Shown one piece after another: positions 1-64,000 of a stretch of DNA of 64,000 bases; the stretch's first letter is position 1, and each line of letters begins with the position of its first letter. The notes under the pieces were generated by a model, which saw only the letters and a program-made list of their open reading frames with translations, had not been told where the DNA came from and did not search any database. This DNA is from Streptacidiphilus pinicola (GTDB lineage: Bacteria > Actinomycetota > Actinomycetes > Streptomycetales > Streptomycetaceae). The stretch lies in NCBI RefSeq assembly GCF_003258295.1, contig NZ_QKYN01000089.1, forward strand, positions 1 to 64,000, given 5' to 3'. The position numbers and the translations under genes were made by a program.

Positions 1-1342
1 TCTCCAGCGGGTCGGTGGAGTATTCGCGGGTGAGGTGCAGGCCGCGGCGGGCGATCTTCTCGGTGAGCACGGACCGCTTGAGCACCAGGGCGGACAGGGC
101 GTAGGCGGCGGTGGCGGAGACCACGAGGGGGAGCAGAGCCCCCCAGGCGTGGGTGAGTTCGAGGGTGAAGATGACGCCGGTGAGCGGGGAGCGCATGACG
201 CCGCCGACGACGGCGGCGAGGCCGAGGATGGCCCAGAAGCCGGGGATCGCGTGGGGGAAGAGCATGCCCTCCCAGGCGCCGAGTGCGCCGCCGATCATGA
301 AGACGGGTGCGAGCACGCCGCCGGAAGTTCCGGAGCCGAGCGAGAGCGCCCAGATGAGCGTCTTGACGGTGAGGATGCCGATGATCAGGCCGAGTGTGGC
401 GCGGCCGGTCAGCAGTTGGTCGATGACGTCATAGCCGACGCCGAGGGCGCGCGGCTCTATCAGGCCGCCGAGGCCGATGATCAGGCCGCCGATGGCGGGC
501 CACCACATCCAGTGGAACGGCAGCTTCCCGAAGGCGTCCTCGGCGCGGTAGACCAGCCAGGTTGCGGTCACGGCGAGCGCGCCGCCGGTGAGGCCGACGA
601 CCGCGGCCAGCACGTCCAGGGTCGGGGTCAGGTGCAGGCCGGCGGCGCTGACCGGGAAGACGGGCGTGGTGCCGAGCAGGTAGCCGCGGCAGACGGTGGC
701 CACGGCGACGGCCGCGACGACGGGGACGAAGCTGCGCGGGCGCCACTCGAAGAGCAGCAGCTCGACCGCGAGCAGGATCGCGGCCAGGGGTGAGTTGAAG
801 GTGGCGGCCATGCCGGCGGCGGCGCCGGAGACGAGCAGCGTCTTGCGCTCGTTCGCGGTCAGGTGCAGCAGCTGGGCCAGGATCGAGCCGATCGCGCCGC
901 CGGTCATGATGATCGGCCCCTCGGCGCCGAACGGTCCGCCGGTGCCGATGCTGATCGCGGCGGAGACGGGCTTGAGCACCGCGACCTTGGGCTGGACCCT
1001 GCTGCCGCCGGTCAGGATCGCCTCGATGGCCTCGGGCATGCCGTGCCCGCGTATCTTCTCCGACCCGTAGCGGGCCATGACGCCGACCACCAGGCCACCG
1101 AGGACGGGCGCCCCCAGCACCAGCCACCAGGGGTGGTGCACCGCGCCGGGGGCGATCAGGGCACTGTTGAAGCGCTGGTAGAAGACGAGGTTGGTGACCA
1201 GGCCGATCAGGCGCAGCAGGGCGAGTGCGGCGAGTGAGCCGAAGCCGCCGACGACGAGCGCGAGGGCGGTGATCAGCAGCATCCGGGGGCGGGCGGTGAA
1301 GTCACCGAGATGGACGGGCTTGGAGGCGTGCGCGGTACGCAT
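1..1342 (-). CDS. ClC-family chloride channel/antiporter, 3' end outside window
   Basis: I translated this frame by hand from the ATG at 1342; it stays open to the window edge, so the C-terminus is missing. The product is a ClC chloride channel or H+/Cl- exchanger of the cytoplasmic membrane. Visible family motifs are GTGGPFGAEGP (the GxEGP-type anion-site loop) and GSGTSGGVLAPVFMIGG (the GSGxSGG/GxFxP region), with a string of hydrophobic helices between. The last residues seen (REYSTDPLE) lie where a cytosolic CBS-domain tail usually begins, so a CBS tail is likely but unseen. The MarR-type gene at 1435-1929 is just upstream on the same strand and may control it. The family call is firm; transported ion and channel versus exchanger mode are not determined. 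Confidence 0.9.
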   Translation of the reverse strand, partial: MRTAHASKPVHLGDFTARPRMLLITALALVVGGFGSLAALALLRLIGLVTNLVFYQRFNSALIAPGAVHHPWWLVLGAPVLGGLVVGVMARYGSEKIRGHGMPEAIEAILTGGSRVQPKVAVLKPVSAAISIGTGGPFGAEGPIIMTGGAIGSILAQLLHLTANERKTLLVSGAAAGMAATFNSPLAAILLAVELLLFEWRPRSFVPVVAAVAVATVCRGYLLGTTPVFPVSAAGLHLTPTLDVLAAVVGLTGGALAVTATWLVYRAEDAFGKLPFHWMWWPAIGGLIIGLGGLIEPRALGVGYDVIDQLLTGRATLGLIIGILTVKTLIWALSLGSGTSGGVLAPVFMIGGALGAWEGMLFPHAIPGFWAILGLAAVVGGVMRSPLTGVIFTLELTHAWGALLPLVVSATAAYALSALVLKRSVLTEKIARRGLHLTREYSTDPLE

Positions 1343-1434
1343 GTTGCTCCGGTTCTTTTCAGGGGCAGGGGTGAGCTGGGCAACGTCGTGCGGTGGTCGA
1401 CGTCGTGGGCCCGGCCGACTGGGGGTCGGGCGGG

Positions 1435-1929
1435 TCAAAGCGGGACGGGGCCGTGCAGGTCGGCCGCGTAGTCCTCGCCCACGACGTGGTGGAAGGCGTC
1501 CAGGCCGTCGGCGGTGGCGGCGCGGAGCTCTGCCGGGATCCGCGACAGGATCCGGGCGAGCTCCTCCTCCCGCCACCGCAGCACCTGGTCGACCAGGGTC
1601 TGCCCGAGCGGGCTGAGTTCAAGGGTGACGACGCTGCGGTGCTGCGGGTCCGAGCCGCGCAGCACATGGCCGGAGCCGACCAGGCGGTCCGCCAGTCGGG
1701 TGACCGACGACGCGCCGAGTCCGAGGGTTCGGGCCACGGCCGAGGAGGGGCAGCGCCCGAGGTCGTCGAGCGCGAGGACCATCCGCATCTGCGGCAGTGA
1801 TATGCCGCCTCCGGCAGCCTCCAGGCTCCGGAGTGCGACGCCGATCAGATCGCGGGTCGCGCGCTGGAAGGCCTGGATCTCGTCCGCACTCGGGGTGGTC
1901 TGCGGAATTCGAGCCGTTGGAATCGCCAT
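1435..1929 (-). CDS. MarR-family transcriptional regulator
   Basis: A 164-residue winged-helix regulator. The start is set at ATG 1929 because upstream residues in the same frame have no family character. Residues about 35-110 form the winged helix: LPQMRMVLALDDLGRCPSS, then ARTLGLGASSVTRLADRL as recognition region and a wing around GSDPQHRSVVTLELSPLG. This order is typical of MarR dimers that release DNA on binding a phenolic or oxidising ligand. The gene lies directly upstream of the ClC channel on the same strand, so cotranscription or control of that gene is plausible. Two TTG-N7-CAA repeats just upstream could be its operators. The ligand is unknown. Confidence 0.85.
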   Translation of the reverse strand: MAIPTARIPQTTPSADEIQAFQRATRDLIGVALRSLEAAGGGISLPQMRMVLALDDLGRCPSSAVARTLGLGASSVTRLADRLVGSGHVLRGSDPQHRSVVTLELSPLGQTLVDQVLRWREEELARILSRIPAELRAATADGLDAFHHVVGEDYAADLHGPVPL

Positions 1930-1939
1930 AGCAGAAGTA

Positions 1940-1984
1940 TTGCATGCATCAAGAGTTGCTGAGAGGCAGACTTGTCTTAAGCAA
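1940..1984. promoter_or_regulatory. Two TTG-N7-CAA inverted repeats, candidate MarR operators
   Basis: Positions 1940-1952 read TTGCATGCATCAA and 1972-1984 read TTGTCTTAAGCAA. Both are TTG-N7-CAA, both have near-palindromic centres, and they start 32 bp apart, about three helical turns. They lie 11-55 bp upstream of the MarR-type start at 1929, as expected for an autoregulatory MarR operator pair. The repeats are seen directly; the binding protein is inferred. Confidence 0.5.
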
Positions 1985-2099
1985 GGACGATGCGGGAGGC
2001 GGTTCGCATGCTCCGGTCTTCTTCGACTCGGTCGCGACGCTGTCGCCGCGGGTATGACGCTCGGCGCCCTGCTGCGGGCGCTGCCGGGGATGGGCCCGA

Positions 2100-2830
2100 T
2101 CACGGCCCACGAGAGGCAGCTTGCCGCGTGCGGCGTGGACCATCGCGATGGAGTGCTCGACGGTGACGAACCGGTCGACGCCGTCCTTGACGTCCCGTTC
2201 GGTGCGGCCCGGGCGCGGGAGCAGTAGCGCCTCGGCGCCGTGGCACGCGAGGTCGCCGTTGATCCGGGTGGGCAGGTGGCGGTCGGTCAGCTGGGTCCCG
2301 GGTCCGGCCAGACCGCAGACGTTCTGCGGGTTGTGGAAGCGTCCGAAGCCGGCCTCGGGCAGCGGGTTGACGGCGATGATCTTCGCGCCGCGGCGTTTGG
2401 CCTGCTCCAGGGCGGTGAGCATGCGCGGGTGGCAGGTGTCGGGGTTCTGGCCGACGATCATGATCAGGTCGGCGTGGTCGGCGTTGTCTTCAAGGGTGAC
2501 CATGCCCTTGCCGACGCCGATCGTCTCGGACAGGGCGGCGCCGCTGGACTCGTGGCACATGTTGGAGCAGTCAGGCAGGTTGTTGGTGCCCAGGCGGCGC
2601 GCCAGCAGCTGGTAGACGAAGGCCGCCTCGTTGCTGGTCCGGCCGCTGGTGTCGAAGACGGCGCGGTTCGGGTCGGGCATCTCCAGTAGCCGGTCGGCGA
2701 CGAGCGCGAGCGCGTCGTCCCAGGAGATCGGGGCGTAGTGCGTGGCGCCGGGGGCGAGGTGCAGAGGTGTCGGTGCCCAGGAAGTGGAAGTCGCCTCCGC
2801 CGCGGCCAAGCGTGCTGGACCCGCGACCAA
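2100..2830 (-). pseudogene. Molybdopterin oxidoreductase (FdhF/YdeP-like) remnant
   Basis: The frame keeps a clear block of the formate-dehydrogenase-like molybdopterin oxidoreductase alpha subunit. It runs from HYAPISWDDALALVADRL through NEAAFVYQLLARRLGTNNLP, CHESSGAALSETIG and DLIMIVGQNPDTCHPRM to GPGTQLTDRHLPTRI. It then jumps to a late-family segment (FVTVEHSIAMVHAARGKLP) with several hundred residues missing between. The N-terminal cofactor-binding part is also missing. A protein of this family needs about 700-760 residues, so this cannot be functional. It lies between MarR and an FAD monooxygenase with no partner subunit. The coordinates are approximate because only homology marks the ends. 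Confidence 0.75.
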
Positions 2831-3247
2831 CTCTGCAGTGCGCCCTGGCGTTCAGTCGTCGCGGGGCGGTGGGGAGGTGAAGTCGCCGGAGGCGCCTGCC
2901 GAGCCGGAGACAACAGTTAAGTGAATGCCGAGCAGAATTTTCCGGGGTGGTCAAATTTCTTCTCCCTGACCAGACTTCCATCGATTCGTCAAGGAAGGAT
3001 TCGCGATTTATCTCGGCAATCGTGGCAGGAAGTGCGAGATTGGTGGAGAACAGCACATCAGGGGGCTGGCCTGCTGCCCAGTGGCGGGGCGGTGTATCCT
3101 TTCAGGGCACACGAAATTGCCTCCCGGTTGGTAGTCCGGACCGCAGCTCGCCGGTTTTTCGATCTGCGTCAATGCCCTCCCCTTCAGGGGAGTCCTGGTG
3201 TGCTCCGAGTACGAGAAGAACTCTTCACTGGGAGTACTGTGTCTGGA
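2831..3247. other. 417-bp non-coding stretch with an inverted repeat
   Basis: No convincing gene is present. The stretch is richer in AT than its surroundings between about 2930 and 3060. It contains the inverted repeat TGGTCA (2948-2953) / TGACCA (2967-2972) with a 13-nt spacer, which could be an operator or a small hairpin upstream of the monooxygenase. Nothing else was recognised. Confidence 0.4.
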
Positions 3248-4453
3248 ATGCGTATCGTCATCGCCGGCGGCGGGCTCGCCGGGTTGACGGTGGCCCACTA
3301 CCTGAACCGGAACGGCCTGGACGTGGCCGTCTACGAGCGCGACGCCGACGTGGCGGCACGCGAGGCCGGGTACCGAATCCACATCAACTCCACCGGCACC
3401 TCCGCGCTGCACGCCGCCCTGGAGCCGCGCCTGTGGGAGCTGTTCCTGGCGACCTGCGGCATGCCGAGCGAGGACATGCTGCTGTTCGACGAGCAGTTCA
3501 ATCTCCGTCCCGGCCGGGACAAGTCGGCCACCGAGGGCACCGGTGTGCCCACCGACATCCCCGAGCACCTGGTGGTGTGCCGCTCGACCCTGCGTCGCAT
3601 CCTCTACCTCGGCCTGGAAGACGTCGTGCACTTCGGCTCCCGAGTCACCGGCTACCGCACCCACCCCGACTCGACCATCACCGTGCTGCTGGAGGGCGGA
3701 GCCACGGCCGAGGCCGACGTGCTCATCGCCGCGGACGGCATCAACTCCTCAGTCCGCGCCCAGCGCCTGCCCCAGGTCCAGGTCGCCGATCTCGGCGCGC
3801 GACACATCGCCGCGAAGATCCACCTCACCGGCGAGACCAAGGCCAAGCTGCCGGCGCAGATGTTCAACGCCTTCTCGCTGGCCTACGACGCCGACTTCAC
3901 CGGGCTGACCCTGGGCCCACTGGAGCGCACCGACCCCACCTCGCCGCTGATCGCCGAACAGGAGCCCAACTTCCAGCATGAGGCCACCGCCGACTACGCG
4001 CTGAGCATCTTCAACTCGCTCGCCGACCACATGCTCCCCGACGCCGAACTGTTCACTGCCGGCCCCGACAAGCTCAAGGCGTATGCCCTGCAGCGCGTCG
4101 CCACCTGGCACCCCTCCCTGGTCGACACGGTCCGACTGTGGGACACCTCCACCATCCAGGCCCTCAAGCTCCGCAGCTGCGTGCCCGTCGACGCCTGGGA
4201 ACCCTCCAACGTCACCGTCATGGGCGACGCGATCCACGCCATGAGCCCCGCCCTGGGCATCGGCGCCAACACCGCGCTGCGTGACGCACACACCCTGGGC
4301 GACGAACTGCTCGCCGTCCACCACGGCGACAAGCCACTCCTCGACGGCATCAGCGCCTACGAGGACACCATGCGTGACTACGCCTACCACGCCCTACGGA
4401 TGTCCGCGTTCGTCGGCCAGAAGGTGATCGGGCACCTCCCCCTGCCTGAATAG
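3248..4453 (+). CDS. FAD-dependent aromatic-type monooxygenase
   Basis: A 401-residue flavoprotein of the PHBH-like (UbiH/salicylate hydroxylase-like) group. It would use FAD and NAD(P)H to hydroxylate or epoxidise an organic substrate. Motifs in order are MRIVIAGGGLAGLTVAHYL (Rossmann GxGxxG, residues 1-19), VYERDA at the end of the second strand, CRSTLRRILYLGL, ADVLIAADGINSSVR (DG motif) and VMGDAIHAMSPALGIGANTA (GD motif). The start at ATG 3248 puts the Rossmann fold at the N-terminus. An in-frame GTG at 3239 sits closer to a GGAG at 3231 and is a real alternative adding three residues. The open frame extends upstream to 2921 but has no family character there. No biosynthetic partner genes adjoin it, so the substrate cannot be named. 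Confidence 0.85.
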   Translation: MRIVIAGGGLAGLTVAHYLNRNGLDVAVYERDADVAAREAGYRIHINSTGTSALHAALEPRLWELFLATCGMPSEDMLLFDEQFNLRPGRDKSATEGTGVPTDIPEHLVVCRSTLRRILYLGLEDVVHFGSRVTGYRTHPDSTITVLLEGGATAEADVLIAADGINSSVRAQRLPQVQVADLGARHIAAKIHLTGETKAKLPAQMFNAFSLAYDADFTGLTLGPLERTDPTSPLIAEQEPNFQHEATADYALSIFNSLADHMLPDAELFTAGPDKLKAYALQRVATWHPSLVDTVRLWDTSTIQALKLRSCVPVDAWEPSNVTVMGDAIHAMSPALGIGANTALRDAHTLGDELLAVHHGDKPLLDGISAYEDTMRDYAYHALRMSAFVGQKVIGHLPLPE

Positions 4454-4960
4454 TCACCGCGCCGCTGCTCGGGCGGTGCATAGGACGTACCGCCCGAGCC
4501 CGCACAGCTCCCAGGTCGGCAGCCCCGCGATGACCTCACCGGACACTCTGCCCCGGGGTGTGGGGCACGTCATGGCTGACCTCCTACGGCATGGGCGGGG
4601 CATGGGTGGCCGCGGCGGTCTGGGCCGCAGTCGCAGCGGCGACGGTCCTTGGGGCGGCCCGCCGCAGGGTCGCTCCCGCCGACCCCGCGTCGTTAGCCCG
4701 GACGGTGCCCGACGGCGTCGGCCGGCCTCGCCGACGGACACGTGGCCCTGGCAGGCTGGTTTCGGCAGGCCGATCGGCGTCCCGGCGCCTTGTCGAAACT
4801 CGGGGTGAGAACGGCGTCGTGGCCGTGCCCGTCGTGGACTGCGCGTTCGGTTCGCCTTCCTGTTCGCGCTGGGTGTTGTCGAGTTCCGGCCGGTCGAGTT
4901 CTCACGGTCACGGCGGCGCCCCGAGCCGGTTCCTCACCGGCCGTCTGAACCCTACCCGCG
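4454..4960. other. Non-coding stretch with a possible small membrane-protein remnant
   Basis: No confident gene is present. From a GTG at 4558 the plus strand encodes a short segment, SWLTSYGMGGAWVAAAVW followed by AAATVLGAARRR, which looks like one membrane helix with a basic border as in SHOCT-type small membrane proteins. The frame then runs on with no recognisable SHOCT tail, and no ribosome binding site precedes the GTG. I read it as either decayed or chance. Confidence 0.3.
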
Positions 4961-5419
4961 TCATCGCAGCCGAGGGTTGGTGCCGGATGAGTTCGCGTCC
5001 TGCTGTTGCGGCGCGGGGGCGCCGTCCGGACGGGCCCGGATGGACAGACCCGGACGGCGGCGGTGGATGGTGAGGTAGGACAAGCCGTCCGGACCTGCGG
5101 CAAGGGCACGCCTCGAGCCTCGTGGGAGCCAGAACAAAGCTCCCACTGTCATCGCCTGGTCGCGGTCCGGGCTGGTGAGGGTCCCGTCGCCCGCCATGAC
5201 GAGGAGGAGGACGTCCAGGTCCGGCTCCGCGTGCGCGTCCACGTGCCGTCCGGGCGTCAGGCGGATGAGGTTGGCATCGAGCTGGCGTCCGCGTTCGGCG
5301 AGCTTCCAGACAGCCCCGGTCGCCTCGGCTCCGCTCTCGACAAGGTCTTGGGTGTTGCACAGGAGCCGGGCCAGCGGCCCGTCGGACGCGAAGGCCATGG
5401 CTGATGCCTCATCGGACAT
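4961..5419 (-). CDS. Cupin-like small protein, cotranscribed with hemerythrin/DUF2249 gene
   Basis: A 152-residue protein starting at ATG 5419 (MSDEASAMAFASDGPLARLL). It overlaps the end of the upstream hemerythrin/DUF2249 gene by 11 bp, which argues for translational coupling. Residues about 30-115 read as a single beta-barrel cupin: LDANLIRLTPGRHVDAH, then DLDVLLLVMAGDGTLTSPD and ALFWLPRGSRRALAAG. HVDAHAEPDLDVLL resembles a degenerate cupin metal motif with two histidines. The last 30 residues are polar and probably disordered. Cupins of this size often sense or bind a metal or small ligand. No substrate can be assigned. Confidence 0.7.
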   Translation of the reverse strand: MSDEASAMAFASDGPLARLLCNTQDLVESGAEATGAVWKLAERGRQLDANLIRLTPGRHVDAHAEPDLDVLLLVMAGDGTLTSPDRDQAMTVGALFWLPRGSRRALAAGPDGLSYLTIHRRRPGLSIRARPDGAPAPQQQDANSSGTNPRLR

Positions 5420-6158
5420 GGGTTGCCACCCGGCCGATGCGCACGCGCCACCGCTCGGGGCCCGATTCGAGGTAATCCCAGGTGAACCCGTCTGGGTGGG
5501 CGGCCTCGAATTCGCGGCGCAGCGGCTTGGGGTCGTGGTTGTTGACCAGGGTGAAGGCCTCGCCTGGGGCGAGTCGTGCGTAGCGGGCGAAGATGCGTGG
5601 GTGGCGCTGGTCGTGCGGGATCCGGGCGACGTCGACGACATCGGGCCGATCGAGGTGGCCGCCGGCCTGCATGGTGCTCCAGGCTGCGGTCAAGGACTCC
5701 ATGTCGGCGCCGCCTGGGAGGGCGGCGAGCGCCGGCAGCAGGACCGTCTGCTCCGCCTCGAGATGGGCGGCCGTCAGGGCTTCGATGCCGTGGGCCAGAG
5801 CGTCGACCGTGTCCGCATCGTCGGTGCGGGAGAGCGCCTCGATGCGCTCGTCGAGTGATCTCACCTGCAGTCGAAGGGCTCTGACCAGCAGGCGGGTCTC
5901 GGCCGCACCTGCGGCAGGCGCGTACAGGACCTGGTCGGAGGCGGCGAGATGGCGGCGCAGGTCTCCGACGCAGAACGCCACGAGCGCCGCCCACGCCTCT
6001 TCCAGGGCATCGTGGGCAAGGTCGAGTTCGGTCGACAAGGCGACCTTGGCTCTGAGGGTCGACAGGAGTCGGCGGCCGGCTTCCTCGATCGCTTCCCCGG
6101 CCTTGACGGCCGGGGCGGCCCCTGTCACTTGGATGTCGATCTCCGTGGACGGTGTCAT
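5409..6158 (-). CDS. Hemerythrin-like domain fused to DUF2249
   Basis: A 249-residue soluble protein with two domains. Residues about 15-160 are a four-helix bundle of hemerythrin type, with spaced histidines and acids (DLAHDALEEAWAALV, DLRRHLAASDQVLY, GIEALTAAHLEAEQTVLLPA). Residues about 180-245 are DUF2249, with VARIPHDQRHPRIFARYARL, FTLVNNHDPKPLRREFEA and GFTWDYLESGPERWRVRIGR. Hemerythrin and DUF2249 domains recur together near nitric-oxide and denitrification genes, so a role in oxygen or NO chemistry is likely but inferred. The gene is divergent from the ferredoxin gene at 6256 across a 97-bp AT-rich promoter region, and it is followed by an overlapping cupin gene. Confidence 0.8.
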   Translation of the reverse strand: MTPSTEIDIQVTGAAPAVKAGEAIEEAGRRLLSTLRAKVALSTELDLAHDALEEAWAALVAFCVGDLRRHLAASDQVLYAPAAGAAETRLLVRALRLQVRSLDERIEALSRTDDADTVDALAHGIEALTAAHLEAEQTVLLPALAALPGGADMESLTAAWSTMQAGGHLDRPDVVDVARIPHDQRHPRIFARYARLAPGEAFTLVNNHDPKPLRREFEAAHPDGFTWDYLESGPERWRVRIGRVATHVR

Positions 6159-6194
6159 GACCTCGCTCCTCTCGGGCAGCCCCTCCAGGTATAA

Positions 6195-6212
6195 CCTATT
6201 TCTCCATGTAGG
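6195..6212. promoter_or_regulatory. CCTA-N10-TAGG inverted repeat in divergent promoter
   Basis: The 97-bp gap between the divergent hemerythrin/DUF2249 and ferredoxin genes holds CCTATTTCTCCATGTAGG, an inverted repeat CCTA-N10-TAGG. It lies within AT-rich sequence (about 6190-6233) that stands out from the surrounding GC-rich DNA. Its place suits an operator serving both directions. The HTH regulator encoded at 6594-7253 is the obvious candidate protein. The repeat is seen directly; its function is inferred. Confidence 0.45.
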
Positions 6213-6255
6213 ATTTGTAAAAACACTCGCGGTGGCAGATGTTGAGGAGGCCGTT

Positions 6256-6597
6256 GTGACCTACGTGATCGCGCAGCCGTGCGTGGACGTGAAGGACAAG
6301 GCGTGCATCGAGGAATGCCCGGTCGACTGCATCTACGAGGGGCGGCGCTCGCTGTACATCCACCCGGACGAGTGCGTGGACTGCGGCGCGTGCGAGCCTG
6401 TCTGCCCGGTGGAGGCGATCTTCTACGAGGACGACGTGCCTGCCGAGTGGCAGGCGTACACCCCGGCCAACGCGGAGTTCTTCGACGACCTGGGCTCTCC
6501 CGGCGGAGCGGCGAAGCTGGGACGGATCGACCACGACCACCCGCTGGTCGCGGAGCTGTCCTCGGCCGTGAACGAGGCCGCGCAGGAGGGCGTGTGA
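6256..6597 (+). CDS. fdxA: 7Fe ferredoxin (FdxA type)
   Basis: A 113-residue ferredoxin that carries electrons in the cytoplasm through one [3Fe-4S] and one [4Fe-4S] cluster. The first cluster motif is CVDVKDKACIEECPVDC (C-x7-C-x3-CP) and the second is CVDCGACEPVCPVEAI (CxxCxxCxxxCP). The C-terminal extension (PAEWQAYTPANAEFF) is typical of the actinobacterial FdxA group. The start is GTG 6256, preceded by GAGGAGG at 6244-6250; open sequence upstream is not family-like. The stop overlaps the GTG of the next regulator gene by 4 bp (GTGA), so the two are almost certainly cotranscribed. It is divergent from the hemerythrin/DUF2249 gene. Its redox partner is unknown. Confidence 0.93.
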   Translation: MTYVIAQPCVDVKDKACIEECPVDCIYEGRRSLYIHPDECVDCGACEPVCPVEAIFYEDDVPAEWQAYTPANAEFFDDLGSPGGAAKLGRIDHDHPLVAELSSAVNEAAQEGV

Positions 6598-7253
6598 TCG
6601 CGGTGGAGCGTTCGCGCCGACAGCAGATCCTGGACCTGCTCCGGGCGGTGGCCGAACCGCTGGGAGCGGCGGAGGTGGCCGAGCGGCTGGGCGTCCACGC
6701 CAACACCGCCCGCTTCCATCTCGACGCCCTGGTGTCGCAGGGCGTGGTCGAGCGTGGCTCGGAGGACCGGTCCGGTCCGGGACGTCCGCGCACCGTGTAC
6801 TCCCCCCGCCAAGGCATGGACCGGGGCGGGGTGCGCAGCTACCGGCTGCTGGCGCAGATCCTCCTCAGCCAATTGGCGTCGTCCGGGCCGGACGCGGGCG
6901 AAGCAGTCCGTCAGGCAGGGCAGGACTGGGGCCGCTACCTGGTCGAGCCCCCGCCGCCGCACCGCGTGGCGACCGCCGAGGAGGCGGCAGCCCGGCTGAT
7001 CGCGCTCCTGGGCGATCTCGGGTTCGACCCCGATCCGGGCGCACCCGGTCCCACCGTGCCGGGTGTGATCCGGCTGCGCCACTGCCCGTTCCTGGAGCTT
7101 GCCGAGGAGTACGGGCCCCTTGTGTGCCAGTCCCACCTGGGCCTGATGCAGGGCGCGTTGCACCAACTGCGGGCACCGGTCACCGCAGCCGGCCTGGTGC
7201 CGTTCGCCGAGCCGGGCGCCTGTCTGGCCCATCTGTCACCCGTCGCGGCCTGA
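6594..7253 (+). CDS. HTH regulator with C-terminal cysteine cluster (SufR/ArsR-like)
   Basis: A 219-residue DNA-binding regulator. Residues about 5-65 are a winged HTH: RQQILDLLRAVAEPLGAAEV, AERLGVHANTARFHLDALV, then a wing around RSGPGRPRTVYS. The C-terminal half ends with RLRHCPFLELAEEYGPLVCQ and GACLAHLS. This gives HCPF, a cysteine 13 residues on and a later one, the pattern found in regulators that carry a metal or Fe-S cluster, such as SufR. It starts at a GTG overlapping the ferredoxin stop (GTGA), so it is made with an Fe-S protein. It may sense Fe-S status, NO or oxygen and act on the CCTA-N10-TAGG site at 6195-6212. The HTH call is firm; the cluster is inferred. Confidence 0.85.
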   Translation: MIAVERSRRQQILDLLRAVAEPLGAAEVAERLGVHANTARFHLDALVSQGVVERGSEDRSGPGRPRTVYSPRQGMDRGGVRSYRLLAQILLSQLASSGPDAGEAVRQAGQDWGRYLVEPPPPHRVATAEEAAARLIALLGDLGFDPDPGAPGPTVPGVIRLRHCPFLELAEEYGPLVCQSHLGLMQGALHQLRAPVTAAGLVPFAEPGACLAHLSPVAA

Positions 7254-7316
7254 CCCCGATGCGACGCCAGGCCACCGGCAACGAGCCGTTCACGCCCTAC
7301 CTGTAGGAGGCCTCTC

Positions 7317-7688
7317 ATGCACATCGCCGACATCGGCGCCACGGCTCGCCGCCAGGCTCCGATCCAGGGCGGCCCCACCGCCGCCCTGCTCATCCCGTCC
7401 GGGACGTCCGACCAGGTGGCCGTCTTCCACCTGGAGATCCCGCCCGGCGGGGCCATGCCCGAACACGACCACGGCCCCTCGCAGATCGTCCTGGTCCCGC
7501 TCGCGGGCCTGGTCGAGGTTCACCACGACGGTCGGGCCACGACCCTGTCTCCCGGTATGACCGCCCACGTCGGAGTCGGCGAGCGCGTGCGTCTGGCCAA
7601 TCCCGGCACCGAGCCCGCGTCCGTGGTCGTGGTGGCGAGCCCGGCCGCGTTCGCCGACCGCCTGGCCTCCTGGCCGGCCGTCTCGTGA
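7317..7688 (+). CDS. Cupin domain protein
   Basis: A 123-residue single-domain cupin with a good ribosome binding site (GGAGG at 7306-7310). The barrel core is FHLEIPPGGAMPEHDHGPSQ, a conserved cupin motif 1 with two histidines that can bind a metal. Motif 2 is weaker, around LSPGMTAHVGVGERVRLANP, and includes one histidine. Such proteins often buffer a small molecule or act as simple oxygen or sulfur chemistry enzymes. It follows the ferredoxin and cysteine-rich regulator genes and its stop overlaps the GTG of the next membrane-protein gene by 4 bp. It is therefore part of this redox module. The substrate is unknown. Confidence 0.8.
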   Translation: MHIADIGATARRQAPIQGGPTAALLIPSGTSDQVAVFHLEIPPGGAMPEHDHGPSQIVLVPLAGLVEVHHDGRATTLSPGMTAHVGVGERVRLANPGTEPASVVVVASPAAFADRLASWPAVS

Positions 7689-8104
7689 CCGCCGATGCCG
7701 CCGGCGCGCTGGTCTTCCTCTGGCTCGGCATGGTGCTGGCGATCTCCTTCCTGGAGGCGCCGCTGAAGTTCCGAGCGCCCGGCGTGACGATCCCGATCGG
7801 GCTCGGCATCGGGCGCCTGGTGTTCCGGGCCCTGAACCTCGTCGAGGTCGCGCTCGCCGTCACGGTTGTCGCGCTCGCGGTCCCCGGTGGTCCTCGGCCC
7901 GCTGCGACGGGGCTCGCCGCACTCGTCGTCGCGGTTCTCGCCGTGCAGCTCGGACTGGTGCGTCCGCGGCTGAACCGGCGTTCCGACCGGGTCCTCGCGG
8001 GTGCGCAGTTGCCGCGGTCCCGGGGTCATCTCGCCTACGTGGCACTGGAGCTCATCAAGGTGATCGCCCTGGTGGCTCTCGGGATCAGCCTGCTGACGCA
8101 CTGA
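7685..8104 (+). CDS. Four-helix integral membrane protein, unknown function
   Basis: A 139-residue hydrophobic protein starting at a GTG that overlaps the preceding cupin stop (GTGA). Four membrane segments can be seen: AAGALVFLWLGMVLAISFLE, LVEVALAVTVVALAV, AALVVAVLAVQLGLV and LELIKVIALVALGISLL. The segment SFLEAPLKFRAPGVTIPIGL after helix 1 looks like a conserved re-entrant or loop region. I do not recognise a named family. Coupling to the cupin, regulator and ferredoxin genes suggests a membrane part of the same redox response. The uracil-DNA glycosylase gene converges on it, with only 15 bp between the two stops. Confidence 0.75.
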   Translation: MTADAAGALVFLWLGMVLAISFLEAPLKFRAPGVTIPIGLGIGRLVFRALNLVEVALAVTVVALAVPGGPRPAATGLAALVVAVLAVQLGLVRPRLNRRSDRVLAGAQLPRSRGHLAYVALELIKVIALVALGISLLTH

Positions 8105-8119
8105 AACGGCCCTGCAGGT

Positions 8120-8923
8120 TCACTGTGGGCCCGGCCGGTCCCGGAGGCCGGCGAGGTCGGCTCCGCGGCGCAGAACGTCGCGGAGCATGGCGGGGGTGAG
8201 CGTGCGGGTGGACATGTTGCGCTGACTGGGGTGGTAGCCGCCGACGAGGTGGAGGGCGTGGCCGGTGGCCGGGTCCGCGATCGACGCCTCGGCGCCGTGC
8301 CCGAACGAGGGGCGCGGACGGGGCCGTTCCCAACCGGCCTGAGCCAGGACCGGCAGCAGCGCCTGCCAGGCGAAGCCGCCGAGGACGACGACGGCACGCA
8401 GCGTGGGGCGCAGCAGCTCCAGTTCGCGGGCGAGCCAGGGGCGACAGGTGTCGCGCTCGCCGGTGGTGGGTTTGTTGTCGGGCGGGGCGCAGTGCACGGG
8501 CACGGTGATGCGCACCCCGTACAGCTCAAGTCCGTCGCCTCGGTGTGTGGCGACCGGCTGGGAGGCCAGGCCGACGTCGTACAGGGCGGAGTAGAGAGCG
8601 TCGCCGGACGGGTCGCCGGTGAAGATCCGGCCGGTGCGGTTGCCGCCGTGTGCGGCCGGAGCCAGACCGACGATCGCCAGCGGCGCGTCCAGCGGACCGA
8701 ACCCGGGCACCGGCCGGGCCCAGTACTCCCAGTCCCGGAACGCGCGCCGTTTGACCCGGGCGACCTCCTCCCGCCACGCGACCAGGCGCGGGCAGGCCCG
8801 GCAGGTGACCAGTGCGGCGTCCAGTTCCGGTACGTCCCGCGCGCCGGGTGCGGTCACCGCGGGGAAGCCCGCGGCGTCGGTCGCGGGCCGCGCTCGCCTG
8901 CGGACTGGTCGGATCTCGTCCAT
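8120..8923 (-). CDS. Family 5 uracil-DNA glycosylase (UDGb)
   Basis: A 267-residue DNA repair enzyme of the Fe-S-containing uracil-DNA glycosylase family 5. It removes uracil, and in this family also hypoxanthine or xanthine, from DNA to start base excision repair. The signature GLAPAAHGGNRTGRIFTGD carries motif 1, and GGYHPSQRNMSTRTLTP carries the late HPS region. Cysteines at TCRACPRLVAW and in VHCAPPDNKPTTGERDTC fit the four-cysteine cluster. The start is ATG 8923, preceded by GAGGAG; the frame is open further upstream without family sequence. It is divergent from a DUF488 gene at 9109, sharing a 185-bp intergenic region that contains a TACAAT -10-like box at 8991. Confidence 0.9.
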   Translation of the reverse strand: MDEIRPVRRRARPATDAAGFPAVTAPGARDVPELDAALVTCRACPRLVAWREEVARVKRRAFRDWEYWARPVPGFGPLDAPLAIVGLAPAAHGGNRTGRIFTGDPSGDALYSALYDVGLASQPVATHRGDGLELYGVRITVPVHCAPPDNKPTTGERDTCRPWLARELELLRPTLRAVVVLGGFAWQALLPVLAQAGWERPRPRPSFGHGAEASIADPATGHALHLVGGYHPSQRNMSTRTLTPAMLRDVLRRGADLAGLRDRPGPQ

Positions 8924-9108
8924 GCCCGGCTCCTCTCGTGCAGCCCCCGCGGTCGACCGCCGTGCACCGGCCCGGGAGCGCCGCCCTCGATACAATGAGC
9001 AGGTCCGCGGGCAGGCTCGGCATCGTCCCGGGCGAAGGCGGTCCCGGCCAGGCCGCGCGGGCCCTCGAACAGCACGTGTCGTGCCGTACGGTCCGGAAGG
9101 AGACGGCC

Positions 9109-9471
9109 ATGGTCAACCAGGTCACCTGCCGCCGAGTCTACGAGGAGACCTCGCCGAAGGACGGCACGCGGGTCCTCGTCGACCGGGTCTGGCCTCGCGG
9201 CATGCGCAAGCAGGACGCACACATGGACGAGTGGCTGCGTGACGTGGCCCCCTCCACCGAGCTGCGCCACTGGTACGGCCATGAGCCGGACCGCTTCCCG
9301 GAGTTCCGGCGCCGCTACCTGTCCGAACTCGACGACCCGGCACACCGCCAGGCGGCGGAGCACCTGCGTGACCTCGCCGCCCACCAGAAGCTGACGCTGC
9401 TTACCGCCACCAAGGACCTCGATCACAGCCAGGCCGCGGTGCTCGCGCAGTGGCTCAACGGCACGCACTGA
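9109..9471 (+). CDS. DUF488 family protein (stand-alone)
   Basis: A 120-residue DUF488 protein. Family hallmarks are RVLVDRVWPRGMRKQDAHMD, WLRDVAPSTELRHWYGH, PEFRRRYLSEL and LTLLTATKDLDHSQAAVLAQ. The start is ATG 9109, placed 6 nt after an AGGAGA ribosome binding site, although the frame is open upstream. The biochemical role of DUF488 is not established; the fold resembles nucleotide or nucleic-acid enzymes. Here it sits head-to-head with a uracil-DNA glycosylase. The second DUF488 in this window, at 23135-23953, is fused to an alkyltransferase-like DNA repair domain. That context favours a link to nucleic-acid repair. Its 3' neighbour is the NADH dehydrogenase gene, 16 bp away. Confidence 0.85.
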   Translation: MVNQVTCRRVYEETSPKDGTRVLVDRVWPRGMRKQDAHMDEWLRDVAPSTELRHWYGHEPDRFPEFRRRYLSELDDPAHRQAAEHLRDLAAHQKLTLLTATKDLDHSQAAVLAQWLNGTH

Positions 9472-9487
9472 GCCGGGCCGGGCAGCC

Positions 9488-10810
9488 ATGGCCTGCGCAC
9501 CCAGGATCGTGATCGTGGGCGTCTGGCACGGCGGGATGCACGTCGCGCTACGGCTCAAGCGCCTGCTGCGGCCGGGGGAAGCAACGGTCACGGTCGTCGA
9601 CGCCCACGCCTACATGACCTACCAGCCACTCCTCGCCGAGGCGGCGGCCGGCAGCCTGGAACCGCGCCACGTCGTGGTGCCGCTGCGCCAGGCCCTGCCC
9701 TGGGCACAGATCATCACCCGGCAGGTCCTCTCGCTCGACCACGCGCAGCGCACCGTCTACCTGCGCTCGACCGAGGGAAGCCCCTCTCCGCTGCGCTACG
9801 ACCGGCTGGTCTGGGCCCCGGGCTCGGTCTCCCGACTGCTGCCCGTCCCCGGTCTGGCCGAGCACGGGAACGGCTTCAAGACCGTCGCCGAGGCCATCCA
9901 CCTGCGCAACCAGGTGCTCGGCCGGCTCGACGCCGCCGCGGCCACCTCCTCCGCTGAACGCAGGGCGGCGGCCCTGACGTTCGTGTTCGTCGGCGGCGGC
10001 TTCGCGGGCGTCGAGGCGCTCGCCGAACTGCAGGACATGGCTCACGACGCGTGCGCCCGCTACCCGGAACTCGATCCCCGCGCGCAGCGCTGGATCCTGG
10101 TCGAGGCCGCCGACCGGATCCTGCCCGAGGTCGGCCAGCAACTGAGCCGCTACACCGCCGACCTGCTGCGCCGCCGCGGGATCGACGTCCGCCTCGGCAC
10201 CCGGCTGCTGTCCGCGGAAGGCGTTCGCATCCGTCTGGACGACGGCACCGAGTTCGACGCCGACACCCTGGTGTGGACCGCCGGAGTGGCACCCAGCCCG
10301 CTGAACCGCCGCACCGACCTGCCGCTCGACGAACGCGGACGCGTCCGCACTACCGCGTTCCTATCCGTGGTGGACACCGAGGACGCCTGGGCCGTGGGTG
10401 ACTGCGCCGCTGTCCCGGATCTGGCGGCGGGGCAGGGGGAGCTGTGCCCGCCGAGCGCGCAGCACGCGGTCCGGCAGGCCCGCGTCACGGCCCGCAACGT
10501 GGTGGCGTCACTGCGCAGCGGCGAACCCGTGGCCTACCGACACGCGTCGGTCGGCACCGTCGCCAGCCTCGGCCTGTACCAGGGAGCCGCCGAGATCCGC
10601 GGTGTGCGTCTGCGAGGCTTCCCCGCCTGGTTCGCGCACCGCAGTTACCACCTGTCCCAACTGCCCTCCGCCAACCGGCGCCTACGGGTGGTCGCGGACT
10701 GGACGCTCGCCCTGTTCTTCCCACGCGAGATCGTCTCCCTCGCCTCCCTGGAGCACACCCACGACGACTTCGCCAGCGCCGCCGACCAGGCGAGACCGCC
10801 GGAACCCTGA
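9488..10810 (+). CDS. ndh: Type II NADH dehydrogenase with atypical FAD-binding loop
   Basis: A 440-residue membrane-associated flavoprotein that passes electrons from NADH to quinone without pumping protons. Visible motifs are TYQPLLAEAAAGSLEPRHVV, DRLVWAPGS, LTFVFVGGGFAGVEALAEL (the NADH-binding GxGxxG), DTLVWTAGVAPSP and AWAVGDCAAVPD (FAD GD motif), followed by a C-terminal amphipathic region. The first dinucleotide-binding motif is unusual: it reads IVGVWHGGMHVAL where relatives have GGGYVGM, so the central glycine is tryptophan. FAD binding may be altered or lost. The last 97 bp are nearly repeated at 11865-11961. It would suit the nitrate reductase and Sdh genes nearby as an electron entry point. 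Confidence 0.85.
   Translation: MACAPRIVIVGVWHGGMHVALRLKRLLRPGEATVTVVDAHAYMTYQPLLAEAAAGSLEPRHVVVPLRQALPWAQIITRQVLSLDHAQRTVYLRSTEGSPSPLRYDRLVWAPGSVSRLLPVPGLAEHGNGFKTVAEAIHLRNQVLGRLDAAAATSSAERRAAALTFVFVGGGFAGVEALAELQDMAHDACARYPELDPRAQRWILVEAADRILPEVGQQLSRYTADLLRRRGIDVRLGTRLLSAEGVRIRLDDGTEFDADTLVWTAGVAPSPLNRRTDLPLDERGRVRTTAFLSVVDTEDAWAVGDCAAVPDLAAGQGELCPPSAQHAVRQARVTARNVVASLRSGEPVAYRHASVGTVASLGLYQGAAEIRGVRLRGFPAWFAHRSYHLSQLPSANRRLRVVADWTLALFFPREIVSLASLEHTHDDFASAADQARPPEP
10714..10810 (+). repeat. Dispersed repeat copy 1 (end of NADH dehydrogenase gene)
   Basis: These 97 bp match 11865-11961 at equal length with about ten mismatches by eye; both copies encode FFPREIVSLAS followed by EHTHDD and end at the same stop. 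Weaker similarity continues for about 90 bp past the stop in both copies. Copy 2 has no gene in front of it. Confidence 0.8.
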
Positions 10811-11061
10811 GCCGGCCGCGCCAGGCTCCCGGCACCACGCACAGGCGCATTGTCACGCGCTCGGAACCGGGCACGGGCAGCACTGGTCATCACTACGGCT
10901 GCCCGCCTTGAGCATGCGCCGGGGCGCCGGTCAGGCGGCGGGCGGCTCCGAGGGGTCGTCGCCGTCACCGTGGCGTTCGTGGTGAGCGTCAGGGCACGGC
11001 CGGTTCCAGCAGGGACGCGGCACGCGGCTCCGGCGTGTCGGTCCAGGGCGCCGGAAGGCGG

Positions 11062-11469
11062 TCACAACGCGTAGATCCGGGAGATGATCCGGGTGCGCGC
11101 GACCTGATCCGGTCCGGGATGGGTCACAACCACCGTCACACCGCTCGGGTCGCGGCCCTGGACCCAGACGAACCCGTCGGCCTCCTCTTGGGTGTCGGTG
11201 TGCGCGTGCCGATCCTTGAGCACCTGCTCGCAGTGCCGCAGTTCCGCGGGGCTCGGGGCCGTCCAGAGCACGCAATGGACGCCGATTCCGCCCGTTTCAT
11301 GGCTGGCGTGGCCGCTGAGCGACCGCAGGTAGAGCTGCGAGCCGTCGGCACTGACCAGCAACGCGGCGGTACTGGTGTCGGCGGATACCTCCAGGCCCAG
11401 GAGTTCGCGGTAGAAACTCACCGCCTCCTGGAGGTCGAAGACGTTCAACACGACCGACGCCAGCCGCAT
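11062..11469 (-). CDS. VOC (glyoxalase/bleomycin-resistance fold) protein
   Basis: A 135-residue protein with one vicinal-oxygen-chelate module pair. It opens with MRLASVVLNVFDLQEAVSFY and RELLGLEVSAD, then SADGSQLYLRS and IGVHCVLWTAPSPAELRHCE, and ends FVWVQGRDPSGVTVVVTHP. Such proteins are metal-dependent lyases, dioxygenases or ligand-binding resistance proteins. The start is ATG 11469, preceded by GGAGGA about 11 nt away; the open frame continues upstream into an unrelated transposase remnant. The opening residues are almost identical to a fragment at 47893-47937 where an IS21-type transposase has cut a paralogue. The substrate is unknown. Confidence 0.82.
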   Translation of the reverse strand: MRLASVVLNVFDLQEAVSFYRELLGLEVSADTSTAALLVSADGSQLYLRSLSGHASHETGGIGVHCVLWTAPSPAELRHCEQVLKDRHAHTDTQEEADGFVWVQGRDPSGVTVVVTHPGPDQVARTRIISRIYAL

Positions 11470-11754
11470 GCCGTTCCCGCTTTCCTCCGGAATGGCGCCG
11501 TCGGCGCTGGGTCGCGGCGGTCGTCCACCGGAAGCTGCCGGAGTCGTCTCGGATCCCACGTGGGCCTCCCTGGGTGGGCCGCCGCCGGGCGACCCGTCGA
11601 CGCCCAACTGCGCAGCGACCCGAGGCTGCGGGTGGGCCGGATCGATGAGTGGCCGGAAGTGGACGTCCACGCCGCGCTCCCCGGAGGATCGGTTCGCCGA
11701 CGTCAACCGGCAACTAGGGATGAGTCTGGCATATCGGACATGAGAGCGTGGGTA

Positions 11755-11866
11755 TCCCGCCACGAGTTTCTGGATGCCGCGGTCGCGGGTCACGTGAGCG
11801 ACCGGGCGGCCGGTCGAGCGGACCTCGCGCACGGCGCGCTCACGCAGTTCTTGGGGGTACTTGAGT
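11755..11866 (-). pseudogene. IS3-family orfA remnant
   Basis: On the minus strand this piece encodes LKYPQELRERAVREVRSTGR and PVAHVTRDRGI. That is the N-terminal helix-turn-helix region of an IS3-family OrfA. After about 35 residues the similarity stops and no orfB follows. It abuts the copied tail of the NADH dehydrogenase gene, which runs on the opposite strand from 11865. The pairing suggests that a transposition or rearrangement joined the two pieces. It belongs to a different IS3 subgroup from the complete element at 54355-55837. Confidence 0.65.
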
Positions 11867-11961
11867 TCTTCCCACGCGAGATCGTCTCCCTCGCCTCCAT
11901 GGAGCACACCCACGACGACCTCGCCCGCGCCGCCGACCAGATGGAACCGCCCGAGCCTTGA
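11865..11961 (+). pseudogene. C-terminal fragment of a second NADH dehydrogenase gene
   Basis: This 97-bp piece encodes the last 31 residues of a type II NADH dehydrogenase (FFPREIVSLAS, then EHTHDDLARAADQMEPPEP and a stop). It is nearly the same as the end of the intact gene at 9488-10810. Nothing upstream encodes the rest of the protein; a transposase remnant abuts its left end on the other strand. Similarity to the sequence after the intact gene goes on to about 12053, so the copied unit was longer than the coding tail. It is not functional as a gene. Confidence 0.75.
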
Positions 11962-12115
11962 GCCGCCCGCGCCAAGCCCGCCGGTCGCGTGGCATCGTCA
12001 CGCTGCCACGCGATCCCGGAACCTGGCACGGGAGCCGGAACCGATTACGGCTGGTGCCCGGCGAGTGGCGCCTCTGCCACAACTTTGACGAGGCTTCCGA
12101 TCTCGGGAAGCGTCG

Positions 12116-12448
12116 TCAGACCGGCTTCGCGACCGTCAGCAGCGCGGCAGCGTCCTCGATCGCTTCCAGGCTGTGCCGGGCTGCGGGCACGATGAGGAGG
12201 TCGCCGGTCATGCCCTCCCAGGTGGTGTCGCCGCTGTGCAGGCGTACCCGCCCGTGCAGCACCAGCACTGTTGCCTCACCGGGGCTTTCGTGCTCGGCCA
12301 GCGACGAGCCGGCGCGCAATGCGATGAGGGTCTGCCGCAGGGTGTGTTCGTGGCCGCCATAGACGGTCTCGGCGCTGCGGCCGGTGGAGGAAGTCGTCGC
12401 GCGTGCCAAGTTCTCGCGTACCCGGGCGTCGAGGGAGAGCTTCTGCAT
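12116..12448 (-). CDS. Small cupin domain protein
   Basis: A 110-residue cupin starting at ATG 12448 (MQKLSLDARVRENLARA). The barrel reads TLRQTLIALRAGSSLAEHES, then TVLVLHGRVRLHSGDTTW, and ends MTGDLLIVPAARHSLEAIED, so metal-ligand histidines are reduced to one or two. Members of this type are frequent beside redox and stress genes in actinomycetes and are thought to bind a small ligand. It is flanked by debris: the NADH dehydrogenase fragment to the left and a possible group II intron protein remnant to the right. No operon partner is evident. Third cupin of the window. Confidence 0.8.
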   Translation of the reverse strand: MQKLSLDARVRENLARATTSSTGRSAETVYGGHEHTLRQTLIALRAGSSLAEHESPGEATVLVLHGRVRLHSGDTTWEGMTGDLLIVPAARHSLEAIEDAAALLTVAKPV

Positions 12449-12594
12449 GGAGGTTGTCCTGCCTTTCTGTGTCAGTAACGGACGCTGGTGCGGCGCCAGA
12501 GCTATCAGTCCCGGCGGCGTCCGCCGCGTCGACGGTCACGCCGTCCGCCCCGGGCACGTGCCGCTCGCACGTACGACCGGCCGCCCGCCGTAAG

Positions 12595-12715
12595 CGTCCA
12601 TGGGGTGGATGTGGCCGTGCCGACCGTGGAAGCGTCGTTCAGGTTCTTGCTCGGCGTGGCTGTGGACCGTGCTCTGCACGGCTTGGACCTTGTCCAGACG
12701 CACGCGGTCGGTCGT
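12595..12715 (-). pseudogene. Possible N-terminal remnant of a group II intron reverse transcriptase
   Basis: Hand translation of the minus strand gives LDKVQAVQSTVHSHAEQEPE followed by RRFHGRHGHIHPMDAYGG. The spacing K-V-x3-Q-x6-A-x3-P-x-RRFH matches the usual N-terminus of bacterial group II intron reverse transcriptase/maturases. The similarity is short, no fingers or YADD region follows, and the frame is not an open gene. The rest of the 12449-12758 gap shows nothing else. Confidence 0.35.
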
Positions 12716-12758
12716 GTGGCGCCTTGCTCCCGGTGGGCGGATCTGGCCGTTTCAGCGC

Positions 12759-13895
12759 TCACCCGGTCGCCCCGCTGTGTGTGCCGGTGGCCGTATGCGC
12801 GGCGCGCAGCAGGTGGCGTGCCATCGCGGCGAAGGTGACGAACCAGGCTGCGAGGGCCGCCCAACTCTCGGCGTCGCCGAGGGCTTTGACGATCGGCAGG
12901 TGGTCGGCTTGGCCGAGGTAGCTTCCCGCCACGGCATACATGCCGAGGGGGAAGACGATGCTCCATAGGGTCGGGTCGTAGCGCAACGGCACGCGGTGCA
13001 CGAGGTGTCGCCAGATCCCGGCGGCGATCAGGGGCGGGATCAGCCAACTGCCGAAGGCCCAGAACAGTACGGAGGATCCGGCGATCAGACCGCGGGTGGC
13101 GGCGATCATCGGAGCGTCGGCCATCTCGATGATGCGAGCTCCGGCGACGACCGTGATCGCGGTCGCTCCCATGGCGACCCAGTAGGGCGGGGTGAGATCT
13201 TCGGGCCCGAAGCTGTACAGCAGCATGCGGGCGGTCACGAGCACGCCGTTGCCGGCGTAGAGGAAGACTCCGACGGACCAGGAGAAGACGGCGAGCAGTG
13301 CCAGTTCCCGCCGTCCCTGGCTGATGGCGGGTTCGAGGGCGGCGGCGAGCACGGCGACGGACTGGCTGGCGACCACCCAGATGAACCAGGTGCCGTTGGC
13401 TTCGGAGAGTACTGGCCTGCGCACGTGGCGCAGTACCGCGGTCCACGGCACGACGTAGCCGAGCACCAGCCAGGCGGCCCAGCCGAGCGCGAGCAGTGCG
13501 AAGCCGGCTGTGTGGTGGCCGTCGACGGCAAGGCGGGTGCCCAGGACGTCGGTGCCGGCGACGAGGGTGAAGGTGCCGAAGGCGCGGCGAGGGTCGGTCA
13601 GGTCCTTCGCCAGTGCGGGCCGGTAGCGGGCCAGGCGCCACACGGTGAGCAGCGCGAGCACGGCGTATTCGATGCCGGCGAGCCATAGCAGCGCCACGGA
13701 TAGGGGGTACGCGTGCTGGTTGCGCATCGCGATCGAGACGATGCCCGTGGCCATCACCAGTGCGAAGTAGCCGGGGTGCAGTGTGCGCACGCCTTCACGT
13801 ACCAGGGCGGCGCGCGTCATGCCGTCGGGTTCGCGGTCGGCGTCGGAGCCGCCGGGCGGCGGTTCCTCGCACCCGCCGGGCTCAGTAGGGGACAC
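12759..13895 (-). CDS. SLAC1/TDT-family transporter
   Basis: A 378-residue membrane protein of the tellurite-resistance/dicarboxylate transporter (SLAC1, TehA) family with about ten helices. The first helix carries the family mark HPGYFALVMATGIVSIAM, followed by VALLWLAGIEYAVLALLTVW, AGTDVLGTRLAVDG and WSIVFPLGMYAVAGSYLG. The GTG start at 13895 overlaps the end of narI by 14 bp, so it is probably the fifth cistron of the nar operon. An internal ATG at 13820 is an alternative start. Linked to nitrate reductase, it may move an anion such as nitrate or nitrite, but TDT members also carry dicarboxylates, sulfite or chloride. No NarK-type transporter gene is in the window. Confidence 0.85.
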   Translation of the reverse strand: MSPTEPGGCEEPPPGGSDADREPDGMTRAALVREGVRTLHPGYFALVMATGIVSIAMRNQHAYPLSVALLWLAGIEYAVLALLTVWRLARYRPALAKDLTDPRRAFGTFTLVAGTDVLGTRLAVDGHHTAGFALLALGWAAWLVLGYVVPWTAVLRHVRRPVLSEANGTWFIWVVASQSVAVLAAALEPAISQGRRELALLAVFSWSVGVFLYAGNGVLVTARMLLYSFGPEDLTPPYWVAMGATAITVVAGARIIEMADAPMIAATRGLIAGSSVLFWAFGSWLIPPLIAAGIWRHLVHRVPLRYDPTLWSIVFPLGMYAVAGSYLGQADHLPIVKALGDAESWAALAAWFVTFAAMARHLLRAAHTATGTHSGATG

Positions 13896-14634
13896 CGATC
13901 TTGCGCCACTTGCGTCCGCCGGTTCCCGGCTCGTTCGGGTGGGTGGCCTTGCGGCTGCGGAAGACGATGTAGGGTCGCCACAGATACCAAAGCGGGTAAC
14001 TCCACGCGTGCACGAGCCGGCTGAAGGGCCAGACGCCCCAGACCATCCACGCGGCGGTGGCGTGGATCTGGTAGATCAGTGGGGCGTGCGCGATCGCCTG
14101 GATATCGGGGGAGCCCGAGAAAAGGCCGCGGAACCAGGGGGCGACGGTCGCGCGGTAGTCGTAACCGTGGCCGAGCAGATTGACCCCGATGGTGGGCGCG
14201 ATGCCGGTGAGCACGACAATCAGCAGCAGGACGAGTGCGACGTAGTCGATGCCGGCGGTGGTCGCGCGCACCCGGGGGACGAACAGGCGGCGAGTGGCGA
14301 GCACGGTGATCCCGCCGATCACCAGGACCGCGGCGAGGGTGCCCGCGCCGGCGGAGAACCAGCGGTAGACCGGTTCGGGGATGCCGACAGCGTGCGTCCA
14401 GCGTTCGGGGATCAACACCCCGATCACGTGCCCGGCGATCGCGGCGAACGTGCCGTAGTGGAAGATCGGCGCGCCCCATTTCAACAGCCTGCGTTCCTGG
14501 AGCTGGGTGGAGCGGCTGGTCCAGCCGAACTGGTCGTAGCGCCAGCGCCAGACGTGCCCGACCACGAAGACGCCGAGTGTGAGGTAGGGCAGGGCCACCC
14601 ACCAGAAGATCTGCGCGGTAGTCGCGTTCGTCAT
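13882..14634 (-). CDS. narI: Respiratory nitrate reductase gamma subunit (cytochrome b)
   Basis: A 250-residue integral membrane diheme cytochrome b that takes electrons from menaquinol and passes them to NarH. Helices are seen at IFWWVALPYLTLGVFVVGHV, HYGTFAAIAGHVIGVLIPE, AVLVIGGITVLATRR, VALVLLLIVVLTG and IHATAAWMVWGVWPFSRLVH. The heme-ligand histidines include GHVWRWRYDQFGW near the N-terminus, the HYGTF and GHVIGV histidines, and the late HATAAWMVW and RLVHAWS histidines. The length is close to the family norm of about 225-250. The ATG overlaps the narJ stop (ATGA). Downstream, the TDT transporter gene overlaps its 3' end. Confidence 0.94.
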   Translation of the reverse strand: MTNATTAQIFWWVALPYLTLGVFVVGHVWRWRYDQFGWTSRSTQLQERRLLKWGAPIFHYGTFAAIAGHVIGVLIPERWTHAVGIPEPVYRWFSAGAGTLAAVLVIGGITVLATRRLFVPRVRATTAGIDYVALVLLLIVVLTGIAPTIGVNLLGHGYDYRATVAPWFRGLFSGSPDIQAIAHAPLIYQIHATAAWMVWGVWPFSRLVHAWSYPLWYLWRPYIVFRSRKATHPNEPGTGGRKWRKIGVPY

Positions 14635-15323
14635 CGTCCTCCGCTCCTCGCGTGACCGTCGGATGTGAGCACGGCGGGAGCGGCGACGTGCACGGGCACG
14701 CGCCCGATCCCGGGTGTGCCGTATCCGGTGAGGTACTCGGGAGGTGCGAACGGCTCGACCCCGACCTGCTCCCGCGGCGGCCCGTCATCCCACGCCTTGG
14801 ACACGAGCCCGATATCGCGGCGGGAAAGCCTCGGCAGGTGCGCGCACACGGCCCCGACGACATCCGTGTACGGCGAACCGGCCTTGTCCAGGGCGCGCCT
14901 GAGCAGCTCCAGGTCGGCTCGATGACCCCGGATCAACCTGAGGCCACGGTCACTCAAGGACGCGAACTCCAAGACCATCGGCACATAGTCGGGCAGTTCC
15001 CGGTCGCTGGGGGTGAAGCCGGCGGCACGATAGGCGGTCTTGAACTCGAGCATGGCCATGCCGCGCTTGCGGGTGTCGCCGTACCGGTAGTAGGTCAGGT
15101 ACAGGGCACAGCGGCGGCGCAGGTCGAAGGTCTCCACGTAGTGCTGCGCGACGGTGGTCGGGTCGGTGTCCCGCAGCCAGGCAAGGAACCGTGCGAACGC
15201 CTCTCGGGAGGGTTTCGGGCCGGTGCCGGCGGCGTACGCCTGGAGTTCGTCGAGGCCTGTGAACAGTGCCGTCGTGGGGTACTGCAGCAGCACCGAGGCG
15301 AGTTTGAACTCGCGGCCGGTCAC
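14631..15323 (-). CDS. narJ: Nitrate reductase molybdenum cofactor assembly chaperone
   Basis: A 230-residue member of the NarJ/TorD chaperone family. It binds apo-NarG and is needed for molybdenum cofactor insertion, but is not part of the final enzyme. Seen are KLASVLLQYPTTALFTGLDE, YVETFDLRRRCALYLTYYRY, GDTRKRGMAMLEFKTAYR, LPDYVPMVLEFASL and YTDVVGAVCAHLP, all in the usual order. The GTG start overlaps the narH stop and its stop overlaps the narI start, so translation through the operon is coupled. The C-terminus is proline-rich and longer than in enteric NarJ, as is common in actinomycetes. Confidence 0.92.
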   Translation of the reverse strand: MTGREFKLASVLLQYPTTALFTGLDELQAYAAGTGPKPSREAFARFLAWLRDTDPTTVAQHYVETFDLRRRCALYLTYYRYGDTRKRGMAMLEFKTAYRAAGFTPSDRELPDYVPMVLEFASLSDRGLRLIRGHRADLELLRRALDKAGSPYTDVVGAVCAHLPRLSRRDIGLVSKAWDDGPPREQVGVEPFAPPEYLTGYGTPGIGRVPVHVAAPAVLTSDGHARSGGR

Positions 15324-16954
15324 GAGGCCTCCCCTTCGGGGAACAGGCCCGGTGCGGGACTGCGACCGTCCCAGCCGAGCAGGTTGAAGCGGGTGCGCCC
15401 GTCCTCGGCCGCGAAGGTCTGCCCGGCACCCGGGGTGCCGGTGGGCCGGTAGGAGCGGATGCCGTGCCCACCGGGACCCTCTCCTCCCATTCCCGGGCCG
15501 CCTTCCGTATCGAGACTGCAGAACAGTTGCTCGTGCTGGCCCATCAGCCGACCGGCCTCCTCGGCGTGGGCCGGGGGGATGACGTAGCGGTCCTCGTACT
15601 TCGCGATGGCCAGCAGCCGGAACAGGTCGTCGAGCTCGTCCGCGGAGGCACCGACGGAGGCGGGCAGATCCTCGTCCAGGTCCAGGCCGAGCTGTCCGGC
15701 CCGCTGGATCGCCCGGACAGCGGCAAGCTTGCGCAGCACCCGCCGGATCGGCGCCGGGTCCCCTGCGGTGAACAGGTTCGCCAGGTACTCGACCGGGATG
15801 CGCAGCGCGTCGATGGTGGCAAACACGGCGTCCGGCCTGTCCGGGTCGTAGCCGGCGGCGTCGACGACGTCGGAGACCGGGGAGAGCGGCGGGATGTACC
15901 AGACCATCGGCAGTGTGCGGTATTCCGGATGCAGCGGCAGCGCGACCTTGTGGCGGACCGCGAGCTCATAGACCGGGGAACGCTTGGCGGCCTCGATCCA
16001 GTCGTGCGGGATCCCCGCCTGAGCGGCCGCGGCCTGCACGGCCGGATCGTGCGGGTCGAGGAACACCGAAAGCTGCGCCTCGTAAAGACCCTGCGCGTCG
16101 GGGGTGGCTGCGGCGTCGAGCACCTTGTCGGCGTCGTAGAGGAACAGGCCCAGGTAGCGAAGCCGCCCGACGCAGGTCTCCGAGCACACGGTCGGCTGCC
16201 CGGCCTCGATCCGCGGGAAGCAGAACGTGCACTTCTCCGCCTTGCCCGTGCGGTGGTTGAAATACACCTTCTTGTACGGACAGCCCGAGACGCACATGCG
16301 CCAGCCGCGACAGCGGTCCTGGTCGACCAGGACGATGCCGTCCTCGGCGCGCTTGTACATCGCCCCGGAGGGACACGAGGCGACACACGAGGGGTTGAGG
16401 CAGTGCTCGCAGATGCGCGGCAGGTAGAACATGAAAACCTGCTCGAACTCCATCCGCACGCGCTCCTGCAGCCCGGCGAGGTTCGGATCGCCCGCGGCGT
16501 GCTCGGGCGCGCCGGCCAGGTCGTCCTCGAAGTTGCTGCCCCAGGTGACCTTCATGTCCTTACCCGTCAGGGCGGAGATCGAGTGGGCGCTCGGGTTGCG
16601 GGTGCCCAGCGGCGCCTCGATGAGGGTCTGGTAGTCGTAGGTCCACGGGTCGCCGTAGTCGTCGATCGTGGGCAGGTCCGGGTTGTAGAAGATCGTCAGG
16701 AGTTTGCGCAGCCGCCCGCCGGCCTTGAGCTGGAGTCGGCCCTTCTTGTCCAGGGCCCAGCCGCCGTGCCATTGCTCCTGGTCCTCGTACCGCTTCGGAT
16801 AGCCGACGCCGGGCTTGGTCTCGACGTTGTTGAAGTACACGTACTCGGTGCCCGGCCGGTTGGTCCACACCTGCTTGCAGGTGACCGAACACGTGTGACA
16901 GCCGATGCACTTGTCCAGGTTCATCACCATCGCCACGTTCGCCATGACGCGCAT
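15320..16954 (-). CDS. narH: Respiratory nitrate reductase beta subunit (Fe-S)
   Basis: A 544-residue Fe-S subunit carrying three [4Fe-4S] and one [3Fe-4S] cluster. It links NarI heme to the NarG active site on the cytoplasmic face of the membrane. Cluster motifs are CIGCHTCSVTCKQVW, CEHCLNPSCVASCPSGA, CRGWRMCVSGCPYKK and CTFCFPRIEAGQPTVCSETC. The tryptophan in CRGWRMC replaces a cysteine, the known reason NarH has a [3Fe-4S] centre. The start ATG 16954 lies just past the narG stop with AGGAGG inside the narG end. Its length is a little more than enteric NarH (about 512). The narJ start overlaps its stop. Confidence 0.95.
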   Translation of the reverse strand: MRVMANVAMVMNLDKCIGCHTCSVTCKQVWTNRPGTEYVYFNNVETKPGVGYPKRYEDQEQWHGGWALDKKGRLQLKAGGRLRKLLTIFYNPDLPTIDDYGDPWTYDYQTLIEAPLGTRNPSAHSISALTGKDMKVTWGSNFEDDLAGAPEHAAGDPNLAGLQERVRMEFEQVFMFYLPRICEHCLNPSCVASCPSGAMYKRAEDGIVLVDQDRCRGWRMCVSGCPYKKVYFNHRTGKAEKCTFCFPRIEAGQPTVCSETCVGRLRYLGLFLYDADKVLDAAATPDAQGLYEAQLSVFLDPHDPAVQAAAAQAGIPHDWIEAAKRSPVYELAVRHKVALPLHPEYRTLPMVWYIPPLSPVSDVVDAAGYDPDRPDAVFATIDALRIPVEYLANLFTAGDPAPIRRVLRKLAAVRAIQRAGQLGLDLDEDLPASVGASADELDDLFRLLAIAKYEDRYVIPPAHAEEAGRLMGQHEQLFCSLDTEGGPGMGGEGPGGHGIRSYRPTGTPGAGQTFAAEDGRTRFNLLGWDGRSPAPGLFPEGEAS

Positions 16955-16955
16955 G

Positions 16956-19900
16956 TCAGAACTCCACCTCCTGGGCGCGGCGGCGGATGACCGTGACCTC
17001 GTCGCGCTGGTTACCGGTCGGGCCGTAGTAGTTGAACCCGTACGAGAACTGGCCGTAGCCGCCGATCATGTGGGTGGGTTTGACCACCAGGCGGGTCAGG
17101 GAGTTGTCTCCACCGCCGTGCCAGCCGGAGACCTCGGACTTCGGGGTCATCAGGTGCCGGTCCTGCGCGTGGTACATGTACACCGTGCCCTGCGGCATCC
17201 GGTGGGTGACCACGGCCCGCGCGGTGACCACACCGTTGCGGTTGAACGCCTCGATCCAGTCGTTGTCCGCCACCTTGATCTTCGCCGCGTCTTGCGGGCT
17301 CATCCAGATCACCGGTCCGCCGCGGAACAGCCGGAGCATGTGCAGGTTGTCCTGGTATTCCGAATGGATCGACCACTTCGAATGCGGGGTCAGGTAGCGG
17401 ACCATGATCTCCGGACGGCCCGCCTCGCCCAGGCCCTGGTCACCGTAGTGCCGCGGATAGTCCAGCGGCGGACGGTAGGCCGGCAACTGTTCGCCGTACT
17501 CGGCCATCCACTCGTGGTCCAGGAAGAAGTGCATCCGACCGGTCAGGGTGTGCCAGGGCTTCTTCCGCTCGACGTTGACCACGAACGCCGAATAACGTCG
17601 CCCCCCGGTCTCGCTGCCCGACCACTCCGGCGAGGTGATCACTGCTCGCGGCTGGACCTGCGTGTCGGCGAACGAGATCCGCTCACCGGCGCGCTCCTCA
17701 GCCAGATCCGCCAGCTTCACCCCGGTGCGCTCCTCCAGCGCGTGCCACCCCTGGAGTGCGACCTCACCGTTGGTGGTGCCGGACAGCGCGAGGATCGCCT
17801 CGGCCATGTGCACGTCCCGCACCAGCTTCGGCCGCCCGTCCGCCACGCCGCCGCGCACCCGCCCGTTGACCCGCCCGAGCAGGTCGACCGCCGCCACCGG
17901 TTTCCAGGAGATGCCCTTGACGGCAGTGCCCGCGCTCTCCACGAGCGGGCCGAGCGCGGCCATCTTCGCCGCCACCGCCGCGTAGTCGCGCTCGACGGTG
18001 ACCAGCTTCGGCATCGTCACCCCGGGGACCGGTTCGCACTCACCGCGCCGCCAGTCACGCGCCACACCACCGGGCTGCGCGAGCTCGTCCGGGCTGTCGT
18101 GCATCAGCGGGACGGTCAGGACGTCGGTGCGCGTGCCCAGATGCTGCGCGGCCAGCTTCGAGAACGCCTCCCCGATCGTCTTGAACACCTCGAAGTCGGT
18201 GCGCGTCTCCCACGGCGGGGCGATGGCCGGGTTGAACGAGTGCACGAACGGGTGCATGTCGGTGGTGGAGATGTCGTGCTTCTCGTACCAGGTGGCCGCC
18301 GGCAGCACGATGTCCGAGTACGTACACGTACTGGTCATCCGGAAGTCGATGGTCGTGACGAGGTCGAGCTTGCCCCGCGGCGCCTCCTCACGCCAGGCCA
18401 CCTCCGCGGGCCGCAGATGCTCCGGGGACTCGGCGGCGCGCACCGCGTCCTCGACCCCGAGCAGGTGGCGCATGAAGTACTCCATGCCTTTGCCGGAGGA
18501 GCCGAGCAGGTTCGCTCGCCACACCGTCATCACCCGCGGGAAGTTCGCCGGATCGTCCGGATCCTCGCCCGCGAAACGCAGCCGGCCAGCCTGCAGTTCC
18601 TCGACCACGTACGCGTTCACGTCCTTGCCGGCCGCGGCCGCCGCATCCGCCAAATCCAGCGGGTTGCGGTCGAACGCCGGATGCGACGGGGTCCAGCCCA
18701 TCCGCGAGGCCTGAGCGAGCGCATCGACGAACGCCCGCTTGGTGAACAGCCCCCGCCCGAGCGGACTGGAGAACTGCGCGGCGTCGAAGTGCTCGTAACG
18801 CCACTGGTCAGTGTGCAGATAGAAGAACGACGTCCCGGTCATGTGCCGGGTCGGGCGCTGCCAGTCCAGGCCGAAAGCCACCTGCTGGAACCCGGTGAGC
18901 GGACGCACTTTCTCCTGCCCGACATAGTGCGCCCACCCGCCGCCGTTCACCCCCTGACACCCGCACAGCATCGTGAGGGTGAAAAACGACCGGTAGATCT
19001 GGTCCGAGTGGAACCAGTGGTTCGTCCCCGCGCCCATCGCGATCATCGACCGGCCGCGGGAGAGCTCCGCGTTGCGCGCGAACTCACGCGCCACCCGCGC
19101 CGCCGCGGCCGCCGGCACCGAGGTGATCGCCTCCTGCCACGCCGGGGTGTACGGGCTCGACGCATCCTCGTAACCCGTCGGCCAGGTGCCCGGCAGACCC
19201 TCACGCCCCACCCCGTACTGCGCCATCAGCAGATCGAACACCGTGGTCACCAGGCGATCGCCGAGCCGGCGCACCGGCACGCCGCGCCGGATGACCCCGC
19301 CGCCCTCCGTCTGCCCCACGTCGAAACGCGGCAGATCCACCGCCACCGACTCCGCGTCCGCCGTATAGAGGCTCAGCAGCGGATCCACGCCGCCGAGATC
19401 CAGGTTCCACCGGCCCGCCCCGGAGGCGGAGAAGCGGCTGGCAAGGGTGCCGTTCGGGAACACCGGCTCGCCACTCACGGCATCCAGCAGCACCGTCTGA
19501 TGCGCCGCGGCCTCCCGGCTCGCGCCGAGGTCCGCGGCCGTCAGGAACCGGTCCGGCACGAAGCCGTCGCCGCGCTCACGCAGGGTGACCAGGAACGGCA
19601 GGTCCGTGTAGGTCTTGACGTAGTCGGTGAAGTACGGGACCTGCCGGTCCCGGAAGAATTCGGTCAGCACCACGTGGCCCATCGACATCGCCAGCGCGGC
19701 GTCCTTGCCAGGGGCGCACGCCAGCCAGTCGTCGGCGAACTTCGTGTGATCCGAATAGTCCGGGCTGACTACCACCACCTTCTGCCCCTTGTATCGCGCC
19801 TCCGTCATGAAGTGCGCGTCCGGGGTCCGGGTGATCGGCAGGTTCGTGCCCCAGATCATCAGGTAGGACGAGTTCCACCAGTCACCCGACTCCGGCACGT

Positions 19901-20696
19901 CGGTCTGGTCCCCGAACACCTGCGGCGAGGCGATCGGCATGTCGGCGTACCAGTCGTAGAACGACAGGATCGTCCCGCCGATCATCGACAGGAACCGGGT
20001 GCCCGCACTGTAGGAGACCTGCGACATCGCCGGGATCGGCGAGAAACCCACCACCCGGTCCGGACCGTACCGCTTGACCGTGTGCACGTGCGCCGCGGCG
20101 ATCAGCTCACTGACCTCGTCCCAGCCCGCCCGCACGAACCCGCCCTTGCCCCGGGCGCCCTTGTATCGTGCGGTGCGCTCCGGATCCCGGGTGATCTCCG
20201 CCCAGGCCGCGACCGCGTCACCGAGCCGTGAGCGCGCCTCGCGCCACATCTGGAGCAGCGGACCGCGAACGTACGGGTAGCGCACCCGGGAGGGCGAGTA
20301 GGTGTACCAGGAGAACGACGCCCCGCGCGGGCAGCCACGTGGCTCGTACTCCGGGGAATCGGGCCCGACCGAGGGATAATCGGTCTGCTGGGTCTCCCAC
20401 GTGATGATCCCGTCCTTGACGTACACCTTCCACGAGCACGACCCGGTGCAGTTCACCCCATGGGTCGACCGCACTTCCTTGTCGTGCCGCCAGCGCTCCC
20501 GGTAGAACTCCTCCGCCCCTCGCCCACCGCGCCGGTGCACCTCGCGATAGTCGGCAGTGGGATCGCCTGGAGTGAAGAACTGCGCCGCGCGCAGCAGCGA
20601 CTCCACCGGCTCCCCGCCCGGCACAAGCGGCGCCAGGCTTCCGCCTGGCGCGTCCTCGCCGCCGTGTCCGCCGACATCCCGCTCTGCTCGCCTCAC
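16956..20696 (-). CDS. narG: Respiratory nitrate reductase alpha subunit (molybdopterin)
   Basis: The catalytic subunit, about 1246 residues, which reduces nitrate to nitrite at a bis-MGD molybdenum centre facing the cytoplasm. The FS0 motif is STHGVNCTGSCSWKVYVKDG (H-x3-C-x3-C) and is followed by YPSVGPDSPEYEPRGCPRGA. FYDWYADMPIASPQ is the region holding the molybdenum-ligand aspartate in E. coli NarG. Later blocks include RTPDAHFMTEARYKGQK and CGCQGVNGGGWAHYVGQEKV. The GTG at 20696 lies 6 nt after GAGGT and gives the normal length; the frame is open to 20927 without family sequence, and GTG 20702 is an alternative. First gene of narGHJI, so it should head an oxygen- or nitrate-controlled transcript, but no clear regulator box was found upstream. 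Confidence 0.95.
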   Translation of the reverse strand: MRRAERDVGGHGGEDAPGGSLAPLVPGGEPVESLLRAAQFFTPGDPTADYREVHRRGGRGAEEFYRERWRHDKEVRSTHGVNCTGSCSWKVYVKDGIITWETQQTDYPSVGPDSPEYEPRGCPRGASFSWYTYSPSRVRYPYVRGPLLQMWREARSRLGDAVAAWAEITRDPERTARYKGARGKGGFVRAGWDEVSELIAAAHVHTVKRYGPDRVVGFSPIPAMSQVSYSAGTRFLSMIGGTILSFYDWYADMPIASPQVFGDQTDVPESGDWWNSSYLMIWGTNLPITRTPDAHFMTEARYKGQKVVVVSPDYSDHTKFADDWLACAPGKDAALAMSMGHVVLTEFFRDRQVPYFTDYVKTYTDLPFLVTLRERGDGFVPDRFLTAADLGASREAAAHQTVLLDAVSGEPVFPNGTLASRFSASGAGRWNLDLGGVDPLLSLYTADAESVAVDLPRFDVGQTEGGGVIRRGVPVRRLGDRLVTTVFDLLMAQYGVGREGLPGTWPTGYEDASSPYTPAWQEAITSVPAAAAARVAREFARNAELSRGRSMIAMGAGTNHWFHSDQIYRSFFTLTMLCGCQGVNGGGWAHYVGQEKVRPLTGFQQVAFGLDWQRPTRHMTGTSFFYLHTDQWRYEHFDAAQFSSPLGRGLFTKRAFVDALAQASRMGWTPSHPAFDRNPLDLADAAAAAGKDVNAYVVEELQAGRLRFAGEDPDDPANFPRVMTVWRANLLGSSGKGMEYFMRHLLGVEDAVRAAESPEHLRPAEVAWREEAPRGKLDLVTTIDFRMTSTCTYSDIVLPAATWYEKHDISTTDMHPFVHSFNPAIAPPWETRTDFEVFKTIGEAFSKLAAQHLGTRTDVLTVPLMHDSPDELAQPGGVARDWRRGECEPVPGVTMPKLVTVERDYAAVAAKMAALGPLVESAGTAVKGISWKPVAAVDLLGRVNGRVRGGVADGRPKLVRDVHMAEAILALSGTTNGEVALQGWHALEERTGVKLADLAEERAGERISFADTQVQPRAVITSPEWSGSETGGRRYSAFVVNVERKKPWHTLTGRMHFFLDHEWMAEYGEQLPAYRPPLDYPRHYGDQGLGEAGRPEIMVRYLTPHSKWSIHSEYQDNLHMLRLFRGGPVIWMSPQDAAKIKVADNDWIEAFNRNGVVTARAVVTHRMPQGTVYMYHAQDRHLMTPKSEVSGWHGGGDNSLTRLVVKPTHMIGGYGQFSYGFNYYGPTGNQRDEVTVIRRRAQEVEF

Positions 20697-21127
20697 GCTC
20701 ACACCTCGGCAGTCGCGCTCAAGCCCAGGGCCAAGATCCAGCCCACGCATCACCGGTGAGCGGTTCCGCAACCTCCGAGCACTTGACCATCCACCAGCAC
20801 CCAACAGTAACTTGGCACTCAACTCAACCCATCGGACGACGCGCCACCGGACGCTGCCCGGTCCCAGACGGAACGTCATCTCCGACACCATCACCTGCGA
20901 ACGCCAGAAGGCACCGACACCCCACACGCTGACTCCGCGGGCCTCCCGAGGTGTGCGCGGAGATGTCCCCGCGGTTCACTCCCGTAGTGGCCGCGACGCG
21001 CCCTCGGCCCGCAACCGGCGACCGTGCGATGCGGAGCGCGTGAGCGACCTGATGTCCGGTCACACTGGTTCCCAAGCCTTCCTCTTGGACGGGCGCCGAC
21101 CACCACCGTCGAAAGGGCCAGCGAGCC
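20697..21127. other. 431-bp divergent promoter region, narG and USP
   Basis: The region separates narG (minus) and the USP gene (plus), and the promoters of both must lie here. I searched for FNR-like TTGAT-N4-ATCAA, Rex-like and DosR-like GGGAC-type palindromes by eye and found none convincing. No small gene was seen. Confidence 0.5.
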
Positions 21128-21581
21128 GTGTCCCAAGCCCACTCCCAGCAGGCGCGCGCGGTGCCGTGGCAGCCGGTGCTGGTCGGCTATGACGGTTCCA
21201 CCTCCAGCGGACGCGCTCTGGCCTGGGCCGCAGGGCTGGCGCGACGGATCCACCAGCCGCTGCTCGTCGCCTACATCAGTGCGGCCCCGACTCCCTACGT
21301 TGCCGCAATGGTCGACCCGGTCGGCCAGGAGGCTGCCTTGCTCGATTGGGTGCGCAAGGAAATGGCCGAGGCCCTGCCCGTCACCGTACTGGCCGGGGGT
21401 CGACATGCACGTCATCTGTCGGACCGGCGACACCGGATACGAGCTGGCCCGCCTGGCGGATGAGCACCACGCGGAGGCGCTGGTCCTCGGCGCGCCCGAG
21501 CACAAGGTGCACCAGTTGTTCGGCTCGGTGTCCACGCGGCTGGCCCGGCACGCACACTGCCCCGTGGTCGTCGTGCCCTGA
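21128..21581 (+). pseudogene. Universal stress protein, single-base frameshift
   Basis: The first half, from GTG 21128, reads as a normal UspA domain: VLVGYDGSTSSGRALAWAAG, then ARRIHQPLLVAYISA and EMAEALPVTVLAG. The second half continues in the +1 frame: VDMHVICRTGDTGYELARLA, EALVLGAPEHKVHQLFGSVS and TRLARHAHCPVVVVP. The two join cleanly if one G is removed from the run of five at about 21395-21399. The repaired product would be about 150 residues, a single-domain USP with an ATP-loop-like GAPEHKVHQLFGSVS. It is either a recent pseudogene or a sequencing error in a homopolymer. Its place beside narG, and the other USPs in the window, fit a hypoxia or dormancy set. Confidence 0.8.
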
Positions 21582-21715
21582 GACGTTGAAGCCCGATCCG
21601 GGGGATGGTGCCGCCGGCTCTGCCTGCGGTCCCACCGGCACCCAGCGCACACTGGAGAAACGGCGACCGAACCACCCGGATCGGCCTGCGAGGAGACCGG
21701 GGGAGGAGGCAGGAC

Positions 21716-23071
21716 ATGGCCGAGGAGCACGCTTCAGCCCGGCACAGCCACGGCGCCCCCGATCCGTACGCGGCCGAGCAGCTTCGCCGCCTGCGGAAGA
21801 GCGACACCCTTGACGCACTGGACGAGCAGGTACGCGAGGTCGCCCTCGGCTACCGGCGGCTGCGCCGCCTGCTCGACGCCGTCGTGACCATCAGCACGGA
21901 CCTGGACGGCCGCGTCGTGCTCAAACGCATCGTGGACGCGGCCTGCGACCTGGTCGACGCCCGCTACGGCGCCATCGAAGTGCTCGGTCCCACCGGCGGC
22001 AAGGCCGACCTGATCACCGCCGGCGTCGACGAGCAGCACCTGCGACAAGCGTTCGGGATCCCCGAGCGCCACGGCCTGCTGGACACCCTGGCGACCGACC
22101 CCAGACCACTGCGCGTCGCCGACCTGGCCTCCCATCCCGGTGCCTCCGGCTTCCCGCCCGGCCACCCGGTCATGACCACACTGCTCGCTGTTCCCCTGAT
22201 GGTGCGCGGCACCATGTACGGCTACCTCTACCTCGCCGACAAGAGGGACGGCACGCCGTTCACCGACGGCGACGAGACCCTGCTGACCGCGCTGGCCAGC
22301 GGTGCGAGCGTCAGCATCGAGAACGCCCGCCTCTACCAGGGCCTCAAGCACGCGGCCGAGCAGTTCCAACTGCGCATGCTCCCCACCCTGCCGGATCTCG
22401 GCCCCCTGGAGATCGACGTCCGCTACGAGCCCGCCTCCGAGGTGACGCGGCTCGGCGGGGACTGGTACGACGCCCTGACCCTGCCCGACGGCGCGACCTG
22501 CGTGGTGGTCGGGGACGTCACCGGCCACGACGTGGAGGCCGCGCCGCTCATGGGGCAGATCCGCAACATGCTGCGCGCCCTGGTCTACGACCACGGCGGA
22601 CCGACCAGCCTGGTCCTCTCCAAGTTGGACCACGCTCTGACGATGTTCCCCGAGCCGCCCACCGCCACCCTGGTGCTCGGCCGCATCGAAGAGGCCGACG
22701 GCGCGTACACCCTTCATTGGAGCAACGCCGGACACCCCCCGCCGCTGCTGGTCGGCGCGGACGGAAGCACGCGCTACCTCGCCCCGTCCCACCACGGGAT
22801 CCCGGTGGGGATCGACCCCGCCGTCCCCCGCTACGACCACGCCCACCCACTCCCCGCAGGAAGCACGCTGTTGCTGTTCACCGACGGGCTGGTGGAGCGC
22901 CGCGGCGAGGACATCGACGTGGGCCTGACTGCCCTGGCGGGCCACGCCGGTCGCCTCGCCAGGGCCCCACTGCGGGAGGTCTGCTCGGAGCTTGTCGCGG
23001 GGCCCGGCCCGGCACGTGACGACGACGTCGCCGTGCTCGCCCTGCGCACTCCGAATCGCCGGCGTGGGTGA
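21716..23071 (+). CDS. GAF-domain PP2C/SpoIIE-type serine phosphatase
   Basis: A 451-residue signalling phosphatase. Residues about 40-60 (EVALGYRRLRRLLDAVVTIS) lead into a GAF domain at about 60-215 (IVDAACDLVDARYGAIEVL, TTLLAVPLMVRGTMYGYLYL). Residues about 225-445 are a SpoIIE/RsbU-type PP2C domain, with metal-site marks LGGDWYDALTLPDGATCVVV, GDVTGHDVEAAPLMGQIR, WSNAGHPPPLLV, LLLFTDGLVERRGEDID and ARDDDVAVLALR. This class dephosphorylates anti-sigma-factor antagonists in response to a GAF-sensed cue. The start is ATG 21716 after GGAGGAGG. No anti-sigma kinase or antagonist gene is nearby, so its target is encoded elsewhere. It follows the USP gene on the same strand. Confidence 0.9.
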   Translation: MAEEHASARHSHGAPDPYAAEQLRRLRKSDTLDALDEQVREVALGYRRLRRLLDAVVTISTDLDGRVVLKRIVDAACDLVDARYGAIEVLGPTGGKADLITAGVDEQHLRQAFGIPERHGLLDTLATDPRPLRVADLASHPGASGFPPGHPVMTTLLAVPLMVRGTMYGYLYLADKRDGTPFTDGDETLLTALASGASVSIENARLYQGLKHAAEQFQLRMLPTLPDLGPLEIDVRYEPASEVTRLGGDWYDALTLPDGATCVVVGDVTGHDVEAAPLMGQIRNMLRALVYDHGGPTSLVLSKLDHALTMFPEPPTATLVLGRIEEADGAYTLHWSNAGHPPPLLVGADGSTRYLAPSHHGIPVGIDPAVPRYDHAHPLPAGSTLLLFTDGLVERRGEDIDVGLTALAGHAGRLARAPLREVCSELVAGPGPARDDDVAVLALRTPNRRRG

Positions 23072-23134
23072 AGCGGGCGCGGTCACGCGTTCGTGTGCTC
23101 CCGGCGGGGCCGGCGACGCGGGTCGGTCGTCCGC

Positions 23135-23953
23135 TCAGTTCCCGAGGTGCCGCGCGCGCCGCATGTCCACCCGACCGTCCCGCATCGGTGTCCCCTCGGC
23201 TCGCAGAAGTTCGGTCGCCCGCCCGCCGTGGCAGGAGGCGGGCGTTCCGTCGGCATGCACCACACGCCACCAGGGCACCCCCTCCTCGAGCTGGCTCATC
23301 GCCTGTCCCACCTGTCGTGGTCCCGCCGCAATCCGCTCGCCGATCTCGCCGTAGGAGGCGACGTGGCCGGCCGGGATGGCCAGGACCTGTTCGCGGACCT
23401 CCTCGACCAGGCTCCCGCCCGTCACTTCGGGCTGAGCCGGGTAGACCAGGTGACCGTCCCGGACCTCGGCGTGCTCGTTCAGGACTGCGGGCGTCACCTT
23501 GGCGGCCGAGATGATGTGCCAGACCTGTCGGCCGGCAACGAGCAGAGCGTCGGTGATCAGCCTACGGTGGCACCGCCACGGCACCGCCTCGCTGCACATG
23601 ATCGCGGGCCGCCCGTTGTCGGCGAGCGCCAGGAGTTCGGCTAGTCCGGCGGCGAAGTCGGGGGTGGCCATGTAGTCGGCGTAGTCACGGAACGCCTTGA
23701 CCCGCCAGGCCCCGTTCACGCTCGACACGTCCTTGGAAGTGTGGCGGCGTCCGCCCAGCTTCGCGATCCACCGGTAGGAGATGTCCGCGGGGAGCGCGTC
23801 GATGACGGCCTGCTGGTTCCACTGCGGAAACTTCCTCGACGACGGGAACGAGCGGACGTCGACCAGGTGCGTGACCTCGTTCGCGCGCAGCAGGGCCAGC
23901 ACGTCGTTGAAGTCGCGCGTCGAGTGCCCCACCGTGAAGATGCGCTCGCCCAT
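23135..23953 (-). CDS. DUF488 fused to alkyltransferase-like (ATL) domain
   Basis: A 272-residue two-domain protein. Residues 1-165 are DUF488: MGERIFTVGHSTRDFNDVLA, HLVDVRSFPSSRKFPQWNQ, YRWIAKLGGRRHT and RPAIMCSEAVPWRCHRRLI. Residues about 180-265 are an alkyltransferase-like domain related to O6-alkylguanine transferase: EVREQVLAIPAGHVASYGEI, GERIAAGPRQVGQAMS and VPWWRVVHADG. The transferase PCHR site is replaced by PWWRV, so there is no alkyl-acceptor cysteine. ATL proteins flag alkylated bases for nucleotide excision repair. The start is ATG 23953 after GAGG. The fusion implies that DUF488 works with DNA-lesion recognition. It converges with the phosphatase gene. Confidence 0.88.
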   Translation of the reverse strand: MGERIFTVGHSTRDFNDVLALLRANEVTHLVDVRSFPSSRKFPQWNQQAVIDALPADISYRWIAKLGGRRHTSKDVSSVNGAWRVKAFRDYADYMATPDFAAGLAELLALADNGRPAIMCSEAVPWRCHRRLITDALLVAGRQVWHIISAAKVTPAVLNEHAEVRDGHLVYPAQPEVTGGSLVEEVREQVLAIPAGHVASYGEIGERIAAGPRQVGQAMSQLEEGVPWWRVVHADGTPASCHGGRATELLRAEGTPMRDGRVDMRRARHLGN

Positions 23954-24017
23954 GCCTGCCTCATCCCGCGGTGCCCGGCTCGCCCGAGGTCGCCGGGCGG
24001 GAGTGGCTAGCCGGTGG

Positions 24018-24236
24018 CTAGCCACTCTTCGGGATCTTCGTCAGCGCCCCGCCCTTGTGCAGGGCGATGTGGTCACTCTTGTCGCTCTTGATCTCGTACT
24101 GCGGGTCCTCCTCGGTGCAGTGGTGCACGTGGCCCTTCCAGTCCAGGTCGCGGGTGTGCTTCTTCACAACGACGCCTTCGACGAAGCCAGCCTCGGAGTT
24201 CCACCGGACATGGTCACCCACCGAGAACCGCGTCAC
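24018..24236 (-). CDS. DUF2945 (Tudor-like, HVA-type) small protein
   Basis: A 72-residue protein starting at GTG 24236, 9 nt after GAGGAGG. It reads FSVGDHVRWNSEAGFVEGVV, then KKHTRDLDWKGHVHHCTEED and PQYEIKSDKSDHIALHKGGA, which is the DUF2945/hypervirulence-associated Tudor-like domain. These small beta-barrel proteins are common stand-alone genes in bacteria and their function is not known. It lies 64 bp upstream of the DUF488-ATL gene on the same strand and may share its transcript. DUF1918 at 46176 is a similar small SH3-like barrel, but it is not part of this cluster. Confidence 0.85.
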   Translation of the reverse strand: MTRFSVGDHVRWNSEAGFVEGVVVKKHTRDLDWKGHVHHCTEEDPQYEIKSDKSDHIALHKGGALTKIPKSG

Positions 24237-24279
24237 CGTCCGTCGCCTCCTCTCGCGCCCGCGCCGACCCGGTTGCCCG

Positions 24280-25134
24280 TCAGGCCGGCACGGACCGCAC
24301 GAACAGGCGGCCGTCGTCGGCCCTGACCTCCCAGCGTGGTGCGGCCACCGACGCGGGTCCCCGCACCACGGAGCCGTCGGCGAGCCGGAAGACGCTGCCG
24401 TGCCAAGGGCAGCGCAGACAGCCTTCGCCTTCAAGTGTGCCCTCGTCGAGCGGGCCGCCGGCGTGGGTGCAGGTCGCCGAGAGCGCGTACAGCGAATCGT
24501 TTTCGCGGACGAGTACCACCGGCACACCGCCTGCGGTGACGCGCAAGGGCGTGCCGTCGCCAAGATCGGTCACGGCCGCGACGTCGGTCCAGTCGCCGAC
24601 CGTGTCCTGGAACGCGGCGTGGTTGACCCCGACCCCCCTGACGAAGGACAGGTGCCCGCCCAGATAGGCGGCTGCCAAGGTCAGACCCAGCCCCGCGCCG
24701 CTCAGCGCCATCCCCGTCGCGTGCTGTCCGCGTCGGCGGGCCGCCCAGGATCCCGCCTGCAGCACGGTCGCAGTCGCGTTGCTCACGGCGTGCACGAACC
24801 CGGCCCGCTGCTCCGGACCGTAGCTGTCGGACCAGTCGGACGCTCCTGCGGCGGCGGTCGGCAGCGCCGCGATCAGACCCGCGCCGACGAGGCGACGCGA
24901 CGCGGCGGCCCCGGCCGGGCCGCAGGTCACGTCGACCAGGGTGGCCATGGCCCAGGCGCCGATGGGCAGGTCCGTCAGCGCTGGGTGCAGCGGATGGCCC
25001 AGCCAGTTGCCCGACAACGCGTTCTTGACCGCGCGGGGACGGGTGGCCCGGGCCACCCAGGCGGCCGTCGCGTGGCAGGCGCTGTCCAGCTGGTGCAGGC
25101 CTTCGATCCGCTGGACCAATTGCTGCAGCATCAT
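24280..25134 (-). CDS. DUF2231 membrane domain fused to Rieske [2Fe-2S] domain
   Basis: A 284-residue protein. The N-terminal half is a DUF2231-type membrane domain with about four helices: GNWLGHPLHPALTDLPIGAW, ASRRLVGAGLIAALPTAAAG, FVHAVSNATATVLQAGSW and LSGAGLGLTLAAAYLGGHLS. The C-terminal 100 residues are a Rieske domain with cluster motifs CTHAGGPLDEG and CLRCPWHGSVF (CxH and CxxH). It should be a membrane-anchored one-electron carrier, perhaps to a partner oxidoreductase. ATG 25134 is chosen because GAGGAG lies 7 nt before it; a GTG at 25140 is too close to that site. It is upstream of DUF2945 on the same strand. Its electron partner is unknown. Confidence 0.88.
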   Translation of the reverse strand: MMLQQLVQRIEGLHQLDSACHATAAWVARATRPRAVKNALSGNWLGHPLHPALTDLPIGAWAMATLVDVTCGPAGAAASRRLVGAGLIAALPTAAAGASDWSDSYGPEQRAGFVHAVSNATATVLQAGSWAARRRGQHATGMALSGAGLGLTLAAAYLGGHLSFVRGVGVNHAAFQDTVGDWTDVAAVTDLGDGTPLRVTAGGVPVVLVRENDSLYALSATCTHAGGPLDEGTLEGEGCLRCPWHGSVFRLADGSVVRGPASVAAPRWEVRADDGRLFVRSVPA

Positions 25135-25240
25135 GGTCACTCCTCACCGCGGCGGGTGCTCGTCACTGCCCCGGCCGCTTGCTCACGATCGCACCACGCC
25201 GGGGCGACGGCGAGCCGACCGGGCCAACCGGGTTCACAGA

Positions 25241-25256
25241 CCCCGCGGTCGCGGGG
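25241..25256 (-). terminator. Short GC hairpin downstream of aconitase gene
   Basis: CCCCGCGGTCGCGGGG forms a perfect 6-bp stem (7 with a tight loop) about 125 bp past the acnA stop on the minus strand. It has no T-run, as usual in actinomycetes. It may end the sdh-acnA transcript. Confidence 0.35.
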
Positions 25257-25378
25257 AGTTGCGCGCCCCCCGGGACCCCGGCGCACTGACACGTCCTTCC
25301 GCAAGCCCCGGGGGCGGGCGCCCGGGATGTGTCGGAATGGACCCAGGCGTGACTCACAACGATCCGTGAGGCGGTTGC

Positions 25379-28174
<2,796 letters not shown>

Positions 28175-28179
28175 GCTCC

Positions 28180-28671
28180 TCATCCTTGTGGTGGGTCGGC
28201 GGGGGCGGGTGGGTTCGCAGGCAGGTCGAGGCCGTCAAGAGAGGTGAGCGGGGTGCGCAGGCCAACGGCGAGCCGGTTCCAGCCGTTGATCGCCACGATG
28301 CCGAAGGTGAGTGCGGCGACCTCTTCGGGGGTGAAGGCGGCGGCAACCGCGGCGTAGTCGGCGTCCGGGGCGCCGCTCGAGGGCAGGTCGGTGAGTGCCT
28401 CGCACCACGTGAGCGCGGCGCGTTCACGGTCGGTGAACAGCGGCGCCTCGCGCCAGGCCGCGACGACGTCCAGGCGTGTCTGGTGCTCGCCGTGGGCTCG
28501 GGCGTCGCGGTTGTGCATGGCCAGGCAGTAGGCGCAGCCGTTGATCTGGGAGGCCCGGATCCGGACGAGTTCCAGCAGTTCCGGCCCCAGCGTGCTTCGC
28601 CGTACTGCCTGTTCCAATTCCTGGAGCGCTTTGACGCCGCCGGGCAAGGTGGTGCGGTAGTCGACGCGCAT
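28180..28671 (-). CDS. AhpD-like carboxymuconolactone decarboxylase family protein
   Basis: A 163-residue AhpD-family protein starting at ATG 28671, 9 nt after GAGGAGGG. The active-site motif is [16 protein letters not shown] (CxxC followed by H), typical of alkylhydroperoxidase AhpD-like proteins that detoxify peroxides or act as thiol carriers. Neighbouring blocks are [31 protein letters not shown] and [20 protein letters not shown]. The gene sits between sdhB and acnA with gaps of 31 and 5 bp, clearly in the same operon. A protective role for the oxidation-sensitive Fe-S enzymes on both sides is a reasonable inference. Confidence 0.88.
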
Positions 28672-28702
28672 CGCCTGCGCCCTCCTCGTGGATGCTTCGG
28701 GA

Positions 28703-29511
28703 TCAGTCGCCGGCCGGCCCCGAGGCCAAGTTGCCGCCGGTCTGGTCCTCCGGCGGTCCTTCCTGCTGCTCGCCATGGTGGAACAGCGCGGTGACGACAT
28801 CGCGGTGGCACCGCGAGATGACCTCCAGCTGGATGTCTTTGGGGCACACCGCCGTGCACTCACCGATCTGGCTGCAGCCGCCGAAGCCCTCGGCGTCGTG
28901 CCGGGCGATCATGGCGAGGGCACGACTGTCGCGTTCCGGCTGCCCCTGCGGCAGCAGGCCGAGGTGGGTGATCTTCGCGCCGAGGAACAGCGCCGCCGAT
29001 CCGTTGGGGCACGCCGCGACACAGGCACCGCAGCCGATGCAGGTCGCGGCGTCGAAGGCGTCCTCGGCGTCGTCCTTGGGGACCAGGATGCTGTGGGCCT
29101 CGGGGGCGGAGCCGGTGGGGATGCTGATGTAGCCGCCGGCCTGGATGATCCGGTCGAGTGCGCTCCGGTCGACGACGAGGTCTTTCAGCACCGGGAACGG
29201 GCCAGCGCGCCAGGGTTCGACGTCGATCACGTCGCCGTCGGCGAAGCTGCGCATGTGGAGCTGACAGGTGGTGACGCTGGCCTGCGGCCCGTGCGCGATG
29301 CCGTTGATCACCAGGCCGCACATGCCGCAGATGCCCTCGCGGCAGTCGCTGTCGAACGCGACCGGGTCCTCGCCCGCGGCGGTGAGCCGCTGGTTCAGGA
29401 CGTCCAGCACCTCCAGGAACGACATGTCGGGGGAGATGTCGTCGACGCGGTGGGTGACCATGTGTCCGGGCCGGCCGGGCCCGGGCTGCCGCCAGATGCG
29501 GAGGGTGATGT

Positions 29512-29515
<4 letters not shown>
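28703..29515 (-). CDS. sdhB: Succinate dehydrogenase/fumarate reductase iron-sulfur subunit
   Basis: A 270-residue Fe-S subunit with [2Fe-2S], [4Fe-4S] and [3Fe-4S] centres that carry electrons from SdhA flavin to membrane quinone. Motifs are [20 protein letters not shown] with a following TTCQLHM, then [32 protein letters not shown], and a C-terminal tail. The start is GTG 29515, overlapping the sdhA stop (GTGA), so translation is coupled. The frame upstream lies inside sdhA and is not family-like. The three-gene CAB order and cytochrome b558-type SdhC match the actinobacterial and Bacillus-type menaquinone enzyme, which can in principle run either as succinate dehydrogenase or fumarate reductase. 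Confidence 0.94.
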
Positions 29516-31466
<1,951 letters not shown>

Positions 31467-31470
<4 letters not shown>

Positions 31471-32192
31471 GCTGTGATCCCTCCGAACAGCACCGTGTAG
31501 GGCGGGACCAGGAACCCGACCGTGATCACCACCGCGACGGCCACCGCCAAGGCGTTCAGATGGCGACGCCGCCGCCGCGAGGTATTGGCCCCCAGCGACG
31601 CCAACGCCGCCCAGAAGCCGTGCCGCAGATGGAAGCCGATCGCGATCAGCGCCACGGTGTAGCTCAGCACGACCCACCAGATCTCGAACCCGTTCACCGT
31701 CCGCACGTACGCGCTGGACGAGACCCCGCCGGGGTGGATGGTGTCGGTCGTCAGGTGCAGCAGGTGGTAGACCACGAACAGCGCGATCGTCACACCGCCC
31801 CAGCGCATCGTGAACGAGGAGTAGCTGCGCTGCACGCCACGCCGCGCGCGGGTGCTCTGGTACCGTCCACCGCCCCGGCCTCCGGTCGCCCGGCGCGAGC
31901 GAGCCCACAACGTGAACGCCGAAGCGATGTGGGTGAGCACGCTGACCAGCAGCACCACCCGGATGATCCACAGCCCTCCGGAGTAGGGCAGGTACGGCTG
32001 GCCCATGGTGCGCAGATGGTATGCGTAGTCGTCGAACTCGGCCTGGCCGTAGAAGAGCTTGAGGTTGCCGTACATGTGGACCAGCAGGAACAGCACCATG
32101 ATCAGGCCGGTCACCGCCATGGCCGCCTTCAGCGCCACCGTGGAGCGCGCGACTGTCGGATTCCTGGTGCGCACGGAAGAGTCGGTAGCCAC
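31467..32192 (-). CDS. sdhC: Succinate dehydrogenase cytochrome b558-type membrane subunit
   Basis: A 241-residue membrane anchor of the SdhC b558 type, with five helices binding two hemes b and the quinone. Helices are [80 protein letters not shown] and [19 protein letters not shown]. Heme-ligand histidines are visible in [20 protein letters not shown] and FHLRHG. The start is taken as GTG 32192 since the family N-terminus fits; the ribosome binding site is weak, and a leaderless or slightly different start is possible. It heads the five-gene sdh-acnA operon and is divergent from gap, with 376 bp between. Confidence 0.92.
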
Positions 32193-32568
32193 CGTGCCAT
32201 GATTCGCCGCGAACCGGCAGACCCTTGCCGTGACACACCGGGGCTCTCGGCCCGGGAGCCCCGAATCACCCGTCCGCAGCGTTCTGCGCGCGCCGGTCGA
32301 CCGCTACGACGTTCGCCCCCTTTCGACGGCGACTTCAAGAGCAGTCGGTGTGGGACGAGCTCGCCGAGATCACTTCTCTTGCGTCGAAGTTCCGTGGCGA
32401 AGTCCGCGAAGAGCCGGCGTAGCGGGCAACCGCATCCTTCGGCGCACCTTCTGGCCTTTGCCACGCGTCTGCAGGCACCTCGCCCAGCCACGTCCACCTG
32501 CCGGGATGCCGTCGCGGTGATAGGACGGGAGGAGGGGGTCCTGTGCGCGCTTGGAAGGGACGTCTTTG
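32193..32568. other. 376-bp divergent region between sdhC and gap, with hairpin
   Basis: The gap carries promoters for the sdh operon (minus) and for gap (plus). A strong inverted repeat, CGGGGCTC (32239-32246) / GAGCCCCG (32256-32263), lies 47 bp upstream of sdhC and could be an operator or an attenuator-like hairpin. No small gene was recognised. Confidence 0.45.
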
Positions 32569-33576
32569 ATGCCGAAGGTCGCCATCAACGGGCTCGGACG
32601 TATCGGACGTGCCGCGCTGAAGATCCTGTGGGATGTGGAGGGCGTCGAGGTCGCCGCGGTCAACGACCTCATCGCAGCGGACAACCTCGCCTATCTGCTG
32701 GCCCACGACAGCGTCTACGGCCGCTACCCGAAGAACGTCAGCACAGCTGATGGCGCCCTGGTCATCGACGGGCGGTCGGTGCCGGTCCATGCGGTGCGCG
32801 ACCCGGCCGGACTGCCGTGGCGGGAGCTGGGCATCGACCTGGTCCTGGAGTGCACCGGGGTGTTCCGGCGCGAGGGGGAGTTGCAGCGCCACCTCCAAGC
32901 CGGCGCCCGGTTCGTGATCCTCTCCGCGCCGGCCCGCACGGAGACGGTGGCCACAGTGGTGCACGGCGTCAACCGCACCCCGGACGGCCCGCAGGTGATC
33001 TCCTGCGCCAGCTGCACCACCAACTGCATCACCCCGGTGGTGGAGGTACTGGAACGGCGGATCGGGGTCCAGCGGGCGGTCATGACCACCGTCCACGCCT
33101 ACACCGCCAGCCAGCAGCTGATCGACGGCCCGAGCCGGGACTTCCGGCGCGGCCGCGCCGCAGCGGTCAACATGGTCCCCGCGACCACGGGAGCGGCGCT
33201 CGCGACCGCCAGGGCGCTTCCCGCGCTCGCCGGGCGCTTCGACGGGGTCGCGATCAGGGTCCCGGTTCCCGTCGGGTCGATCGCGGACATCGTCGCCGTC
33301 ACCAGCCAACCGACCAGCGCCGACGAGGTCAACGCCGTCTTCCGCGAAGAGGCGGCGACGGACCGTTACCGCGGCGTCCTCGGCCTCGCCGAACAGCCGC
33401 TGGTCTCCACCGACATCATCGGCGATCCGAGGGCGTCGGTCATCGACGCCGCGATGACCCGCGTGGTGGACGGCACTCTGGTCAAGGTCATGAGCTGGTA
33501 CGACAACGAATGGGGCTTCACCCACCAGATGATCCGCGAAGCCCTTTCGATGCTGGGCGTGCGCCGTGTGCTCTGA
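32569..33576 (+). CDS. gap: Glyceraldehyde-3-phosphate dehydrogenase
   Basis: A 335-residue glycolytic and gluconeogenic enzyme, converting glyceraldehyde-3-phosphate and NAD(P)+ to 1,3-bisphosphoglycerate. Motifs are KVAINGLGRIGRAALKILW (Rossmann), SCASCTTNCITPVVEVLE (catalytic cysteine), TTVHAYTASQQLIDGPSRD (catalytic histidine), RIPVPVGS-like RVPVPVGSIADIV and SWYDNEWGFTHQM. The start is ATG 32569, 8 nt after GGAAGGGA. There is an E1/E2 operon downstream and an sdh operon divergent, so this may be a secondary gap copy for altered carbon flow. DLIAAD at the end of strand 2 fits an NAD-preferring type. Confidence 0.95.
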   Translation: MPKVAINGLGRIGRAALKILWDVEGVEVAAVNDLIAADNLAYLLAHDSVYGRYPKNVSTADGALVIDGRSVPVHAVRDPAGLPWRELGIDLVLECTGVFRREGELQRHLQAGARFVILSAPARTETVATVVHGVNRTPDGPQVISCASCTTNCITPVVEVLERRIGVQRAVMTTVHAYTASQQLIDGPSRDFRRGRAAAVNMVPATTGAALATARALPALAGRFDGVAIRVPVPVGSIADIVAVTSQPTSADEVNAVFREEAATDRYRGVLGLAEQPLVSTDIIGDPRASVIDAAMTRVVDGTLVKVMSWYDNEWGFTHQMIREALSMLGVRRVL

Positions 33577-33615
33577 GACGCCCTGTCCCTGTCCGCGCCG
33601 GCCACGGGAGCCAGG

Positions 33616-34083
33616 ATGAAGGCCAAGGAGATCATGACGTCGCCCGTGGTCACGGTCACCGAGGACACGCCAGTGCCGGAGGTCGCAGCCCTCCTGCGCG
33701 GCCGCCGGATCAGCGCCGTACCCGTGCTCGACGCCGCGGGTGCCGTGGTGGGACTGGTCAGCGAGTACGACCTGCTCGCCAGGGCGGGTGAAACCGCGGC
33801 CGAGGTGATGACCCGGGCGGTGATCAGTGTCACCGAGGACACCGACGTGGAGGAAGTGCGCCATCTGCTGATCGAGCGGCGCATCCGACGCGTTCCGGTC
33901 CTGGCAGCGGGGGCCCTGGTGGGGATCGTCAGCCGCTCCGATGTGGTGGCGCTGCTGACGAGTGAGTGGGTCTGCGGAGTGTGCGGCCAGAGTGCGCGCG
34001 GCGAGCACCCTCCGGCGCGGTGCCCCACCTGCCACGCCGACGCTGATCGCTTCACCGCCCAGGAGGCGCCGCCCGGCAGCTGA
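33616..34083 (+). CDS. Two-CBS-domain protein with C-terminal zinc ribbon
   Basis: A 155-residue regulatory-type protein. Residues 1-60 and 65-120 are two CBS motifs (MKAKEIMTSPVVTVTEDTPV, RRISAVPVLDAAGAVVGLVS; VMTRAVISVTEDTDVEEVRH, RRIRRVPVLAAGALVGIVSR), together a Bateman module for an adenine nucleotide. Residues about 120-145 are a rubredoxin-like ribbon, WVCGVCGQSARGEHPP followed by RCPTCHADADRF, with two CxxC pairs for zinc or iron. CBS proteins of this type occur with USPs and hypoxia genes in actinobacteria, and are inferred to tune enzymes to energy charge. It lies between gap and the E1-E2 operon, all on one strand. Confidence 0.88.
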   Translation: MKAKEIMTSPVVTVTEDTPVPEVAALLRGRRISAVPVLDAAGAVVGLVSEYDLLARAGETAAEVMTRAVISVTEDTDVEEVRHLLIERRIRRVPVLAAGALVGIVSRSDVVALLTSEWVCGVCGQSARGEHPPARCPTCHADADRFTAQEAPPGS

Positions 34084-34120
34084 GCCCCCGCCCCCGCACC
34101 AACGCAGGAGACACCAGGCG

Positions 34121-35254
34121 ATGACCTCGACGACCTCAGGAAGCCAGACCGGTCCGGACCGCGAGCACGCGGACCGGATCCCGGCCGCCGACGACACCTC
34201 CGGCCCGGAGGCGGAGGCACTGCGCGACTACTTCCGCCAGATGACCTTGATCAGGGCCTTCGAGCTGCGCGCCGCGGAGATGTACACCCGGGCCAAAGTC
34301 GGCGGCTACTGCCACCTCAACCTCGGCGAGGAAGCCACCTGCGTCGGGCTCATGGCCGCGCTGCGCCCCACCGACTACCTGTTCACCACCTACCGAGAGC
34401 ACGGCTACGCGCTCGCCCGCGGCGCCGAGCCAGGTCGGGTGATGGCGGAGCTGTTCGGCCGCACCACCGGCCTGTCCAAAGGGCGAGGCGGCTCCATGCA
34501 CCTGTTCGACACGCGCCTGCGGCTGCTCGGCGGCTACGGCATCGTCGGCGGCCAACTGCCCCCTGCCACCGGAGCAGCCCTGGCCATCTCCTACCGCACG
34601 GCGCCGGGCCCGGACAGCGAAGCGGTGATGTGCCTGCTCGGAGACGCCACGACCAACATCGGCGCCTTCCACGAAGCCCTCAACCTCGCCGCCGTCTGGC
34701 ACCTGCCCATCGTCTACGTCATCGTCAACAACCAGCTCGGCATGGCCACCCCGGTGGAAGCAGCAGCCGGAGAACCGGACCTGTTCAAGCGCGGCTGCTC
34801 CTACCGCATCCCCGGAACGCGCGTGGACGGCGGCGACGTGCTCGCGGTCCGTGGCGCCGCACGAGCCGCGCTGGAGCACGCCCGGGGTAGACACCGGCCC
34901 GTGCTGCTGGAAACGGTCAGCTACCGGCTCCGCGGCCACTCCGTGGTCGACCCGGCCCGCTACCGCTCCGCGGAGGAGACCCAGCGGCTGCGCGAGAAGG
35001 ACCCACTGCCGCGCTTCCGCGCCCGCCTGATCGACGACGGCGTCCTCACCGAGGAGCAGGCAGCCCGCATCGACGCGGAGACCGAGCAGGAGGTCATCGC
35101 CGCGGTGGAGTTCGCCGATGCCAGTCCACCCCCGGCCCTCGAGATCCTCTTCGACCACGTCTACGCCACGCAGACGGCCAACACCCCCTATGGTCTCCCG
35201 GGTGATCCGCTGCCCTGCGATCAGCCCGCACCTCCTGCTCCGGGCGGGCGGTGA
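34121..35254 (+). CDS. 2-oxoacid (pyruvate-type) dehydrogenase E1 component, alpha subunit
   Basis: A 377-residue thiamine-diphosphate subunit that decarboxylates pyruvate or a related 2-oxoacid with the beta subunit. Seen are MTLIRAFELRAAEMYTRAKV, GGYCHLNLGEEATCVGLM, DYLFTTYREHGYALARG and KGRGGSMHLFD. The cofactor site is GDATTNIGAFHEALNLAAVW with VNNQLGMATPVE after it. The usual GDG at the start of the thiamine motif is GDA here, and the N30 aspartate/asparagine end is VNN; the change is conservative. The start is ATG 34121 after AGGAG. It is the first gene of an E1 alpha-E1 beta-E2 operon with gaps of 3 and -1 bp. No E3 gene is present. Confidence 0.92.
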   Translation: MTSTTSGSQTGPDREHADRIPAADDTSGPEAEALRDYFRQMTLIRAFELRAAEMYTRAKVGGYCHLNLGEEATCVGLMAALRPTDYLFTTYREHGYALARGAEPGRVMAELFGRTTGLSKGRGGSMHLFDTRLRLLGGYGIVGGQLPPATGAALAISYRTAPGPDSEAVMCLLGDATTNIGAFHEALNLAAVWHLPIVYVIVNNQLGMATPVEAAAGEPDLFKRGCSYRIPGTRVDGGDVLAVRGAARAALEHARGRHRPVLLETVSYRLRGHSVVDPARYRSAEETQRLREKDPLPRFRARLIDDGVLTEEQAARIDAETEQEVIAAVEFADASPPPALEILFDHVYATQTANTPYGLPGDPLPCDQPAPPAPGGR

Positions 35255-35257
35255 ACC

Positions 35258-36289
35258 GTGGCCGAGAACATCACCTACCGTCAGGCCCTGCACGACACGC
35301 TCCGCGCCGAACTGCTGCGGGACGAAAACGTGCTGCTCATCGGCGAGGAGATCGGCGCCTTCGAGGGCTCCTACAAGATCACCGCCGGGCTGCTGGACGA
35401 GTTCGGCCCGCGCCGCGTGCGCGACACACCGATCTGCGAGGAGGGCTTCACCGGCGCCGCGATCGGCGCCGCCATGCTCGGCCTACGCCCGGTCGTGGAG
35501 ATCATGACCATCAACTTCAGCCTGCTGGCCATCGACCAGATCATCAACCACGCCGCCAAGATGCACGCGATGTTCGGCGGCCAGGTCCGCGTGCCCCTGG
35601 TGATCCGCACCCCGGGCGGCGGCGGACAGCAGCTCGCCGCCACCCACTCGCAGAACCTCGAGGTCTTCTACGCCCACATCCCCGGCCTCAAGGTCGTCGC
35701 CCCCTCGACCCCAGCCGATGCCAAGGGCCTGCTCGCCACGGCCGTGCGCGACGACGACCCGGTGATCTTCCTGGAGAACCTGGCGCTGTACAACACCCGC
35801 GGCGAGGTGCCCGACGACGACCACACCGTGCCCATCGGCACCGCCGCTGTCACCAAACCCGGGCGCGACCTGACTATCGTCGCCTACTCCCGCGCCGCCG
35901 TCATCGCCCTCGAGGTCGCCCACCGCCTCGAGGAGGAGGGCATCAGCGCCGAGGTCGTCGACCTGCGCAGCCTGCGCCCCCTGGACCGACCCACCGTGTG
36001 CGCGTCGGTCCGCAGGACCCACCGCGCGGTCGTCCTGGAGGACGACTGGCTCAGCTACGGCATCGGCGCCGAGATCGCCGCCACCATCCAAGAAGGCGCG
36101 TTCGACTACCTCGACGCCCCCGTGCGGCGTGTCGCAGCCGCCGAAGTCCCCCTCCCGTACGCCAAACCGCTGGAGACGGCCGCGCTGCCGAACGCCGCCG
36201 CGCTGACCCGCGTGATCCGCGAAGTCCTCGACGCCACCGGCTTCACACCCCGGCCCACTCCGGGCCGGACACGGTTAGGAGACCCGTGA
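35258..36289 (+). CDS. 2-oxoacid (pyruvate-type) dehydrogenase E1 component, beta subunit
   Basis: A 343-residue partner of the alpha subunit, completing the alpha2beta2 E1 heterotetramer. Visible blocks are ITYRQALHDTLRAELLRDEN, VLLIGEEIGAFEGSYKITAG, RVRDTPICEEGFTGAAIGAA, MTINFSLLAIDQIINHAAKM and GGGGQQLAATHSQNLEVFYA, all strongly conserved, then RPTVCASVRRTHRAVVLEDD. It starts at GTG 35258, 3 bp after the alpha stop. Its stop codon overlaps the E2 ATG. The sequence is full length. The substrate is likely pyruvate, but branched-chain or acetoin dehydrogenases share this architecture. Confidence 0.93.
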   Translation: MAENITYRQALHDTLRAELLRDENVLLIGEEIGAFEGSYKITAGLLDEFGPRRVRDTPICEEGFTGAAIGAAMLGLRPVVEIMTINFSLLAIDQIINHAAKMHAMFGGQVRVPLVIRTPGGGGQQLAATHSQNLEVFYAHIPGLKVVAPSTPADAKGLLATAVRDDDPVIFLENLALYNTRGEVPDDDHTVPIGTAAVTKPGRDLTIVAYSRAAVIALEVAHRLEEEGISAEVVDLRSLRPLDRPTVCASVRRTHRAVVLEDDWLSYGIGAEIAATIQEGAFDYLDAPVRRVAAAEVPLPYAKPLETAALPNAAALTRVIREVLDATGFTPRPTPGRTRLGDP

Positions 36290-37596
36290 TGCCACAGATC
36301 CTCATGCCCCGCCTGTCCGACACCATGGAGCAAGGCACCCTCAGCCGGTGGCTCAAGCACGAAGGCGACCAGATCCACAAAGGCGACGCCATCGCCGAGA
36401 TCGAGACCGACAAAGCCGTCATGGAACTGGAGGCCTACGACGAGGGCCAACTGACCCGCACCCTCGTGACCGAAGGCACCACCGTCCCAATCGGTACCCC
36501 GGTCGCCCTCATCGGCGAAGACGTCGCCACAGAATCGACCCCAACCCCGAACGTGACGGCAGCCGGAACCGCGTCCCTGGCAGAGGCCGCCGCACCGGCA
36601 GCACCTCCAGCCCCACCCATACCCGAACCCCCGTACGAAGCCACCGCCCCACAGGCCGACTCACAAGGCGAGGTACGGGCCTCCCCACTGGCTCGACGCC
36701 TCGCCCGCGAGCACGGCCTCGACATCGAAGCCATTCCCGGCAGCGGCCCCGGCGGCCGCGTCGTGCACGCCGACGTCGAACAGGCCATCGCCGACCGCGG
36801 CGCTCCACCCGCCGCAGCGCCATGGCCCGCCGCCCCGGGGCCGGCCGCCCTGTCGCCCTCCGCACCGCTGCGGAGGCGCCCGCCCGCACCGACCCCGGCG
36901 GTAGGCGAAGAGGTCGACGAGATCCCGATCAGCAGGATCCGCCTCCTGACCGCCGAGCGGCTGATCCACAGCGTCCGGCAAGCCCCGCACTTCTACCTGA
37001 CCTCGGTCGTCGACGCCGAACCGCTGCTCGCCTTCCGTGCCGAGACCAACGCGTACCTCGGCGAACACGCAGACCACATCAGCGTCAACGACCTGATCGT
37101 CAAGGCGTGCGCCACCGTGCTGCGGTCTCATCCGGAGCTGAACGCCTCCTGGGGCTGCACCAGCATCCAGCGCTACCGGCGGATCCACATCGGGATCGCC
37201 GTTGCCCTGGACGACGGCCTGACCGTGCCCGTGATCCACGACGCCGACCGCAAACCCCTCACCGAGATCGCCCGGGAAGCCCACTCCCTCGCCGAGAAGG
37301 CCGGCACCGGACACCTGAGCATCGACGAGATCACCGGCGGCACCTTCACCGTCAGCAACCTCGGGCCCTACGGGATCGACCACTTCACCGCCGTCATCAA
37401 CCCCCCGCAGGCGGCCATCCTCGCGGTCGGTGCCGCGCACCCCGAACCCGTCGTCCGCGACGGCCAAGTCGTCGCCGGGACGGTCATGGCGCTGACCTTG
37501 TCCATCGACCACCGCGTCCTCGACGGCGCGACCGGCGCCGTGTTCCTGGCCGACCTCAAAAGCCTGCTCGAACAACCCCTGCGCATCGTCGTGTAG
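36289..37596 (+). CDS. Dihydrolipoamide acyltransferase (E2) component
   Basis: A 435-residue acyltransferase core protein. Residues 1-75 are a lipoyl domain with the lipoylated lysine in [18 protein letters not shown] proline/alanine linker is followed by a peripheral subunit-binding domain ([20 protein letters not shown] and [18 protein letters not shown]). Residues about 210-435 are the catalytic domain, ending with [20 protein letters not shown], which carries the active-site H-x3-D-G. The ATG overlaps the E1 beta stop. It forms the complex core and receives the acyl group from E1. E3 (dihydrolipoamide dehydrogenase) must come from elsewhere. The ruined transketolase gene follows 12 bp downstream. 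Confidence 0.93.
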
Positions 37597-37608
37597 GAGA
37601 CGCATCCC

Positions 37609-38261
37609 ATGACCCAGGCGACCGCCGCCCCGCCACTGGACATCGGCGAACTCACCCGGCTGCGAGACCTGGCCGCGCAGCTGCGCGTCGACAGCATCCG
37701 CTGCAGCACCGCCGCCGCCTCGGGCCACCCCACCTCAGCGATGTCGGCTGCCGCCCTGCGGTCCCGCCACCTGCGCTGCAACTGGGAAAATCCCGAAGCC
37801 CCGACCAACGACCACCTGGTCTTCTCCAAGGGCCACGCCTCACCGCTGATGTACGCCATCGGCGGGGCGAAGAAGCCGCGCGTCACCGACACCGAGCAGG
37901 TCGCCCTCCTCGGGGCCGGGGTGACCGTCCATCTCTGCCTGCAGGCCGCCGACGACCTCGCGGCCGAAGGCATCTACACCCGAGTCCTTGACCTGTACTT
38001 GATCAAGCCGATCGACACCGCGACTCTGATCTCCGCAGTGCACGCCACGACCGGACGGTTCGTGGTCGTGGAAGACCACCATCCCCAGGCGGTCTCGGCG
38101 CAGCAGTGCTGGAAGCCCTGGCCGACCAGCCCCAGCCGCCTCGCGTCGCGCATCTCGCTGTACGGCGCCTCCCCGGTTCGGGCACGCTCGAAGAGGTCAT
38201 GGGCGCCGCCGAAATCCCCGCACCGCACATCACCGCCGCAGCCCGCGCCCTGCTCACCTCG
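37609..38261 (+). pseudogene. Transketolase, large internal deletion plus frameshift
   Basis: The N-terminal part is clear transketolase: LAAQLRVDSIRCSTAAASGH, then PTSAMSAAALRSRHLRCNWE and NDHLVFSKGHASPLMYAI. After about 85 residues it jumps to the C-terminal domain (VTDTEQVALLGAGVTVHLCL, VLDLYLIKPIDTATLISAVH, GRFVVVEDHHPQ). About 450 residues, including the thiamine pyrophosphate and pyrimidine domains, are gone. Near 38088 a one-base loss shifts the frame: the tail continues in another frame as GLGAAVLEALADQPQPPRV, LAVRRLPGSGTLEEVMGAAE and IPAPHITAAARALL. There is also a small gap at SAAALRSRHL. It retains a start only 12 bp after the E2 gene, so it was once the last gene of that operon. 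Confidence 0.85.
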
Positions 38262-38390
38262 GCGCCACGCACAGCATCCCGCCGACCGCGACACCCGCGA
38301 GAGGCCACCATTCAAGACCCGGTCTACCACCCGGCGCCCCCGTAGATCGGCGCCCGCCGGGCCCAGCTGACCCCGGCCGTCAACGAGGCC

Positions 38391-38651
38391 TTGGAGAACC
38401 TCAGCCGTGCCGCCTCCGCCGACGGCGCCTTGCCGGAGGTGACCGAACAGCTCATCGCCGTGGCCCTTGCCCACGTCACCCAGTGCCCCTACTGCTTCCA
38501 GGGCCACACTCGCCTCGCCCGGCGCAAGGGCAACAGCCCCGAGGAGATCACGGAGGCGACCTGGGTCGCCGCGGAGATGCGCGCCGACGGCGCCCACGCG
38601 CATTCCACCCTCGCGCTGCACGCCATGGGCGAGACCGAACCACGCCATTGA
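38391..38651 (+). CDS. AhpD/CMD-like protein, probably 5'-truncated
   Basis: An 86-residue frame from a TTG at 38391 with the CMD/AhpD core LIAVALAHVTQCPYCFQGHT, then RLARRKGNSPEEITEATWVA and AHAHSTLALHAMGETEP. The CPYC motif and following histidine are intact. Family sequence extends upstream to about 38346 (IGARRAQLTPAVNEALENLS) but an in-frame TAG lies at 38343-38345 and there is no ATG or GTG before the conserved part. The native start has probably been lost, and the gene is joined to the ruined transketolase. It could still be translated from TTG 38391 or a CTG. It is a second AhpD-like gene besides 28180-28671. Confidence 0.6.
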   Translation: MENLSRAASADGALPEVTEQLIAVALAHVTQCPYCFQGHTRLARRKGNSPEEITEATWVAAEMRADGAHAHSTLALHAMGETEPRH

Positions 38652-38867
38652 GCACCGGCCGCCGATCACCCTGGCGCGGTGCACCGCCGCGACCGCGCCC
38701 CAGGCCGGGGCGTTCGACGGGGCCGAACGGTACCCGCCATCACGCGGAGGGCTGCGCCGATCAGCCCCCGCCCGTGTCCCTTGTGGCCCAGGGCGTCCCG
38801 GACGTCCGCCGGGACGATTGAGGCGGCGGCAGCCATCCGCTGCCCTGCGGTTTCGGAGGTGGACCCG

Positions 38868-39731
38868 ATGACACGATCAGTGATCGCCGGGGTCGACGGC
38901 TCGCCCGAGAGCGTCGCCGCGGCCCGCTGGGCGGCCGGCGCGGCCGCAAGGCTGCGGACCGACCTGCTGCTCCTGCACGTGGGCGACTGGCCCGTGCACG
39001 TCGCCCACGGTGCCACCTTCGAGGTGCACCAGGGTCGGATCCGTGACCTTCTGCGCTCCGCCGCCGCCGAGGCCGGAAGGGACCACCCGGGTCTCGCGGT
39101 CCGCACCGCGACCACCGCGGGCGACCCGATCGTGTGCCTGGTCGAGGCAGGGACCCAGGTCGAGCTGCTGGTCCTCGGGTCGCGCGGGCAGGGGGCCTTC
39201 CAAGGGCTGCTGGTCGGCTCGACCGCGCTGGCCGTCGCGGCTCGCAGCCGCTGCCCCGTCGTCCTAGTGCGCGCCGACCAGCCCTTCGGCAGCGCGGTGT
39301 CGGTCCCGGAGGTCGTGGTGGGGGTCGATTCGAAGGACAGCAGTGCGGTGCTGCTGGAGTTCGCGATCGAGGCGGCGGCGCGGATGAAGACCGGCGTCCG
39401 GGTCGTGCACGCCTGGAGCCCGCCACCGCACTGGTTCGGCGGCGGTACCGCGGACGCCGACGCCGAGCACGCACAGGCGCAGCACGCGGAGGTGGACCGG
39501 CTCGAGGAGATCCTTGAGCCGTGGCGGAGCGCTCACCCGGGCGTCGAGTTGATCCCGGCCACCCGTGTCGGTAGCGCCGCGGAGATCCTGACCGAGGAGG
39601 CCAGGCGGGCCTCGCTCGTGGTGGTCGGCCGGCACGACCGCCGGCACGGCGGCATCGGCCGTCTCGGCGCGGTCGCGCACGCGGTCATTCACTACGCACG
39701 CTGCCCTGTCGCGGTCGTCCCACGTGACTGA
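38868..39731 (+). CDS. Universal stress protein, two UspA domains
   Basis: A 287-residue tandem USP. Domain 1 (residues 1-145) reads SVIAGVDGSPESVAAARWAA and ELLVLGSRGQGAFQGLLVGS with RCPVVLVRADQ. Domain 2 reads EVVVGVDSKDSSAVLLEFAI, SLVVVGRHDRRHGGIGRLGA and ARCPVAVVPRD. The first domain keeps the ATP-loop pattern (GxxGxGxxxGxxxGS) while the second is altered (GRHDRRHGG), so only one site may bind ATP. The start is ATG 38868 after GGAGGTGG. USPs with two domains are markers of dormancy or hypoxia regulons in actinobacteria. A CCGAACGG sequence at 38723-38730 precedes it, but I do not call it an operator. Confidence 0.92.
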   Translation: MTRSVIAGVDGSPESVAAARWAAGAAARLRTDLLLLHVGDWPVHVAHGATFEVHQGRIRDLLRSAAAEAGRDHPGLAVRTATTAGDPIVCLVEAGTQVELLVLGSRGQGAFQGLLVGSTALAVAARSRCPVVLVRADQPFGSAVSVPEVVVGVDSKDSSAVLLEFAIEAAARMKTGVRVVHAWSPPPHWFGGGTADADAEHAQAQHAEVDRLEEILEPWRSAHPGVELIPATRVGSAAEILTEEARRASLVVVGRHDRRHGGIGRLGAVAHAVIHYARCPVAVVPRD

Positions 39732-39783
39732 CCCGGGAGAACTAGGAACCACACAATCCCTCGACAAGCGCCGGGAGGCGGCC

Positions 39784-40599
39784 GTGAACCTGATCGTCTA
39801 CGCGGATTTCAACCGCCCCATGTGCTGTCTTGCCAGTCAGCGCGTCGACCGCCTGCTGGCTCGCGGTCTGGATGTGCAGTGGCGCGCGGTCGAACACGAT
39901 CGACGGTTGTCCATGATGGGAACGCCGTCGGCCGCGCTCCACGCCGCAGAGAACCTGGACGCCGCCAGGCTGCTGCTGATGCCGGGAGATTGGCTCCCGG
40001 TTACAGCCCCGGACCAGGTCAGCAACACCAGGGCCGCGGTCGCCGGCTACGCCGAAGCGGTCAGCGACGGGCTGCAGAACGAGATGCGCCGCAGCATCTT
40101 CGACGCCATCTGGGTACACGGACGCCATCTGAGCGATGCCTACGAGGTGCGCCGGCTCATCGCCGATCTGATGTGGCCGCCCGTGCCGTCGATGCTGTAC
40201 CGCCTGTGCGACCTGCCCACCCCGCTGGCCCGGGAAACAGATCTGACGCGGGCCATGCGCCGCTCCGGCGGGACTGTCATCCCCGGCGGCGGGCCGCTGA
40301 CCACCATCGCCTGGCGGCGCATCCGCGCCTGGCGCGAAGAGTGGCGACAACTGCCGACACGGGAACTGCCGACGCTCGTCGGCCCGGACGGCCGCGTCAG
40401 CCAGGGCATCGCGGCACTCGACGCGCTGGCCGCCCTGGACACAGGCGCACCCGGCACGCTCACGGCGGCTGCGGGGTTGGACGCCTCGGCGTACGGCGCC
40501 CAACAACCCGCGCGGCAGCGTCCCGGCCCGATGCCGGATGCCATCAGCGCGGCACTGACGACATCGGCGCCGATGGGCCGGAGAGTGTCGCGGTGGTAG
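39784..40599 (+). CDS. DsbA-family thioredoxin-fold protein
   Basis: A 271-residue protein with a DsbA/2-hydroxychromene-isomerase-like thioredoxin fold. It starts MNLIVYADFNRPMCCLASQR with cysteines in PMCC where DsbA has CxxC, so a normal redox pair is absent. Later segments are LQNEMRRSIFDAIWVHGRHL and YEVRRLIADLMWP (helical insert), PLARETDLTRAMRRSGGTVI and PTLVGPDGRVSQGIAALDAL, ending with a proline-rich tail. The GTG start at 39784 follows GGGAGG; upstream open sequence lies over the preceding USP end. Its function in disulfide or glutathione chemistry is open. It lies between two USP genes, convergent with the second. Confidence 0.75.
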   Translation: MNLIVYADFNRPMCCLASQRVDRLLARGLDVQWRAVEHDRRLSMMGTPSAALHAAENLDAARLLLMPGDWLPVTAPDQVSNTRAAVAGYAEAVSDGLQNEMRRSIFDAIWVHGRHLSDAYEVRRLIADLMWPPVPSMLYRLCDLPTPLARETDLTRAMRRSGGTVIPGGGPLTTIAWRRIRAWREEWRQLPTRELPTLVGPDGRVSQGIAALDALAALDTGAPGTLTAAAGLDASAYGAQQPARQRPGPMPDAISAALTTSAPMGRRVSRW

Positions 40600-40642
40600 T
40601 CCGGCTCAGGGCCTGATTGCGGCGCGTACGGCCGCGTTCACT

Positions 40643-41095
40643 TCACTCCCGAGGGGCGCGCACGACGACGACCGGGCAGGCGGCGTGGTGGACGCAGTGC
40701 TGGCAGACCGAGCCGAGGAGGGCCCGGGTGAAGGTGCCGAGCCCCCGGTCGCCGACGACCAGAAGAGCCGCGTCCTGCGCCTGGTCGAGCAGCACGGCGG
40801 CCGGATGCCCCTCGATGGTCCTGGCGTCAATCCTGACCTGCGGTGGGACGCCCTCCAGCGCGTGGGTGACGGCACGGTCGAGGCTCTTGCGTGCGAGGCC
40901 CTCGAAGTCGTACACGCCGACACCGGCGGGAGCCCACCCGTACCAGCCAGTCGGTCGTTCCCAGGCCATCACGGCCTCCACGGTTGCGCCGGTCGCCTCG
41001 GCCTGACGGATCGCCCACCGTAGTGCCGCCTTCGACGCGTCGGAGGTGTCGACGCCCACGACGATGCGCGGGGCCGGTCGCTCGACGGTGTCCAT
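40643..41095 (-). CDS. Universal stress protein, single domain
   Basis: A 150-residue UspA protein. It reads RIVVGVDTSDASKAALRWAI, EAVMAWERPTGWYGWAPAG, RIDARTIEGHPAAVLLDQAQ and LLVVGDRGLGTFTRALLGSV with CQHCVHHAACPVVVVRAP. The ATP-binding GxxGxG pattern (GDRGLGTFTRALLGSV) is intact. The ATG 41095 lies 7 nt after AGGAG; an upstream ATG in the frame overlaps that site and is less likely. It lies 70 bp downstream of the transaldolase gene on the same strand, so the two are probably cotranscribed. The tail cysteines CQHC are unusual for a USP and could be redox-active. Confidence 0.92.
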   Translation of the reverse strand: MDTVERPAPRIVVGVDTSDASKAALRWAIRQAEATGATVEAVMAWERPTGWYGWAPAGVGVYDFEGLARKSLDRAVTHALEGVPPQVRIDARTIEGHPAAVLLDQAQDAALLVVGDRGLGTFTRALLGSVCQHCVHHAACPVVVVRAPRE

Positions 41096-41165
41096 CACAT
41101 GTCTCCTACGGGTGCTCCACGTCTCCACACCGGACGTCGCCCGACGGTCACGAAGGTGCCTGTCG

Positions 41166-42314
41166 TCATGGCTTCGCGTCCTCCTCCCGTTGTCCGGATG
41201 CCGGTCGGTCGCTGGCGTCCAGCCGGGTCGCGAGCTTCTCGCCGAGGTCGTTCCAGCTGCCCTCGAACGCGGCGACTCCCGCGTCCTCCAGACGCTGGAC
41301 GACGTCCGCGTAGTCGATGCCGAGTTCGGCGAGGTCCTTCAGCACCCTGTGCGCCTTGCGGTAACCGCCGCGCAGGTCGGTGACGGGGACGACGCCGTGG
41401 TCGGCGACCGCGTCCAGGGTGGCCTGCGGCATGGTGTTGACCACGTTCGGGGCCACCAGGCCGGTCACGTAGCGGGTGTCGTCGTAGGCCGGGTCCTTGA
41501 CTCCGGTGGAGGCCCACAGCAGCCGCTGTGGCCGCGCTCCCGCGTCGGCCAGCCGCTGCCACCGGTCGCTCGTGAACGTGCGCTCGTAGTGCTCGTAGGC
41601 GATCCGGGCGTTGGCGATGCCGGCCCAGCCGCGCAGCGCCGCCGCGCGTTCGCTGCCCAGCGCGTCCAGGCGGCGGTCGATCTCGGTGTCCACCCGGGAG
41701 ACGAAGAACGACGCGACCGACGCGATCCGGGACAGGTCCAGCCCCGCATCGCGGGCGCGTTCCATGCCGCCCAGGAACGCCTCCACGACCTCGTCGTAGC
41801 GGTCGAGGGAGAACAGCAGCGTGACGTTGATGCTGATGCCCTCCGCGAGGCAGGCACTGATCGCGTCCAGGCTCTGCCGGGCGGCGGGGATCTTCACGAA
41901 CAGGTTGGGCTGATCGACCAGCCACCACAGCGCCCGGGCCTCGGCGACCGTTCGGGCGGTGTCGTAGGCGAGCCGCGGGTCGACCTCGATCGACACCCGC
42001 CCGTCCACCCCGTCGGTCGCGTCGTGGACCGGCCGCAGGACGTCGCAGGCCCAGCGCACGTCATAGGTGGTCAGTGTCCGCAGCGCCTCGGCTACGCCGA
42101 CTTCTCGCAGCGCCAGGTCCTCGATCTGCAGGGCGTACAGGTCACCGCCCTCGATCGCACGCGCGAAGATCGTCGGGTTGGTGGTCACGCCTACGACGTG
42201 CCGCTTGCTCACCAGCTGGGCGAGGCTGCCGTTGGCCAGGCGCTCGCGGCTCAGGTCGTCCAGCCAGATCGACACCCCGGCCTCGGAAAGCCGGGCGAGA
42301 GCATCGCTCCCCAT
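41166..42314 (-). CDS. tal: Transaldolase
   Basis: A 382-residue enzyme of the pentose phosphate pathway, transferring a dihydroxyacetone unit between sedoheptulose-7-phosphate and glyceraldehyde-3-phosphate. Family blocks are SIWLDDLSRERLANGSLAQL, VVGVTTNPTIFARAIEG, GRVSIEVDPRLAYDT, NLFVKIPAARQSLDAISACL (Schiff-base lysine in FVKIPA), ISINVTLLFSLDRY and LLWASTGVKDPAYDDTRYV. The length suits the actinobacterial long form. The ATG 42314 follows GAGGAGG. It heads a two-gene unit with the USP gene. The transketolase it would normally partner is ruined here (37609-38261), so this copy must rely on another transketolase. Confidence 0.95.
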   Translation of the reverse strand: MGSDALARLSEAGVSIWLDDLSRERLANGSLAQLVSKRHVVGVTTNPTIFARAIEGGDLYALQIEDLALREVGVAEALRTLTTYDVRWACDVLRPVHDATDGVDGRVSIEVDPRLAYDTARTVAEARALWWLVDQPNLFVKIPAARQSLDAISACLAEGISINVTLLFSLDRYDEVVEAFLGGMERARDAGLDLSRIASVASFFVSRVDTEIDRRLDALGSERAAALRGWAGIANARIAYEHYERTFTSDRWQRLADAGARPQRLLWASTGVKDPAYDDTRYVTGLVAPNVVNTMPQATLDAVADHGVVPVTDLRGGYRKAHRVLKDLAELGIDYADVVQRLEDAGVAAFEGSWNDLGEKLATRLDASDRPASGQREEDAKP

Positions 42315-42618
42315 GCGGTCCTCCTCTGACGGTGAACATCGCCCCGGGCAGGGGTGCTCCTTCCAGGCTCACCCTTGACCGGCTTCCACGCAGGTGGAAC
42401 GCCCAGCACCTGGTCAGGCGACCGCCCCCGTGATCGGCTCATGCCTGAGCCACGGCGCTCGAAGGCACACTGCTCGAGGGCATCCGGAAGGGGCCGTCCT
42501 GTTGCGGGACCGGCGAGGGGAGAGACGCTGGGAGAACCTCCACCTTCGTCCAGCGCCCGGGACTGCACTCGGTGAACTGCACGCGGGGAGGTGCCGGCCG
42601 ACTGCGGAGAAGGTTCAG
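42315..42618. other. 304-bp divergent region, tal and carbonic anhydrase
   Basis: Promoters of the tal unit (minus) and carbonic anhydrase (plus) should lie here. No small gene or RNA was recognised. A loose inverted repeat, CCGTCC/GGGACCGG, at about 42494-42513 is imperfect and was not called as a site. Confidence 0.4.
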
Positions 42619-43107
42619 ATGTCCGTCACCGACGCGCTGCTGAAGAACAACGAAGAGTACGCGGCCCAGCCGCCCGAGGCACTGCCGGGGCAGCCGTCCA
42701 TGAAGGTCGCGGTCGTGGCCTGTATGGACTCCCGGATGGACATGTACGCCCTCCTCGGCCTCCACCCCGGCGAGGCCAACGTGATCCGCAACGCGGGCGG
42801 CGTCATCACCGACGACGTGATCCGCTCGCTCGCGATCAGCCAGCGGCAGCTCGGCACCCGCGAGATCATCCTGATCCACCACACCGACTGCCCGCTGCTC
42901 GACATCGTCGACGACGCCTTCAAGAAGCAACTCCAGGCCGAGGCCGGCATAAAGCCGTACTGGCCCGTGGAGTCCTTCCGCGACCTGGCTGTCGACGTCC
43001 ACTGGTCGATCTACAAGGTCAGGGAGAGCCGGTTCCTCACCCACCGCGACGCGGTGCGCGGATTCATCTATGACGTGATCACCGGGCGGCTCACCGAAGT
43101 GACCTGA
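42619..43107 (+). CDS. Beta-carbonic anhydrase
   Basis: A 162-residue zinc enzyme that interconverts CO2 and bicarbonate. Zinc and active-site motifs are AVVACMDSRMDMY (Cys, Asp-Ser-Arg), NVIRNAGGVITDDVIRSLAI and EIILIHHTDCPLLDI (His and Cys). This matches the short actinobacterial beta class. The ATG 42619 lies about 7 nt after GGAGAAGG; upstream open sequence is not family-like. The enzyme supplies bicarbonate for carboxylations or deals with CO2 from the neighbouring 2-oxoacid dehydrogenase; that use is inferred. It is divergent from tal and followed by a small unknown gene. Confidence 0.93.
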   Translation: MSVTDALLKNNEEYAAQPPEALPGQPSMKVAVVACMDSRMDMYALLGLHPGEANVIRNAGGVITDDVIRSLAISQRQLGTREIILIHHTDCPLLDIVDDAFKKQLQAEAGIKPYWPVESFRDLAVDVHWSIYKVRESRFLTHRDAVRGFIYDVITGRLTEVT

Positions 43108-43170
43108 GCGGAACGGTACGCCGCGACCACCCGGCCGGGCGGGACAGCCGCAGGAAGGAAGACGCGCCAC

Positions 43171-43461
43171 ATGGCAGCTGACATCCGGATCGAGTCCCTG
43201 GGCGATCACGAATACCTGGTCCGCTTCCCCTCGGGCAGCGAAACAGTCGAGTCACTGATGCGGGCGACACCGGACACCGTGGACCACATCGGTGTCCCAG
43301 GAACCGACGAGAGACGGATCGTCGCCGAGACCGCGGCGTTCCTGGCCGAGCGCCAGCCTGTGATCGACATCCCGCCGATGATCGACCTCGACGACCTCGA
43401 GGCCCACTACGGCGACGAGTACCTGCAGGAACTCATCCGCCGCCTCCACACAGCCCCGTGA
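43171..43461 (+). CDS. Conserved small protein, unknown function
   Basis: A 96-residue acidic protein from ATG 43171, preceded by GGAAGGAAG. It reads MAADIRIESLGDHEYLVRFP, TVESLMRATPDTVDHIGVPG, ERRIVAETAAFLAERQPVID and LEAHYGDEYLQELIRRL. I recognise no domain. The pattern of strands then helices suggests a small alpha/beta fold, with no membrane segment or cysteine. Its stop overlaps the GTG of the GH15 gene by 4 bp (GTGA), so it is cotranscribed with the glucanase. Its function may be tied to that enzyme or to the upstream carbonic anhydrase. Confidence 0.75.
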   Translation: MAADIRIESLGDHEYLVRFPSGSETVESLMRATPDTVDHIGVPGTDERRIVAETAAFLAERQPVIDIPPMIDLDDLEAHYGDEYLQELIRRLHTAP

Positions 43462-45305
43462 CCGCCTCCACCCGCGACATTGCCGCCGACCGGCGCAGGG
43501 CCGGCAGGACCGGCGGCCACGTGCCGCTGCGTGACTACGCCGTGATCGGCGACGGCCGCACCGCGGCGCTCGTGGCAGCCGACGGGTCGGTGGACTGGCT
43601 CACCATCCCGTACCTGGACTCTCCCAGCGTGTTCGCCGCAGTGCTGGATCCACGCGACGGCGGCTGCTTCCAACTGGAACCCACCCTTTCCTACACCGTG
43701 GAACGCCGCTACCTCCCCGGAACGAACCTGCTGGAGACCACGTACCGCACCGCGCACGGCGCCGTGCGGCTCACCGACGCGCTCACCCTGCCAGACAGTC
43801 CGCCTCTCGCCCCCGGCGGTGAACTCGTGCGCCGCTTGGAAGGTCTCGCCGGTTCGGTCCCGATGCACTGGAGCGTGCGTCCGCGCTTCGACTACGGCCG
43901 GCATCCGGCCCGGTTCAGCCTCCGCGCGGGCGTACCCGTCGCGGCACACGGCCGGAACGCACTGGCAGTCAGCAGCTGGGGTGCGGGCCCGCCGATCGTG
44001 TCCGATGACGCGGTCAGCGCCGACGTCACCCTCAGCTCGGGCGAGAGCGCGCTCATCGCCGTGCCGTTCGCCCACCAGGAACCCCTCGTACTGCCCGCCC
44101 GCTCCGACTGCGAGCAGCGACTGGTCCGCACCCGCGACCGGTGGCGCTCCTGGGCCGGGGCCCGTACCTACGAAGGGCGCTGGCGGGAGGCCGTGCAGCG
44201 CAGCGCCCTTGTGCTCAAGCTGCTCGTGTTCGCGCCGTCCGGGGCGATCGCCGCCGCGGCGACCACCTCCCTGCCGGAGTGGCCCGGCGGGGAGCGCAAC
44301 TGGGACTACCGCTACTCGTGGGTGCGCGACTCCGCGTTCACACTCCAGGTGTTCCTGCACCTGGACTGCCTGGCGGAGGCACACGCGTACTTCTGGTGGC
44401 TGATGCAGGCCTCCCAGCTCACCCACCCGCGATTGCGAGTGCTGTACCGGCTTGACGGCGGGCCACACGCCCGCGAGCGGGTACTGCCCCTGAGCGGCTA
44501 CCTGGACTCGCGGCCAGTCCGCGTCGGCAACGCCGCCGTCGACCAGGTCCAGCTCGACACCTACGGCGAACTGCTCCAGACCGCCTGGCTCTACGCGAAG
44601 GACGCAGCCACCCTCGACCGCGACCTGGCCCGCCGTCTGGCCGAGATCGCCGACTTCGTCTGCGCCGCCTGGCGGCGGCCAGACTCGGGCATCTGGGAAG
44701 TCCGCAGCGCACCCGCGCATTTCACCCAGTCCAAGATGATGTGCTGGCTCGCCCTGGACCGCGCGCTCGACCTCGCCGAACACGGCATCATCCCCGCCCG
44801 CCACGCCGCTCGATGGCGGCAGGAACGCGCCGCCGCACGGACGTTCATCGAAACCCGCTGCTTCTCCGCCCGCCTCGGCAGCTACACCCGCGCCGCCGGC
44901 AGCGAGGACCTTGACGCCGCCGTCCTGCTCGGCGTCCTGTACGACTACGGCGGACCCGATAACCCGCGGCTGCGCGGCACCGTCGACGCCATCAGTGCCG
45001 GGCTGCGCCACGGCCCGTACGTCGCCAGGTACTCCGGTGAGGACGGGCTCGCCGGGCCCGAGGGTGCCTTCCTGGCCTGCTCGTTCTGGCTTGCCGAGGC
45101 CGTCGCCCGCACCGGCCGGGTAGAGGAGGCGACCGAGTTGATGAACGAACTCGTGGACCTGGCCAACGACGTGGGCCTCTACAGTGAGGAGACCGACCCG
45201 GCGACGGGGGCATTCCTGGGTAACCTGCCACAGGCCCTGAGCCACCTCGCACTGATCAGGGCCGCCCTGGCCATCTCCACCGCCACGCCGGAGGCGAGCC
45301 CGTGA
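43458..45305 (+). CDS. GH15-family glucanase (glucoamylase/trehalase-like)
   Basis: A 615-residue cytoplasmic glycoside hydrolase of family 15. The N-terminal beta-sandwich reads VPLRDYAVIGDGRTAALVAA and DGSVDWLTIPYLDSPSVFAA. The (alpha/alpha)6 barrel holds WPGGERNWDYRYSWVRDSAF (general acid/base region), DQVQLDTYGELLQTAWLYAK and FVCAAWRRPDSGIWEVRSAP. It ends GLYSEETDPATGAFLGNLPQ followed by ALSHLALI, the second catalytic-base block. There is no signal peptide. The enzyme releases glucose from alpha-glucans or trehalose, useful for using glycogen in energy-limited cells. The GTG start overlaps the previous stop and its own stop overlaps the next gene. Confidence 0.93.
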   Translation: MTASTRDIAADRRRAGRTGGHVPLRDYAVIGDGRTAALVAADGSVDWLTIPYLDSPSVFAAVLDPRDGGCFQLEPTLSYTVERRYLPGTNLLETTYRTAHGAVRLTDALTLPDSPPLAPGGELVRRLEGLAGSVPMHWSVRPRFDYGRHPARFSLRAGVPVAAHGRNALAVSSWGAGPPIVSDDAVSADVTLSSGESALIAVPFAHQEPLVLPARSDCEQRLVRTRDRWRSWAGARTYEGRWREAVQRSALVLKLLVFAPSGAIAAAATTSLPEWPGGERNWDYRYSWVRDSAFTLQVFLHLDCLAEAHAYFWWLMQASQLTHPRLRVLYRLDGGPHARERVLPLSGYLDSRPVRVGNAAVDQVQLDTYGELLQTAWLYAKDAATLDRDLARRLAEIADFVCAAWRRPDSGIWEVRSAPAHFTQSKMMCWLALDRALDLAEHGIIPARHAARWRQERAAARTFIETRCFSARLGSYTRAAGSEDLDAAVLLGVLYDYGGPDNPRLRGTVDAISAGLRHGPYVARYSGEDGLAGPEGAFLACSFWLAEAVARTGRVEEATELMNELVDLANDVGLYSEETDPATGAFLGNLPQALSHLALIRAALAISTATPEASP

Positions 45306-45784
45306 ATCCGGCAGCCGTCGCTGCCGGCGGCTTCCTCGGCACCCTCGTGCTCACCACCACGCTGAGGGCCGCAAGCGAGCTCGGACTCACACGCATGGAC
45401 CTCCCTTTCCTGCTCGGCACCGCCCTCACCACCGACCGCGCCCGCGCCAAGGCCCTCGGCTACCTCCTGCACTTCGTCAACGGCCAGGTCTTCGCGTTCG
45501 TCTACTTCGCCGTCTTCGTCGCCATCCATCACTTCGGCTGGTGGCTCGGCGCCCTGTTCGGCCTGGCCCAGGGCGTCTTCGCCACCACTGCCCTGGTGAA
45601 CATCCTGCTGCCGATCATCCACCCCCGTATGGGCACACCACTCACCGCGGCGCCCGACGTCGCGCTCGTCGAACCCCCCGGTTTCCTGATGCGCAACTAC
45701 GGCCCCGCCACGCCAGTGGTCACCCTCGCCGCCCACATCGCCTACGGTGCCCTCGTCGGTGGCTTCGCGGCAATCGGCGCCTGA
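45302..45784 (+). CDS. Integral membrane protein, unknown function
   Basis: A 160-residue hydrophobic protein, with GTG start overlapping the GH15 stop (GTGA). Membrane segments include AVAAGGFLGTLVLTTTLRA, VNGQVFAFVYFAVFVAIHHF, WLGALFGLAQGVFATTALVN and VTLAAHIAYGALVGGFAAIG. GTALTTDRARAKALGYLLHF and MRNYGPATPVVTLAAHIAYG look like conserved loops. I know this type as an actinobacterial membrane protein of unknown role and cannot name a substrate. It is the last gene of the run 43171-45784. Transposase debris begins 40 bp downstream. Confidence 0.78.
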   Translation: MNPAAVAAGGFLGTLVLTTTLRAASELGLTRMDLPFLLGTALTTDRARAKALGYLLHFVNGQVFAFVYFAVFVAIHHFGWWLGALFGLAQGVFATTALVNILLPIIHPRMGTPLTAAPDVALVEPPGFLMRNYGPATPVVTLAAHIAYGALVGGFAAIGA

Positions 45785-45824
45785 CGCCGATGCCTGCCCG
45801 CTGGGGCCGAACCGGTGCGGTTCA

Positions 45825-45973
45825 CTCCATGATGTACCGGATCCTGCGTGAGCGGGGGCAGTCCGGTGAGCGCCGTCGCCAGGGCACCCACCCGGCCAAG
45901 ACGGTGCCCGAACTGGTCGCCGACGGCTCCTCTCAGGTGCTCACCTGGGACATCACCAAGGCGGCCGGCCCGC
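45825..45973 (+). pseudogene. IS3-family orfB fragment (149 bp)
   Basis: This piece matches about 55085-55233 inside orfB of the complete IS3 element, with only a few mismatches. It encodes MYRILRERGQSGERRRQGTH, then PAKTVPELVADGSSQVLTWD and ITKAAGP. Both edges are abrupt: to the left is GH15-operon sequence and to the right a USP tail. No inverted repeats flank it. Confidence 0.85.
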
Positions 45974-46033
45974 ACCGTGCTCGACACAGCGCTGTGCCCG
46001 GTGGCGGTGGTCAGGGCGCCGGGATCGTCGTGA
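45974..46033 (+). pseudogene. C-terminal tail of a universal stress protein
   Basis: Twenty codons directly after the IS3 fragment encode TVLDTALCPVAVVRAPGSS and a stop, the usual last strand of a UspA domain. The frame differs from the transposase frame. The rest of the USP gene is absent, so an element insertion followed by deletion is the likely history. Confidence 0.6.
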
Positions 46034-46175
46034 ACCGGTGTTCCGGGGCAAAACTCCAGGGCCGCGTACCCGTGACCGGCACACCGGTGCTGACGGACGG
46101 CGCGGCCGAGAAGTGAGCGCATCTCCCGAGCGGCCGCAGCGGGCGCCGGGGCCGCCAAGAGCAGAAGGAGTGGAC

Positions 46176-46712
46176 ATGAATGCCGTAGTAGGAGACAGGT
46201 TGCGGTTCCTCGGACACAAGGTGGGCGACCACGACCGCGTGGGCCGCGTTGTGGAGGTGCTCGGCTCGGACGGGGGACCGCCCTACCTGGTGGAGTTCGA
46301 GGACGGTCACCGCGGGGAGGCTTTCCCCGGCTCGGACTGCGAGATCGAACACGGCGGAGAGCGCGAGCCCGAGCGCAGCACCTCCAGGCCCAGCCGGCCC
46401 CCACGAGCAATATCGGCATCAAGCCCCAGTCCGGTTTCCACCACTGACGGTGCTAGCCATTCTGGGAGCAGCACAACCATCAGGGTGCCGGACCGGTCTC
46501 CGGTCCTCCCCTTGGCGTGCTCCGCCCGGGGCAGGCCGAACGCCCGCTCCAGCCGTGACCGGCCCTTCCGCGCGCAGCCAGCACCTTCTCCTGCCCGCCG
46601 CGCGGGAAGCGGCGGACCGCCGGACGCGCGTCCGCCGACTTCCTGCGCCAGCTGCACCGGGATCCTGTGCGCCTCTCGCTGCAGTCCTGACCGTGGACTC
46701 CGGGAACACTGA
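46176..46712 (+). CDS. DUF1918 protein with abnormal C-terminal run-on
   Basis: A 178-residue frame from ATG 46176, 5 nt after AAGGAG. Residues 1-58 are a DUF1918 domain: NAVVGDRLRFLGHKVGDHDR, VGRVVEVLGSDGGPPYLVEF and EDGHRGEAFPGSDCEI, a small SH3-like barrel usually found as a 60-70 residue protein. From about residue 65 the sequence is arginine-, serine- and proline-rich and looks like out-of-frame readthrough, so the native stop has probably been lost by rearrangement. The domain itself seems intact and may still be made. It lies in the region of fragments. Its function is unknown. Confidence 0.6.
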   Translation: MNAVVGDRLRFLGHKVGDHDRVGRVVEVLGSDGGPPYLVEFEDGHRGEAFPGSDCEIEHGGEREPERSTSRPSRPPRAISASSPSPVSTTDGASHSGSSTTIRVPDRSPVLPLACSARGRPNARSSRDRPFRAQPAPSPARRAGSGGPPDARPPTSCASCTGILCASRCSPDRGLREH

Positions 46713-47135
46713 GAGGCTCAGCGATGATTTTGGGCGGGCGGTTGCAGGGTGCCCTGGGCAGCTCGGGGTATGCGCCGGTCCGCCACCGTCCGCGCAGAAC
46801 GCAGGCAGCAGCGACGGCGGCGAACCGACCGGCAATGGGTGCGGTGAGGTAGATCCACAGGTCCTGCAGGTCCGCTGACTTCGGCGGGTCCCGGCGAACG
46901 CGCTGGATTCATGGACACGCCGCTGACTGGGCTGGCCCCGCTGGCACGAAGTAGGCGCCGACCGCGGACACGGCCCGAGGCCTATGCGCTGCAGGCTGTA
47001 TCCAGGATCCTGCTGACCAGTCCAAGGCCGAGGACCGCGAGGACGGAACCCGGCAAGCTCCGTAGATACGGCGTAGCGCCTGGACCAGGCGTTTACTGAA
47101 GCTATACGACGTATGTCCATTTCTTGGAGCACGTC
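46713..47135. other. Non-coding stretch ending in a palindrome-rich promoter
   Basis: No gene was recognised from 46713 to 47135. Near its end are CGCCTGGACCAGGCG (47077-47091, 7-bp arms around one base) and ATACGACGTAT (47103-47113, 5-bp arms around one base). Their centres are 24 bp apart and they sit 23-59 bp before the next start, so they may be operators. Confidence 0.4.
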
Positions 47136-47675
47136 ATGATCATTATTCTCGGACTCATCATCCTGATCGCCGCGGCCGTCGTGGCCGTGGCCGGAATTTT
47201 CACCAACACCGGCAGCGCCCACGCCGTCAACGGAGCGTTCTCGGTGTTCGGCCACCACATGACCGGCTCGACGGGCACGCTCTTCCTCTTCGGCATCATC
47301 GTCGGCGCGGCCGCCATGCTGGGCCTGGGCCTGCTCCTCGTCGGCGCACGCCGCACCTCGCGCCGGGGCATCGAGGCGCGTCACGCGCTGCGGCATTCCC
47401 GCCGTGAGACTGTCGCCGCCGGCAAGGACCGGGACGATCTGATCGAGCAACGCGACTCGGCCCGCGCCGAGAGCGCCTCCGCCGGCCGGGAACGCGACGA
47501 CCTTGCCCAGCAGCGGGACGACCTCGCGGAACAGCGCGACGACCTGATCACCGGGCAAAAGCCCCTCACCACCCCGGTGCCACAAGACACCGAGACGCCC
47601 GGCACCGAAGCTGTGCCAACAGACGGAACCCATCGCGGGCTGCACCTGTTCGGGCACCGCCCCGCCCACCGATAG
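47136..47675 (+). CDS. Two-helix membrane protein with coiled-coil tail
   Basis: A 179-residue protein from ATG 47136, 6 nt after GGAG. Two membrane helices are clear: IIILGLIILIAAAVVAVAGI and GTLFLFGIIVGAAAMLGLGL. Between them lies a short loop that includes AFSVFGHHMTGSTG. The C-terminal half is charged and repetitive, with seven-residue units such as ERDDLAQQRDDLAEQRDDLI, which should form a parallel coiled coil on one side of the membrane. Similar small membrane proteins are common in Streptomyces and have no known function. It is flanked by DUF1918 and by the VOC-transposase fusion. Confidence 0.8.
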   Translation: MIIILGLIILIAAAVVAVAGIFTNTGSAHAVNGAFSVFGHHMTGSTGTLFLFGIIVGAAAMLGLGLLLVGARRTSRRGIEARHALRHSRRETVAAGKDRDDLIEQRDSARAESASAGRERDDLAQQRDDLAEQRDDLITGQKPLTTPVPQDTETPGTEAVPTDGTHRGLHLFGHRPAHR

Positions 47676-47813
47676 GCGGCCATCCCGCCTGAAGCGAGTG
47701 GGCCAAAGTCGCCACAGCCAGTGCCCGGCGACGGGCACGCCCGGCACTGCTTCTTGCCAGTGCCCACCCCTCATCTCTCGGGCCGTCGGCAGCGCACATA
47801 AGGAGGCGCCACC

Positions 47814-47940
47814 GTGGGATCAACGCCGACTTCAGTACCGTCTGGTGCCCCTTCGCCGGGGCAGTGCCCTGACAGCGGCACTACGGCCGCAGTGGGGTAC
47901 CGCCTGGCATCGGTGGTGCTGAACGTGTTCGATCTCGCCG
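47814..47940 (+). pseudogene. 5' fragment of a VOC-family gene
   Basis: From GTG 47814, with AAGGAGG just before it, the frame encodes a short variable leader and then GYRLASVVLNVFDLAG. That matches the opening MRLASVVLNVFDLQEA of the intact VOC gene at 11062-11469. The match stops at about 47940, where IS21-type transposase sequence begins in the same frame. The rest of the VOC gene is not found downstream. Confidence 0.75.
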
Positions 47941-49142
47941 GGAGGCGGAGGGTCTACCGGCCGTGGGTGACCGAGCCGGGGCTCTGGCTCCAATACGACT
48001 TCGGCGACGGGCCGGTGATCAAGGGCCGCAAGACGACGCTGTTCTGCGCATGGCTGGCCTGGTCCCGCTTCCGCGTCGTCATCCCGATCTGGGACAAGAC
48101 GCTCCCGACGGTGACCGCCTGCCTGGACACCACGTTCCGCCGGATCGGCGGCGTCCCGGCCTACGTGCTGACCGACAACGAGAAGACGGTCACCACCGAC
48201 CACATCGCCGGGATCGCGGTCCGCAACCCGGACGTCGTGGAGGTCGCCCGCCACTACGGCACGACCATCCGCACCTGCGTCCCGGCGGATCCGGAGACGA
48301 AGGGCGGCTCGGAGTCCACGGTGAAGATCGCGAAAGGCGATCTCGTGCCGAAAGACGTCAACCTGCGCGAGCACTACCAGACCTTCGGCGAGCTGGAAGC
48401 GGCCTGCCGCCAGTTCGGCGAGGAGGTCAACTCCCGCGTCCACACCGCGACCCGGCGCAAGCCCGTCGAGCGGCTCGCCGAGGAACAGCAGCGGCTGCAC
48501 CCGCTGCCCAAGAGCCCGTTCACCGCGGCGTTCGGCACCACCCGAAGGGTCGCCTGGGACTCGACGATCTCCGTCGAGGCGGTCCGCTACTCGGTCCCGC
48601 ACCAGCTGATCGACACCCGGGTCTGGGCCCGCTTCCACGGCGACGAGCTGATCGTCACCGCCGTCGACGAACACGGACCGGCTCGCGAGGTCGCCCGCCA
48701 CCAGCGCGGACAGCCCGGTTCCCCGGTCCTGGACGACACCCACTACCCGCCCCGCCAGGACAAGACCGGCGACCGCGTCCCGCGCGCGACCAGCGCCGAC
48801 GAGGCAGCGTTCCTCGCACTCGGGCCCGGGGCCGCCTCCTGGCTGGTCGAAGCCGCAGCGGCCGGCGTCCGCAGGATCAAGGCGAAGATGGCCGAGGCCG
48901 TCGCCCTGGCCAAGCTCCACTCCGCCCCGGACGTCGACCGGGCTCTTGGCACCGCCGCGGTCACGGGCCGGTTCGCCGACGCGGACCTGCTGTCCATCCT
49001 CGACTACCAGGCCAGTCACGAGCACACCGAGCCGACCCGCCGCAGCGAGGACCACTCGCTGCAGCCCGGCACCGGCGCCTGGTCCTCCTTCGGCCGCACC
49101 ACGACCGACATCCCCGAGTTCGACGAAAGCGATCTGACCTGA
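47814..49142 (+). CDS. istA: Chimeric VOC leader-IstA transposase
   Basis: A 442-residue open frame whose first 43 residues come from a VOC gene and whose rest is an IS21 IstA. The IstA part starts RRRVYRPWVTEPGLWLQYDF and has the integrase DDE set: D in LQYDFGDGPV, D in YVLTDNEKTVTT and E in DPETKGGSESTVK. Later are NSRVHTATRRKPVERL and the Mu-B-like C-terminal region RAPTSADEAAF-type ATSADEAAFLALGPG. The HTH region (about 100 residues) that binds IS21 ends is absent. The VOC start site and Shine-Dalgarno drive the frame, so the chimera may be expressed. Catalysis is possible but end binding is doubtful. Confidence 0.75.
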   Translation: MGSTPTSVPSGAPSPGQCPDSGTTAAVGYRLASVVLNVFDLAGRRRVYRPWVTEPGLWLQYDFGDGPVIKGRKTTLFCAWLAWSRFRVVIPIWDKTLPTVTACLDTTFRRIGGVPAYVLTDNEKTVTTDHIAGIAVRNPDVVEVARHYGTTIRTCVPADPETKGGSESTVKIAKGDLVPKDVNLREHYQTFGELEAACRQFGEEVNSRVHTATRRKPVERLAEEQQRLHPLPKSPFTAAFGTTRRVAWDSTISVEAVRYSVPHQLIDTRVWARFHGDELIVTAVDEHGPAREVARHQRGQPGSPVLDDTHYPPRQDKTGDRVPRATSADEAAFLALGPGAASWLVEAAAAGVRRIKAKMAEAVALAKLHSAPDVDRALGTAAVTGRFADADLLSILDYQASHEHTEPTRRSEDHSLQPGTGAWSSFGRTTTDIPEFDESDLT

Positions 49143-49960
49143 TGGCCGCCCCTCTCCGCACCGTTCCCGGCACCAACGGCGACCCGCTCGCCGAGGCCAT
49201 CGAGTTCACCCGAAGGCTCAAACTCCCGCACATCCGACGGTCGTTGACCGACATCATCCCCACCGCGAAGGCCCAACGATGGGACCCGGCCGAGGTCGTC
49301 CGCGTCCTGCTCGCCGAGGAGGCCGCCGGCCGGGACCGGGCAAACCTGCACACCCGCCGCAAGCGGGCCGGGTTCCCGACGGGGAAGACCTTCGGCGACT
49401 GGGACGAGGGCAAGTCCTCGATCCCCAGGGCCACCCAGGACGCCCTCAAGACGCTGGAGTGGGTCGGCCGCCGGGAGTCGTTTTGCATCTGCGGCCCGTC
49501 GGGCACAGGAAAGAGCCACTTCACCGAAGCCCTCGGTCAGACCGCGGTCGAGGCCGGGCTGGCCGTCTCCTGGTTCACCATCGAGGACCTCGGGTCGCTG
49601 GTCCGCCGGCACCGCGCGGACGACTCCATCGCGCGGGCCCTGGCCAGGATCATCCGATCCGATTTGATCATCGTTGACGATATTGGCCTATTGCCCGTCT
49701 CCGAGGACGCCGCCGAAGGCTTCTACCGGCTGGTCGATGCCGCCTACGAGCGGCGCTCGATCGCGGTTTCGAGCAACCTTCACCCCTCGGGATTCGACGA
49801 GATCATGCCCAAGACGCTCGCCACGGCCACCGTCGACCGGCTCCTGCACCATGCCCACGTCGTCGTCACTCAGGGTGATTCGTTCAGGCTGACCGAGGCC
49901 ACCACTGGGAAGGGCGTGAAGCCCTTCAGCTGATCCACACCGACCGAAGGTGGGGAGAAT
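47941..49960 (+). mobile_element. IS21-family element, 5'-truncated
   Basis: The element has istA and istB with overlapping stop and start (TGATG), as in IS21. Its left end is missing: the DNA-binding first 100 or so codons of istA are replaced by a VOC fragment. I could not place terminal repeats, so the right edge near 49960 is approximate. A PRC-barrel gene fragment follows. Confidence 0.75.
49142..49933 (+). CDS. istB: IstB-like ATP-binding transposition helper
   Basis: A 263-residue AAA+-type helper of IS21 transposition, which guides the IstA transposase to target DNA. The Walker A motif is CICGPSGTGKSHFTEALGQT and Walker B is SDLIIVDDIGLLPVSEDAAE, followed by the sensor-region VSSNLHPSGFDEIMPKTLA and a final arginine in TVDRLLHH. 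The N-terminal helical part (AIEFTRRLKLPHIRRSLTDI) is typical. ATG 49142 overlaps the istA stop TGA, the usual IS21 arrangement. The gene is full length, so only the istA partner is damaged. Its end is followed by the remnant of a PRC-barrel gene. Confidence 0.93.
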   Translation: MAAPLRTVPGTNGDPLAEAIEFTRRLKLPHIRRSLTDIIPTAKAQRWDPAEVVRVLLAEEAAGRDRANLHTRRKRAGFPTGKTFGDWDEGKSSIPRATQDALKTLEWVGRRESFCICGPSGTGKSHFTEALGQTAVEAGLAVSWFTIEDLGSLVRRHRADDSIARALARIIRSDLIIVDDIGLLPVSEDAAEGFYRLVDAAYERRSIAVSSNLHPSGFDEIMPKTLATATVDRLLHHAHVVVTQGDSFRLTEATTGKGVKPFS

Positions 49961-50029
49961 ATCTGGCCGCAGGCGGGGCGCTCATGCCGTCCACCTGCGG
50001 GGATTCCTCTTGGCCGCCAGCGGGGCGGA

Positions 50030-50280
50030 CTACAAGGCCGTTGACAACCGTCCAGATCGGCATGCCTACCCAGCACCGGCTGGTCTTCGTCCCCCTGAAC
50101 GACGCGACCGTCGGACCGGGCTATCTCAAGGTCGCCTACGACAGGGCACTCGTGAGGGACTGCCCAGCCCTCGGCATGGATGACATCCTGCCCGCCGAGG
50201 ACGAGGAAGCCGTCTTCCAGCACTACAGCCTGACCTACCAGAAGGGCGCCGGTGGCGAGCGGCAACTCGCCCGCCGCTGA
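50030..50280 (+). pseudogene. PRC-barrel-type protein fragment
   Basis: From 50053 the frame reads VQIGMPTQHRLVFVPLNDAT, VGPGYLKVAYDRALVRDCPA and EAVFQHYSLTYQKG, which looks like the C-terminal part of an actinobacterial PRC-barrel (DUF2171-like) protein. Just before it, in another frame, DYKAVDN matches the expected upstream part (D-Y-K-x-V-D-N-VQIG), so an extra C near 50051 breaks the frame. The N-terminal half is missing on the IstB side. An ATG at 49984 gives a 98-residue frame, but its first 24 residues have no family character. Confidence 0.6.
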
Positions 50281-50309
50281 ACGCCCACACGCGACCAAGG
50301 AGGCGTGCA

Positions 50310-50480
50310 GTGGTCCTGATCCTGGCCCTGGCTATCGTCGCGATCGTGCTGGGCATCATCGGTTCCGTCGCCAACGGATGGTTCTTCCTGCTTGTCATCG
50401 CGATCGTTCTCTTCGTCGCCGACATGGCCTACGCCGGCATCCGTTGGTCCCAGCGCTCAGGCCGACGCCCAACACGCTGA
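50310..50480 (+). CDS. Small two-helix membrane protein (56 residues)
   Basis: A short gene from GTG 50310, placed 6 nt after AAGGAGG (50297-50303), ending at TGA 50480. The product reads VLILALAIVAIVLGIIGSV, then NGWFFLLVIAIVLFVADMAY and a basic tail GIRWSQRSGRRPTR. Two membrane helices with a short loop are expected. Very similar tiny proteins are scattered in Streptomyces genomes; none has a known function to my knowledge. A good stem-loop terminator lies 73 bp after its stop. It is well formed, with strong third-position GC bias, so I take it as a real gene despite its size. Confidence 0.7.
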   Translation: MVLILALAIVAIVLGIIGSVANGWFFLLVIAIVLFVADMAYAGIRWSQRSGRRPTR

Positions 50481-50552
50481 CATGCCGTCCTTCACGCGAG
50501 ACCTCCGCTTCCGCCGAGCAGCCACGATCTGCAGTGTCTCGCAGTCACCATT

Positions 50553-50579
50553 GCGGGGGCGGGGCCGGGGAGCCCCCGC
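50553..50579 (+). terminator. GC-rich hairpin after the 56-residue membrane protein gene
   Basis: GCGGGGGC (50553-50560) pairs with GCCCCCGC (50572-50579) across an 11-nt loop. It lies 73 bp after the small membrane protein stop on the plus strand and has no T-tract. Confidence 0.5.
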
Positions 50580-51278
50580 CGGGCGCGCGGCTGCAAGTCG
50601 CCCATGCAACGGAGGGCATCCACCATCCGCCTCACGGGGCGTAGCGGGCGCGGAGCTGCCGGTTCGGCCGGGGCTTTCGTAATCGTCCGTCTGAGTTGAG
50701 CTCTTGGATGGCGGACAAATGGAGCCGTCGGGTCGCTAGTTCGAAGCGCTACCCCCGCCGTACCCACGGCCTCTTGCCCTTGATCGTCGCGGAATCCTTG
50801 TCGGCCGAGTTCGCGGTCCATAGTGCAGCCCCGGCCGCCTCGATGAAGCCCAAGCCCTTCTCCGCGCTGAACCACTTCACGGTTCCCGTTGCCATGCTGC
50901 TCCCGGTTCCGGGCCTCGGGGTGCTGTCTGGCCAGTACCACTTGGGTGATCTTCCGGGTCCTTGGACTGCCAGTGAAGAGACTCAGAACGCGCGTTCGAT
51001 CAGCACGATATCGGCGTGGTGATCATCTGGCTACGGATCACCCTCGTGTCGGAGGGGCCATCGGTGCGTGTCTGCGAGATCGATATGCACGGCCTGTGGG
51101 CGGCCCCGGTGGATATGGTCAGCGCGCCTGCGCGGGGGGCGATCCTCGGCGCATGGCTCTTGGCCACCGGACCTACGACATGTGTCCTGTCAGTTCAGTC
51201 CACTTCGTCCGTGTGCTCTATGACTCTCCCTAGCTACGCATGCGCGAATGGGCGCGGCGGCTCTTTGACCTGGGGTGA
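50580..51278. other. Debris stretch between membrane gene and IS110 fragment
   Basis: Apart from the cold-shock fragment (50749-50895, minus) no coding sequence was recognised. Open frames in 50980-51280 have no family character. Mixed GC content and lost codon bias fit rearranged sequence. Confidence 0.4.
50749..50895 (-). pseudogene. Cold-shock protein N-terminal fragment
   Basis: Hand translation from ATG 50895 on the minus strand gives MATGTVKWFSAEKGLGFIEA, the start of a CspA-type cold-shock protein including the first RNA-binding motif region. After FIEAAG the match ends; the frame continues AALWTANSADKDSATIKGKR and stops at 50749 (TAG). The normal protein is about 67 residues with FVH and other strands, which are missing here. 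Upstream (50896 on) no clear promoter was sought. The fragment is in a region of transposon debris. Confidence 0.6.
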
Positions 51279-51431
51279 TTAAAGAGCGCCGAGCGCTTCG
51301 ATCGCTCGCGCGTCCAAGGAGATCACCTTCGTCGAGAACAACGACCGGCCTTCGGCATCGACCGCCACTGCCCAGTGGTGCCCCTTGCCGGCGTCGATGC
51401 CGACCCATATCCGCTTGTGCGGCGTGCTCAC
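51279..51431 (-). pseudogene. N-terminal fragment of a second IS110-type transposase
   Basis: A 50-residue minus-strand frame from GTG 51431 to TAA 51279 reads VSTPHKRIWVGIDAGKGHHW, then AVAVDAEGRSLFSTKVISLD and ARAIEALGAL. The GIDAGK block is the first catalytic aspartate region of an IS110-family DEDD transposase, the same position as GIDISK in the intact IS110 gene at 51758. The sequence differs from that gene and runs the opposite way, so it is a distinct element. The remaining 350 or so residues are missing. It lies 327 bp from the intact copy. Confidence 0.7.
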
Positions 51432-51599
51432 GCCTATCGCTCCGTTCAGCCATGACCAGAACCTTCATGGTCCGAAGAACGCTCCGCCGACAGGTCCTTA
51501 ACCAGCGATGGCCGCAGCTCTCAATCAGCAAGCCGGACGCCTGTCGGCGTCGCCCCGAGGCCGGGAAAATCGGGGTGCGGGGTCCGGCTGACGTCGGGG

Positions 51600-53030
51600 C
51601 CACTTGGCGCTTTCGAGCCCGTCAATCAGCAGGACGCCGGGGACCCGCTCGACAGGCACCCGGAAGTGTTGCCTCGAGCACGCGTATCAGAGTCTTTCGC
51701 CTGCCGGGTCCCCGCCGGATCCCGCGCCCGTTCGGTCGCGGAGGGAGGGCAAGAGCCGTGGACGTGGTCTATGAGCGCTGCGCGGGGATCGACATCAGCA
51801 AGGCGGACGTGAAGGTGTGCGTCCGTATCCCGGGCGCGGGCAAGGGCAAGCGGCGGCATGTGGAGGTGCGCACGTTCCCGGCGCTGACCTCCGGCCTGCT
51901 GGCGATGCGGGACTGGCTCCTCGCCGAGGGCGTCACCGTGGTGGGGATGGAGGCCACCGGCTCGTACTGGAAGCCGGTGTTCTATCTCCTCGAGCACGAC
52001 ATGGAGTGCTGGTTGCTCAACGCCCGTCACATGAAGGCCGTGCCTGGGCGGAAGACGGACGTGAAGGACGCGGAGTGGATCGCGCAGCTGGTCGAGCACG
52101 GCCTGGTCCGCCCGAGCTTCGTGCCGCCACAGCCGATCCGGCAACTACGGGACCTGACCCGATACCGCACCGACGTGGTGCGCGAGCGGGCCCGGGAGGC
52201 CCAGCGGCTGCAGAACCTGCTGGAGGACTGCGGCATCAAGCTCACCTCCGTGGTCAGCGACTTCCTCGGCGTCTCCGGCCGCCGCATGCTCACCGCGCTC
52301 ATCGCCGGGGAACGCGACCCCAAGGTCCTCGCCGAACTCGCGGTGGGCCGGCTTCGCGGTCGGCGCGAGGTTCTGGAGGAGGCGCCGACCGGCTACTTCA
52401 CCACGCACCACGGCTTCCTCGCCCAGGCGATGCTGGACCGCATCGACCAGGCCACCGCCATGGAACAGCGCCTGAACACGCAGATCGGCGAGCATGTGGA
52501 GCCGTTCCTGCGGCAGATCGAGCTGCTGGCCACCATCCCTGGTGTCAGCGCCCACACCGCCCAGGTCATCCTCGCCGAGATCGGCGCCGACATCACCTGC
52601 TTCCCCAGTGCCGGTCACCTCGCCTCGTGGGCCGGCGTCTGTCCGGGCAACCACGAGTCCGCGGGCAAGCACACCTCCGGCCGCACCCGCGCCGGCGACC
52701 CATGGCTCAAGGGCGTCCTCGGACAGGCCGCCCTGTCCGCCTCCCGCACCAAGGACACCTACCTCGCCGCCCGCTACCGCCGCCTGATCGGACGCCGCGG
52801 CAAGAAGCGCGCCCTGGTCGCACTCCAGCACTCGATCCTCATCGCGATCTGGCACATGTTCACCCACGACGTCCCCTACGCCGATCTCGGAGGCGGCTAC
52901 TTCATAGAACGCACCGGCAAGACCCGCGCCACCCGCCGCCTGGTCAGCCAGCTCAACCACCTCGGCTACCAGGTCTCCCTGCACCCCGTCGAGGCCACAT
53001 GACCCCCGCAACCAGCACCGATGAGGGATT
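51600..53030 (+). mobile_element. IS110-family insertion sequence
   Basis: One intact DEDD-type transposase gene (51758-53002) with about 150 bp leader. IS110 elements lack simple inverted repeats, so the ends were not found and the limits are approximate. Confidence 0.7.
51758..53002 (+). CDS. IS110-family DEDD transposase
   Basis: A 414-residue site-specific transposase. The N-terminal RuvC-like DEDD domain has YERCAGIDISKADVKVCVRI (first Asp), VTVVGMEATGSYWKPVFYLL (Glu) and PGRKTDVKDAEWIAQLVEHG (Asp pair). The C-terminal domain has ELLATIPGVSAHTAQVILAE, IGADITCFPSAGHLASWAGV and CPGNHESAGKHTSGRTRAGD, with its serine-containing catalytic helix. The GTG start at 51758 follows GGAGGG by about 9 nt; the frame is open 480 bp upstream without family sequence. 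It is full length and looks active. IS110 elements use a bridge RNA encoded by flanking DNA, so the leader 51600-51757 may hold such an RNA, but I cannot show its fold. Confidence 0.92.
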   Translation: MDVVYERCAGIDISKADVKVCVRIPGAGKGKRRHVEVRTFPALTSGLLAMRDWLLAEGVTVVGMEATGSYWKPVFYLLEHDMECWLLNARHMKAVPGRKTDVKDAEWIAQLVEHGLVRPSFVPPQPIRQLRDLTRYRTDVVRERAREAQRLQNLLEDCGIKLTSVVSDFLGVSGRRMLTALIAGERDPKVLAELAVGRLRGRREVLEEAPTGYFTTHHGFLAQAMLDRIDQATAMEQRLNTQIGEHVEPFLRQIELLATIPGVSAHTAQVILAEIGADITCFPSAGHLASWAGVCPGNHESAGKHTSGRTRAGDPWLKGVLGQAALSASRTKDTYLAARYRRLIGRRGKKRALVALQHSILIAIWHMFTHDVPYADLGGGYFIERTGKTRATRRLVSQLNHLGYQVSLHPVEAT

Positions 53031-53153
53031 TTCGTATCAGTGGTCAGAGCATCCCGAAGGACCGGGCGGCCAGTCTCCGAGAGCCATCGAGGGCAACCAG
53101 TCGTAAGCCACACCCGGTCCTCCCGGACCGCCCAACATTCTTAAGGACCTGTC

Positions 53154-54245
53154 GTGACCCCCACCGACCGCAGCGCGCCCCTGCGCGCCCGCACCACCGA
53201 CACGGCGGCCATCCGTTCCGACGCGACGTTCCCCATGGCGCCCACGGCCAGGCCGGCGGATCTGGTGATCACCAGCGAGCTGATCCCCGCCGCCGTCGAC
53301 GGGCGGGGGAGCGGCCCGCTGAGCGAGGTCGAGCTCCACGACCTCGGCGTGTGCGAGCGCGCCGTGGAGAACCTCGCCACCGCCACCTGGCTCGCGGGCA
53401 AGGCCCTCCAGGCAATCCGGGATGGCAAGCTCTACCGCCACACCCACACCCGCTTCGAGGACTACATCACCGAACGCTGGGACATCAGCGAGCGCACCGC
53501 GTACCAGATGATCGAGGAGTGGCCCCTCGCTGAACGCCTCAACCAGGCCTACGGCAAACCGGTCACTGCCTCCCACATCCGCGCCCTCCTTCCGGTCACC
53601 ACCCGCTTCGGCTTGGACGACGCCGTCGAGCTCTACCACCAGCTCCGAGCCCGCGCGCAGAAGGACGGGGTGCGCCTCACCGCTCAGATCACCGGCCAGA
53701 TCGCCAAGGCGGTCCTCAGGCGTGCCGGCCAGGAAGCCGGGGGGATCGAGTTCACCCAAGCAGCTCGGCAGTTGATCACAGCCCAGCCCTCACTGACCGA
53801 GGCACGAGTGGAGCGACCGCGATCAGCAGTACCCCGGGACCGGCCGGGGGCGGCTGCCGCCGAACCAGACCTGCGAAATTTCGCAGGACATTACGGGGAG
53901 GTAACGGCTCTGCCTAACGGAGGGCAGCCCGGGCCCCTGACCGTGGACGGGCGGGGAACCGCTCCAGTCGGGGCGGAGGCTGGGAGCCCGGTGGCGATGG
54001 ATGTCCGCGCGTCGACTGCAGAGATCGGTGAAGCGCACGAGAGGGAGCCGAGCTCAGGCGCGGCCAGGACCGCAGTCGGGCTCTACCGTGACATCGTCAG
54101 CCACATCCAGGCCATCGAGCGGCTTGCAGGCTCGCCGTGCCTCATACCCAACGGACCGAGCGAGGAAGCGGAGTTCGATCAGCTCCACGTGCAGATCACC
54201 ACCCAGCTCACCCGGATCCTGCACTCGCTCACAGACGAGGGCTGA
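53154..54245 (+). CDS. Plasmid-like protein with HTH-type core, unrecognised family
   Basis: A 363-residue protein from GTG 53154, 7 nt after AAGGA. Residues about 35-175 are the conserved-looking part: ELHDLGVCERAVENLATATW, LAGKALQAIRDGKLYRHTHT, RFEDYITERWDISERTAYQM and IEEWPLAERLNQAYGKPVTA, followed by HIRALLPVTTRFGLDDAVEL. The ERWDISERTAYQMIEEW segment looks like a helix-turn-helix. The rest is proline/glycine-rich with a helical end. I know similar proteins from actinomycete plasmids and integrative elements but cannot name a function; partition or replication control is a guess. The gene contains an 18-bp perfect palindrome (53870-53887). Confidence 0.7.
   Translation: MTPTDRSAPLRARTTDTAAIRSDATFPMAPTARPADLVITSELIPAAVDGRGSGPLSEVELHDLGVCERAVENLATATWLAGKALQAIRDGKLYRHTHTRFEDYITERWDISERTAYQMIEEWPLAERLNQAYGKPVTASHIRALLPVTTRFGLDDAVELYHQLRARAQKDGVRLTAQITGQIAKAVLRRAGQEAGGIEFTQAARQLITAQPSLTEARVERPRSAVPRDRPGAAAAEPDLRNFAGHYGEVTALPNGGQPGPLTVDGRGTAPVGAEAGSPVAMDVRASTAEIGEAHEREPSSGAARTAVGLYRDIVSHIQAIERLAGSPCLIPNGPSEEAEFDQLHVQITTQLTRILHSLTDEG
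53870..53887. repeat. 18-bp perfect palindrome inside the plasmid-like gene
   Basis: CCTGCGAAATTTCGCAGG is a perfect 18-bp palindrome with an AAATTT centre, in otherwise GC-rich coding DNA. It falls in the linker half of the gene, encoding part of LRNFAGH. It could be a centromere-type binding site (parS-like) or other operator for the protein of its own gene. Function is inferred. Confidence 0.55.
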
Positions 54246-54413
54246 GCTCACGTTGCCTAGGTCCGCCAAGCGCGGACCTAGGCAAACCCCTGGTGGTCCC
54301 AGGGCCTCCGAGTTCGGGAGTTGAGGCGGCCACCCCCTCTCTGTCAGCCTTGGGTGAGACGTCCCGCTTTGTCGGGTTAGCCTGAGAGGGCCCGAGTAGG
54401 AGTTCCACCCCTG

Positions 54414-54797
54414 ATGACCAGCACCAATTCGTCCGCCGCCGATCCGGCTCCCCGGCCAAAGCGCCGCACGTTCAGCCCCGAGTACAAGCTGCGGATCGTC
54501 GCCGAGTACGACGCCGCGCCCGAGGGCGAGAAGGGTGCCGTCCTGCGCCGCGAGCGCCTGTACCACTCCCACGTCACCGAGTGGCGGGCGGCGCGCGATG
54601 CCGGAGCGCTGGAGAACCTCGTCGACCGGCGCACGAGCCCGGCCCGGCCGAAGAAGTCCTCCGCCGAGGTCGAGAACGAGAAGCTGCGCCAGCAGGTGGA
54701 GAAGCTGGAGAAGGAACTCGCCCGGAACAAGGCCGCCCTGGAAGTCCTGGGAAAAGCTTCGGCGCTCTTGGAAATGATCTCCGAGAGCGCGGACTGA
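54414..54797 (+). CDS. IS3-family OrfA
   Basis: A 127-residue DNA-binding first protein of an IS3 element. Residues about 18-75 are the HTH: RRTFSPEYKLRIVAEYDAAP, EGEKGAVLRRERLYHSHVTE and WRAARDAGALENLVDRR. Residues about 85-115 form a leucine-zipper coiled coil (AEVENEKLRQQVEKLEKELA) for oligomerisation. The ATG at 54414 has AGGAG upstream. Its last codons overlap orfB reading in the -1 frame, and the GGGAAAAG at about 54750 is a possible slip site for a fused OrfAB transposase. The gene is intact. Confidence 0.9.
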   Translation: MTSTNSSAADPAPRPKRRTFSPEYKLRIVAEYDAAPEGEKGAVLRRERLYHSHVTEWRAARDAGALENLVDRRTSPARPKKSSAEVENEKLRQQVEKLEKELARNKAALEVLGKASALLEMISESAD

Positions 54798-54817
54798 CGC
54801 ACGCCGCCGATCCCGTC

Positions 54818-55822
54818 GTGGACGAGGCGTTCACCGCCGTCGAACACGAACTGGGCACTACGGCCGCGTGTCGGCTGACCGGCCGCTCCCGGGCCACGCA
54901 CTACCGCAGGCTGAAGCCGCCGCCGGTGCGTAAGCCCAGGTCGCCGCAGGTCCAGCCGTCGGCTCTGACGGTCGAAGATCGTGATGCGGTACTGGCGTTG
55001 ATGAACAGCCCGCAGTACGCCGAACTGCCGCCCGCGCAGATCTGGGCCCGCGAGCTGGACAGCGGGCGCTACCACTGCTCGGTCTCCACGATGTACCGGA
55101 TCCTGCGTGAGCGGGGGCAGTCCGGTGAGCGCCGCCGCCAGGCCACCCACCCGGCAAAGACGGTGCCCGAACTGGTCGCCGACGGCCCCTCCCAGGTGTT
55201 CACCTGGGACATCACCAAGGCGGCCGGCCCGCGCAAGGGCATCTGGTATCACGCCTACGTCATCATCGACATCTTCAGCCGCTACATCGTCGGCCACACC
55301 GTCGAGTTGGCCGAATCAGCCGAGCGGGCGGAGGAGTTGATCCGCGAAACCATCGCGCGCAACGGCATCGTCCCCGAGACCGTGCACGCCGACCGGGGCA
55401 CGTCCATGACGTCCAAGAAGGTCTCCCAGCTTCTGATCGACCTCGGCGTCACCAGGAGCCACTCGCGCCCCAAGGTCTCAAACGACAACCCCTACAGTGA
55501 GGCCCAGTTCAAGACCACCAAGTACATGTCCGACTATCCCGAGCGGTTCGACTCCCTGGCTCACGCCCGAGAGTGGTTCGACGCCTTCATCTCGTACTAC
55601 AACCACGAGCACCGCCATTCCGGCATCGGCCTGCACACCCCGGCCTCAGTGCACTTCGGCACCGCCGACCTGGTCCGCGAACAACGCGCCGCAACACTGG
55701 CCGAGGCCTACGCCCGCCACCCCGAACGCTTCGCCCGCCGCCCCCGACCACCCCGGATACCCGAGCAGGTCTGGATCAACGAACCCAAGACCGCAACGGA
55801 ACCAGAACCACAGAACGCCTGA
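54818..55822 (+). CDS. IS3-family OrfB (DDE transposase)
   Basis: A catalytic transposase of about 334 residues from GTG 54818. The DDE triad is seen as D in FTWDITKAAGPRKGIWYHAY, D in ETVHADRGTSMTSKKVSQLL and E in NPYSEAQFKTTKYMS. The HTH-like N-terminus reads AACRLTGRSRATHYRRLKPP. The frame is open upstream to 54581 and may be joined to OrfA by -1 frameshifting, so the true product could be OrfAB. The start used is a choice. A 149-bp piece of a sister copy sits at 45825-45973. The gene is intact to its stop, 15 bp before the right inverted repeat. Confidence 0.9.
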   Translation: MDEAFTAVEHELGTTAACRLTGRSRATHYRRLKPPPVRKPRSPQVQPSALTVEDRDAVLALMNSPQYAELPPAQIWARELDSGRYHCSVSTMYRILRERGQSGERRRQATHPAKTVPELVADGPSQVFTWDITKAAGPRKGIWYHAYVIIDIFSRYIVGHTVELAESAERAEELIRETIARNGIVPETVHADRGTSMTSKKVSQLLIDLGVTRSHSRPKVSNDNPYSEAQFKTTKYMSDYPERFDSLAHAREWFDAFISYYNHEHRHSGIGLHTPASVHFGTADLVREQRAATLAEAYARHPERFARRPRPPRIPEQVWINEPKTATEPEPQNA

Positions 55823-56450
55823 GATCAGACCGTCTCAGTTGACTTGACAACTTCGTGCGCCGTGGAAAGCGCTGTTTGACCGAGCGGAGGTGAAAGACCT
55901 GCGCCGCGAGCCCCGTCGCAGCGGGGCGAGCGTAGCTGACGGCAGCCTGAACCGAGAGGTGTCGGCGAGGGCGGGAGCAGCCGTGACAAAGCCGGGACGG
56001 CCCAGCACTGCCAGATGGGTCGGGTCCGGCGAGCGAGACGCAGAGGTGTACGCGAGGAACCGGCGTTTACGTCCCGTAATGAGTCACCGGCTCGAACCTG
56101 GCGGATCTGGGCCGGATGCGGCGCGCACCCACTCCCTCAACGGGGAGCGGGGAACTCTCGGGCAGGTCTGTTGGTGCAGGCCCGGGAGGCCCCGGTGAAG
56201 ATCTGCGGCGTAACCGTGGCGATGCCGCCGGGGCAGAGTCGGGCACCTCCTGCGACGAACGGTCAGCAGTGAACACGGGAACCCTCCCGGATCTGCCCCG
56301 AGTCCGCGCCGCCAGCACGGAGTTCGAGGCTGGGCCCACCGTCGGTCGACCGGTGCGGGAGGGGGCGGAGCCGCCGTAGTACTCGGAGCCGGGGAAAGCC
56401 CGGCACAAGGGGAAGGGCGGCAGCAGTTCCATGAAGGGAAGGAGACTGCA

Positions 56451-57916
56451 ATGCCGGAAGACGCACCGCCGAACGGCGGCGCTCTGGAAGGAGGCCCCTT
56501 GGTGGGGCCCTTCGGCCGGGTACTGGAGATGCAGGCCAAGCTTCACCGTTGGGCGGTGGCCGACCCTGGCCGCCGGTTCGACGACCTGTTCAACTTCGTT
56601 CACGACCCGGCGACGCTCGTCGTGGCGTTCGACCGGGTCGCGGGCAACCAGGGAGCCCGAACCGCCGGCGTGGACGGCCTGACCGTCACCGACGTCGAGC
56701 GGGACATCGGAGCTCCCGGGTTCCTGGACGGTCTGCGCTCGGACTTGAAGTCCGGCGCGTTCCGGCCCCTACCGGTGAGGGAGCGCAAGATCCCCAAGCC
56801 GGGCGGGTCGGGAAAGGTCCGCAGGCTCGGCATCGCCACCGTGGCGGACCGGACCGTCCAGGCCGCGCTGAAGCTGGTGCTGGAACCCATTTTCGAGGCG
56901 ACTTCCTGCCGGTCTCCTACGGGTTCCGGCCCAAACGGCGGGCTCAGGACGCGATCGCGGAGATCCAGCGTTTCGGCTCCAAGGGATACCACTGGGTGCT
57001 GGACGCCGACATCGAAGCGGCCTTCGACAACGTCTCCCATCGCGCCGTCATGGACGCCGTGCGGAAACGTGTCAAGGACAAGCGTGTCCTGGCGCTGGTC
57101 AAGGCATTCCTCAAGTCGGGCATCCTCAGCGAGGACGGCCAGCGACGGGACACCCACACCGGCACCCCGCAGGGCGGCATCCTCTCCCCGCTGATCTTCA
57201 ACGTCGCACTGTCGGCGCTCGACGAGCACCTGCACCGCGACTGGCGGCCCGGCGGGAAGATGGACAGCCAATACGCGCGTCGCAAACGCCGTCGGCACGG
57301 CCTGCCCAACTGGCGAATCGTCCGCTACGCGGACGATTTCGCGATCATGGTGCACGGCACCGCCGAGGACACGGCGGCCCTCCAGGACGAAGTGGCCTCC
57401 GTGCTCGAACCCCTCGGGTTGAGGCTGTCACCAGCCAAGACCCGCATCGTGCACATCGAGGACGGGTTCGACTTCCTCGGGTTCCGCATCCGGCGGCGCC
57501 GCAAGAGAGGAAGCAGCAAGTGGTACGTCTATGTGTTCATCGCCGCGCGGCCCATCCGCTCGGTGAAGGACAAGATCCGTGCCCTGACCCGCAGGACGTC
57601 ACAGGCCGACCCCAGGGACGTGCTGATCCGGCTCAACCAGATCACGCTCGGCTGGGCCAACTACTTCCGGCACGCCGTCGCGAAGCACACGTTCCGGATG
57701 CTGGGGGCCTTCCTCTGGCATCGCGTGATCATGTGGCTCAAGACGATGCACCGCTGGTCGTGGAAGGACGTCCGCAACTGGCTCCTCGGTCCCCACGGGA
57801 CGTGGCTGCCGATCACTGCGGATGGGATCGAACTGATCAACCTGGCGCGGACACCGGCGATCACCCGGTACCGCTACCGGGGCGACACGATCCCCAGCCC
57901 CTGGCCCACAACCTGA
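56451..57916 (+). pseudogene. Intron-encoded reverse transcriptase/maturase, frameshifted
   Basis: The first part from ATG 56451 (AAGGAG 7 nt before) reads AVADPGRRFDDLFNFVHDPA, NQGARTAGVDGLTVTDVERD and RLGIATVADRTVQAALKLVL, ending LEPIFEA. The rest continues in the -1 frame: DFLPVSYGFRPKRRAQDAIA, ADIEAAFDNVSHRAVMDAVR, TGTPQGGILSPLIFNVALSA and RYADDFAIMVHGTAEDTAAL (YADD active site), then a maturase region NYFRHAVAKHTFRMLGAFLW. One base is missing near 56898 (GAGGC-GACTTC). Repaired, it would be about 488 residues. Either the intron has lost its own protein or the base call is wrong. Confidence 0.85.
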
Positions 57917-57944
57917 CAACCAGCCCGACGAGAGGAACCGTGGA

Positions 57945-57978
57945 GAGCCCGGTACTCGGAGACGAGTACGCCGGGTTC
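57945..57978 (+). ncRNA. Group II intron domain V
   Basis: This 34-nt hairpin has an 8-bp lower stem (GAGCCCGG with CCGGGTTC), a 2-nt CG bulge, a 6-bp upper stem (TACTCG with CGAGTA) and a GAGA (GNRA) loop. The catalytic AGC triad is in GAGCCC. All features of domain V are intact, so the intron RNA could still splice, even with its protein frameshifted. Confidence 0.85.
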
Positions 57979-58069
57979 GGAGAGCGGCCTGGAGAAACGG
58001 ACCGGTGGCAACACCGGAACCGCGCTTCAGGCCGACTCAACCGACCCGCAGTCGGGAACTCCTTGGGTA

Positions 58070-58083
58070 CCCAGATATCTGGG
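58070..58083. repeat. 14-bp perfect palindrome
   Basis: CCCAGATATCTGGG is a perfect palindrome in the 79-bp gap between the intron end and the SnoaL-like gene stop. It overlaps GGGTACCC (58065-58072), also palindromic. It may be a small terminator or operator; no function is shown. Confidence 0.4.
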
Positions 58084-58119
58084 CGGCGCCGTTCCACCGC
58101 CGCACGCCGTGCATGGGAG

Positions 58120-58521
58120 CTATGGGAGAACGGCGCCCCACGGATTGTCGACGAGCATGAGCCAGGAGCCGTCCGGCTGACGTCGTGACAGTTCCGCGGA
58201 GTGCGACTCCATCCGGATCGCCGCCCCGTCCGGCCCGGTGGCGTCGCATCGCCAGTGCGAGGTGCCGAGCGCGAGCTCGCCCGCCACCACCGTGCGGGTG
58301 GCGAGGAGCGTCATGGCCGGCCGCAGCGACAGCAACCGGGCCAGGTGCGCGCGGACGGCCGCGGTGCCCTCTCGCAGTGAGCCGGTGGGCTCGACGACGA
58401 CGGCCTGCGGCTCGTAGAGAGCGAGGAGCCCGTCGAGGTCTCCCCTGTTGCAGTCCGCCACGAAACGGGAGCTCAGCGAGCCGGGGTCACGGACAACGGA
58501 ATCGGTGGTCAGGGTGGTCAT
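58120..58521 (-). CDS. SnoaL/NTF2-like small protein
   Basis: A 133-residue protein with the SnoaL/ketosteroid-isomerase-like (NTF2) fold. Blocks are LSSRFVADCNRGDLDGLLAL, YEPQAVVVEPTGSLREGTAA, LLATRTVVAGELALGTSHWR and SAELSRRQPDGSWLMLVDNP. The last ends WGAVLP, as in SgcJ/EcaC-type members. Such proteins are enzymes or ligand-binding pockets and the sequence alone does not say which. The ATG 58521 is close after GAAGGAGGTG; an upstream start in the frame would cover that site. It is divergent from the GAF-LuxR gene with a 104-bp gap, so the regulator may control it. Confidence 0.85.
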   Translation of the reverse strand: MTTLTTDSVVRDPGSLSSRFVADCNRGDLDGLLALYEPQAVVVEPTGSLREGTAAVRAHLARLLSLRPAMTLLATRTVVAGELALGTSHWRCDATGPDGAAIRMESHSAELSRRQPDGSWLMLVDNPWGAVLP

Positions 58522-58625
58522 GGTGAACACCTCCTTCGCGACCATCGTCACCGAGTGAGCCTCGTGGCTGAATACCAGATTTGTGGTGTTCCTCCGGCTG
58601 AGCGCTGGGTGCCTACGATGAATGC

Positions 58626-59768
58626 GTGAGCAGCGACGAAGCCGTCCGGGCGCGGATCCGGGACCGGATCATGCGGCTGTGCGGCGCGGGTCTCGGGCTG
58701 CGGGCGCTGCAAGACCAGGCCGCGGCCGCACTCCGGCAGGCCGTGCCCTGCGACGCCTGGTGCATCGGCACCCTGGACCCCGCCACACTGATGATCACCA
58801 GCAGCGTGGGCGAGGGCTACCCGATGAAGGGCTCGGGCCGGTTCCTAGAGATCGAGTACGGCGAGCCGGACGTCAACAAGTTCGCCGAGCTGGCCCGGCG
58901 CCGCCCGCCCGTCGGCCGTCTGGTCGACGCGACCGGCGGCGCACCCGAGAGCAGCCCGCACTGGCGGGAGATCTGCCGCCCTTCGGGCCTGCGGGACGAA
59001 CTGCGCGCGGCCCTGGTCGTGGACGAGACCTGCTGGGGCAGCCTGAACCTGGGCCGCAGCGCCGCACGCGGGGACTTCACCGCGCGTGACGCCCGGTACC
59101 TGGCCGGACTCATTGAGCCGCTCGCGCTCGCGCTGCGCGCCGCGCTGGTCTCCGATTCGGTCGAGGTGCACGACACCACGATCGGCCCCGGACTGCTGAT
59201 CGTCGGGGACGACCTGCAGCCGACGGCGGTCTCCCCGGCCGGACAGCAACTGCTCGGCGAGTTGCGCGGCCTGGAAGCGGACTGGATGGGCCCGCTGCCC
59301 AACGCGGTCTACTCGGTGATCAGCTGCCTCAAGGAGCTGGAGCGCGAGAACACCACCCCGGCCGACCTGGTTCCAAGGGTCCGAGTCCGCGCCGGGAACG
59401 GCCGCTGGCTCTCCGTCCAGGCGTCCCGCCTGGTCACGGGGTCCGGAGAACGCCAGGTGGCCGTCATCCTGGAACCGGCGGGACCGGGCGAACTCGCGCC
59501 GCTCATCGTGCGCGCCTACGCGCTGACCGGGCGCGAGTCGGAGGTCGCCTCCCGGGTCCTGCAGGGCCTGTCGACGAGGGAGATCGCCGCCTCACTCTTC
59601 ATCTCCCCCGCGACAGTCCAGCAGCACCTGAAGACCGTCTTCGAAAAGGTCGGCGTGCGCAGCAGACGCGAGCTGGTCGGCCGCGTCTTCCAACAGCAGT
59701 ACCGGCCGCGCCTCGCCACCGGCAGACCTGTCGGCCCCGACGGCTGGTTCACCGACGCGTCCCGATGA
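58626..59768 (+). CDS. GAF-domain LuxR-type transcriptional regulator
   Basis: A 380-residue regulator. Residues about 25-165 are a GAF-like sensor (ALQDQAAAALRQAVPCDAWC, IGTLDPATLMITSSVGEGYP, RDELRAALVVDETCWGSLNL). Residues about 180-290 look PAS-like (HDTTIGPGLLIVGDDLQPTA). Residues about 305-365 are a LuxR/GerE HTH: AYALTGRESEVASRVLQGLS, TREIAASLFISPATVQQHLK and TVFEKVGVRSRRELVGRVF. The GTG start has no clear ribosome binding site, and TACGAT (58614-58619) lies 6 nt before it, so a leaderless transcript is possible. It is divergent from the SnoaL-like gene, a probable target. Confidence 0.9.
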   Translation: MSSDEAVRARIRDRIMRLCGAGLGLRALQDQAAAALRQAVPCDAWCIGTLDPATLMITSSVGEGYPMKGSGRFLEIEYGEPDVNKFAELARRRPPVGRLVDATGGAPESSPHWREICRPSGLRDELRAALVVDETCWGSLNLGRSAARGDFTARDARYLAGLIEPLALALRAALVSDSVEVHDTTIGPGLLIVGDDLQPTAVSPAGQQLLGELRGLEADWMGPLPNAVYSVISCLKELERENTTPADLVPRVRVRAGNGRWLSVQASRLVTGSGERQVAVILEPAGPGELAPLIVRAYALTGRESEVASRVLQGLSTREIAASLFISPATVQQHLKTVFEKVGVRSRRELVGRVFQQQYRPRLATGRPVGPDGWFTDASR

Positions 59769-59804
59769 CCGCCACTGCCCGAGGTCCGTCGCGCAGACAG
59801 CCGC

Positions 59805-61115
59805 TCAGGCCGGAGCGGTGTAGTCGCTCCAGTTGGTCGGTGTCTGACCGACGTTCAGGGTGCGCAGCTTGGCGAGCACAGACGGGTTCTGGGCTTCGAG
59901 CCAGTGCACGAGCTGGCGGAAGGAGACCAGACGCACGTCGGGGTGGGCGGCGATGTCGCGCAGTGCCTGTTCGACGGCCTTGATGTAGATGCCGCCGTTC
60001 CAGGATTCGAAGTGGTTGCCGATGAAGAACGGCGCGCGGTTGGTGGTGTAGGCGCGGTTGAAGCCGGCCATGTACGAGCCGTAGGCCTGCTGCTGCCAGT
60101 AGGGGCGCCGGGAGGGATCGCCGTTGGGGGTGCCGCCGGTCTGGTTGGCGAGCATGTTGTAGTCCATCGACAGGACCTGGAAGTGATGGCCGGGGAAGGG
60201 GATGGACTGCAGCGGGAAGTCCCACAGGCCCAGCTTCTTGCCCGGCCAGACCTGGTTGCCGCCCGGTGAGCTGGCGTCGTACTTCCATCCCATGGCCGCG
60301 GCCGTCGGGAGCAGCCGGTCCTGGCCGAGCAGGCAGGGGGTGCGGCCGCCGATCAGCTCACGGCGGTAGTCGAACGGCAGGGGCTCCATGTCGTGTAGGC
60401 CGGTGTTCGTCTTCCACTTCTCGACGAAGCCGACTGCCTGCTCCAGTTCGCTGCGCCACTGCTCGCTGGTCCAGGTGCCCACTCCGGTGGTGGGGCTGCA
60501 GAAGTGGCCGTTGAAGTGGGTGCCGATTTCGTGGCCTTCCAGCCAGGCGAGGCGCACCTGTTCCAGCGTCGCCCGCACGTGGCCGTCGGCGAGGTAGCCG
60601 ATGTCGGAGGCGCCGGGCCGGTGGCCGGGTGGGAGGTAGAGGTCCTTCTTGCCCTCCGGGAGCACGTAGATGCCGGAGAGGAAGAACGACATGGTGGCCT
60701 TGACCTCCTGGGCGACCGTGCGGAAGTGGGAGAACAGCTTCTTGCTGTCCTCGCCCGCGCCGTCCCAGGAGAAGACCACGAACTGTGGCGGACGCCGGCC
60801 CGGCTCCAGCCGCTCAGGGACCGGCTGGAACGGCTGCGCGCCGGTGTCGGCCATCGAACCGTCACCGATCAGCACGGCCGGACGCAGAGCGGCGGCGCGG
60901 TCGCCCGCCGGCCCCGCCCCGCGCGCCGGCGCGGCCGGACCACGCGAGCTTGGTTTGCCCGTGGCGCCGCACCCGGCGAGCCCCAGGGCCGCGGCGCCCG
61001 CCACGAGGAGGCCTCCGGCCCCTTGAGCGAGCACACTCCTGCGCGACACCTGGTCCACCGACACCACTCCCGGCCGTTGCGTTTGCCCTGTGCGTCCATA
61101 CTGATCCACCGTCAC
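59805..61115 (-). CDS. Polysaccharide deacetylase-family lipoprotein, Tat signal
   Basis: A 436-residue exported protein. The N-terminus has a twin-arginine signal and lipobox: VSRRSVLAQGAGGLLVAGAA then LGLAGCGATG, so the cysteine near residue 50 would be lipidated. A proline/alanine-rich linker follows, then a polysaccharide deacetylase-type (NodB-like) barrel. It shows FVVFSWDGAGEDSKKLFSHF and LEGHEIGTHFNGHFCSP (H-x3-H metal site), with RTPCLLGQDRLLPTAAAMG and FIGNHFESWNGGIYIKAVEQ near the end. The classical first DD motif is changed to WDGAGEDS. It may modify cell-surface polymers or be a non-catalytic relative. Alternative start GTG 61061 would still keep the signal. Confidence 0.85.
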   Translation of the reverse strand: MTVDQYGRTGQTQRPGVVSVDQVSRRSVLAQGAGGLLVAGAAALGLAGCGATGKPSSRGPAAPARGAGPAGDRAAALRPAVLIGDGSMADTGAQPFQPVPERLEPGRRPPQFVVFSWDGAGEDSKKLFSHFRTVAQEVKATMSFFLSGIYVLPEGKKDLYLPPGHRPGASDIGYLADGHVRATLEQVRLAWLEGHEIGTHFNGHFCSPTTGVGTWTSEQWRSELEQAVGFVEKWKTNTGLHDMEPLPFDYRRELIGGRTPCLLGQDRLLPTAAAMGWKYDASSPGGNQVWPGKKLGLWDFPLQSIPFPGHHFQVLSMDYNMLANQTGGTPNGDPSRRPYWQQQAYGSYMAGFNRAYTTNRAPFFIGNHFESWNGGIYIKAVEQALRDIAAHPDVRLVSFRQLVHWLEAQNPSVLAKLRTLNVGQTPTNWSDYTAPA

Positions 61116-61578
61116 CCGGTCTTCAGGTGCGCTTGACCCGTGTGGCTGACGACTTCCGGTGCTCGACTCCCCACGTCGCTGCGATGCCGCTGGGTGATGT
61201 TCACCTCACCACGAGTTATGACCGTGTACTGGCAATCGCGCGGCTTGGCCCACTAGGGTGGACACCGTCCCCGGTGGGGCGGTTCTGCCGGGTGGGGCTT
61301 GTGGGCCGTCCTTACCTGCCCTGGGAGCCGGGGCATGGGATCCGGGGCCGCCTCGTTCGGCGGCTCGCATGCGGCGGCCCCGGACCCACGACCTGACAGT
61401 TCATCAATACCGCGCTACGTTGTCCTCGGGCCCCACGTCGACTCCCCCCGTGACGACGTGGGGCCTTCGCGGTCGGGAGCACCGGATGGCGGCATGTCGT
61501 TCCTGCAATAGGGTCCTCTCACCCGGCGCGGCCGGCATGCGCACAGAACACACGGTATCCAAGGTGGAGGGTTCCGCC
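61116..61578. other. 463-bp non-coding stretch with strong hairpin
   Basis: No gene was recognised. It contains the 12-bp perfect inverted repeat described at 61429-61465 and should hold the promoter for the deacetylase gene on the minus strand. Confidence 0.4.
61429..61465. terminator. 12-bp perfect stem hairpin
   Basis: GGCCCCACGTCG (61429-61440) pairs fully with CGACGTGGGGCC (61454-61465), with a 13-nt loop. There is no T-run, as in many actinomycete terminators. It precedes the small membrane protein gene, and its parent transcript is unclear. Confidence 0.5.
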
Positions 61579-61821
61579 ATGAACCGCGATGAACCCACCC
61601 ACACCCAAGGCCAGCTCCCAGTCCCCGTGCCCCGGTCTCCCGTCACGCATGTCCCCATCGGTGTCGCCGGTTTGCTGCTCACGGGTGCCTCACTGTGGAT
61701 GGTGGTGCGCCAACCGGCCCGCTTCCCGTTGATGCTCATGCCGCTCGGGCTGGGCGCGTTCGCCGCCGGCGCTTGCGTCCGCTCGTGGTGCGACCGACGC
61801 GGGCTGCGCCGCGACAGGTGA
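61579..61821 (+). CDS. Small membrane protein (80 residues)
   Basis: An 80-residue protein from ATG 61579, preceded by GGAGGG. After a polar head (MNRDEPTHTQGQLPVPVPRS) two helices are seen: THVPIGVAGLLLTGASLWMV and FPLMLMPLGLGAFAAGACV. It ends with a basic tail (RSWCDRRGLRRDR). No family is recognised. The frame is open upstream to 61258 without protein-like sequence. Codon use and the Shine-Dalgarno support a real gene. It stands alone between the deacetylase gene and a non-coding gap. Confidence 0.6.
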   Translation: MNRDEPTHTQGQLPVPVPRSPVTHVPIGVAGLLLTGASLWMVVRQPARFPLMLMPLGLGAFAAGACVRSWCDRRGLRRDR

Positions 61822-62226
61822 TCTGGCGGCTGCCGGGAAGGTGCCGTCCATGCCCTCGCGCTGTGCACCCGTACCTACCGCAGGACGGAGAAGACGCCAC
61901 GTCCGGCACGTCCTGTTCGCCGCAGACGTCAAGCCCGTCCGGCTTACGTCGGCGCCGGACCGCCGACACTGGCCCATGCCCGCTTCGCTCGACTGTGCAC
62001 GCGAGTCATGTCTGCATGGATCGCAAACCAGGACGCGGCCTCCCGTGGAGTGTTTCAGGCCCGGGGCTGTCGTCGAGCGGGAGGAGCCGGGCCCCGCCGT
62101 GCTGGTGGCCGTTTGCGGACCCCGGGCATGACCTGCGGATCTAAACTGGCGGAGAAGCGGCGAGACGGGGCCCGTGTGGCCTCATGCCTTCCGCTGCGGT
62201 CGCCCCCGTCAGGTGGGAAGGTCGTG
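61822..62226. other. 405-bp stretch without a confident gene
   Basis: Open frames exist in several phases, but none shows a recognisable domain, steady codon bias or ribosome binding site. Nothing else was seen. Confidence 0.4.
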
Positions 62227-62598
62227 ATGGTGATGTCGAGCAGCAGGCCAAAGGCGTTGCGCCGGAGCCGCAAGACACTTGCTGGCCGTCCGGCGCGTTG
62301 CCACCACCCAGGCCCGCCTGGCCCTCAACAACAGCCGGTCGTGGTTCCGCCGGGAACGATCGTTCCGAAGTCGCCCGGCGTCGCGGTCCTCGCCTCGTTC
62401 TTCCTTCCGGGCCTCGGCTCGATGATCAGCGGGAACGGCGGCATCGGGGCGCTGATCCTGGTCCTTTACATGGCGTCGTGGGTGCTGACGCTCGTCCTGG
62501 TCGGCTTTCTGGGGGTCTTCGGATTCTGGGTGTGGGGCATGGTGCAGGGCTATAGCGACGCAGTCGCGTGGAACCGGCGCCACGGACTGATCAGCTAG
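62227..62598 (+). CDS. Small three-helix membrane protein
   Basis: A 123-residue protein from ATG 62227, 5 nt after GGGAAGG; GTG 62224 and ATG 62233 are near alternatives. A basic, proline-rich head (KALRRSRKTLAGRPARCHHP) is followed by a membrane part. This part reads SPGVAVLASFFLPGLGSMIS, GNGGIGALILVLYMASWVLT and LVLVGFLGVFGFWVWGMVQG, ending YSDAVAWNRRHGLIS. The GLGSMISGNGGIG turn recalls TM2-type small membrane proteins. No function is known. The next gene is a DUF6328 membrane protein. Confidence 0.7.
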   Translation: MVMSSSRPKALRRSRKTLAGRPARCHHPGPPGPQQQPVVVPPGTIVPKSPGVAVLASFFLPGLGSMISGNGGIGALILVLYMASWVLTLVLVGFLGVFGFWVWGMVQGYSDAVAWNRRHGLIS

Positions 62599-62811
62599 AC
62601 CGTCATCCCGCAGGAGCGATCCCCCGCACGCAGGCCTGGTCGAGCCCGGCAGGCTCGGAATGTCCCCGTTCCCTTTGGATCCGCCCCGACGGTTGAGGTC
62701 GCCGGGGCGGCCTTCCCAGGCTAACGGCGGGTTGGCCGCGAGCCCGGTAGCGGCGCTGACCCCGGTCGGGTGATCTTCGGCGGGCCGCTCGGCGGTGTGA
62801 AAGTGAGGTCC

Positions 62812-63294
62812 ATGGCCGTGCACCCGCCCCCGGCTCCGCAGCCTGACCGGCACGAGACTCCCGACGAGCGCGCCGACCGGAATCTGGTCGAGTTGCTGCA
62901 GGAGCTGCGCGTGCTGCAGACAGGTGTCCAGATCGTCTTCGCCTTCCTGCTCGGTGTGGCCTTCACGCCTCGCTTCGCGCAGCTAGGCGACGCCCAGCAG
63001 GATCTCTACGTCGGTACGCTGCTCCTGACAGTGATCGCCTCCGCGCTCTTCGCCACGCCCGTGGCCCTGCATCGGGGCCTGTTCCATCGCGGGGCGAAAC
63101 GCCGCATCGTGTCGGTGTCGACCAGACTCGCCGAGATAGGGCTGCTCTTCCTCGCCCTGGCTCTCAACGGCGCCGTCCTGCTGCTCCTGGACGTCGTCCT
63201 CGGCTGGATCGCGGCAATCGCGATCACCTGCGCGACGGTCCTGATGTTCGCGGCCCTGTGGTTCGCCCTGCCCCGACTCCTGCGCCGCCCCTGA
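62812..63294 (+). CDS. DUF6328 family membrane protein
   Basis: A 160-residue protein with four membrane helices, from ATG 62812 after GAGG. The family mark is DERADRNLVELLQELRVLQT and GVQIVFAFLLGVAFTPRFAQ, then YVGTLLLTVIASALFATPVA with LHRGLFHRGAKRRIVSVSTR. Two more helices follow (LAEIGLLFLALALNGAVLLL, AIAITCATVLMFAALWFALP). DUF6328 is frequent in Streptomyces and related actinobacteria and has no known function. It ends 152 bp before the convergent antiporter gene. Confidence 0.85.
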   Translation: MAVHPPPAPQPDRHETPDERADRNLVELLQELRVLQTGVQIVFAFLLGVAFTPRFAQLGDAQQDLYVGTLLLTVIASALFATPVALHRGLFHRGAKRRIVSVSTRLAEIGLLFLALALNGAVLLLLDVVLGWIAAIAITCATVLMFAALWFALPRLLRRP

Positions 63295-63446
63295 GCGCCA
63301 CCGGGCTGTGGCGTTGCCGGGACCCCCAATCACAGGTGCGGGGCACGCCGCGGGCAGGGCGGAGCATAAAGGGCTTGCTCCACTGGGCCCGGTCCGGGCG
63401 GGAGCCAGGTGGGGGGCGGGGGTACACCGGGCCGGTGTTGTGCGGG

Positions 63447-64000
63447 CTACCGGCTGCCGTTGATGCCGGTCTCCTCCAGGTCGAGGTCGTACTGCAGCTG
63501 GCGCCGGGTGGCATCGCTGATCTGGTGGGTGTCGTACATGCTCTGCAGCTCGGTGCCCTGCACGGCGATGACCTCGCGCCGCAGCTGCTGGTACACGTGC
63601 AGGAGGGACGCCTCTCCAGGGCCGGGCTCCCGAGGGTCCTGCGGGTCCTGGGCCAGGCTGTGGCGCAGGCGTGAGTCCAGTGCCAGGCGGATGCGTTCGA
63701 TGGCGGCTTCGGGGGCGGCGCCGAGGTCGGCGAGCTGGTCGAGGTAGTCCAGGCCCGCGCGGGCCAGGCGCTGGCGGGCACGCTCCTGTTCGCGTGCGGT
63801 GTCGCCGGGTTCCAGCGCCAGCCCGGAGCGATTCACCAGGGGTGCCAGGCTCAGTCCCTGGACGACCAGGGTGAAGACCACCACCGCTGTGGTCAGTACC
63901 AGCACCAGCGGCCGACCCGTGAGCGCGCTGCCGTCGTCGGCTGTCAGCGGGATGGACAGGGCGGCGGCCAGTGGCATCACGCCGCGTGTCCCGGCCCAGG
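63447..64000 (-). CDS. CPA1-type Na+/H+ antiporter, 5' end outside window
   Basis: Only the C-terminal part is in the window; the frame is open to the last base. The upstream edge reads WAGTRGVMPLAAALSIPL, the conserved CPA1/NhaP helix, followed by GRPLVLVLTTAVVVFTLVVQ and GLSLAPLVNRSGLALEPGD. The cytosolic tail is helical (ARQRLARAGLDYLDQLADLG, LLHVYQQLRREVIAVQGTEL). The protein exchanges Na+ or K+ for H+ across the cytoplasmic membrane. The tail type is usual for the actinobacterial Na+/H+ antiporters of this family. It is convergent with DUF6328. Confidence 0.88.
   Translation of the reverse strand, partial: WAGTRGVMPLAAALSIPLTADDGSALTGRPLVLVLTTAVVVFTLVVQGLSLAPLVNRSGLALEPGDTAREQERARQRLARAGLDYLDQLADLGAAPEAAIERIRLALDSRLRHSLAQDPQDPREPGPGEASLLHVYQQLRREVIAVQGTELQSMYDTHQISDATRRQLQYDLDLEETGINGSR

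Follow-up and report, generated by a model that had tools for sequence, protein, structure and literature searches.

A recurring actinobacterial gene cluster probably switched by its own Fe-S sensor protein at one DNA site

A six-gene cluster organized in two divergent arms in Streptacidiphilus pinicola (NZ_QKYN01000089.1; the whole stretch of DNA analyzed, hereafter the window, spans 64 kb) is a real, recurring unit that, judging from its sequence, is probably switched by its own Fe-S sensor protein at one DNA site (Table 1). The reading that we favor, with a probability of about 0.6, is that of a self-contained, private derepression module that responds to NO, i.e. to nitrosative stress, under a regulator of the ArnR/NsrR type. 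What makes this module interesting is that the genome containing the window has no detectable nsrR or hmp.

Table 1. Genes and promoter elements of the cluster in the window
Feature	Coordinates	Strand	Description
cupA	4961..5419	-	Small cupin-like protein, 152 aa
hhe-DUF2249	5409..6158	-	Degenerate hemerythrin-like domain plus DUF2249 domain, 249 aa
Predicted operator	6196..6226		31-bp imperfect inverted repeat, center 6211; one model match in the genome
TAGGAT	6209..6214	+	Lies within the predicted operator; putative -10 hexamer for the fdxA arm, from the TANNAT consensus across loci
fdxA	6256..6597	+	7Fe-type ferredoxin (FdxA_Actino), GTG start
reg	6594..7253	+	ArnR-like regulator; winged HTH plus TRAPP/Bet3-like C-terminal domain
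cupB	7317..7688	+	Cupin, 123 aa
tm4	7685..8104	+	Predicted four-helix protein, 139 aa, taken as a membrane protein, weakly DUF4149-like

The genes, their order, their overlaps and their domains, as given in a preliminary description of this DNA, were borne out by the coordinates and by domain profiles, with Cupin_2 on cupA falling below its cut-off (14.8 bits against 27.2; cupB is clear at 37.9 bits). The cupA and hhe-DUF2249 genes overlap by 11 bp, GTGA is common to the end of fdxA and the start of reg and likewise to the end of cupB and the start of tm4, and a 63-bp gap separates reg from cupB. In the locus sample (named GTDB loci L031-L110, the best 80 of 456, including those truncated at contig ends), the regulator is accompanied by tm4 in 60 of 80 loci, by cupA, divergent from it, in 54, by hhe-DUF2249 in 30 and by cupB in 13, and all five partner genes occur together in 10. 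The genera involved include Streptomyces, Actinomadura, Kribbella, Pseudonocardia, Catenulispora and Actinacidiphila, among others. The earlier view of a single regulated unit is thus supported, the set recurring in several actinobacterial families with its neighbors not scattered, whereas the idea that a ferredoxin with its own regulator forms the core does not, given that fdxA is found in just 29 of these best 80 loci; the core is cupA, the regulator and tm4, and the remaining genes are accessories.

Tm4-bearing genomes number 46 among 297. An ArnR-like regulator occurs in 27 of the 46 (split by contig ends in one), and in 14 neither this nor an NsrR-like regulator lies beside tm4, so that tm4 can function apart from this circuit. 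Beside the genes of the loci with only cupA or tm4 (L140-L147, L149, L150, L152, L153, L189, L194, L195, L198-L200, L202, L207 and L208), neither an intact ArnR-like nor an intact NsrR-like regulator was found, and there was no neighbor that these loci widely share. One of these loci, L141, contains a regulator remnant.

In layout the regulator matches ArnR, a likeness drawn through the published description of ArnR and not through its sequence. Its N-terminal winged HTH is recognized by Pfam (HTH_20, 35.5 bits, cut-off 27; HTH_IclR, 32.5 bits, cut-off 22) and also supported by fold comparison, and residues 78-218 resemble TRAPP/Bet3 (Z 12.4, rmsd 3.6, 138 aligned). Sequence matches to TRAPPC3 are weak (best E 0.11), and Foldseek alone gave no match at E<=0.001 (best 2.5e-3), a closer look at those matches leading to the TRAPP domain. 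The protein has exactly three cysteines, C164, C178 and C210, spaced C-x13-C-x31-C, which together with H181 are invariant in 22 of 22 homologues. In ArnR, the corresponding features are C179/C193/C223, a conserved histidine near the cluster and a TRAPPC3-like domain, the cluster is [4Fe-4S] and DNA binding is abolished by NO (PMC12343034); the targets repressed in Corynebacterium glutamicum are narKGHJI and hmp (PMC12343034, PMC10436651). By analogy, reg may well carry an Fe-S cluster, and the earlier prediction of an Fe-S-type regulator gains backing from this layout. Because its sole operator match lies at its own promoter and the genome has no hmp at E<=1e-60, reg is ArnR-like and not ArnR. 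In a regulator tree of 45 rows (11 of them second segments of genes that another row already represents; a length/coverage filter removed the homologues of L211-L215 and one of L129, 5719-6693), the NirK-type homologues form one branch (100/99) and the window row is not firmly placed.

What DNA site might such a protein occupy? The preliminary description had pointed to CCTA-N10-TAGG at 6195-6212, which is the sole copy in the 64-kb window; the pattern also turns up in 8 of 100 shuffles, a marginal result, and in its strict form it is absent from all 29 loci L002-L030, a set with many distant homologues, and from all 80 loci L031-L110 (best 80 of 456). Since these 109 other loci lack it, the pattern is not the conserved element as such and was rejected as the regulator's site, whereas the notion of a DNA site between the arms survives in the much stronger conserved 31-bp inverted repeat that it overlaps. 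The shorter pattern may reflect two outward-facing -10-like TAGG hexamers; a sigma-70 scan, which returned no promoter in 4900-8200, speaks against the candidate -10 hexamer TAGGAT.

The 31-bp motif holds 1.47 bits per position, versus 0.19 and 0.14 in its 25-bp flanks. A model trained without the window site gives that site a score of 44.6, and the next-best score in the 64 kb, 16.1, belongs to that site read on the opposite strand. Model R1, built largely on the same 80 loci on which it was scored (best 80 of 456), matches 68 of them at E<=1, once each, in 1.22 Mb, and misses 12; the matches sit ahead of the regulator arm, except in L031, where the match lies ahead of a cupA that is co-directional. 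It also misses 5 of 15 further regulator-bearing loci (L187, L192, L197, L205 and L206). The genome of S. pinicola has exactly one match, at reg's own promoter, and for this reason a genome-wide regulon was rejected; a pattern search of the same genome with three mismatches allowed found one match elsewhere, on contig C137. Among 17 other genomes with regulator homologues, 13 have one match, always beside the regulator (weak in G042, E 0.47), and four, with regulators 45-50% identical (G061, G064, G086 and G087), have none. The model likewise finds no match in 13 congeners, which also have no intact close regulator, or in 17 cupA/tm4 loci without an intact ArnR-like regulator. These computations show that there is one operator-like site and that it occurs together with the regulator, which suggests that the regulator binds it.

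The case for NO as the signal comes from what occupies the regulator's place in relatives. In 5 of the 46 tm4-bearing genomes (among 297), an NsrR-like Rrf2 protein lies upstream of tm4, in the regulator's slot, with hmp in between in three and cupA divergent in four; the rough chance expectation for such a replacement is 0.0005 per locus. The 31-bp repeat was not found in these five genomes. The Rrf2 domain PF02082 is present in the five Rrf2 proteins scanned (L137, L138, L139, L151 and L071) and is not among the Pfam matches of reg at E<=0.1; L151 shows a cupA-hmp-nsrR arrangement, and in L071 hmp-nsrR starts ~1.4 kb beyond tm4. Distant homologues of the regulator are found between narK and narG (L129, L131 and probably L135), next to NirK-like genes with hhe-DUF2249 divergent (three genomes), and beside hmp in L211; in L212 the hmp-like match is short. 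Since a known NO sensor stands in the regulator's place in some relatives, the module probably answers NO, and of the signals suggested earlier NO is favored by this slot-sharing, at times with hmp, and by the ArnR layout. What the NsrR/hmp association speaks for is functional company, and not NO sensing by reg itself. Mutual exclusion between the module and nsrR/hmp was considered and rejected: both genes are kept in 9 of 14 module genomes and neither is found in the other 5.

How, then, might the module work? A regulator dimer carrying an Fe-S cluster, probably [4Fe-4S] held by the three cysteines and a fourth ligand as in ArnR/NsrR, would occupy the 31-bp repeat in the shared promoter and repress both arms, its own gene included. 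NO would destroy or nitrosylate the cluster, the regulator would leave the DNA and both arms would be transcribed; NO as signal and repression as mode are inferred. The proteins made, those of cupA and tm4 in the majority of loci and in the fuller version seen here also HHE-DUF2249, the 7Fe ferredoxin and a second cupin, would then presumably remove NO or limit NO damage.

In cupA, His63 and His119 are invariant in 32 of 32 aligned sequences, and fdxA, at 190.3 bits on FdxA_Actino NF045480 (cut-off 125), is an actinobacterial 7Fe ferredoxin. In hhe-DUF2249 the DUF2249 domain is clear (4.9e-26) and the Hemerythrin score of 28.1 bits exceeds the Pfam cut-off of 25.3. Against a ligand pattern of four His and two Glu, with helices assigned by eye, the helix-1 His is present in 21 of 28 sequences (Gly28 in the window), the helix-2 His in 18 (His70 in the window), the helix-4 His in 19 (His132) and Glu136 in all 28, while none of the 28 has a helix-3 His. 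The ligands of a four-His/two-Glu di-iron site are thus degenerate, and the earlier appeal to hemerythrin-domain chemistry is not supported. The window tm4 scores 12.5 bits on DUF4149 (PF13664), under the cut-off of 24.6; 24 of 49 aligned members match that profile at E<=1 (best E 7.4e-4), and a fold search gave no PDB match with E<=0.001.

Could the regulator instead report oxygen or Fe-S/iron status in the manner of SufR, the module making or protecting Fe-S or non-heme iron proteins in low O2 or iron stress, with NsrR swapping in merely as a fellow cluster protein? We consider this rather unlikely. It would accommodate the 7Fe ferredoxin found in 29 of the best 80 loci and the description of C. 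glutamicum ArnR as indirectly sensing anaerobicity (PMC12343034), and reg does show a weak similarity to the SufR profile TIGR02702; yet that score is 21.5 bits against a cut-off of 178.8, reg has only three cysteines, and no suf gene appears among the scanned neighbors in the window. Equally against it, three of the five NsrR-like replacements come with hmp, which encodes an NO enzyme, and the neighbors of distant homologues are nar, NirK-like and hmp genes.

A role as nitrate-respiration helper, tied to narGHJI and answering nitrate or nitrite, is improbable. The narGHJI genes do lie at about 13.9-20.9 kb of the window, ~6 kb from the module, as had been remarked earlier; distant homologues adjoin narK and narG, and Rv2621c of Mycobacterium tuberculosis, called ArnR-like (PMC12343034), appears among the genes raised on day 1 of nitrite treatment (PMC6593118). 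A narG match (E<=1e-100) is also commoner in module genomes than in others (9 of 14 versus 30 of 86, P=0.04, not corrected for kinship), but this is weak and a tight link to nar was rejected: 5 of the 14 have no narG match, narG is >100 kb off or on another contig in 6 of the 8 other narG-bearing module genomes, and the S. pinicola genome has no operator match at nar. A Cu-nitrite reductase was not detected there at E<=1e-20. Slightly less probable still is an ordinary operon, local and autoregulated, whose small cupins and membrane protein serve another ligand, such as an electrophile or a metal, with zinc and not Fe-S in the Cys-rich domain, for although Zn occurs in ArnR preparations, TRAPPC3 templates bind Zn (PMC12343034) and the Rv2620c-Rv2622 locus is among genes lowered by an aldehyde in a copper study (PMC10470581), this leaves unexplained both the exchange for NsrR-like (+hmp) proteins and the nar/NirK/hmp neighborhoods of distant homologues.

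Within the favored NO-responsive reading, a bolder version may be put forward tentatively. The module could be an undescribed NO-tolerance pathway able to replace NsrR-HmpA, in which cupA, tm4 and HHE-DUF2249, supplied by the 7Fe ferredoxin, get rid of NO or repair the damage that it does, serving as main NO defense where, as here, nsrR/hmp are undetected; the ArnR-like and Rrf2/NsrR proteins, from unrelated Fe-S families, would have traded places above one set of effector genes, each using an operator of its own. The module offers a likely physiological context for families that have had none (DUF2249, a DUF4149-like membrane protein and a small cupin), would take ArnR-type sensing beyond the nitrate respiration of Corynebacterium and into a private regulon of Streptomyces-like bacteria, presents a natural swap of an ArnR-like for an NsrR-like regulator over the same genes, and opens to direct testing how actinobacteria might cope with NO when no flavohemoglobin is detectable in them. 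The operator is predicted precisely enough that one gel-shift experiment could test it.

Among known systems, the closest is ArnR of C. glutamicum, with which reg shares an actinobacterial host, the winged HTH, the TRAPPC3-like C-terminal domain, three cysteines with C-x13-C spacing, the conserved histidine and, in distant homologues, adjacency to nar and hmp; unlike ArnR, whose targets are narKGHJI and hmp, reg has its sole operator match at the promoter shared by the two arms of an undescribed gene set, with no match at nar and hmp undetected in its genome. In M. tuberculosis, Rv2621c has as its neighbor Rv2620c, a conserved transmembrane protein according to PMC10470581, whose similarity to tm4, from descriptions alone, is only a lead. 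SufR (Streptomyces, Mycobacterium and cyanobacteria) is of the same HTH-plus-Cys sensor type, but reg stays far under the family cut-off, has just three cysteines and lacks suf genes among its scanned neighbors. The RIC/YtfE hemerythrin-like NO-stress proteins likewise combine an HHE domain with a tie to nitrosative stress; by contrast, the window HHE has two of four ligand histidines, its family no helix-3 histidine, and it is fused to DUF2249. Finally, NsrR of Streptomyces coelicolor belongs to the Rrf2 family, reg being of another fold class by profile, its site is 23 bp (11-1-11) and not 31 bp, and the window's module has no hmpA; what the two systems have in common is a small dedicated regulon with an inverted-repeat operator (PMC4432287) and, in five genomes, the very slot that an NsrR-like protein fills in place of reg.

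All six genes at 4961-8104, overlaps included, match the preliminary description, which had seen in them a compact divergent redox module responsive to NO or oxygen. Domain searches identify the product of reg as a winged HTH regulator and that of cupB as a clear cupin, and give for cupA a cupin match below threshold; the hhe-DUF2249 product combines a DUF2249 domain and a modest hemerythrin match on one protein, the fdxA product is an actinobacterial FdxA above the curated cut-off, and a family search with the four-helix tm4 product gave none above cut-off. The module is adjoined by uracil-DNA-glycosylase-like and DUF488 genes, a DUF488 match also lying within 10 of 80 module loci (best 80 of 456). 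Homologues of the small cupin close to narI stand convergent, just 3' of the regulator, in about 12 other loci, several of them from Actinomadura, and cupins resembling it adjoin tm4 in the loci L142 and L143.

Features of the module and its surroundings in the window
Feature	Position	Strand	Remark
cupA	4961-5419	minus	cupin-like
hhe-DUF2249	5409-6158	minus	HHE-DUF2249
31-bp operator-like element	6196-6226		between both arms
TANNAT hexamer	6209-6214		TAGGAT
fdxA	6256-6597	plus	ferredoxin
reg	6594-7253	plus	ArnR-like regulator
cupB	7317-7688	plus	cupin
tm4	7685-8104	plus	four-helix protein
Uracil-DNA-glycosylase-like and DUF488 genes	8120-8995, 9106-9471		adjoin module
Small cupin	12116-12448		close to narI
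Open frame	12759-13895		just downstream of narGHJI; reads as membrane transporter, by eye
narGHJI	13882-20927	minus	
GAF-SpoIIE protein	21605-23071		

A regulator search with a 17-row alignment against one-genome-per-species contigs yielded 456 homologous stretches, and among the best 80 of these, loci cut by contig ends included, tm4 lies downstream of the regulator in 60, cupA is divergent from it in 54, HHE-DUF2249 is divergent in 30, fdxA is directly upstream in 29 and cupB is present in 13. Five partners occur together in 10 of the 80 loci and zero in 3, and each other neighbour family is common to at most 23. On these counts the core consists of cupA, the regulator and tm4, the version in the window being the most complete. 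The gene set thus recurs as a unit, and the scattering of neighbours in relatives, which the preliminary description had named as speaking against it, is not observed; the module is real and recurring, with its own operator-like site. In searches of open PMC papers, none of the titles and abstract openings listed described the gene set.

Comparison of promoter regions brought out a 31-bp element, an imperfect inverted repeat over its full length, with the consensus CNATTATTACATGTAGTATTCGTRAAAAA followed by weak columns. The element averages 1.47 bits of information per position, against 0.19 and 0.14 in the 25-bp flanks, and so is a footprint rather than general promoter similarity. A weight matrix trained on promoter regions exceeds 25 bits in 73 of the 80 loci, and R1, a covariance-tool model derived from 65 distinct sites, recognizes 68 of them (E<=1), with a single match per locus and no other in their 1.22 Mb, both counts being partly circular since the sites were learned from the same loci. 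All but one of these matches precede the regulator arm; the exception, in L031, lies ahead of a co-directional cupA. Excluded from training, the window site scores 44.6, the next score in the 64 kb (16.1) being the same site on the opposite strand; the whole S. pinicola genome has exactly one model match (the E-value is not independent), and the only other place in it that fits the operator pattern, G000:C137:3006-3031, does so with 3 mismatches. Among 17 genomes encoding a homologue of the regulator, 13 carry exactly one match, each beside the regulator (weak in G042, E 0.47), and the remaining four have regulators just 45-50% identical; 15 further regulator-bearing loci gave a match in 10 and none in 5. 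There was no match in 13 congeners without an intact close regulator, nor in 17 loci that have cupA or tm4 and lack an intact ArnR-like regulator. The site thus occurs largely where the regulator does, and this co-occurrence is the best evidence to hand that the regulator would read the predicted operator. The TANNAT hexamer inside the site, oriented toward the fdxA/reg arm, would suit repression by occlusion; a sigma-70 scan of the module region found no promoter.

What happens where the ArnR-like regulator is replaced? At E<=1e-25, tm4 is found in 46 of 297 genomes of the family, beside an ArnR-like regulator in 27 (one split by contig ends), downstream of an NsrR-like Rrf2 gene in 5 (L137, L138, L139, L203, L204) and beside neither type in 14. 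In the five NsrR-like loci, hmp stands between nsrR and tm4 in three and cupA is divergent in four. NCBIfam models were run on the proteins of L137-L139, for which the NsrR model is best by E-value yet below cut-off, the Rrf2 superfamily model being above its own; L203 and L204 are assigned via 82% and 77% identity to L138. L151 is a sixth case (order cupA-hmp-nsrR), while L071 has a normal module with hmp-nsrR starting about 1.4 kb past its tm4. None of L137-L139, L151, L203 and L204 yielded the 31-bp site; by eye, the NsrR-like loci share another, A+T-rich promoter element, about CATGCGNATTTG-TAGCGTC.

In the S. pinicola genome (8.43 Mb, 281 contigs, 98.65% complete), neither a single NsrR query (E<=1e-20) nor a single Hmp query (E<=1e-60) found a match, and thus the module may be the chief dedicated NO response there, the most interesting reading if true. 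Both queries were likewise unmatched in the module genomes G018, G028, G042 and G054; both matched in the other nine, and also in the congeners G001, G005, G010 and G012, which are without the operator. Neither matched in the congener G007, whose locus L148 has cupA next to short regulator fragments, an apparently decayed module.

The link to nitrate reductase is weak: narG (E<=1e-100) occurs in 9 of 14 module genomes versus 30 of 86 others (P=0.04, kinship ignored), which makes the neighbouring narGHJI no more than a mild hint. At L143 (2422-4113) tm4 and a cupin adjoin apparent moaA and mobA, molybdenum cofactor genes recognized by eye only, which again hints at nitrate enzymes. At L149 (4700-7097) cupA is divergent from an apparent cytochrome oxidase subunit I gene, again by eye only, with DUF488 and glycosylase-like genes nearby. 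In L129 and L131 distant regulator homologues are flanked by narK and narG, and the one in L135 by narK and an apparent narG start truncated at the end of the contig; in L127, L128 and L130 they lie upstream of a NirK-like gene with HHE-DUF2249 divergent, the NarK and NirK models being best hits, but below cut-off. Others adjoin hmp (L211) or a short hmp-like match (L212).

The HHE domain weakens the NO reading. Judged by what we take to be the ligand pattern, with helices placed by eye, its predicted di-iron site is not intact: of 28 sequences, 21 have the helix-1 His, which is Gly in the window, 18 have the helix-2 His and 19 the helix-4 His, while none has a helix-3 His and all share one Glu. 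DUF2249 His186 and His208 (28 of 28 sequences) and cupA His63 and His119 (32 of 32) are better candidates for function. On the other side, DUF2249 proteins are reported to be induced when haloarchaea denitrify and to be connected with nitrate respiration in Thermus (PMC11218638).

Which signal, then, would the regulator sense? ArnR is described as having an HTH, a TRAPPC3-like sensor domain, Cys179/193/223 with a conserved His nearby and a [4Fe-4S] cluster, its DNA binding being abolished by NO and, by the same account, not by nitrite (PMC12343034). Oxygen or Fe-S status as the signal is a real rival; the module is nonetheless most likely NO-responsive, judging from regulator replacement, the distant-homologue neighbourhoods and the known chemistry of ArnR. 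By the curated cut-off, which it does not reach, the regulator is not SufR, and the domain search gave no Rrf2 hit on reg. Among mycobacterial proteins, M. tuberculosis Rv2621c is called ArnR-like (PMC12343034) and appears among genes raised on day 1 of a nitrite treatment (PMC6593118), and the adjoining Rv2620c is listed as a transmembrane protein (PMC10470581). The reg product has exactly three Cys (C164-x13-C178-x31-C210) plus H181, four residues conserved without exception (22 of 22) when it is aligned with sequences sharing 36-66% identity with it. The fold of its C-terminal half is similar to that of TRAPP/Bet3 subunits (Z 12.4, rmsd 3.6, 138 residues), the top eight fold matches all being TRAPP entries. 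In HTH, TRAPP-like domain, three Cys and His it agrees with ArnR, a likeness of published features and not of alignment, and the module most likely belongs with NO circuits of the ArnR/NsrR type.
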